DNA from: Bacteroidales bacterium
GTDB taxonomy: Bacteria; Bacteroidota; Bacteroidia; Bacteroidales; Azobacteroidaceae
Length of the DNA stretch: 32,760 bases
Direction of reading: 5' to 3'
Assembly: GCA_003851245.1 (NCBI GenBank)
Contig: BHEP01000034.1
Coordinates: forward strand, 1-32,760
Made by a program: the position numbers and the translations under genes. The notes under the pieces are model-generated. The model was not told the DNA's origin and searched no databases. It was given only the letters and a program-made list of their open reading frames with translations. Position 1 is the first letter of the stretch. Each line of letters opens with the position of its first letter. Below are positions 1 to 32,760 of this stretch, one piece after another.

Positions 1-36
1 ACAGTCAATCCCATTTGGCCAATTTGGTAACCGCCC
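1..36 (-). tRNA. tRNA-Tyr, 5' part only (cut by window edge)
   Basis: The minus strand reads GGGCGGTTACC and continues through a D-arm to ACTGT, where the window ends inside the anticodon loop. It matches the 5' half of the complete tRNA-Tyr(GTA) at 7253-7335 nearly base for base, apart from acceptor-stem and D-loop differences. It lies downstream of tRNA-Thr on the same strand, as in the tRNA cluster that precedes tuf in many Bacteroidales. The anticodon is not fully visible, so identity rests on similarity to the second copy. Confidence 0.8.
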
Positions 37-173
37 TTTTATTCTATACTTTTATTCTATACTTGTATTGCATAGTTACATAAGCATTCACTATTGCTAA
101 AAAATACCAACAAACACGCTTGTTTGCTAAAAGCATAAATAAAACTCCTCTAGCAAAAACACAATCTCTTTTG

Positions 174-248
174 AGCCTCTTGTCGGATTCGAACCAACGA
201 CCCCGAGATTACAAATCACGTGCTCTGGCCAAACTGAGCTAAAGAGGC
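174..248 (-). tRNA. tRNA-Thr (anticodon TGT)
   Basis: This 75-nt sequence folds as a cloverleaf. The acceptor GCCTCTT pairs with AAGAGGC and the T-arm loop is TTCGAAT. The anticodon loop is TTTGTAA, giving anticodon TGT for threonine ACN codons. One T-T mismatch lies in the anticodon stem. CCA is not encoded. It sits between hpf and a tRNA-Tyr on the same strand, the usual Bacteroidales order. Confidence 0.93.
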
Positions 249-285
249 AAATAAGCAATTTCGCCCCCTAAAGTGGAAACGGCTG

Positions 286-293
286 CAAATTTA
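286..293 (-). promoter_or_regulatory. -7 box (TAAATTTG) for the tRNA-Thr/Tyr transcript
   Basis: The minus strand reads TAAATTTGCAGCC, fitting the Bacteroidota -7 consensus TAnnTTTG about 38 nt before the tRNA-Thr 5' end. The same core followed by GCAGCC appears in the rpsU promoter at 2001-2013. No TTG is found at the expected -33 spacing, so the match is partial. The tRNAs may also be read from the upstream rpsU-xer-hpf transcript. Confidence 0.5.
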
Positions 294-332
294 GGCATTA
301 TTTTTGAATAAAAAAAATAATACCTAAATTTT

Positions 333-632
333 TTATTTTGTTCTTTGCTTTTCTTTGAATTTCAATACCTGTTTCTCCAAAGCTTCGACAACATGGTCTA
401 AGGCTTCCTCAAAACTATCGGCTGTTTTTGTGGCAAAAAAATCCTGATTGGGAACATTCAATTTCACAGACACGTCTTTGTTATTTGCAGTCTCTGGCTT
501 TATAACCTTCAATACTACGTCTGCTGATTGAATACCCTCATGATATTGCTCTAACTTACTTGTTTTTTTTTGAATAAAAGCCTCCAACTGTTGGCTAAGT
601 TCAAAATGAATGGGCTGAATCCTTATTTCCAT
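333..632 (-). CDS. hpf: ribosome hibernation-promoting factor, short HPF/RaiA (YfiA) family
   Basis: The product has 99 residues and is of the short, single-domain type: a beta-alpha-beta-beta-beta-alpha fold with no C-terminal dimerisation domain. The opening MEIRIQPIHFELS, the acidic stretch with VKLNVPN, and the final helix EALDHVVEALEKQVLKFKEK are typical. The family binds the 30S decoding region in stationary phase, blocking mRNA and tRNA access. It follows the xer gene by 41 bp on the same strand and is followed by tRNA-Thr. This rpsU-xer-hpf-tRNA order recurs in Bacteroidales next to tuf. Stop is TAA. The start is the first ATG; no Shine-Dalgarno sequence is evident, which is normal for this phylum. 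Confidence 0.92.
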   Translation of the reverse strand: MEIRIQPIHFELSQQLEAFIQKKTSKLEQYHEGIQSADVVLKVIKPETANNKDVSVKLNVPNQDFFATKTADSFEEALDHVVEALEKQVLKFKEKQRTK

Positions 633-673
633 AACTTTCGTTATTATATGATAAATATTTGAAGATAATCAAT

Positions 674-1552
674 TTAAGCTCGCGGATGAGCTTTTTGATA
701 TACTTTTTTCAATTCTTCTAAACTAGTATGCGTATATATTTCAGTTGACGAAATGCTTTGATGTCCCAGCAATTCTTTTACCGAATTGAGGCTTGCCCCA
801 TTATTTAACATTGCCGTTGCAAATGAATGTCGCAAAACATGTGGACTCTTTTTCTTTAGATGCTCTATTGATTGTAATTTTGAATTTACCAATCTATATA
901 TGAGATAGTTTGTTAGTGGCCTACCGTCTTTACGAACAAAAAAAGCATCGCTCAAGGCAGAAACCTCTTGCTCTCGCAATTGCAAGTAAGCAGACACAAG
1001 CTCTTCCAAGGACTCCATTAAAGGAATTAAACGCTGCTTGTTTCTTTTTCCATTTACCCGCACCCAATGATTGCTCATATCAATGTCGGAAATCTGAAGT
1101 CCAAGTAACTCTGCACATCTCATGCCCGTAGCATAAAAAAGCTCTAAAATCAAACTATCTCTCTGCTCCTCAAATGTGATACCCGATTTTAAGCTGTCAA
1201 GCAAATCCAACATTTCCTTATCTCTCACAAAGTGAGGTAAGGATTTATTAATTTTAGGACCAGACAAACTCCTAACAGGATCTTTTTGTATGCAAGCAGT
1301 TCGCAACAAATATTTATAAAAAGACTTTAGCGTACTTAACTTCCTATTTACAGAGAGGCTTGAATAAGCATTGTCCATCAAATAAGCCATCCACCTCCTG
1401 ACCTGCAGTGTTTGCACACAAGACATATCAGAGACTTGATATTCATCATACAAGTAGTCTTGAAACTGACTCAAATCTCTTTTGTAAGAAACGACTGTAT
1501 GATTTGAATATTTTTTTTCAAACTCAATATAATCTAAAAAAGTCGGAACCAT
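674..1552 (-). CDS. xerC: tyrosine recombinase, XerC/XerD type
   Basis: The product has 292 residues, the usual size for Xer recombinases. An N-terminal SAM-like core-binding domain (about 1-90) is followed by the catalytic domain. The catalytic set is visible: Arg in ATGMRCAEL, Lys in VNGKRNKQRLIPL, His and Arg in HVLRHSFA, His in LLGHQSISST, and the nucleophile Tyr in EIYTH. The family resolves chromosome dimers at dif. The fixed position between rpsU and hpf argues for a housekeeping recombinase and not a phage or transposon integrase. XerC and XerD cannot be told apart by eye, so the symbol is tentative. It lies 49 bp after rpsU and probably shares its transcript. Confidence 0.88.
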   Translation of the reverse strand: MVPTFLDYIEFEKKYSNHTVVSYKRDLSQFQDYLYDEYQVSDMSCVQTLQVRRWMAYLMDNAYSSLSVNRKLSTLKSFYKYLLRTACIQKDPVRSLSGPKINKSLPHFVRDKEMLDLLDSLKSGITFEEQRDSLILELFYATGMRCAELLGLQISDIDMSNHWVRVNGKRNKQRLIPLMESLEELVSAYLQLREQEVSALSDAFFVRKDGRPLTNYLIYRLVNSKLQSIEHLKKKSPHVLRHSFATAMLNNGASLNSVKELLGHQSISSTEIYTHTSLEELKKVYQKAHPRA

Positions 1553-1601
1553 AAGTCTGCATTATAAATCCATGAAAAACAGTCCAAAGAATGAGGAGGA
1601 A

Positions 1602-1793
1602 TTAATCCTCTATCTCGTTAAGTTTTTGCACGTAAACAGCCTTAATCTTAGCCTTACGAGCTACAACAGAAGGTTTGATAAAAGCTTGTCTTCTTCTTAG
1701 CTCCTTAACGACCCCTGTTTTTTCAAACTTTCTCTTGAATTTCTTCAATGCTCTTTCAATGTTTTCTCCCTCTTTTATTGGAACAATAATCAT
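1602..1793 (-). CDS. rpsU: 30S ribosomal protein S21 (bS21)
   Basis: The 63-residue basic protein begins MIIVPIKEGENIERALKKFK and contains the RRRQAFIKPS segment typical of bS21. In Bacteroidota, bS21 lies at the 30S platform near the 16S 3' end and takes part in sequestering the anti-Shine-Dalgarno sequence. It is the first gene of the rpsU-xer-hpf-tRNA group. A good promoter lies about 200 nt upstream (2006-2036), giving a long leader. No Shine-Dalgarno sequence is seen before the ATG; the preceding 30 nt are almost entirely A and T. Confidence 0.96.
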   Translation of the reverse strand: MIIVPIKEGENIERALKKFKRKFEKTGVVKELRRRQAFIKPSVVARKAKIKAVYVQKLNEIED

Positions 1794-2005
1794 AATTTTT
1801 ATTTATTTAAATTTAATTTAATATTCAATGTACTCATTCTTATGATTGTCTTAAGAGGAGTTCTAAAAATTAGACTTTTCTACGCTTTCAAGGGTGATAA
1901 CGAAGGGAGTTTGCCTTTGCAAATGACCAAGTTAGAAACCCGCAGACAAGAAATAAAAAGCAATTTTATAGAAGTCCCGTTAATAAAAACCATCATTAAG
2001 GGCTG

Positions 2006-2036
2006 CAAATATAAGGTAAAGTTTGCGTATTGACAA
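2006..2036 (-). promoter_or_regulatory. Bacteroidota-type promoter for rpsU
   Basis: The minus strand has TTG (2034-2036), a 20-nt spacer and TATATTTG (2006-2013), followed by CAGCC. This matches the primary-sigma consensus TTG-N19-21-TAnnTTTG exactly. The expected start is near position 2000, about 200 nt before the rpsU ATG. Confidence 0.75.
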
Positions 2037-2118
2037 GTTTATCTCTATTTTTTTGCTCTTTTGCATTCACATTTTCATTAAAGTAGGGTTTAAGCTAAAA
2101 ATATTACAATAAAATGAT

Positions 2119-2126
2119 TAGCTTTG
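2119..2126 (+). promoter_or_regulatory. possible -7 box (TAGCTTTG) for the deaminase gene
   Basis: TAGCTTTG fits TAnnTTTG and is followed by CC. The start would fall near 2133, about 55 nt before the ATG at 2187. No TTG occurs at the -33 spacing, so the match is weak. If real, it argues against the alternative TTG start at 2136. Confidence 0.3.
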
Positions 2127-2186
2127 CCAAAATAATTGCCTTATTCTCAAGGTGAGTTTTTCAATAGTCTAAGCCAAATAAAAAAA

Positions 2187-2657
2187 ATGACGCAACAACA
2201 GAAGGCAGATAATAAACAAGTAGTCCTCGATAAGAGGTATCTACGGATGGCGAAGATATGGGCTGAAAATTCTTACTGCAAACGCAGGCAGGTTGGTGCT
2301 CTTATTGTGAAAGACAAAATGATTATCTCGGATGGGTATAATGGCACTCCTGCGGGCTTTGAAAACATCTGCGAAGATCAAGACAATATTACCAAGCCTT
2401 ATGTATTGCATGCAGAGGCAAATGCCATTACTAAGATGGCTAGTTCCAACAACAGCAGCCAAGGAGCTACGCTTTACGTGACGGCCTCCCCCTGTCTTGA
2501 ATGTGCTAAACTAATTATTCAAGCGGGCATCCTTAGAGTGGTCTATGGGGAGCCTTATAGAATTGATGAAGGAATAAAATTGCTACAAAGAGCTCTAATT
2601 GAAGTTCTGTACATTGATATTGAAGAGCAAATATTAACAAGCAAGTCTAAAATTTAA
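2187..2657 (+). CDS. dCMP/cytidine deaminase family zinc protein (deoxycytidylate deaminase-like)
   Basis: From the ATG at 2187 the product has 156 residues. The zinc-deaminase signature is complete: His75-Ala-Glu77 in LHAEANAI, and Cys103 and Cys106 in SPCLECAK. The SDGYNGTPAGF and ED segments upstream are typical of dCMP deaminases, which convert dCMP to dUMP for thymidylate synthesis. An in-frame TTG at 2136 would add 17 residues. I prefer the ATG because the extension is not conserved-looking and a -7-like box ends at 2126. The S41 protease gene follows after 7 nt, a pairing common in Bacteroidales, so the two are probably co-transcribed. Confidence 0.87.
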   Translation: MTQQQKADNKQVVLDKRYLRMAKIWAENSYCKRRQVGALIVKDKMIISDGYNGTPAGFENICEDQDNITKPYVLHAEANAITKMASSNNSSQGATLYVTASPCLECAKLIIQAGILRVVYGEPYRIDEGIKLLQRALIEVLYIDIEEQILTSKSKI

Positions 2658-2664
2658 TATATAA

Positions 2665-4290
2665 ATGAGTACAAAAAAATATTTTTGGGGAATACCTATC
2701 ATTATACTTTTCGCACTACTTATAGGCTTCTCCCTTGGAAACTACTTTGCAAGTAAAAACATAGGAAACAAACTGTTTTTTTCTTCTGGCAATAAAATAA
2801 ATGTCATTCTCGACATAATCAATCAAGATTATGTCGATTCCGTCAATGTTAAGAATCTCGTAGAAGAAGCCATTCCCAAAATCATAAACGAGTTAGACCC
2901 TCACTCAAATTATATCAGTGCCGAAGATTTGGAAGCTGTAAATGAGGAACTCGATGGACACTTTAGCGGCATCGGCGTTCAATTTTCCTTACAGCAAGAT
3001 ACTATAATGATAGTAAGCGTCATCAATGGAGGGCCTTCGGAGAAAGCGGGCCTACAGGCGGGCGATAGGGTTGTGACAATAAACGACTCCATTTTTGTTG
3101 GGCCAAGTATCAACAATGAAAAAGTGATGAAGAATCTAAAGGGTGAAAAAAACACATCTGTAAGATTGGGTATAAAAAGGTCCAATGCAGACGACTTGAT
3201 AGCCTATGAGATAATAAGAGGAGATGTGCCTGTAAATTCGGTAGAAGCGGCTTATCAGGTAAGTGATGGAATTGGACTAATCAAGGTTTCCAAATTTGGC
3301 AAAACAACAGAAAACGAATTTGTGGGAGCAATAGCCAAGCTTGTCAATCAAGGCTGCGAGTCGTTTATCATAGACCTAAGGCAAAACACTGGAGGACTCT
3401 TGCATGTGGCAATAAATATGGCCAATGAGTTTTTGTCAAAAGGAAGTTTGATCGTTTATGTTGACGGCAAAGCTTATCCTAAAAATGAGGCTTATGCTGA
3501 TGGTTCTGGCTCTTGCCAAAACTCCCCTTTGGTAATACTTATGGACGAATGGTCAGCGTCGGCAAGCGAGGTTCTGGCAGGAGCTATCCAAGATAATGAC
3601 AGAGGACTTATTATTGGTCGCCGCTCCTTTGGCAAGGGAATGGTTCAGGACCAAATTGCGCTTTCTGATGGATCGGCCCTACGTCTTACAATTGCTAGAT
3701 ATTATAGCCCCTCAGGGAGGTGTATTCAGAAAAAATATGAATTGGGACAAAACGAAGACTATGAGTTGGATTTGATGACGAGATTTTCTCATGGAGAGTT
3801 TGACTCTCAAGACAGCATCAAACAAGAAACAGACTTAGAATATTATACTATAGGAGGACGAACTGTTTACGGAGGAGGGGGCATCATGCCCGATATTTTT
3901 ATTCCCAGAGACACCATAGGAACAACATCCTACTACAATAGCCTAGTAAACAATGGCATACTCCATGAATTTGCTATACGCTATACCGACAACAATAGAG
4001 AGAAACTCAAAGAACACAAAGACTATGAGTCCCTTTGGAAATACTTGAAATCGCAGCCTCTATTAGAAGAGGTGGTAGAGTATGCTACATCTAAAAACAT
4101 TCGTAAACGCCCAACTTTAATCAACATCTCTGGCAAGCTAATAAACAATCTAGCTCAGGCCTATATTATTCGCAACATATTTGGCGACGAAGCATTTTAT
4201 CCCGTTTATTTAAGCGGAGACCGAGTAGTTGGCAGAGCGGTAGAGGCCATCAAAAAGGGAGAGGCCAAAGATATAGCCAACAATAATTAA
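2665..4290 (+). CDS. S41 family C-terminal processing peptidase (CtpA/Tsp-like)
   Basis: The product has 541 residues. An N-terminal membrane anchor (about 6-28) is followed by a PDZ domain (about 85-170, GIGVQFS to AGDRVVTIND) and the S41 catalytic domain. Ser299 in WSASASE and Lys324 in RRSFGKGMVQ are 25 residues apart, as in known CtpA enzymes, and form the expected Ser-Lys dyad. A C-terminal region of about 150 residues follows, as in Bacteroidota homologues. The family trims or degrades envelope proteins from the C-terminus in the periplasm. It follows the deaminase gene by 7 nt and is convergent with the DUF721 gene, leaving a 22-bp gap in which no terminator hairpin is obvious. Confidence 0.9.
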   Translation: MSTKKYFWGIPIIILFALLIGFSLGNYFASKNIGNKLFFSSGNKINVILDIINQDYVDSVNVKNLVEEAIPKIINELDPHSNYISAEDLEAVNEELDGHFSGIGVQFSLQQDTIMIVSVINGGPSEKAGLQAGDRVVTINDSIFVGPSINNEKVMKNLKGEKNTSVRLGIKRSNADDLIAYEIIRGDVPVNSVEAAYQVSDGIGLIKVSKFGKTTENEFVGAIAKLVNQGCESFIIDLRQNTGGLLHVAINMANEFLSKGSLIVYVDGKAYPKNEAYADGSGSCQNSPLVILMDEWSASASEVLAGAIQDNDRGLIIGRRSFGKGMVQDQIALSDGSALRLTIARYYSPSGRCIQKKYELGQNEDYELDLMTRFSHGEFDSQDSIKQETDLEYYTIGGRTVYGGGGIMPDIFIPRDTIGTTSYYNSLVNNGILHEFAIRYTDNNREKLKEHKDYESLWKYLKSQPLLEEVVEYATSKNIRKRPTLINISGKLINNLAQAYIIRNIFGDEAFYPVYLSGDRVVGRAVEAIKKGEAKDIANNN

Positions 4291-4312
4291 GGAGGCAATC
4301 TACTGTATAAAT

Positions 4313-4609
4313 TTAGGCCGTAAATACTATATTGGAAATAACCTTTAAGCCAGCTGATTTATTTAGCTTTTCTATCAGCATTTCCCTACATAGGCTCAAC
4401 TCTGTACGTAAAACAGCTGAGGATAGACTGACGTAGAGAACTTCTTTACTGATATAAAGAGTATTGGTGTATTGCGCTACCGACTTACCCAAAATTTCAG
4501 GCCAAGCTGCTAGCAATCGTGTTTCTGCGAGTTTTCTTTGTAGCAAGGGGTTCTCCTCAAAGACCTCCTTCAATATATCACTTATCGACTGTGTGTTTTT
4601 TCTCCTCAT
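4313..4609 (-). CDS. DUF721 (DciA-like) protein
   Basis: The 98-residue protein opens with MRRKNTQSISDILKEVFEE and contains AAWPEILGKSVAQYT and VLYVSLSSAVLRTELS, the pattern of DUF721. DciA, from the same family, helps load the replicative helicase DnaB in bacteria lacking DnaC. The start codon overlaps the recF stop (ATGA), indicating translational coupling. A recF-DUF721 pair is widespread in Bacteroidota and supports a replication or repair role. Function here is by family only. Confidence 0.82.
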   Translation of the reverse strand: MRRKNTQSISDILKEVFEENPLLQRKLAETRLLAAWPEILGKSVAQYTNTLYISKEVLYVSLSSAVLRTELSLCREMLIEKLNKSAGLKVISNIVFTA

Positions 4610-5718
4610 TGCCGTGTGGGTTCTTCTGCGCTAATAATTCCATTGCTCACCTGAAATATTTTATAATCGCTACTTATATTATTTATTATCTCATCCAAAT
4701 ATAAGCGGTTTGTATCTGTTACAAATATTTGACCGAACTGCTCTTGCGAAACAAGTTCAATAATTTTTTCCACCCTTTTTGCATCCAACTTATCAAAAAC
4801 ATCATCCAGCAATAATATTGGTGTAGAAATGCCTGTATTGACAAAAAAATCAAATTGCGCCAATTTTAGTGCTATTAAATATGTTTTAACCTGCCCCTGC
4901 GAACCAATCTTACGAATGAGGTGCTCTCCTAAAAGAAAATCAAAATCATCTTTATGGATTCCTACCGAGGTGTAACCTAGAGACTTATCGCGCTCACGCC
5001 TATTCTGCAGAAGTGATATAAGACTGTCGGCAGCCAGCTGAGATTGATACACGAAAGAAATGGCCTCTTCTCCCCCACTAATATATTTATAAAAAGAATC
5101 AAAAACGGGGAAGAAACTAGAGACAAAAGAACCTCGCTTGGTATAAACTATAGCAGCATTTTCTTGCATTTGCTCCTCTATAATATCATATAATACGGGA
5201 TCCTGAGCCAAGTGGCTATCTTTAAGCAATTTATTTCTTTGAACTAGCAGCTTATTGTAGGCAATCAAAGCTATCAGGTATTCTTTATCATACTGCGAAA
5301 TGACTAGGTCTACAAATTTTCTTCTCTCTTCGCTCCCCCCCTGAATCAATTCGGTGTCTGCGGGTGAAATCATCACCAAAGGCAGCAATCCTATGTGCTC
5401 GGAAAGACGAGCATATTCTTTTTTATTGCGCTTGAACACCTTGCGCTGTTTGCGCTTCAAGCCTACATAAACATCCTCTATTTCTTTACCAAAACTATAA
5501 GAGCCTTGCAGAACAAAGAAGTCCTCTTGGTGATTTATCAAATGAACATCCGATAAATTTGTATGATTTTTACAAAAAGACAGAAAATACAAGGCATCCA
5601 GCAAATTTGTTTTGCCCATACCATTATCACCAAAAAGACAGTTTATCTTGGGCGAGAAAAACAAGTCGGATTGGTGAATGTTTTTGAAATTTATTATCGA
5701 CAGTTTACTGATAATCAT
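4606..5718 (-). CDS. recF: DNA replication and repair protein RecF
   Basis: From the ATG at 5718 the product has 370 residues, typical for RecF. The Walker A motif GDNGMGKT lies at residues 30-37, the ABC signature appears as GSQGQVKT, and Walker B is PILLLDDVFDKLD. The SMC-like ATPase binds DNA at gaps and works with RecO and RecR to load RecA. An in-frame TTG at 5733 would add five residues. I choose ATG because MIISKLSIINFKN matches the usual RecF beginning. A TAATTTTG box at 5731-5738 lies just upstream but has no well-spaced TTG. The gene overlaps the DUF721 gene by 4 bp. Confidence 0.95.
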   Translation of the reverse strand: MIISKLSIINFKNIHQSDLFFSPKINCLFGDNGMGKTNLLDALYFLSFCKNHTNLSDVHLINHQEDFFVLQGSYSFGKEIEDVYVGLKRKQRKVFKRNKKEYARLSEHIGLLPLVMISPADTELIQGGSEERRKFVDLVISQYDKEYLIALIAYNKLLVQRNKLLKDSHLAQDPVLYDIIEEQMQENAAIVYTKRGSFVSSFFPVFDSFYKYISGGEEAISFVYQSQLAADSLISLLQNRRERDKSLGYTSVGIHKDDFDFLLGEHLIRKIGSQGQVKTYLIALKLAQFDFFVNTGISTPILLLDDVFDKLDAKRVEKIIELVSQEQFGQIFVTDTNRLYLDEIINNISSDYKIFQVSNGIISAEEPTRQ

Positions 5719-5757
5719 ATAAAATAATTGCAAAATTATAAGAGCTCAACTATTGTT

Positions 5758-5793
5758 GGGTTCAAGACAGGGTTCAAGATAGAGTTCAAGACT
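5758..5793. repeat. 12-bp tandem repeat, three copies
   Basis: Three adjacent imperfect units read GGGTTCAAGACA, GGGTTCAAGATA and GAGTTCAAGACT. They lie in the divergent gap between recF and the TPR gene, 40-75 bp upstream of the recF ATG. No gene or promoter explains them; slippage is the simplest origin. Confidence 0.8.
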
Positions 5794-5922
5794 TGTAGAA
5801 AGTATCAAACAGAACATTCCAAAACCCTCAATATTTTTAGACCAAGTGAGATCAAAAACACAAAAGTAATTCAAAATATCAAAAAAGATGCACTAAAATT
5901 TCTTTTATTATCAGAAATGGAT

Positions 5923-5930
5923 TACTTTTG
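5923..5930 (+). promoter_or_regulatory. -7 box (TACTTTTG) for the TPR-ribH operon
   Basis: TACTTTTGCG fits TAnnTTTG and lies 63 nt before the ATG at 5993. The -33 region has only T-rich sequence and no clear TTG, so support is partial. It is the best promoter candidate in the 274-bp recF/TPR gap. Confidence 0.5.
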
Positions 5931-5992
5931 CGTGTTGTAAATACAAATGAGAGAACTAGAAATAATAATACATATTCAAATTCAAAAAGACA

Positions 5993-6685
5993 ATGTCAAC
6001 AAAATCAAGTGACCCAAGGAAAAAAGAAGAAGCCAATATTGGCGAAATTCTATCTCAATCCGAAACTTTTATCGAGAAGCACAAAAAGCAACTCATTTAT
6101 GGTGTTGGCGGCGCAATTCTAGCTGTGGTAGCAATCCTTGGAATAAAATATGCGTACCTTGAGCCTTTGGAGAAAGATGCTAAAGCGGCTATGTTTGCAT
6201 CCGAAGCCTATTTTCAACAAGAACAATGGGATATAGCACTAAATGGAGACGGTGCAGGAACTATTGGTTTTGAAGAAATAATAGATCAATATGGATTTAC
6301 TAGCACCGCCAATTTGGCTAATGCCTATGCTGGCATTTGCTACTACCATAAGGGAGATATAGAAAAGGCTCTCAGCCACCTAACAAAATTTAGCGGCAGC
6401 GACAAAATGCTTTCGCCATCTATTGCCGGACTTGTTGGAGACTGCTATGTAGATTTAGGACAAACTCAAGATGGCATCAATCAGTTTAAAAAGGCTGCAT
6501 CTAAGGCCGACAACGATTTGATAAGCCCCATATATTTGAAAAAAGCGGGGATTGCTTCTGAGAGCATCAATGAATTTAAAAAGGCTGCAGAGTTTTACAG
6601 CAGCATCAAAGAAGAATATCCCAATTCGACTGAAGCTAGCGACATCGACAAATATATTGGTAGAGCTCAATCAAAGATTAAGTAA
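5993..6685 (+). CDS. membrane-anchored tetratricopeptide repeat protein
   Basis: The product has 230 residues. A charged cytoplasmic N-terminus (about 1-37) precedes one membrane helix (about 38-58, LIYGVGGAILAVVAILGIKY), so most of the protein is probably extracytoplasmic. TPR-like helix pairs follow, for example NLANAYAGICYYHKGDIEKA, GLVGDCYVDLGQTQDGINQF and NEFKKAAEFYSSIKEEYPNS. The architecture resembles YfgM-type ancillary proteins, which act with envelope chaperones. This function is inferred from architecture only. It is followed after 34 bp by ribH on the same strand, a frequent arrangement in Bacteroidales. Confidence 0.8.
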   Translation: MSTKSSDPRKKEEANIGEILSQSETFIEKHKKQLIYGVGGAILAVVAILGIKYAYLEPLEKDAKAAMFASEAYFQQEQWDIALNGDGAGTIGFEEIIDQYGFTSTANLANAYAGICYYHKGDIEKALSHLTKFSGSDKMLSPSIAGLVGDCYVDLGQTQDGINQFKKAASKADNDLISPIYLKKAGIASESINEFKKAAEFYSSIKEEYPNSTEASDIDKYIGRAQSKIK

Positions 6686-6719
6686 GCACTATTCATAATT
6701 TTTCCCTTATAATAATATA

Positions 6720-7211
6720 ATGGCAACAGAATTAAATAATTTATCCTTGCACGACAAAACTAAATTGCCATCTGCAGCAGAAATGAGCTTTGGCATACTT
6801 GTTTCTGAGTGGAATTCTGAAATTACAGAAGCCCTCAAGCAAGGAGCTTACGACACACTTACGCAGGCAGGTGCCAAGGAAGAAAACATAAGGGTAATGT
6901 ATGTTCCTGGAAGTTTTGAACTGGTCTATGGTGCCAAGAAACTTCAAGAACTTATGCGTCCCGATGCCATCATAGCACTTGGATCTGTAGTCAAAGGCGA
7001 TACGCCTCATTTTGATTATGTTTGTTCGGGAGTTACTCAGGGCTTTGCCTCTCTCAATGCAGCGGGCAGTATACCATTTATATTCGGCTTGTTAACCACC
7101 GACAATATGCAGCAAGCATTGGATAGATGTGGAGGCGTTCATGGCAACAAGGGAGTAGAAGCTGCAATTACTGCAATAAAAATGATCGATTTTACTTGGA
7201 GTTTAAAATAA
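6720..7211 (+). CDS. ribH: 6,7-dimethyl-8-ribityllumazine synthase
   Basis: The 163-residue product condenses 5-amino-6-ribitylaminouracil with 3,4-dihydroxy-2-butanone 4-phosphate, the penultimate step of riboflavin synthesis. Family landmarks are SEWNSEIT near the start, [31 protein letters not shown] with catalytic His97, and [15 protein letters not shown]. Length is normal. It follows the TPR gene and probably shares its transcript. The -33 element of the tRNA promoter lies inside its last codons. Confidence 0.95.
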
Positions 7212-7226
7212 TTATCCATATCTTTG
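7196..7226 (+). promoter_or_regulatory. Bacteroidota-type promoter for tRNA-Tyr/tRNA-Gly
   Basis: TTG (7196-7198), a 20-nt spacer and TATCTTTG (7219-7226) match the consensus exactly. The predicted start, near 7233, is about 20 nt before tRNA-Tyr. The -33 element lies within ribH, whose stop is at 7209-7211. Confidence 0.75.
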
Positions 7227-7252
7227 CATCGCTTTTAAGGGAAACAACATCT

Positions 7253-7335
7253 GGGCAGTTACCAAAGTGGCCAAATGGGACTGACTGTAACTCAGTTGAC
7301 TTACGTCTTCGGAGGTTCGAATCCTCCACTGCCCA
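7253..7335 (+). tRNA. tRNA-Tyr (anticodon GTA)
   Basis: The 83-nt sequence has acceptor GGGCAGT pairing with ACTGCCC. The anticodon stem ACTGA/TCAGT encloses loop CTGTAAC, giving GTA for tyrosine. It has the long variable arm expected of bacterial tRNA-Tyr and a TTCGAAT T-loop. CCA is not encoded. A second, slightly different tRNA-Tyr is cut by the left edge of the window. Confidence 0.95.
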
Positions 7336-7366
7336 CACTTAGAAGCTTTCAAAAGCTATCTGTAAT

Positions 7367-7439
7367 GCGAAAGTAGCTCAGTTGATAGAGCATTAGCCTT
7401 CCAAGCTGAGGGTCGCGGGTTTGAGCCCCGTCTTTCGCT
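7367..7439 (+). tRNA. tRNA-Gly (anticodon TCC)
   Basis: The 73-nt cloverleaf has acceptor GCGAAAG pairing with CTTTCGC and anticodon loop CTTCCAA, giving TCC for glycine GGA/GGG codons. CCA is not encoded. It follows tRNA-Tyr by 31 nt and is followed directly by the terminator. Confidence 0.95.
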
Positions 7440-7440
7440 C

Positions 7441-7478
7441 ACAAAAAGCCGTCTTATTTATTTAAGACGGCTTTTTGT
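7441..7478. terminator. bidirectional rho-independent terminator
   Basis: A perfect 16-bp inverted repeat (7441-7456 and 7463-7478, core AAGCCGTCTTA) encloses a 6-nt loop. The stem ends in A5/T5 and is followed by GTTTTTA on the plus strand. It ends the tRNA transcript. Its symmetry means it can also stop transcription arriving from the GH106 gene on the minus strand. It marks the boundary between the core block and the polysaccharide region. Confidence 0.92.
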
Positions 7479-7519
7479 GTTTTTATTGCTTGCGCTTATA
7501 ATAAACCTACCTTTTCAGT

Positions 7520-10500
7520 CTATTCATTATTCATCGTATTTTGAATCCTAAAGATAGGATATTTGTTTAGCACAACAGGACCTAAGAGACCCGATGTTCG
7601 TAGAGGGTAGTCTTTTGTAAACTTATGCACATTGGTTTTTGTAAAACCTTGTCCTTCGGGCAAGAAATGGTCTCCAATAATGCGATTAGGCCAGAGGTTC
7701 ACAATTTTTATCTGTAAGCTATTTTCTCCTTCTTTGAAATAGGCAGTCACATCTTTTTCGAATGGATATGTCCACCATACGCCTGTATTTACTCCATTGA
7801 TGATAACTTCAGCTATGTTGTAGACCTCTCCCAGATTGAGCGTTAGGCATTTCTCACGCAAGCAGTCGGCAGATATTATGAGTTTATTTTCATAAACCGC
7901 TGTACCTGAATAATACTTTACCCCAGGATCGGAATGAGCCGTCCACGAAATGAGAGAATCTAAATGAAGAGATTTGGGACCTCCCCATTGAGGGTCAAAA
8001 GAAAGAACCCAAGCATCAGCTCTTAGCAACTGTTGTTGAGGGGCTTCTACGGAAAGTGTTTTCTTAAAACCATTGGCATCGGTAAGCTCATAATTTCCTG
8101 CTTCCGCAAAGATGATAGCCCCATCGGGGCAAACTGTGAATGGAGCTTTATTCATTTTCTCTACAGATAGTTTTGGGAAAATAGATACACCATCTTTGCT
8201 TATTTCTGTATAATGAGATTTATCGGTAGGCTTACGAAAGACGACAAAAACAGAACCAAAAGGTTCGAGATACAAGGGCATTTCCATTCGACCATCACGA
8301 CTATCAAAAATCACTTGTGCCGTGTGCGAACCATCCACAGAGTTCCATATTTCAGGCTGCATATCAGTCACTCTAAAAGAGGCTTTAATCAGTTCAGAGC
8401 ATTCCAAGCGGTTGGCAATGTAATAGATTTCTGCTCCTCTATCGGTACGATGGATATAGTCGATAAATGCAGAATCTCCTTTGCTTTGATATATAAAATC
8501 TGGATATACTCCTTTATTTTGAAGCACCTCTCTAATTGGTTTACCCCATACTACCTGCCCTTTGCCATAAATATTTTCAAAAACTGTTTTACCATCTACG
8601 ATACCCCACATCTTGTCGGCAAGTGTGCTGATTTTTTTTGGGCCATTTTCAAAGTCTCGCAAGCCAACCGTTGTCATGGGTTTTGGTCCAATGAGTGTGG
8701 CACCCTCTTTAACTAAAGACTCCAATTTTTCCATTACTTCGGTTTTTATCCCTATGCGATTGGGCAGCACCAGTGCCTGATAAGTCATGCCGTCGGGAAG
8801 CACTATACGTCCATTTTTAACACTCATCCGCTTGAGAATGACTTCAGTATTGGTAATATCGTAATCGTAGCCTGTGCCCAACGAGGGGTCAAGATGCTTG
8901 AGATGCACCTGATTGGGAGTGTTGTCGCCATAATAATAACATACATCGCCAACGAAATGGCCTTGCGAAAGCATAAACGAATTGCGAGCAGTCCACGCCA
9001 AAAATGCTGGCGACTGTTCCCACCAAGTGACATTAGGATTGAAATGAGTGCCAGCAAAATATTCATTGCCAGGCATTCCTGCTTCTTTTGGGGAGTGCGT
9101 AAAAGTATGAATCACAAAACGATTGAGTCCTTCGCAGAACACACGATCGAATGTGGGTTTCATATAGCGAAAATCCTCTTCCCACATAGGGCCAATACTA
9201 GTGGGCCCTTCTGCTTGTACAAAACGCTTACCATAAATATGCGCCGCCGAGGCTGCTTGTTTGATAAATATGCGCGATTCATCTTCAACACGGTGAGTGT
9301 TGGCCCTAATCCAGAACTCACCCATAGGAATTTCATTTAAACCCAGGTTTTTAAGGGCATCAATTGGAGCTGGATGTGGCCCTCCACTTTCAGAATGAAT
9401 ACCCAGCCCATGAGCTGCTGCCCGTGCAGCAAAATGTTGGTAATGATTTTTATAAATCACATCACCGATAGTTCGTCTAAAATCATACAAAAAACGATTA
9501 GAAATATCTCTATTTTCTACAATAACACCTGCTATGATAGGCAGATATTTTGTGATGTCGTATCCATTCATCTGCTGAAAATCGTCGGCAAAAGATTGTG
9601 TCCAGTTGGTAGCACCCAATTCCCAACTATCATCGTGCAAGTATTTTAATGCATTTTTACCCTTGTCTTTGATGTCGTCTAATAGTACGCTCACAATGTT
9701 GTCGAATTGTACGTCCATGGCTTCTATGCTCATAAAATCCATTGCTAGCCCACCTGATCCTGGGCTGCATGTAGATACCTCAATACCTGTGCCTGTGTAA
9801 ACAAAGCGCATGATCTTGAATTTTCCTGCGGGTGCTTGCCAAGAAAGCATGCCCGAGGAATCAACTTTGTTGCTTATATCAATAATATCGGATAAGCGGG
9901 TGTGATACTCATCGGAGCTTGAGGACTCTTCTTTCATAAAAATATTCCAGTCGTAACCCAATCCTTTGATTTTAGGAATACCATAAATGGAGTGTACGGC
10001 TTTGATATTGAAATTTTCTAATGGAGCAATGGGATCGATGTTTTCATTGATTTTCATAGCCAATACAGCATATGGTTCGTAATACAATTGATCGGTATCT
10101 GGTCGTTTAAAAATCCCTCTGGGCAGGTCGAGCATAAATTTGAGCTCTTGTCCGCCCACGACATCAATCTCGCTCCAGACGAGCTTCTTTGAAGAGAGCT
10201 CGGGGGTAATCCAAGGTCCTCCATTGTTCCATCCGCTTCCCATATTGAGACTAATTTCAATATCAAGACTATCTGCAACTTGACAGGAGTACTTGAACAA
10301 GTCGCGCCATTGAGGGGACATAAATACTGGTCCAGATTCCGTTTTGTGAATATGATTATAGTTGGAAGAGCCGGCATCAAAAATAATTGCTCCTTTGATG
10401 CCTACTTTTTTCATTTCCGACAAATCATACAATATGCCTTCTCTAGAGTTGTTGCCTTCTAGCCACCACCAATAGGCCCTAGCTTTTGCGTAATCGGGAG

Positions 10501-10636
10501 GATTCATAAAATCTCCTTCCAAATCGGTGCTTGGTTTAAAATTAGAAACATCGTTGCAGAGCCTACTTGTTGTTTTATTACAGGATAAAAAGCAACAACA
10601 AAGAATAAAGATAATACTGATATAAAATGCTTTCAT
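7520..10636 (-). CDS. GH106-family glycoside hydrolase, putative alpha-L-rhamnosidase, lipoprotein
   Basis: The product has 1038 residues. A lipoprotein signal ends in FLSC with Cys19. The start of the mature protein, including ARAYWWWLEGNNSREGI (about 53-69) and MKKVGIKGAIIFDAG, is the hallmark opening of GH106. A long catalytic region follows, and the C-terminus (about 900-1030) looks like a galactose-binding beta-sandwich. Characterised GH106 enzymes release terminal alpha-L-rhamnose, for example BT0986 in rhamnogalacturonan-II breakdown. Surface or periplasmic location is inferred from the lipobox. It is the last gene of the minus-strand cluster, separated from GH78 by a 12-bp tandem array. 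No lesion is seen. Confidence 0.85.
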   Translation of the reverse strand: MKAFYISIIFILCCCFLSCNKTTSRLCNDVSNFKPSTDLEGDFMNPPDYAKARAYWWWLEGNNSREGILYDLSEMKKVGIKGAIIFDAGSSNYNHIHKTESGPVFMSPQWRDLFKYSCQVADSLDIEISLNMGSGWNNGGPWITPELSSKKLVWSEIDVVGGQELKFMLDLPRGIFKRPDTDQLYYEPYAVLAMKINENIDPIAPLENFNIKAVHSIYGIPKIKGLGYDWNIFMKEESSSSDEYHTRLSDIIDISNKVDSSGMLSWQAPAGKFKIMRFVYTGTGIEVSTCSPGSGGLAMDFMSIEAMDVQFDNIVSVLLDDIKDKGKNALKYLHDDSWELGATNWTQSFADDFQQMNGYDITKYLPIIAGVIVENRDISNRFLYDFRRTIGDVIYKNHYQHFAARAAAHGLGIHSESGGPHPAPIDALKNLGLNEIPMGEFWIRANTHRVEDESRIFIKQAASAAHIYGKRFVQAEGPTSIGPMWEEDFRYMKPTFDRVFCEGLNRFVIHTFTHSPKEAGMPGNEYFAGTHFNPNVTWWEQSPAFLAWTARNSFMLSQGHFVGDVCYYYGDNTPNQVHLKHLDPSLGTGYDYDITNTEVILKRMSVKNGRIVLPDGMTYQALVLPNRIGIKTEVMEKLESLVKEGATLIGPKPMTTVGLRDFENGPKKISTLADKMWGIVDGKTVFENIYGKGQVVWGKPIREVLQNKGVYPDFIYQSKGDSAFIDYIHRTDRGAEIYYIANRLECSELIKASFRVTDMQPEIWNSVDGSHTAQVIFDSRDGRMEMPLYLEPFGSVFVVFRKPTDKSHYTEISKDGVSIFPKLSVEKMNKAPFTVCPDGAIIFAEAGNYELTDANGFKKTLSVEAPQQQLLRADAWVLSFDPQWGGPKSLHLDSLISWTAHSDPGVKYYSGTAVYENKLIISADCLREKCLTLNLGEVYNIAEVIINGVNTGVWWTYPFEKDVTAYFKEGENSLQIKIVNLWPNRIIGDHFLPEGQGFTKTNVHKFTKDYPLRTSGLLGPVVLNKYPIFRIQNTMNNE

Positions 10637-10718
10637 TGAATAAATAATTGAATGAATAATTGAATGAATAATCTTACTGACAATTTGACTAATAATTTGA
10701 CTGATAATTTGACTAATA
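10635..10718. repeat. 12-bp tandem repeat array, seven imperfect copies
   Basis: Seven contiguous 12-bp units fill the gap between the GH78 stop and the GH106 start: ATTGAATAAATA, two of ATTGAATGAATA, a diverged ATCTTACTGACA, then ATTTGACTAATA, ATTTGACTGATA and ATTTGACTAATA. The array enters the last codons of GH78 (stop at 10713-10715) and touches the GH106 ATG (10634-10636). The two halves are related but distinct sub-families. Confidence 0.9.
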
Positions 10719-13004
10719 ACTCACAGCTAACTCGAAAACATATCGTCCGGAAGGGACTTTCCCTGCGAAAACACATTTTTCTTTTTTTAGTGTTTTGGAA
10801 GATATTTCCTTGTTGTTCATTATTACTTTGTATTTTCCCGACAAAAGGGGCAGATATACTTCCGCTTGCATATTGGCAGGAATGACAAGTTCCATAAGCC
10901 AATGTCCTCCAGACTGACAATTGTTCTGTATGGATACCTCTATATTCCCTTTGATGCTTGGAATACTCGCTTTGGCCCAATTAAGAGAGGCTATTTGCGG
11001 TTTTATTTTTACTGTCTCGAAGGCAGGGCTGAGGGCTTCAACACCCATTAATTTTCTGGAGATGGTGTTTGCAGGCACAGCTCCCCAGGCATGATTCCAA
11101 TCCTGATTGGGTTTATATTTGTCGTCCCAAGCCTCCATGGTAATGGTAGAGCCCGATCTGATCATATTGTACCAGCTACGATCGCTGGTGCTAGTAAGCA
11201 GTGAAAGAGCATACGCTGATTCTCCTGCATCATACAGGGCATCCATTAAAAATTGGGATCCATAAACACTACATGCCATGCCTCGCGAACGTATAAAATC
11301 AAGCACCTTATTTTGCTGCGCCTCTGGGACTAAACCAAAAACCAATGGAAACATATTGGCATGAAGCGAAGCATGATCCGTTGAAATACCATCAATATAA
11401 TAGCCTTTGCTGCTATCAAGAAAAGTTTTGTTGAATTTTATTTTCAATTCAGTAGCCTCTTTTCTAAACATTGTAGCTTCGTTTTCTAATTTCAATACTT
11501 TGGCTATGTCAGTCATGAGTTTCAATGACTGATAATGATAGGCATTAATTACGGTATTGTAGTCCGTAAAAACATATGCGTCGGCTTCTCCTCCTTGCTC
11601 CTTATTCAAACCCAATATGCCTGTGTGAGGCCAGTCGACAATATCTTTTATTGTGCCATTGAATCGAACTGATTCCAAAACTGCTGGTGTTATAAGTCCC
11701 GTTGTTGTGGATATGAAACCATTTTTCCCTTTGAGAGACAATAAACTTCGTGATTTCAAGAGCTCGTAATTTTCTTTTAGCGAACGCATATCACCTGTGT
11801 ACATATAGTCGTACCAAGCTATCATGAGGGCTTGCATAATCCACTCGGTAGGCCATGTAGGATGCTGCAATAAGTATTCGTGGGTATACCTAGCCATAGA
11901 ATATTCTCTATCAACGCCATAGTGGCTCAATTGATTGATCAGAGCATCTGCCTCATAAGGTATGCGCTCTCTGTCTCCATCGACATAAATACCCGCAAAA
12001 GAGGTAGCTTTGATAGAGTACTTGCATAGGTCCCAAATTTGGTTCAAGGTATCGTTGCTACACGAAAAAGAAGATGCTGTTTCGTCAAAATAATAATGTA
12101 CAGATTCTCTGACTACATCTTTTGTGGATAGAGTAGCATCGTATCCTTCGATTTCACAATATCTAAAAGGAAGTATTTCTCCTATATATTGAGGAATTTG
12201 TATTGCCGCAGCTTGTTCGTGACGCTTGTCTTTTCTTATATTTATTTTATAGGAATGTCTGCCTTTTTTTAATGACAAAGGATAGCACTGATAACGAATT
12301 GTTCCACCAGGCTTTCTATCAATGCGTTTGCCATTGAGGCGTTCTCCTAAATGCACCAATACTGTATCATTTTCTTTTTCGGAAAAAAGTGTTACTTGCA
12401 ATTGAGCAAATGCCGCTTTACCAAAATCAAGAACATGGCTTTTGGGAGCAATATTAATTATTTCAATAGGATTTTCTCTTGTTTTGAGCAATGGATAATG
12501 TGAATTGGCATAATTTGCAAGTTTCGAAGCCGTACGAAATGCCTTTACATCCGACCACTCACTTTCTCCATCGGTAGAGGTATGGGTTTTTACACGCCAA
12601 AAATAGTTTGTGCTAGCTTTCAAAGCTTTGCCCTGATAAGTTATAGCCGACGATTGTCCACTTTCATTTTTTTTGCTATTCCATACCGATGCTTTAGCAT
12701 CGAGAGCGTCCTTATAAGAGTCATCAACAATGATTTGATAGGCTACTTGCATTGTTCCTTGCCTTTCCCCTGCTACAATCCAACTAAAAGATGGGTACAT
12801 AGAAGATATCTCTGCCACTTGTACAAGGGCTGTTGTTTCATCAATTTTCCAAATAGGGATATTCAGTATATAGCCATTGCTATATACCCTATCGGTATGT
12901 TCTATCAGGTCAGTAAGCAAGCCTGTGGGTTTGATACTCGCCATTCCTTTTTGGAAAAACAATGTAGCTAATATTATTAGCAAGAATGATTTTAGAAGTC
13001 TCAT
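10713..13004 (-). CDS. GH78-family alpha-L-rhamnosidase
   Basis: The product has 763 residues with an N-terminal secretory signal (about 1-22). A fibronectin-like N-terminal region contains TNYFWRVKTHT and SEWSDVKAFRTA. The (alpha/alpha)6 catalytic domain holds DGDRERIPYEAD (342-353), DYNTVINAY (481-489) and TMEAWDD (622-628), with Glu624 in the position of the general base. The C-terminal beta-sandwich includes SPAFETVKIKP. The family hydrolyses alpha-L-rhamnosides by inversion. The stop is TAG. It is followed by GH106 and preceded by a remnant of a second GH78. The gene looks intact and was probably co-transcribed with SusC1/SusD1. Confidence 0.9.
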   Translation of the reverse strand: MRLLKSFLLIILATLFFQKGMASIKPTGLLTDLIEHTDRVYSNGYILNIPIWKIDETTALVQVAEISSMYPSFSWIVAGERQGTMQVAYQIIVDDSYKDALDAKASVWNSKKNESGQSSAITYQGKALKASTNYFWRVKTHTSTDGESEWSDVKAFRTASKLANYANSHYPLLKTRENPIEIINIAPKSHVLDFGKAAFAQLQVTLFSEKENDTVLVHLGERLNGKRIDRKPGGTIRYQCYPLSLKKGRHSYKINIRKDKRHEQAAAIQIPQYIGEILPFRYCEIEGYDATLSTKDVVRESVHYYFDETASSFSCSNDTLNQIWDLCKYSIKATSFAGIYVDGDRERIPYEADALINQLSHYGVDREYSMARYTHEYLLQHPTWPTEWIMQALMIAWYDYMYTGDMRSLKENYELLKSRSLLSLKGKNGFISTTTGLITPAVLESVRFNGTIKDIVDWPHTGILGLNKEQGGEADAYVFTDYNTVINAYHYQSLKLMTDIAKVLKLENEATMFRKEATELKIKFNKTFLDSSKGYYIDGISTDHASLHANMFPLVFGLVPEAQQNKVLDFIRSRGMACSVYGSQFLMDALYDAGESAYALSLLTSTSDRSWYNMIRSGSTITMEAWDDKYKPNQDWNHAWGAVPANTISRKLMGVEALSPAFETVKIKPQIASLNWAKASIPSIKGNIEVSIQNNCQSGGHWLMELVIPANMQAEVYLPLLSGKYKVIMNNKEISSKTLKKEKCVFAGKVPSGRYVFELAVSY

Positions 13005-13042
13005 ATATAAAATATTAATTGGTATTGATATTCATTCATGAC

Positions 13043-13227
13043 TTAGTAAAAGGCATTGACCACAGTATTGTAATCAACGAAATCATATCCATCTGCTTTC
13101 ACCTGGCCACAAAGGTGTTCTATTCCAATCACCAGTATTGAAAGCTTGCAAAGCACTGAAGTGCGATGGCTGTTTTTTTGTATCCCATACAGCCACCTGC
13201 CACCAGTAAGATTGATTCGTTTGTAAT
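13043..13227 (-). pseudogene. remnant of a second GH78 alpha-L-rhamnosidase gene
   Basis: Two GH78 pieces lie side by side in different frames. The first, directly after the SusD1 stop, reads KLQTNQSYWWQVAVWDTKK and then FNTGDW, matching the N-terminal region of GH78 enzymes (compare TNYFWRVKT and AFRTA in the intact neighbour). In the next frame comes ADGYDFVDYNTVVNAFY followed by TAA, matching DAYVFTDYNTVINAYHY of the intact enzyme's catalytic domain. Some 300 residues between these regions are missing, as is everything after. It is a deletion remnant, not a functional gene. The codons differ from the intact GH78, so it derives from a paralogue and not a recent duplicate. Confidence 0.85.
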
Positions 13228-14916
13228 TTATCTATTTTCCCAGCCTGGATTTTGAGCTATTGGAGCATCCTTGTTGGTATCTCTTACGACTTGTGGAATT
13301 GGCCACAAATTGAACTCAAAGTTCAGAGAAGCATTTACCTCACTATTCCAGTAGGCATATTTTTTGATGCGTTCAACAGCAACCTTACCACCCATTCGGA
13401 GAAGGGTATTCCATCGACATTCTTCGTAAACAAGCTCACGTGCTCGTTCGTCAAGAATGAGGTCTACGTTTACATCGCCAGCTGCAACAAGGTGTGCACA
13501 TTTTGCTCTATTGCGCAAGAGGTTGATATCGGAAGCTGCGCCATTTGAGTCTCCGTTGCGCCATTTGGCTTCGGCACGCAAGAGCACTGTTTCTGCCAAA
13601 CGAATAATATACTCGTCGCGAAAAAGGTTGCCTCTATTTTGTCCGTCTTCCAAGCCAGTGTACTTATCTGTTGCGATCTTACAAGAGACAGGGAAACAAG
13701 TAGAGAAGGTGAGTAATACCTTTTCGTCAAATCCTGTGGCATCCCAAGGAACAGGTTTTCCATAATAGGGAGATGAGGCAACATTTCCTAAAAACAACCT
13801 ACGCCATACAGCATTGGAGTTACGCAAATCATCAGCAAATTTGCCCTCATAAATAATATCACGAGTATATCTTGTTGGAATTATCTGCGAGATCCCACGT
13901 CCTCCCGCATCTTCCATCATACCAGCAAGATGGGCCCTGCCGCCATCACGAAATACAGGACCATAAATTCTTGAATATTGAAGTTTGGATGCGCCGTCTT
14001 CCACCTTATTTGCCTGGTAATCAATTTGAGCCACCCATATAGCTTCCTTATTGCCTTCTTGATAGTTCTGGTTGCCTTCTTGAAACATATCCCATATCAC
14101 ATTTCCCTCTATGGGATGCCCTACCTCAGAATAGAGATGTTGCTCTATTTGATCTTTTTCACTTTGGGCAAAATAGAATTCAGGATTTTCATTTTTTCGA
14201 GATCCGAAACGTTCGCTCATTAATCCATAAACGGATTTGTCTATAAGGTCGTCGCCATAGACAATAGATTTTGCGTAAGCTTGCTTGGCTTCGCTCTCTT
14301 TTCCATCTTGTTGGAGAGTAATACCTAGAGCCAGATGCAACTGACACAGATTATGTTGGGCTGCACCACGAACAATACGCCCTATCTGCGAACTTGTTTC
14401 GGGGAGATTTGGCAGTATGTTTTCCATCTCATCAATGGCAAACTGATAAGTTTCGGCACGCGTAGCACGTACAAAATCGTAACGTGCGGTGCTGGTTATT
14501 TCCTTTACGATGGGCACTCCACCATACAATTCACACAAATTGCGATAGCAATAAGCGCGAAAGAATTTTGCCTGCGCAATTACATAGGCTTTATCATTTC
14601 CTGAAGCCCATACAATTTGAGGCAGTTCGGCTGCATATAATGCCAAATTTGCTTTTGCAATCAACTGATACCAGTGACTGTAGTTGACGTAAAAAACGTC
14701 GTTGGATGTGGTGATCACTCCATAATCGTTGAATCTATTTGCCAAACGAAATGAGGGGGCATCAAACATGTCTGTACCATTGGCTCCTCTAAAAGCAAAA
14801 GAAGTAGCATTTTCTTCGACCATACACATCATCGTACGCACGTGAGAATAGCAGGATATTAACACCTGATCTACTTGCTCAGAAGTAGAAAAAGCATTAT
14901 CAATTGAATAGAACGT
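13228..14916 (-). pseudogene. SusD/RagB-family glycan-binding protein, N-terminus deleted (SusD1)
   Basis: The frame is open from just after a TAG near 14926 and reads NPKTFYSIDNAFSTSEQ and onward through a normal SusD fold. TPR-type helices include AQAKFFRAYCYRNLCELYGG, and the end has NLWPIPQVVRDTN and NPGWENR. Signal peptide, lipobox Cys and the first 35-40 residues are absent. The only near start is GTG at 14865, inside the domain. The upstream sequence switches directly to SusC1 in another frame. SusD proteins cap the SusC channel and bind glycan at the cell surface, so without lipidation this copy should not work. A short cytoplasmic product from GTG cannot be excluded. Confidence 0.82.
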
Positions 14917-17900
14917 TTTTGGATTTTGCTATGCCCGCATTTTTCACCCAAGTTTCTCTGAAAGAATAGGCTAGTGATACGTCTTGAATACGCACAAATC
15001 CACGATTTTGCAATCCCTGAAAACGTCCATCGCCGGAAAATGTAGCAGAGGTGTAGGTATTGCTCTTGTTTTCTGATGTCCACCAGGGGACATATACACT
15101 ATTGGAATTAAATGCTCCTGAGCCATTGCTCATATAAGCTGCGGCATTGGATTTCATAAAATAATCGCCGCCGCCGAATGTGCCTGTAATCATGGCATAC
15201 AAATCCCAGTTTTTGTATGTAAGCGTATTACTCATATTGAGTTTGAAATTAGCGCCTGTATAGCCCAGAATTTTACGGTCGGCGGCAGATATTCCATCCA
15301 CGCCATCCAAATCTTTGTATTTCGGATATCCAGGCTGCGAGCCCGTAAGTGCAATATACTGAGCATCATCTGTTTGTACTATTCCTTCCTGATAATATCC
15401 ATAAATAACCCCTAGAGGATGTCCTATAAAACGGCTATTAGAAATATCATCATCTTCTTTGCCATCGCCATTAAGATCTTCTCCGTAGAGATGCGCCAAT
15501 TTATTCCTATTCAACCAATAGGTAAACGAAGTAGTCCATAGCAAATCTTTTGTAGTAATATTTACTGTGCGTAGTGTTATCTCAAGTCCTCTATTATCAA
15601 TCTGTCCCATAGATGCTTTTATGGTTTTAAATCCAGTCATTACAGGAATGTCTCGTGTAAAAATCTGATCTGTTGTCTTTGAAAAATATCCATCAACATC
15701 GATGAATATTCGAGAATTAAGCAAAGCAGTCTCAAGGCCAAAGTTCCAAGATTCTGTCTGTTCCCATCCTAAGTCCATATTACCTAATGCGTTTGCATTA
15801 AGCCCGTAATAAATCGTACTATTATTTCCCCACTCGTAGCGTATTCCGCTGTTTGAGCCATTTATTACTGTAGAAAGAGTTCCGTATGCAGGCAGTCCCT
15901 GATTGCCATTCCTTCCCCAGGATGCTTTAAGTTTCAAGTTGTTGAGAAAACTCACATCTTTCATAAAATCTTCTTCCGTCAGATTCCAAGCTATTCCTGC
16001 TGCTGCAAAGTCACCCCATTTATTATTCGCTCCAAAAACAGAAGATCCATCTCTACGATAAGATCCTGTAAGGAAGTATTTGCTATCATAAGAATAACTT
16101 ATGCGCCCTAAATATCCGATATTTGATTTTTGGTTGTAATTAATATCTATTTTGGGGGTCGTTGCCTTATGCAAGCCATAGATACCCAAAGTTGTATTTC
16201 CATTGGCAGCATAATCTGATCCAGTAGCATTTTCGGATTCGTATGTATAACGGTCTCTAGTAGCCACCGCAGTAAGATCAATTGAGTGTTTTCCAAAAGT
16301 ATTTTTATAATTTACAATATTGTCAATCACCCAACTTGTAGTTGTACTATTTTGGATATTACCATTAGCACTGGCCAGCAATTTTTGGAGGGATGCTGGG
16401 GAGTAACGAGAAGGATCGTTATAAGCACCTTCTTTAATATAGAAAGATTCATGATGGAAGTTGCCAGACTGGTTTTTACTTAAATTCTCTGACAGGCTAA
16501 AACTATAGCTTAATCCTTTTACCCCTGGCACTTTAACTCTCGCATAGGCATTAAGACGGAAATTATTGCGAATATCCATATTCTTCCTTGCTGCATCGTC
16601 CACACCCCATAGAGGGTTGGCTTGCGATTGTGTAGCAGGAAAACGCTCCAATAGTCCACTAGCCTCATCACGGTATTTCATTCCATAAGGCGACACTCGC
16701 ATAGCAGCGGACAAATCGGCACCAACACCAGAGTAGTCCATTTTTGTATAAGACGCATCAAGACCAAAAGATAGCCAAGAAGTAATTTCTGTATTTACCT
16801 TCCCAAGTATGGAAATACGCTTATAATCATCACCCACTACGACCCCCTTGTTTCCTGAATAAGCTGCGGATAAGTAGTAATTGACCTGTTCAGAAGCACC
16901 AGACACTGCTATTTGATAATCTTGCAAGAAACCTGTGCGTGTAGATTCGTCTAGCCAATTGGTTTCTCTCCCAGCTTTCATATTTTCCTCTTCTTGAGCC
17001 GTTAGCCAATCAAGGTTGGTATCGAAGCCATTTCGGGCGATAACCGATTCTATCCATTGGTCGGCTTTCATCACCGTGGGTCTGTTTTGCCACCCCTGCA
17101 TACTCGTTGTTGCATTTAAGCTTACCATAGGCTTACCCGATTTTCCTTTTTTAGTGGTAATTATGATTACTCCATTTGCCGAACGGGAACCATAAGCTGC
17201 AGCCGAAGTGGCATCTTTGAGTACATCGAAAGAGGCTATATCGTTTGGATTTATATCATTGATACTTCCCATAAAAATTACGCCATCCACCACCATCAAT
17301 GGAGCATTTGAGCCCGATATAGATTTCTGACCACGAATTTGCATAGACGGACTTCCTCCAGCCGAGCTAGTAGCTCCAATATCCAATCCTGCTACATTTC
17401 CTTTAATAGCCTCTAAAGCATTCAGATTCGGAGCTAGAGCCACAGGGGAATTTTCCATTTTAACAGAGGCTACCGATCCTGTAAAATCCTGCCGTTTGGT
17501 GGTACCGTATCCAATAACAATCACTTCATCCAGAGTTTGGGTATCTTCGGTGAGTATAATTGCCAGATTTGATTTACCTACAATTACAAGCTCTTGGCTA
17601 TTGTATCCCAGATAAGAAACAATGATCTTAGCATCTTTAAGTGCGTTTAGTTCAAAGTTTCCATTGATGTCTGTGACTGTACCGATGGTCGTTCCTTTCA
17701 CCACCACGCTGGCACCAATAATGGCCTCGCCATTACTGTCGCGCACAGCACCTCTCACAGGCTTGCTGTCAGCTTGTGTGCTTTGAGCGCCCACCCTACG
17801 AACTATGTTTATGTTCCTATCATTGATCTTAAAATCGAGTTGAGTTCCTAGGAGTGCGTATGTCAAGACCTCTTCGATCTTCTTGTTTTTAGCCGATACG

Positions 17901-18142
17901 CTTACTTGAATGCCTTGCACATCCATATCTAGGTAAAAAAATAAAAATTCCGTTTGGTTCTCTATTTTTGAGAAAAGTTCTACCAAATCTATCTTATCTG
18001 CCTTAACAGATACTTGCGTGTGTTGCGAATAAAGATTCGTCGCCTGTACATAAGTAAAAGAAATGCTGAAAAATAGCATACATACCGACAATCTTAGAAT
18101 GAATCCTCTTGTAGTCTTAGCTTTTATATTCTTATGGTTCAT
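14900..18142 (-). pseudogene. SusC/RagA-family TonB-dependent transporter, C-terminus truncated (SusC1)
   Basis: The open frame gives 1080 residues: signal peptide (about 1-35), STN domain (about 45-115), carboxypeptidase-like regulatory domain (about 125-205), LDEVIVIGYG, plug domain (about 215-335), and most of the 22-strand barrel. It ends GFVRIQDVSLAYSF plus 19 residues. Compared with SusC2 in this window, about 50 further residues are missing, including the ENLLTFT strand and the last strand ending in an aromatic residue, which normally serves as the outer-membrane assembly signal. The STN domain implies signalling to the adjacent FecR and sigma factor. The truncation coincides with the loss of the SusD1 start, so one deletion probably explains both. 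Confidence 0.82.
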
Positions 18143-18277
18143 GTTTTTATATGGTTTGAATAGATTAATAATTTAACGTTATCAACACAGCTTCGTTGTT
18201 CATTATGCTGTATGATAGCTTATTGATTTTACCCTTTGGTTTTTTACATACTTATCTCATAGGCTTGCTTTTATTAG

Positions 18278-19246
18278 TTAATTTATAAAATATACATCTC
18301 CTTGTTTAGTCCACTTTAGGGGTATACTTAAGGCCACCAAATTCAAGATATTATCTAAGGACTGCTCTTCGGCAAATGTTCCTGACACTCTTACGGAAGG
18401 CATCTTGAGTGCTGCCTTATTAATTATGATACTCACTCCGTAGCGTGTTTCTAATTGCGATATAAGATTTTTAAATGATATTGATTTGTATCTTTGCACG
18501 CCATCTTTCCAAGCTATTGCTTCTTGGGCATATACTTCACGGATGGCTATTCCATTGCTTTTTTTATTGAAATTAAGTTCCTGATTGGGTAAAAGGAGTA
18601 CTTTTTGCGATGGACTTTTGAAAAATATAAAACCCTCAAGAAGGGTCGCTTTAATTTCTGCAGCCCCAGCTTCTGACTTTACGTTGAATATGGTGCCTAC
18701 TACTTCTATAGAGGCCTTGTCCAATTTTAATTCAAAAGGCAATAATTTATTTGAACTCACCTCAAAATATGCCTCACCTTCCAAGCTTACCGAGCGATTT
18801 TCTTTGCCATAAGAATCCGAATATGTCAAGCGGCTATACTTGTTTAGGCTAACTTTGGTTCCATCCGACAATGACAAATTTGTTTGGTTATCGCTGGTCA
18901 AATAAGTATAATATTGTACAACATTTTTGTTCTCACTTGCGGCAAAGAAAGTACTTGATATATATATCAAGAGCATGATACTAGCTGCCAATGGAGCTAA
19001 AACCATCAATATATTGCACCTACGGCGGCATTTCTTTTTTTCGTTTACATGCACAAATAATTTCTCTACCGCTACTAATGGCGAAACTGATGTATTGAAA
19101 GAAACCTCCGCATCCCAATAGTTTTTCAGGTCTGCAAACTCTTTTTTGTGAGCCTGATCCATCGATAGCCATTCGCTTAGTAAAAGAATATCCTCTGATG
19201 AAGCCTCGCCACTCAATACTCGAGAAATAATATAGTCTATGCTCAT
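18278..19246 (-). CDS. FecR-family anti-sigma factor
   Basis: The product has 322 residues. A cytoplasmic N-terminal helical region (about 1-75, with WLSMDQAHKKEFADLKNYWD) should hold the sigma factor. One membrane helix spans about 78-101. The periplasmic FecR domain follows (LSDGTKVSLNKYSRLTY, VSLEGEAYFEV, VVGTIFNVKS). The C-terminal DUF4974-type domain (about 245-322) would contact the STN domain of SusC. It lies between the sigma gene and SusC1 on the same strand, the standard sigma/anti-sigma/SusC arrangement in Bacteroidota. No lesion is visible. A 135-bp gap separates it from SusC1, in which I found no consensus promoter. Confidence 0.92.
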   Translation of the reverse strand: MSIDYIISRVLSGEASSEDILLLSEWLSMDQAHKKEFADLKNYWDAEVSFNTSVSPLVAVEKLFVHVNEKKKCRRRCNILMVLAPLAASIMLLIYISSTFFAASENKNVVQYYTYLTSDNQTNLSLSDGTKVSLNKYSRLTYSDSYGKENRSVSLEGEAYFEVSSNKLLPFELKLDKASIEVVGTIFNVKSEAGAAEIKATLLEGFIFFKSPSQKVLLLPNQELNFNKKSNGIAIREVYAQEAIAWKDGVQRYKSISFKNLISQLETRYGVSIIINKAALKMPSVRVSGTFAEEQSLDNILNLVALSIPLKWTKQGDVYFIN

Positions 19247-19298
19247 ATTTTAGAATGATAAATAATAAATGAGTAGTTGACTTACTCATACTTACCTT

Positions 19299-19329
19299 CT
19301 TAGTCGCAAGAAATGATAGAAACCCTTAG
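19299..19329 (-). promoter_or_regulatory. repeat motif copy B, upstream of fecR
   Basis: The minus strand reads CTAAGGGTTT, 12 nt (counted after GGGTTT), then GCGACTAAG. Copy A upstream of the sigma gene has the same ends at the same spacing; 23 of 31 positions match, and the differences lie in the middle. GGGT plus a CGAC element 15 nt later resembles the -35/-10 layout of ECF promoters, so an autoregulated promoter is possible. This is inference. Confidence 0.4.
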
Positions 19330-19350
19330 AGAGAAGAGATTTTTTCATCA

Positions 19351-19908
19351 TTATTCTTCATGTTTAATTATTAGTCGAAGTTTTTTTACGGCGGTGGCTA
19401 CATGTGCTTCGACCGTTTTTACGGTAATGTTGAGTATTTGCGCCACCTCCTTATATCTCAATTTATCCTCACGAATAAGCTTAAAGACCAGCTTACATTT
19501 CTCTGGCAGCGAGTCTATTGCTCTATTGAGTCGTTCTAGCTCCTCTTTGCTTATCAAGTCGTCTTCGGGAGTCGTTTGGGTACAAGCAAATAAGTCTATG
19601 TGTTGGTCGCTTAGGTCAAATGTATCCATGTGTTTTTGTCTAAAGCTATCTATCGCTTTTCGCTGAGCGATGGTATAGATATAAGCATTAAAATTGGCGA
19701 TACTTGCCAAAGTTTTTCTATTGTTCCAAATAGCCAAAAAGGTATCAGAAACTACCTCTTCGGCTTCGGAGGTAGTTTCGACATAGAGGCTAGTGAAGCG
19801 CAATAATGATGCAAAATACATCAGGTAAAGCGATTTTAATGCGGCTTGCGAATCTGTCAATGCCATTTCACACACCAAGGCGTTTATTTCTTCTCGTCTA
19901 TTACGCAA
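19351..19908 (-). CDS. ECF sigma-70 factor, Bacteroidota FecI-like family
   Basis: The product has 185 residues. Region 2 contains YLMYFASLLRFTSLYV, EAEEVVSDTFLAIWNN and FNAYIYTIAQRKAIDSFRQ. Region 4 contains LPEKCKLVFKLIREDKLRYKE and the helix-turn-helix VAQILNITVKTVEAHVATA. No region 1 or 3 is present, as usual for ECF factors. It would be held by the FecR protein downstream and released when a SusC with an STN domain meets substrate. The gene is flanked by two copies of a 31-bp motif (19299-19329 and 19950-19980). It follows the GH97 gene by 86 bp. Confidence 0.93.
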   Translation of the reverse strand: MRNRREEINALVCEMALTDSQAALKSLYLMYFASLLRFTSLYVETTSEAEEVVSDTFLAIWNNRKTLASIANFNAYIYTIAQRKAIDSFRQKHMDTFDLSDQHIDLFACTQTTPEDDLISKEELERLNRAIDSLPEKCKLVFKLIREDKLRYKEVAQILNITVKTVEAHVATAVKKLRLIIKHEE

Positions 19909-19949
19909 GTAGAAAATATATTAGGTTTGATATAAGATATTCCTACTAC

Positions 19950-19988
19950 CTTAGTCGCAAAGATAAGGAAAAACCCTTAGTGCGTAAG
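19950..19988 (-). promoter_or_regulatory. promoter region of the sigma gene, with motif copy A
   Basis: The minus strand reads CTTACGCACTAAGGGTTTTT, then CCTTATCTTTGCGACTAAG. TATCTTTG (19958-19965) fits the primary -7 consensus, though the nearest upstream TTG is 23 nt away, slightly too far. The flanking GGGTTT-N12-GCGACTAAG is shared with copy B before fecR. The 22-nt block 19967-19988 recurs with two differences at 32574-32595 upstream of the beta-helix gene. It may be a housekeeping promoter, an ECF promoter, or both. Confidence 0.5.
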
Positions 19989-19994
19989 CAATGA

Positions 19995-21935
19995 TTACAG
20001 AACAATGGCTTTAAAGATCAAACAAGCGCCGCCACCGGGGGCAAGCTGGAGTTGGAGTTGGCTCTTGCTAGTGACTATTTTTTCATCTACCATAAACGTT
20101 TCTCTATTTGTCAAATAATGTCCATCCTTTGCATCTTGTATAATTTTGACTTCATATTTTCCCTTCCCCAAAAAAGAAAGAGGAAGCGCAATTGCACGAC
20201 CCGATTCGTTTGTAGCAGCTCCAACCAATATCGCCTCATCCGTTTGACGCATCATTACAATGTATTCTCCAATTTCGCCTGCCAATGTTTTGCTTTCCAC
20301 CCAAGGCATTTTTTGTGATGCAATAAAATTCAGAAGTTCAGGATATTTATTATAAAACTCTGGAATATCAGGAAGAATGGTGGCTCCAGAAAATGTGATT
20401 AGAGTGCGTGCTGCCTCCGAAACCAAACTTGAAGGTACTGCTTGGTTTTCGTCTACTCTGGTAGTATTTCCTTGGCGGAGATCAAACATGCCATTATTCA
20501 TATCTATAGGGCCAGCAATCATATTGACAAATACTGTTGTTACGAATGTTTTGGGTACAAATGCACGATGTGCGTCTAGTTGAGCATGACAAAACTCTCG
20601 GGTTAGGGCATTTGGCCAGGTTCGCATTTGTCCATAAGGGTGAATTGGTGCGTCATGAAAATCTACCAGCAAGCGATTTTACGCACATAGAGCTGTAATT
20701 TTACGTGTCCAGTGGTTTTTTTCTTCGGGAGATCCATTCATAAAGCCATATTTCACGCCCTTTGCCCCCCATGTGCCATATTGTTTCAGTGTTTCTTCTA
20801 TCGGATATTTTCGTCCGCCCACATCGTTTAGGTAAAGCCATATGCCAATCTTTTTCTTCTCGGCATAGTTTATTAACTTATGTACATCCTTTGCCTTATC
20901 TCCTGCTATAGGATCAGATTCGGCTTCATGTTCGGGGCCATACCAATCGGCATCAAGCACAAGATATTCAAAACCTTGCTCAGCGGCAAAATCTACCATA
21001 CGTATCCACGATGGATAGGACATAGAATATGTAAAGTCCTTATTTATAGCTCCATTTATACGCCAATCCCATACCGCTATTCCGGGTTTAACCCACGAAA
21101 AATCAATATCAGGCGAGGGATCGGGGTTTAACAATTCAATGATATGCGAATCTACCAGTAAGCCCGGAGTAGATCCATAGAGTATCACACGCCAGGCAGA
21201 CTTATAATCTGGAAACAAATGATTGGGATTGGAAGATACAGTAAACTGCTTAGAACCCTGCTCTGTATGCAATACGAGTGGCTGCCCGTCAATAAGATCC
21301 GCTTCATGCACAGCCATATAGTGGAGTTTACCTGCTTCAATGGTCATTACTGGCAGGCGTCGGCCCACACTTTCGGAGAGTTTTTCTGGTCCTAAGTTAT
21401 GGTATTCTCCATTGTAGAACCATGCAGTATAATCATCAGAAAAATTATAAGCAGTCAATTCCGACAATACCCCTACCCGCTTTGTTTCTGTTTTTGGAAC
21501 TGCGTATCTAAAGGCTATACCATCATTGTAGGCACGGGCTATAATTTGCAGGTGGCTCAAAGAGGAAGAGGTAGGTGCTCGTAAATCCAATACCAACTCA
21601 TTAAAACAATCGGATACAAGAGAACGCTTACCCCACAGAGGCTTCCATATCCCATTGACCTGATTTCGAGTAAGCTCTTCTACCATCCAGTTGGAAGAGG
21701 GAATTTTAATGTTTTGCTCCAACTCAAAGCCCAGTGGAGAGTTCTCTATGAGCTGCTTCCCGTTTGCTGTAAAAGAATAATAGAAAGCCCTATCGCTAGA
21801 CTTGGTAATCTCCATCAGCAATTTTCCGTCGGGGGATGAGAGTTTGTAAGTTTTAGCAGCACTTGTTACTGAAAAAGACTGTATTCCAACGAATAGAAGT
21901 AATAATAAAAAGAAAAGAAAATGTTGTTGTTTCAT
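19995..21935 (-). pseudogene. GH97-family glycoside hydrolase interrupted by an in-frame TAA
   Basis: The full frame is 647 codons. Residues 1-418 carry a signal peptide, the N-terminal beta-sandwich and the start of the catalytic barrel (VKPGIAVWDWRI, LVLDADWYGPEHEAES). TAA at 20679-20681 then interrupts KITALCA-stop-NRLLVDFH, and the same frame continues without shift through PNALTREFCHAQLDAHRAF, NMIAGPIDMNNG and the C-terminal domain. AAA (Lys) to TAA is the simplest explanation. GH97 enzymes are alpha-glucosidases or alpha-galactosidases needing calcium. This copy has KYGFMNG where many retaining members have an Asp before FM. Its ATG overlaps the sulfatase stop (ATGA), so the two were translationally coupled. 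Confidence 0.83.
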
Positions 21936-23431
21936 TTGTTTTTGGGGTAATTAGGTCCATACAAAACTGTTGCATCAAACTGTTGCAGCTCGCCATCTTT
22001 AAAGTAAGGCATTCCCCTTACACTAAGATGATTGCTCATATTTTTACGCCATTTAGCGATTTGTTTTTGCTGTTTTTTATCCTTAATAAGATTTTTTGTT
22101 TCGTAAGGATCCGATACTAAATCAAAGTATTGCTCTTGAGCAGTATGAAAAAACCATATATACTTTTCTTTGCCATCGGTAAGTGCACACCAGTAGTTTT
22201 CATGTTCATAGCAGGTAGCATGTTCCAAGTCAATAAAAGGTCGCCAATCGGCTTTGCTATTTGCAATAATCGATAAAACTGACAAGCCATCCATTGGTTG
22301 AGGTTTTTCAATAGCGGCAGCATCAAGCATGGTAGGTAAAACATCGCGCAATTCGACTGTTTGACTCAAGCTACTTCCCTCTTGGTGTCCAAAATCTTTT
22401 GGCGGTTTGACAATAAATGGGATGTGGGCAGATCCTTCATAGGCATAAGTTTTACGCCAGTGATGGTGGTCGCCAAGCATATCGCCATGATCCGATATAA
22501 AAATGATCAGCGAATTGTGGTACATATTGTTTTGTTTTAGGCTTTCAACAATTCGTCCTACTTGATCATCAATAAAAGTAATTGCAGCATAATAATACTG
22601 TCGAGACTCTCGGGCATGCTCTGCGCCAAAATCACCAAATGCAGCATCGGCTTTCATTGGTCTATTGGCAAAATTGGCACACCAATCTCCAACAACAGGC
22701 GCTGGCATTGCGATATTTTTATATTTATCGAGATAGCTTTGCGGAGGATCGTACGGACTGTGGGGTCTAGCAAATGATATTTTCAGGAAAAGAGCCTCTT
22801 TTTGTTTGTAGTTACTAATAAAGCGCACGGCCTCATTGCCTGTCCATTCCGAAGGATGCAGGTTTTGATCTAAGGCATAAACTCCCCCTCGGTGCTCATT
22901 CCAGCCGATACCCGTTTGATCGGGATTTTCGCCAGGAGCTTCCATCGCAAACCATTGTCGATAATCGCTTACAAAGTCGGCCGACTCTACCCGCCCAGAT
23001 TCGTCGAGCAGCGTGCCATGAAATCCATGAAGATTTCGCTGTGGAGTCCAGTGCATTTTGCCAATTCCGAAAGTAAAATAGCCAGCATTTTTAAGCATTT
23101 GTGGCATTTCATAAGGGTATTTTTCGGCCACTTTGCCGTAACCTAGAAGCCCATGTTGCCAGGGCGAACAGCCCGTGAGCAAGCTAGCACGGGCAGGAGT
23201 ACTGCTGGGCACTGACACGTAGGCCTTGCGAAACAAGACTCCGTCGGACGCAATTCGGTCTATGTTTGGCGTTGAAATGGCCTGGTTGCCCATTGCTCCA
23301 ATACAATCGAATCGCTGTTGGTCAGTCACAATTAAAATAATGTTTGGCTTTTGCTGAGCTAAAACATTTTGAGCTAAAACAATACCTGCTAAAATGGAGA
23401 TTTGTTGATAGCATCTTTTATCAAGTTTCAT
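21932..23431 (-). CDS. S1-family sulfatase, Ser-type formylglycine motif
   Basis: From the ATG at 23431 the product has 499 residues with an N-terminal signal (about 1-26). The metal-binding start NIILIVTDQQRFD is followed by the activation motif S77-T-P-A-R81 then ASLLTG. Ser in the first position must be oxidised to formylglycine by a radical-SAM maturase (anSME), which is not in this window. FISDHGDMLGDHHHWRKTYAYEGSAH supplies further active-site residues. S1 sulfatases remove sulfate esters from glycans; the exact sugar and position cannot be read here. An earlier ATG would overlap the upstream gene and spoil the signal peptide. The upstream gene ends 10 nt away. Confidence 0.9.
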   Translation of the reverse strand: MKLDKRCYQQISILAGIVLAQNVLAQQKPNIILIVTDQQRFDCIGAMGNQAISTPNIDRIASDGVLFRKAYVSVPSSTPARASLLTGCSPWQHGLLGYGKVAEKYPYEMPQMLKNAGYFTFGIGKMHWTPQRNLHGFHGTLLDESGRVESADFVSDYRQWFAMEAPGENPDQTGIGWNEHRGGVYALDQNLHPSEWTGNEAVRFISNYKQKEALFLKISFARPHSPYDPPQSYLDKYKNIAMPAPVVGDWCANFANRPMKADAAFGDFGAEHARESRQYYYAAITFIDDQVGRIVESLKQNNMYHNSLIIFISDHGDMLGDHHHWRKTYAYEGSAHIPFIVKPPKDFGHQEGSSLSQTVELRDVLPTMLDAAAIEKPQPMDGLSVLSIIANSKADWRPFIDLEHATCYEHENYWCALTDGKEKYIWFFHTAQEQYFDLVSDPYETKNLIKDKKQQKQIAKWRKNMSNHLSVRGMPYFKDGELQQFDATVLYGPNYPKNK

Positions 23432-23441
23432 ATATACATAT

Positions 23442-24644
23442 TTATTTAGTGATTGTGATGGGAATGTGAACATTGAACGAACTGCCATCATTTTTTTTAT
23501 TAATATCCTCTATGGCACATGCGGCGTAAAGTACTATGGGATTGTCATTTTCATCGAAAAATAGCTGAGGTCTTTCTAAGCGATTTACCGCAATTACATC
23601 TCCATTGAGCAGGCTCAATTCTTTTTTTGCAAAAAGCGAATTTTCAGGAAGAGTCCAGTTTATTCCATCCTGCGATTGCATGATTGCCAAACAAGGTTCA
23701 CTTTTAGTAAAATGGCCCGTAAAATCTTTGAATACAGCATAAAAGCACTTGTCTTTTCTATGGTACCATACATAAGGATCTTCGGCAGACAACTTCTCAT
23801 TTGTCAATATTTTAAGATCAAACACAACTTCATCTAGGGCAATAAATGGCCCGGTAGGGCTTTTGCTGGTAGCCACCCCATGAAGCCCTCGCCAATAAGG
23901 ATCGTATATATTTCCCTTAAAATAAAGCAAGTAAGTACTATCACAAGGGCGATAAACGACAGAAGGGTTGACAACGATAATATTGTCGGGCATAGCCACT
24001 GTTCCCTCTGACGAGGGGTTTACAATTGTATTGGGTTTGACCCTGGTGCGAGGCGACAATAAGGGATGTTCGTTTTTAGTATATTTACCCTCTAGCAATT
24101 CGGCAATAGAATTAAAGCATAGCACTCCGATTTTCTGGTTTTGCTGCACACGGTCACGTTTTGTTAAGCCCTTAGCACCAGTGGCAAACTCGCCAGGATC
24201 GCTTGATCCGCAATAATACAAATAATATTTGCCGTCAAATTTTTGTATGTGGGTATTGGAGCTTGTTTGCGCATCCCAGGAACTACTGTCGGCTGTGTAG
24301 CCATCAATATTATAGAAAAAACCCAAATCTTTAAAATTTCCATAAGGGGTATCCGAGACTGCTACTCCCAGCTTAGAACCAAGCACCCAAGCTTGGTTGA
24401 AAACTGGAGAATTGCAGCCCGATTCCATAGCTGAGTAGAACAGGTAATACTTTTGATCGTCGCCACTACAAACAGAGCCACACCATACAAAGTGATTTTC
24501 TAATGAGAAGCAAGAAGTTCCAGTCACCTTTTTTATTCCATCTACTATTTCAATACGAATATCAAGCTTCCCAGGAGTATATTTTTTTGCACTTTGCAAA
24601 AAACTCGCACACATCAATAAGATAAGACAATAAATAATTTTCAT
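23442..24644 (-). CDS. secreted five-bladed beta-propeller glycoside hydrolase-like protein
   Basis: The product has 400 residues with a signal peptide (about 1-18). Blade-like repeats are visible: KYYLFYSAMES, KLGVAVSDTPYGNF, KYYLYYCGSS, STYLLYFKGN, RGLHGVATSKSPTGPF, CFYAVFKDFTG. NPSVVYR and AEDPYVWYHR resemble acid-bearing motifs of the GH43/GH62/GH117 propeller superfamily. I cannot assign the family or sugar; arabinosidase-, galactosidase- or anhydrosugar-type activities occur in this fold. It lies 22 bp after SusD2 and 10 bp before the sulfatase, clearly in one transcription unit, so action on the same glycan is likely. Confidence 0.72.
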   Translation of the reverse strand: MKIIYCLILLMCASFLQSAKKYTPGKLDIRIEIVDGIKKVTGTSCFSLENHFVWCGSVCSGDDQKYYLFYSAMESGCNSPVFNQAWVLGSKLGVAVSDTPYGNFKDLGFFYNIDGYTADSSSWDAQTSSNTHIQKFDGKYYLYYCGSSDPGEFATGAKGLTKRDRVQQNQKIGVLCFNSIAELLEGKYTKNEHPLLSPRTRVKPNTIVNPSSEGTVAMPDNIIVVNPSVVYRPCDSTYLLYFKGNIYDPYWRGLHGVATSKSPTGPFIALDEVVFDLKILTNEKLSAEDPYVWYHRKDKCFYAVFKDFTGHFTKSEPCLAIMQSQDGINWTLPENSLFAKKELSLLNGDVIAVNRLERPQLFFDENDNPIVLYAACAIEDINKKNDGSSFNVHIPITITK

Positions 24645-24666
24645 TTTCTAGCTATTTAATAAATTA

Positions 24667-26451
24667 TTACCAGCCTGGATTGGGTTTCAAATTTGGATTG
24701 CGAACAATCTCTGCTGTTGGTATACAATTGAGATAATCTCTATTTTCTTTAAAACCGTATCCATTGGGCATTGATGCAGACATAGGATCAAGTAGCCCTT
24801 TGCTATCGACTTTAGGCTTAAGTCCATTCCATTCAGAGGGATCAAAAGGGTATCCTTTGGGTCGTTTTCCCTGTATCAATTTATGGGCACGCCAGCGTTT
24901 GATGTCGTTGACTCTAAAATCTTCCATTGCCAATTCGCTGCGACGTTCTCGACGTATTTCATACAATTGGTCACTTATGGGGTATCCATAATCTTCTTTA
25001 TTGGGCTCGTTTATTATTTTGAAGTCTGGCATCCCTACCCTTTGCCGTAGCTTATTGATGGTATTGTCGTAATCGATCACTTCTCCCAATTCGGCTTTTG
25101 CTTCGGCATAATTGAGCAAGGCTTCGGCGAAACGAAAAACGATGGCACCATTTTCATCAATAACACTATATACTCCGCCAGCAGTATTCCCCTTGGGGTC
25201 GGAGCCTTTTTTTGAATGAAAGCCTGTTGAGTTGCCCAATTCTCCCGTCATATCAATAGCAGGCTTATCAAAATAATTTATCCCATTGGCATTGTTCCAC
25301 ATCAGATCGCCAGGTATGCGTATGGATTGGGCAAAACGAGGATCTAAGTTTGCAGCCATTTGCACTAAAAAGGCATTTCCCTTATATTGACCCATTGCTT
25401 CCTCCATATCATATACCTCGCCATCTTTGTCCAGATAGGAGGCCACCAAAGACATTGTCATGCCCACCTGGCTAGGTCGATTGGAGAGAAACATTTGGGC
25501 AGCATTTAATTGACTTAAGGCGGCGCTGTATCTTCGCCAGAGCAAAATTTCCTTATTGTTGCTGTAGTCAAGTTTGTTGAATAGCTCGTAATAGGCATCT
25601 GTGACTTGCCCAGTGCTTATTCCCACAGATGGGCTTCTAAGCAATTCGTCAACTGCATCGACAGCAATTCGAAAATATTTTGAAGGATCAACACCCGCAC
25701 TTGCAAACTCTGTGCCTGCGTGATATTTCTGCCAAGTTCCCTCGTACAATGTCACTCTGGACTTAAAAAGGAGTGCCGCTTCTTTACTCAATCGGTTGCG
25801 TCCGCCACTTACCTTATGTAAGGGATCAAGAAAAGTTATGGACTTGTCCAGATCAGACAAAATAGAATCTACAACTAAGCTTCGAGGGTCTCTTGCCTTG
25901 TATAGGGACTCATCTTGCATACTTAATTCATTCTGGTAGTATGGCACATCGCCAAACTGCTGAACTTTAGCAAAATAAAAAAATGCACGAAAAAAATGGG
26001 CTTCCCCCCCAAAATGTTGGTACATGGATATATCGTCTTGGCATTTGGCATAATTGCCAAAAAAAATGTTCACTTGCCGTATTGATTCCCAATTCCAAGC
26101 TGCATTATTTGCCACTACCGACCGAGTGCCATTCAAGTAATCATTGGGAGTGTAGCCATGTATGGCGTTGTCGGATCCTGAGAATGCGTCGCCTCCAAAT
26201 ATTCCAATATAGTTTTCATCGTTGGCATTAAAGGTCTTGAATTTAGTGTAAAATTGAATCGTATAATTTTCAAGGTCTTTTGATGAAGTCCAATATTGCT
26301 TATTTCCTATTTTGTCGAGAGGCTCTTTGTCCAAAAAATTTTCACATGAAATAGATAGCAATGACATTACTGCTAGCATTGTCACTATCATTAAAAGGTT
26401 TTTTTTTCTATTATTATTATCAATATTTTTCATCGTTTTCATTGTTTTCAT
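24667..26451 (-). CDS. SusD/RagB-family glycan-binding lipoprotein (SusD2)
   Basis: The product has 594 residues. The signal ends in LLSISCENFLDKEPL, giving a lipid-anchored Cys. TPR-like helices (GGEAHFFRAFFYFAKVQQFGD), RFAEALLNYAEAKAELG and the ending NPNLKPNPGW are typical SusD features. It would form the glycan-binding lid over SusC2. It follows SusC2 by 4 nt. Three in-frame ATGs at 26451, 26442 and 26433 arise from a 9-bp repeat (MKTMKTMKN), so the exact start is uncertain. In contrast to SusD1, this copy looks intact. Confidence 0.92.
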   Translation of the reverse strand: MKTMKTMKNIDNNNRKKNLLMIVTMLAVMSLLSISCENFLDKEPLDKIGNKQYWTSSKDLENYTIQFYTKFKTFNANDENYIGIFGGDAFSGSDNAIHGYTPNDYLNGTRSVVANNAAWNWESIRQVNIFFGNYAKCQDDISMYQHFGGEAHFFRAFFYFAKVQQFGDVPYYQNELSMQDESLYKARDPRSLVVDSILSDLDKSITFLDPLHKVSGGRNRLSKEAALLFKSRVTLYEGTWQKYHAGTEFASAGVDPSKYFRIAVDAVDELLRSPSVGISTGQVTDAYYELFNKLDYSNNKEILLWRRYSAALSQLNAAQMFLSNRPSQVGMTMSLVASYLDKDGEVYDMEEAMGQYKGNAFLVQMAANLDPRFAQSIRIPGDLMWNNANGINYFDKPAIDMTGELGNSTGFHSKKGSDPKGNTAGGVYSVIDENGAIVFRFAEALLNYAEAKAELGEVIDYDNTINKLRQRVGMPDFKIINEPNKEDYGYPISDQLYEIRRERRSELAMEDFRVNDIKRWRAHKLIQGKRPKGYPFDPSEWNGLKPKVDSKGLLDPMSASMPNGYGFKENRDYLNCIPTAEIVRNPNLKPNPGW

Positions 26452-26455
26452 GTTT

Positions 26456-29400
26456 TTAGAATTTAATATCTACTCCAAAAGAAATAACAGAAACAGGAGA
26501 TGCGGCTTTGCCCATCCCTCTACCTGCTGATGAGACTGTTGCTATCTCTGGGTCAAAATGCTTGATTAAATTTGTAAATGTAAGCAAATTTTCTCCCGAA
26601 AAAAAGAAACGAGCGTTTTGCATATACAACTTATTGGCAATCTTATCGGACAAGCTATAACCCAACTGTATGTTTTTCATCCTTATATAAGCTCCATCTT
26701 GAATATATTTGGTCTGAACTTGCTGGTTTTTAGCATTTAAGTTGACTTGCAGATATGGTCTTGCAAAATAAGCATCCCTATTTTCGCCCAAGCCCCTATA
26801 TTTACTTTGGTCTTGGTCTCTAAAATAATCTGTATGTGTCGTAAAAATAGATGATTGCATACTGGTTGTAAAACCCCAGAACATATTGCCTGTCAATGCA
26901 ATATCGCGCTTGCCAACACCTTGCCACATCATTGAAAAATCGAAACCTTTGTATGCCATATTCAAGGTAAGTCCAAAGTTGTAGCGAGGAGTTGAATTGC
27001 CTATAATCTTTTTATCTCCTGGATCGTCAACCGTTTCCGAAGCTTTTGTTATTTTACCATCAGCACTCCCATTGATATTCAGATACTTGATGTCCCCTAC
27101 TTGCCACACTTGCCCAGAGATATCGCTTTGAATGCCATTGGCATTAATATTATCGGCCTCGGCCTGTGTATTTATAAATCCATCGCTTACATATCCCCAT
27201 ATTTCGCCTACTTGCTTACCCGTATAATCACGGGTATATACCTTTTGAGGATTATAAAACTTCGTAAACTCTGTTTTGGAATCAAAAATTGTTGCTCCTG
27301 CACTGTAAGTAAAATCGCCAATATTATCCCTCCATCTTATTGACAATTCCCAGCCCCGGGTTCGTGTTTCGGCATTATTATCTTTGGGCAAGGAAGCTCC
27401 AATAACCAGGGGTAAGTCTGCGGCAGTACCTAGCCTATTCTTAATATACTGCTCAAACCAATCGGCAGAAAAGGACAATCGGTTATTGAGAACAGTAAAA
27501 TCCAATCCAAAATCTAATGTTTCAGATGTTTCCCATGTCAATTGTTGGTTGACCAATTGTGGAGCTCCTATGTAATAAGGTCGATTGCCATCAAGTATCC
27601 AAGCTACCTGATTAAGACTGCCCATTATTGGCAAATCTTGATACGCAGCAACCTCTTGATTTCCTAACTGTCCCCATGACACTCTCGCTTTTAGCAAGCT
27701 TACTTTATCAAGCACAGATCCTTTCCAAAAGTCCTCTCTCGATACGTTCCATCCTCCAGATAGCGAAGGAAAAAATCCCCATCGATTGCCTCGTGCAAAT
27801 CTTGACGAACCATCATAACGAACATTGCTTTCAAACAAATAACGCTCTTTATAGTTGTAGGTCAATCGTCCAAAAAATCCAGCAGTCGACCAATGGCTAA
27901 TTTCATCTCTTGCAACCTTATCGCCAGAGCTTGTAGATATTGAGGGCACTTCAGGAGTGATCAATGTTTGCCCCGTTCCAAAAAGCTTGTCCGTCTTGCT
28001 TTCTTCCAATTGTCCACCAGCCATTACAGTAAAATTATGTGCACTGTTGATACTATGGTTGTAGGAAGAATATAGGTTAAAACTATTATACAATATATTG
28101 GCCTGATCTTTATCCAATCGGCTATTTTGAGTATTTGCCCTCACTTGCTTTGTTCCATCGGGGCGAATTTCGTATTGAGTAATTTTTGGCATTTCGTGCA
28201 ATAGAGAACTTAGCCTAAAAGAATAATCAGCATTAATATTCCAATCTTTAGTTGGAGATATTTTGAGGGCAAATCGTTGGTTATATACATTATCAAGATT
28301 TAGCTCCGAGCCCGAATCTTGTGACCAAGGTATCTTCGATTGTGTGGTATATTCTCCAAAAGGAGTATATTTGGCATCACTGGGAAAAGTCCGTGCTATT
28401 TGATGAAACAACAAGGCATAATCGCCCTGTGCATCAAAACTAGGACGCTTACGAGTAGAACGATCGAAGCGCGTATTGATAGACAATGTCATCCATTTGG
28501 TAAGGTCGGCATCCATTTTACCCAAAAAATTGATACGTCTATAATCATCAATTCCATATTGAAGTATTCCATCTTCATAGGTGTTGCCTAGGGAAATAAA
28601 ATAGCTATTGTTATGATTACCCCCCTGAACCGACACATTTTCATTGTGCGCCAAGGCCGATCCATAAAACTCCTTATACCAATCATAATCGCCATTGCTT
28701 TGCATACCACTTGCCCATTGATTGCCTGGTAGTCCATAGGTTTCGTCCTTCAAGCTACCAGCCTGGAAGGCAAGGATTCTATCTACAAGCTCATCGGTAT
28801 AGAGATGCTTTCCATTTCCATTGTATTCAGCCTCATTATATACCCGTGCAGAAGTATATGAATCGAGCATCTTAGGCAGTCCAATAGAATTTGTCACTCC
28901 TATATTTGCCGAAAAACCAAGGAGGGTTTTTTGATTCTTTTTCCCTGATTTGGTTGTTACCAATACAACTCCACTAGAGCCTCTCGATCCGTAAATTGCA
29001 GCAGCGGCAGCATCTTTCAATATGGATATATTTTCTATATCGTTGGGGTTTAACTGATCCAGACTTCCTGGCACTCCGTCCACAAGAACGTATGCGTCGC
29101 TTTGTCCACGAATTTGAAAACTCATGCCTTTGCCTGGTTCAAAACCATAGCCCCCTGCGGTAAATGTCATACCAGCAACTTGCCCTTGCAAACTTTTGGT
29201 AATGTCAGAAACAGGCCTGCCCTTGAGTGTTTCGCCATTAATGGCTTGAACAGCACCAGTTAGATTGACCTTTTTCTGCGTACCATAGCCAATCACCACC
29301 ACTTCATCTAAAGCTTGTGTATCTTCTAAGAGACGAATATTAAATGATGACTTTCCTCCAATAGGTAGCTCCTGCCTGCTATACCCCACATAAGAGATTA

Positions 29401-29956
29401 TTAATCTTGAATCTGAAGGCGCTTCAATTGAAAATCGCCCATCAATGTCTGTTACCGTTCCATTTTTTGTGCCTTTCACTACTACACTGGCTCCGATAAC
29501 GGGCTCTCCATTATCATCAGATATTAGCCCAGTAATTTTAGCTTCATTTTTTTGTGGCTTTACATCCTGAAAGATTCCATTACTATCTTTTTTTTTCATT
29601 AGTATGATATTCTTGCCTTCCAGCGCATAATCAATACCCTAATTTTCAAAAACAGCATTCAAGACCTCTGCAAGCGTTTTGTTATTGGCACTGACAGTTA
29701 TTTTCTTATCTAAATCAATATCACTCAGATTGTAGACAAAGAGATACTCTGTTTGGCTTTCTATATTTGATAGAATCTTCTTAAATGTAGAGGCTTTTGT
29801 TTTAATCGAAACCTTTGTTTCCTGTGAGACTGCTTCGTTGGCAAATAATTCTGTAGCAAATAGAAACAATATTAAAAAAGCCAGTTGCACAACTCTAAAT
29901 ATTCGCTTCGTTTCTTTTAACAAGGCATGCTTGTTTTTTTCTGAAATATTTTTCAT
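26456..29956 (-). pseudogene. SusC/RagA-family TonB-dependent transporter interrupted by an in-frame TAG (SusC2)
   Basis: The first 105 residues form a signal peptide (about 20-41) and STN domain, ending LNAVFEN. TAG (29639-29641) follows, and the same frame continues GIDYALEGKNIILMKKKD into the regulatory domain (ITGLISDDNGEPVIGASV), LDEVVVIGYG, plug and barrel, ending SFGVDIKF. No shift is needed; CAG (Gln) to TAG restores a 1166-residue protein of normal size. Internal initiation at the ATG at 29599 would give a barrel without a signal peptide. Partial suppression of TAG or a sequencing error are the alternatives. The STN domain implies FecR-type signalling, although no second sigma/FecR pair is in view. 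Confidence 0.8.
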
Positions 29957-30021
29957 AAATTTACACTCTTTATTAGTTCGTACTAAGTTTAACTCAATTT
30001 TCTGGTACTGAATTTTTTCAT

Positions 30022-30045
30022 AGGAGAACGTTGGGGCGTTCTCCT
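30022..30045. terminator. hairpin between the beta-helix gene and SusC2
   Basis: AGGAGAACG and CGTTCTCCT form a perfect 9-bp stem with loop TTGGGG. On the plus strand it is followed by GTTTTTTAC, as in an intrinsic terminator. On the minus strand, the direction of the flanking genes, ATGAAAAAATTC follows instead of a T-run. It could end antisense transcription, or act as an attenuator or RNA-stability element between the beta-helix gene and SusC2. Confidence 0.55.
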
Positions 30046-30109
30046 GTTTTTTACAATATACTTTAGACCATAGGCAGATAGGTTTAATGTGAATGAATGT
30101 ATTTTTTAT

Positions 30110-32488
30110 TTACAGTTCCCTTGGCACCTTCAAGGCAAGTTGTTTTTGTCCTCTAAACACAATGATTGTTTGATATTTTTTCGTATTCGTTTTTTCGATT
30201 GCCTCAAATAGCTCATCCAACTTATTGGTTTCATTTCCATTGTACTCAAGGATGACATCGTTTGCTTTCAGGTAATCACGCAGAGGAGAGTTGTATTCTA
30301 TTGAGACCACATATACTCCTCGTTCAGAATCCATTCCTGTGGCAGATCGCTCGCCAAGGGTTTCTAAATTTTTAATATTTACTCCCTGCCATTCGGCCAT
30401 TTTTGACTTATCGATAGTCGAATAATATATTATAGCAGAAAATACTGGAGTACGAGCTATTGCTTTCAAATGAGGAGAAAGAACCCCAAATTTGTCCATT
30501 GAAAAATTTAAAAAGCCCAATTTGACAGCTTCCGAATTGTCTTTGACATGAAAATTACCATTGCTAGGATCTCCAAATTCAATGGTTTCTACTATCGAAT
30601 TTTTGTCAAGTCCGTTCTGCTGAGCAAAATTACGAGAAGCCTCGTCGGTAAAAATGTTGTAATCAATCATTTTACCCCATCCAAGCAAACTGATGGGACT
30701 GTATGGACTCATTACAATATTTCGAGTAAAAATATCGCGGCTATCTTCAAACCAAACATGGGGATGGAATGTATTATTAATCAATATATTATTTTCTACA
30801 ACTCGATTGAAACCCTCACGCAACTTGATTCCACCATTCAAACAGAGGTTGTTATAGATATGGTAATTGCTTGATCCATCGTCCAGATCAATATCCCAAC
30901 CACGATCGCAACGCAATCTATTGTTACGAATAACAACTGTTTCTATAGCGTCGGCTAGTATCATTTCAGGAAATTTTTTGACAAATTTTCTCATATCGGT
31001 AGGATCGGGACGCCAAAATCTATCGCGTCCCCACGAATTGAATGAGCCATGATCGCCTGTTTCTTTGACCGTTTCAAAGAGGTCGTTGTATTCCACAATA
31101 TGTCCTCCCCAAGTTCCTTCACTTATATTGATGGCGGCACGTGGTGTGTCGTAAATACTATTGTGACTGACAGTTATAGCCCTACACATGGACAGTTCTA
31201 CACCCGAAATTTGTTTTTCCACAGTTCCAATGGCATGTATCAAGTTGTCGTAAACAAGGCATTGAGCAGGATAATTATTGTTTTTTGGACCCTTTCGTGT
31301 ATCTATCTGCTCGTAAGGCAATGGAGTGGCATCATAATCAAAGAGAGGCGAACGAACAGCACTAGGATCTCCAACAAAACAGATGGCGGAAGCTCCAATT
31401 AGGGTTATTTCACAGCCTGAAATTTCAGCCTTACGATTGTAGTTTGTAAAAAAAATTCCATTTCCACCGAGGTTCTCAATTTTACAATTTCTTATCGCAC
31501 AATTTTCAGTTCCTTCCATTACGATGGCTCCTCCTCGATAAATTGTCCAGTCGCTACGCAGAAGGTGCTCATAGTGCTCCATAAAAGTTCGCAGAGTATG
31601 GCTAAGTTTAAGACCCTGTATTGAAATATTTTTTACTGGATCTGTTTCCGTTCCACGAAATTCAAACAAATGTTTTAGTTGGGGAACTTCTATCAATGCG
31701 GTTTTAAGGTCGAGTTCTTTTGTTGGAAAAAAGTACAGTGTGTGTGTTGTTGCGTCACAATACCATTCGCCAGCTTGATCAAGCTCTTCAAATATATTCT
31801 CTACCATTCGATTTTTATCGTGCATCCCATAGCGGCGGTTATTTTGCCAGCCGCCCTCCATTGTGAGTTCACCAGCATTATTTTTGCCAGCAAATTGATA
31901 ATGAAAATCGCCCCAATCGTGTTTGTGCATTACGTGAAGGAAGCCACCTGCAGGATTTTTCCATGTTTTTACACGCTTAGGCGCTATGGCATCAGCTGCC
32001 GTTCCACCAAAACGAATGGCTGTGGAGTCATAATTAGGATAGCGTGCCATTCGTTGCATGGTTCCATTTACTAGCAACTGATCCATTATCAATCCAGAAG
32101 GGATTTTGGCTTGCATAATACCATTTTTGTAAGGAGTCCAGTTTAGCTTTAAGCTTTTCCCACCGCTTACACTTACTTTTTCTTCCATAAACGGCTTGAT
32201 AATCAAGGTTTTATTCTTTCCTTTGGAGTCTTCGGCAGTAAAAACAAGCGTTTTGAGGAGATAATAAGTTCCCCCTCGCAGATAAATTACAACATCGCCA
32301 TCGCACTTACGTGCGGCCAACTGTGCTCTCTCAATGCTTGCAAAAGGACTGGCATCATTTCCTTGATTTGAGTCTGCTCCTTGTGGAGAAACATAAAATG
32401 CCGTTTGTGCATTTAATGCTACGGCAATCAAAATAAAAAAATAGAATGTAAAAATATTCCGTTTTCTGATATTTACTAGCTTTATCAT
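30110..32488 (-). CDS. secreted right-handed beta-helix protein with C-terminal PDZ-like domain, GH141-like
   Basis: The product has 792 residues. A signal peptide (about 10-28) precedes FYVSPQGADSNQGND, the usual opening of secreted beta-helix carbohydrate enzymes. Coils run through about 290-620, with repeated short asparagine-rich rungs (CAIRNCKIENLGGNG, VVENNILINNTF). The segment ETGDHGSFNSWGRDRFW recalls the GH141 group (alpha-L-fucosidase BT1002 and a xylanase); I recall this from memory and could not check it. Residues about 710-792 look like a PDZ domain (GVYVVSIEYNSPL, DVILEYNGNET, YQTIIVFRGQKQLALKV). It lies upstream of SusC2 on the same strand, separated by 153 bp, and has its own promoter. 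Confidence 0.72.
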   Translation of the reverse strand: MIKLVNIRKRNIFTFYFFILIAVALNAQTAFYVSPQGADSNQGNDASPFASIERAQLAARKCDGDVVIYLRGGTYYLLKTLVFTAEDSKGKNKTLIIKPFMEEKVSVSGGKSLKLNWTPYKNGIMQAKIPSGLIMDQLLVNGTMQRMARYPNYDSTAIRFGGTAADAIAPKRVKTWKNPAGGFLHVMHKHDWGDFHYQFAGKNNAGELTMEGGWQNNRRYGMHDKNRMVENIFEELDQAGEWYCDATTHTLYFFPTKELDLKTALIEVPQLKHLFEFRGTETDPVKNISIQGLKLSHTLRTFMEHYEHLLRSDWTIYRGGAIVMEGTENCAIRNCKIENLGGNGIFFTNYNRKAEISGCEITLIGASAICFVGDPSAVRSPLFDYDATPLPYEQIDTRKGPKNNNYPAQCLVYDNLIHAIGTVEKQISGVELSMCRAITVSHNSIYDTPRAAINISEGTWGGHIVEYNDLFETVKETGDHGSFNSWGRDRFWRPDPTDMRKFVKKFPEMILADAIETVVIRNNRLRCDRGWDIDLDDGSSNYHIYNNLCLNGGIKLREGFNRVVENNILINNTFHPHVWFEDSRDIFTRNIVMSPYSPISLLGWGKMIDYNIFTDEASRNFAQQNGLDKNSIVETIEFGDPSNGNFHVKDNSEAVKLGFLNFSMDKFGVLSPHLKAIARTPVFSAIIYYSTIDKSKMAEWQGVNIKNLETLGERSATGMDSERGVYVVSIEYNSPLRDYLKANDVILEYNGNETNKLDELFEAIEKTNTKKYQTIIVFRGQKQLALKVPREL

Positions 32489-32573
32489 AAAATAAATAAT
32501 TTTTTAATCCGTAAATATACTAATTTTTAATGAAACTAGTATCCGAATTAGGGGTACCATTATACAATGAAAA

Positions 32574-32595
32574 AGAAAAACCCTTAGTGCATAAG
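32574..32595 (-). promoter_or_regulatory. repeat motif copy C, upstream of the beta-helix gene
   Basis: The minus strand reads CTTATGCACTAAGGGTTTTT then CT. It differs at two of 22 positions from 19967-19988 upstream of the sigma gene. It lies about 86-107 nt before the beta-helix ATG. The GCGACTAAG half found in copies A and B is missing here. Two more CTAAGGG copies lie at 32649-32655 and 32666-32672. Confidence 0.4.
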
Positions 32596-32700
32596 TTTTT
32601 TATTTTCATATTTGAGTTTCCCCGATATGAAGTTTATAGTGGTCCCCTCCCTTAGGACATCTTTTCCCTTAGTTTCATGAATTTTTTTAGAACCACTTTC

Positions 32701-32730
32701 CAAAAGTACAACATTTTTTTATTGCAACAA
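32701..32730 (-). promoter_or_regulatory. Bacteroidota-type promoter for the beta-helix gene
   Basis: TTG (32728-32730), a 19-nt spacer and TACTTTTG (32701-32708) match the consensus exactly on the minus strand. The expected start near 32694 leaves a leader of about 205 nt. The leader's first bases (GTGGTTC, 32690-32696) can pair with GGACCAC (32639-32645), which would enclose two CTAAGGG copies. Confidence 0.65.
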
Positions 32731-32760
32731 TTTTTTTGTCGACTTAAAAAAGTGTCTACT

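Follow-up and report, generated by a model that had tools for sequence, protein, structure and literature searches.

A probable single deletion across the susC1-susD1 junction of a rhamnosidase-type PUL in a Bacteroidales genome

In the stretch of DNA analysed here (32,760 nucleotides, hereafter the window), the adjacent minus-strand genes susC1 and susD1 are both truncated at the point where they meet, and the pair was in all probability broken by one deletion of ~255 bp. The window is the entire contig C34 of a 2.94-Mb assembly in 118 contigs (99.7% complete), and a search of a plasmid collection returned no match. It carries a PUL consisting of an ECF sigma/FecR pair, susC1-susD1, GH78, GH106 and GH97 genes, a sulfatase, a GH43-like gene and susC2-susD2 (Table 1), and the presence of GH78 together with GH106 suggests a rhamnose-containing substrate. 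A short tandem-like repeat, reading SNYQSNY.. / FIQLFIQLFIQ, occupies the gap between GH78 and GH106 (10637-10713).

Table 1. Coordinates and state of the features discussed, in positions of the window.
Feature	Position	Strand	State
GH106 alpha-L-rhamnosidase	7520..10636	-	open
GH78 alpha-L-rhamnosidase	10713..13004	-	open
susD1	13228..14925	-	5' end truncated; PF14322 and PF07980 retained; normal C-terminal end
susC1	14900..18142	-	3' end truncated; STN, CarboxypepD_reg and plug domains retained
Deletion joint (GCAAAATCCAAA)	14918..14929	-	~242-266 bp (median 255) absent relative to orthologues
FecR-type anti-sigma factor	18278-19246	-	open
ECF sigma factor	19351-19908	-	open (sigma and FecR span 18278..19908)
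GH97 in-frame TAA	20679-20681	-	within catalytic domain of GH97 gene (19995-21935)
susD2	24667..26451	-	open, lipobox Cys present
susC2 in-frame TAG	29639-29641	-	signal peptide and STN (29642-29956) cut off from plug/barrel ORF (26456-29599)

Truncated reading frames and their joint

The minus-strand frame of SusC1 is open from 18142 to a stop codon at 14900-14902 and encodes the CarboxypepD_reg-like (PF13715, 9.1e-19) and TonB plug (PF07715, 2.2e-13) domains of a SusC-type TonB-dependent transporter, together with an STN domain whose Pfam match falls below the cut-off. The protein remains in frame until ~14918 and then ends out of frame (...NVLFN*), its C-terminal reading being ...GFVRIQDVSLAYSFRETWVKNAGIAKSKNVLFN*. 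A complete barrel that ends in an aromatic or hydrophobic residue of the last strand is missing from SusC1, which has lost ~44-48 residues, including the barrel end and the terminal F, has gained a few out-of-frame residues, and ends ...KNVLFN. In the adjacent frame the sequence from 14925 is NPKTFYSIDNAFSTSEQVDQV, and this frame continues uninterrupted to the end of SusD at 13228, encoding both SusD domains (PF14322, 8.8e-16, and PF07980, 8.1e-27; Pfam SusD-like_3 and SusD_RagB). The SusD1 frame starts at NPKTFYSIDNAF (14925), so that it begins NPKTFY and is preceded by the codons *Q, with neither an ATG nor a Cys leader; ~26-35 N-terminal residues are gone, and with them the type II signal peptide and the lipobox Cys. 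The initial annotation had described both truncations, and the sequence and frames agree with it in position and in the absence of a SusD1 signal peptide and lipid Cys; its figure of about 50 residues for the SusC1 shortfall is slightly larger than the length measured here.

The joint, GCAAAATCCAAAAACG, is located at 14929-14914, with the exact breakpoint ambiguous within ~14929-14918. It reads ATA GCA AAA TCC AAA AAC GTT in the SusC frame and CAA AAT CCA AAA ACG TTC in the SusD frame. Relatives mostly carry TTN or CTN and then AAA at the corresponding place in SusC, and GAA AAT/AAG CCN GAA ACN at that in SusD. AAAAT fits both sides of the breakpoint and up to AAAATCCAAA is possible, as judged from codons of relatives at 50-70% identity, which do not represent the true ancestor. 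From these codons we infer a 5-10 nt direct repeat at the breakpoints, and the joint would fit a deletion between short repeats; slipped-strand (RecA-independent) deletion between such repeats appears to be the likeliest mechanism. In a reductively evolving Streptococcus agalactiae lineage, indels longer than 4 nt are flanked by repeats with a median of 8 nt and have been attributed mostly to RecA-independent recombination (PMC3637634). The event in the window resembles pseudogenes made by RecA-independent deletion between short direct repeats, such as those of S. agalactiae ST260-261 (PMC3637634), in being a frame-disrupting deletion, with a putative 5-10 nt repeat, in a gene set under relaxed selection; it differs in that it truncates two adjacent genes and in that its putative repeat is read from relatives rather than from a sister strain.

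Undeleted orthologues and the extent of the loss

A scan of genome contigs with the SusD1 remnant yielded 23 loci, 20 of which were measurable across the junction and, with the whole-genome relative L003, give 21 orthologous pairs (~48-70% identity for SusC and ~49-71% for SusD). All 21 share one layout: SusC runs from a conserved L-K-[VLI]-[FY] via ...GGDPEVG...YPVLTSFSLGANISF, or close variants, to its stop codon, and the SusD that follows after a short spacer carries a signal peptide, Cys and ...ENPETFYTVDNAFSTSEQVDQVL. Because the points joined in the window lie 242-266 bp apart in these pairs (median 255), a single deletion would have taken the last SusC1 barrel strands, the SusC1 stop codon and the spacer together with the SusD1 start codon, signal peptide and lipid-anchor Cys. 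This bears out the earlier proposal that one event lies behind both truncations. The accompanying estimate of 250-300 bp, taken from SusC2/SusD2, also came close. It overlooked that its yardstick SusC2 is broken too, by an in-frame TAG that follows the STN domain. The initial annotation had named, as evidence that would speak against a deletion, homologues whose natural termini coincide with the joint points; none were found among the 21 orthologues (0/21) or among the other SusC-linked pairs of the genome.

Orthologous susC-susD genes reside in the alpha-L-rhamnosidase PULs of Parabacteroides sp. Marseille-P3160 (L032), P. acidifaciens (L054), Dysgonomonas (L033) and Tannerella MAGs, with SusD up to 71% identical, and in all of these PULs the ~255 bp missing from the window is present. 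In Parabacteroides sp. Marseille-P3160, GH106 (58%) and GH78 (60%) lie directly downstream, as in the window PUL, but GH106 precedes GH78 whereas the order in the window is reversed. The same locus carries a second, partial SusC1-like segment (L032, 1702-2619) upstream of the intact pair. Separately, a Parabacteroides MAG (L048) has its SusC orthologue split across two frames at ~4698-4702.

Decay of the locus and SusCD pairs across the genome

Two further lesions place the susC1-susD1 deletion within a wider decay of the locus. The first is the susC2 TAG, a position at which relatives and paralogues have T, Q, K or other residues; downstream of it the SusC2 ORF restarts at an ATG at 29599 and has no signal peptide. 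The second is the TAA that interrupts GH97, a stop codon which had also escaped the initial annotation; the second GH97 gene in this genome is intact. What remains of the susC1-susD1 pair is little eroded. At columns invariant in all relatives, SusC1 keeps 229 of 237 residues (8 deviate), within the range of intact relatives, and SusD1 keeps 209 of 222, its 13 deviations lying somewhat above those of its closest relatives. These counts rule out runaway erosion of the pair, and since so little has changed in either remnant the deletion is probably recent.

The genome contains 64 SusD hits and 89 plug hits. Stretches around the SusD genes were extracted and the gene ends read. The SusC C-terminus is F or L in 61 of the 62 SusD-linked SusCs, SusC1 being the sole exception, and a signal peptide with Cys is kept in 63 of the 64 SusDs, where SusD1 stands alone in lacking it; of the 63 leaders, 53 were recognised by a script pattern and 10 by eye from the N-termini, one of these 10 (L101) at a contig edge. 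A genome-wide recoding of stop codons was rejected, since the SusC and SusD frames across the genome are, with few exceptions, open. At least three susC genes are broken outside the window locus: one on C38 (L120, G000:C38:22000-27765, ~2130-2250) that combines a frameshift with an internal deletion of at least roughly 400 nt, one on C22 (L124, G000:C22:21500-29000, ~4056) with an in-frame stop (NNKGV*VQISY), and a fragment on C16 (L139, G000:C16:1-9500, 6800-9500) with multiple stops and frameshifts, which is an older pseudogene. Decay of susC is thus recurrent in this genome but not general, and is concentrated in the window locus. We conclude that this rhamnosidase-type PUL is undergoing ordinary pseudogenisation and forms a cluster of early-stage pseudogenes, while the genome as a whole has more than 60 SusCD pairs; a literature search on PUL pseudogenes did not find a direct parallel.

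Alternative explanations and predicted consequences

The assembly is a draft in 118 contigs, and an intact genome could in principle have lost ~255 bp at a short repeat during contig building or amplification. The putative shared stretch of 5-10 nt is far below usual assembly k-mers, however, and the locus holds two unrelated nonsense codons in a genome with other broken susC genes, as expected from real decay; these independent lesions make such an artefact unlikely. The little-eroded remnants, together with the fact that short-repeat deletion is ongoing in bacteria, would also suit a polymorphic deletion with an intact allele persisting in part of the population. Against this, such a deletion cannot revert by itself, the genome has the junction stretch only once, with no second copy of the region in the assembly, and we give this explanation next to no weight.

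Both leftover frames are open and overlap by a few codons, and a +1 shift would fuse SusC1 and SusD1, so one might imagine that the pair works as it stands, either as a naturally short SusC and a SusD without leader or as a joint product made by coupling or frameshifting. That form is absent from the 21 orthologues and from the remaining SusCD pairs in the genome, and it is not evident how a SusD fused to a barrel that lacks its last strands would reach the surface; we find this explanation hardly credible. Programmed frameshifting at the joint was considered and rejected: the SusD frame is +1 to that of SusC, and inspection found no recognisable slippery site of the standard heptamer type. 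The near-complete conservation of the remaining SusC1 and SusD1 sequence is compatible with a shortened SusC1 and a leaderless SusD1 that have been kept and still function, for example through signalling of the SusC1 STN domain to FecR without transport, but we regard such a retained role as very improbable.

A single deletion, with a predicted loss of function, is accordingly our preferred reading, and its consequences can be predicted for each protein. The overall confidence of an AlphaFold2 model of the intact orthologue from P. acidifaciens (L054) was low (mean pLDDT 53.8), and we drew on its C-terminal strands alone; the model places the last strands at 1035-1047, 1059-1067/1070-1073 and 1094-1104, with the conserved K at the break being residue 1061. 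On this weak model the break would fall within the penultimate SusC strand, with most of that strand and the whole final strand lost. The β-signal for BAM sits in the last barrel strand (PMC10945584), and SusC1 would presumably not be insertable by BAM. In Bacteroidetes the export signal comes after the +1 Cys (PMC5080379); SusD1, having neither signal peptide nor Cys, would be expected to stay cytoplasmic and form no surface lipoprotein. The initial annotation had foreseen the failure of both SusC1 insertion and SusD1 surface display, a reasonable expectation. Export should likewise fail for SusC2, which is cut off from its signal peptide.

Given the defects in SusC1, SusD1 and SusC2, the window locus should no longer be able to import its glycan. 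Neither SusC importer of the PUL should work, and annotation pipelines would be mistaken to list the PUL among functional rhamnose-glycan loci. As an instance of gene loss in a genome rich in SusCD pairs, the susC1-susD1 deletion is clear but ordinary.
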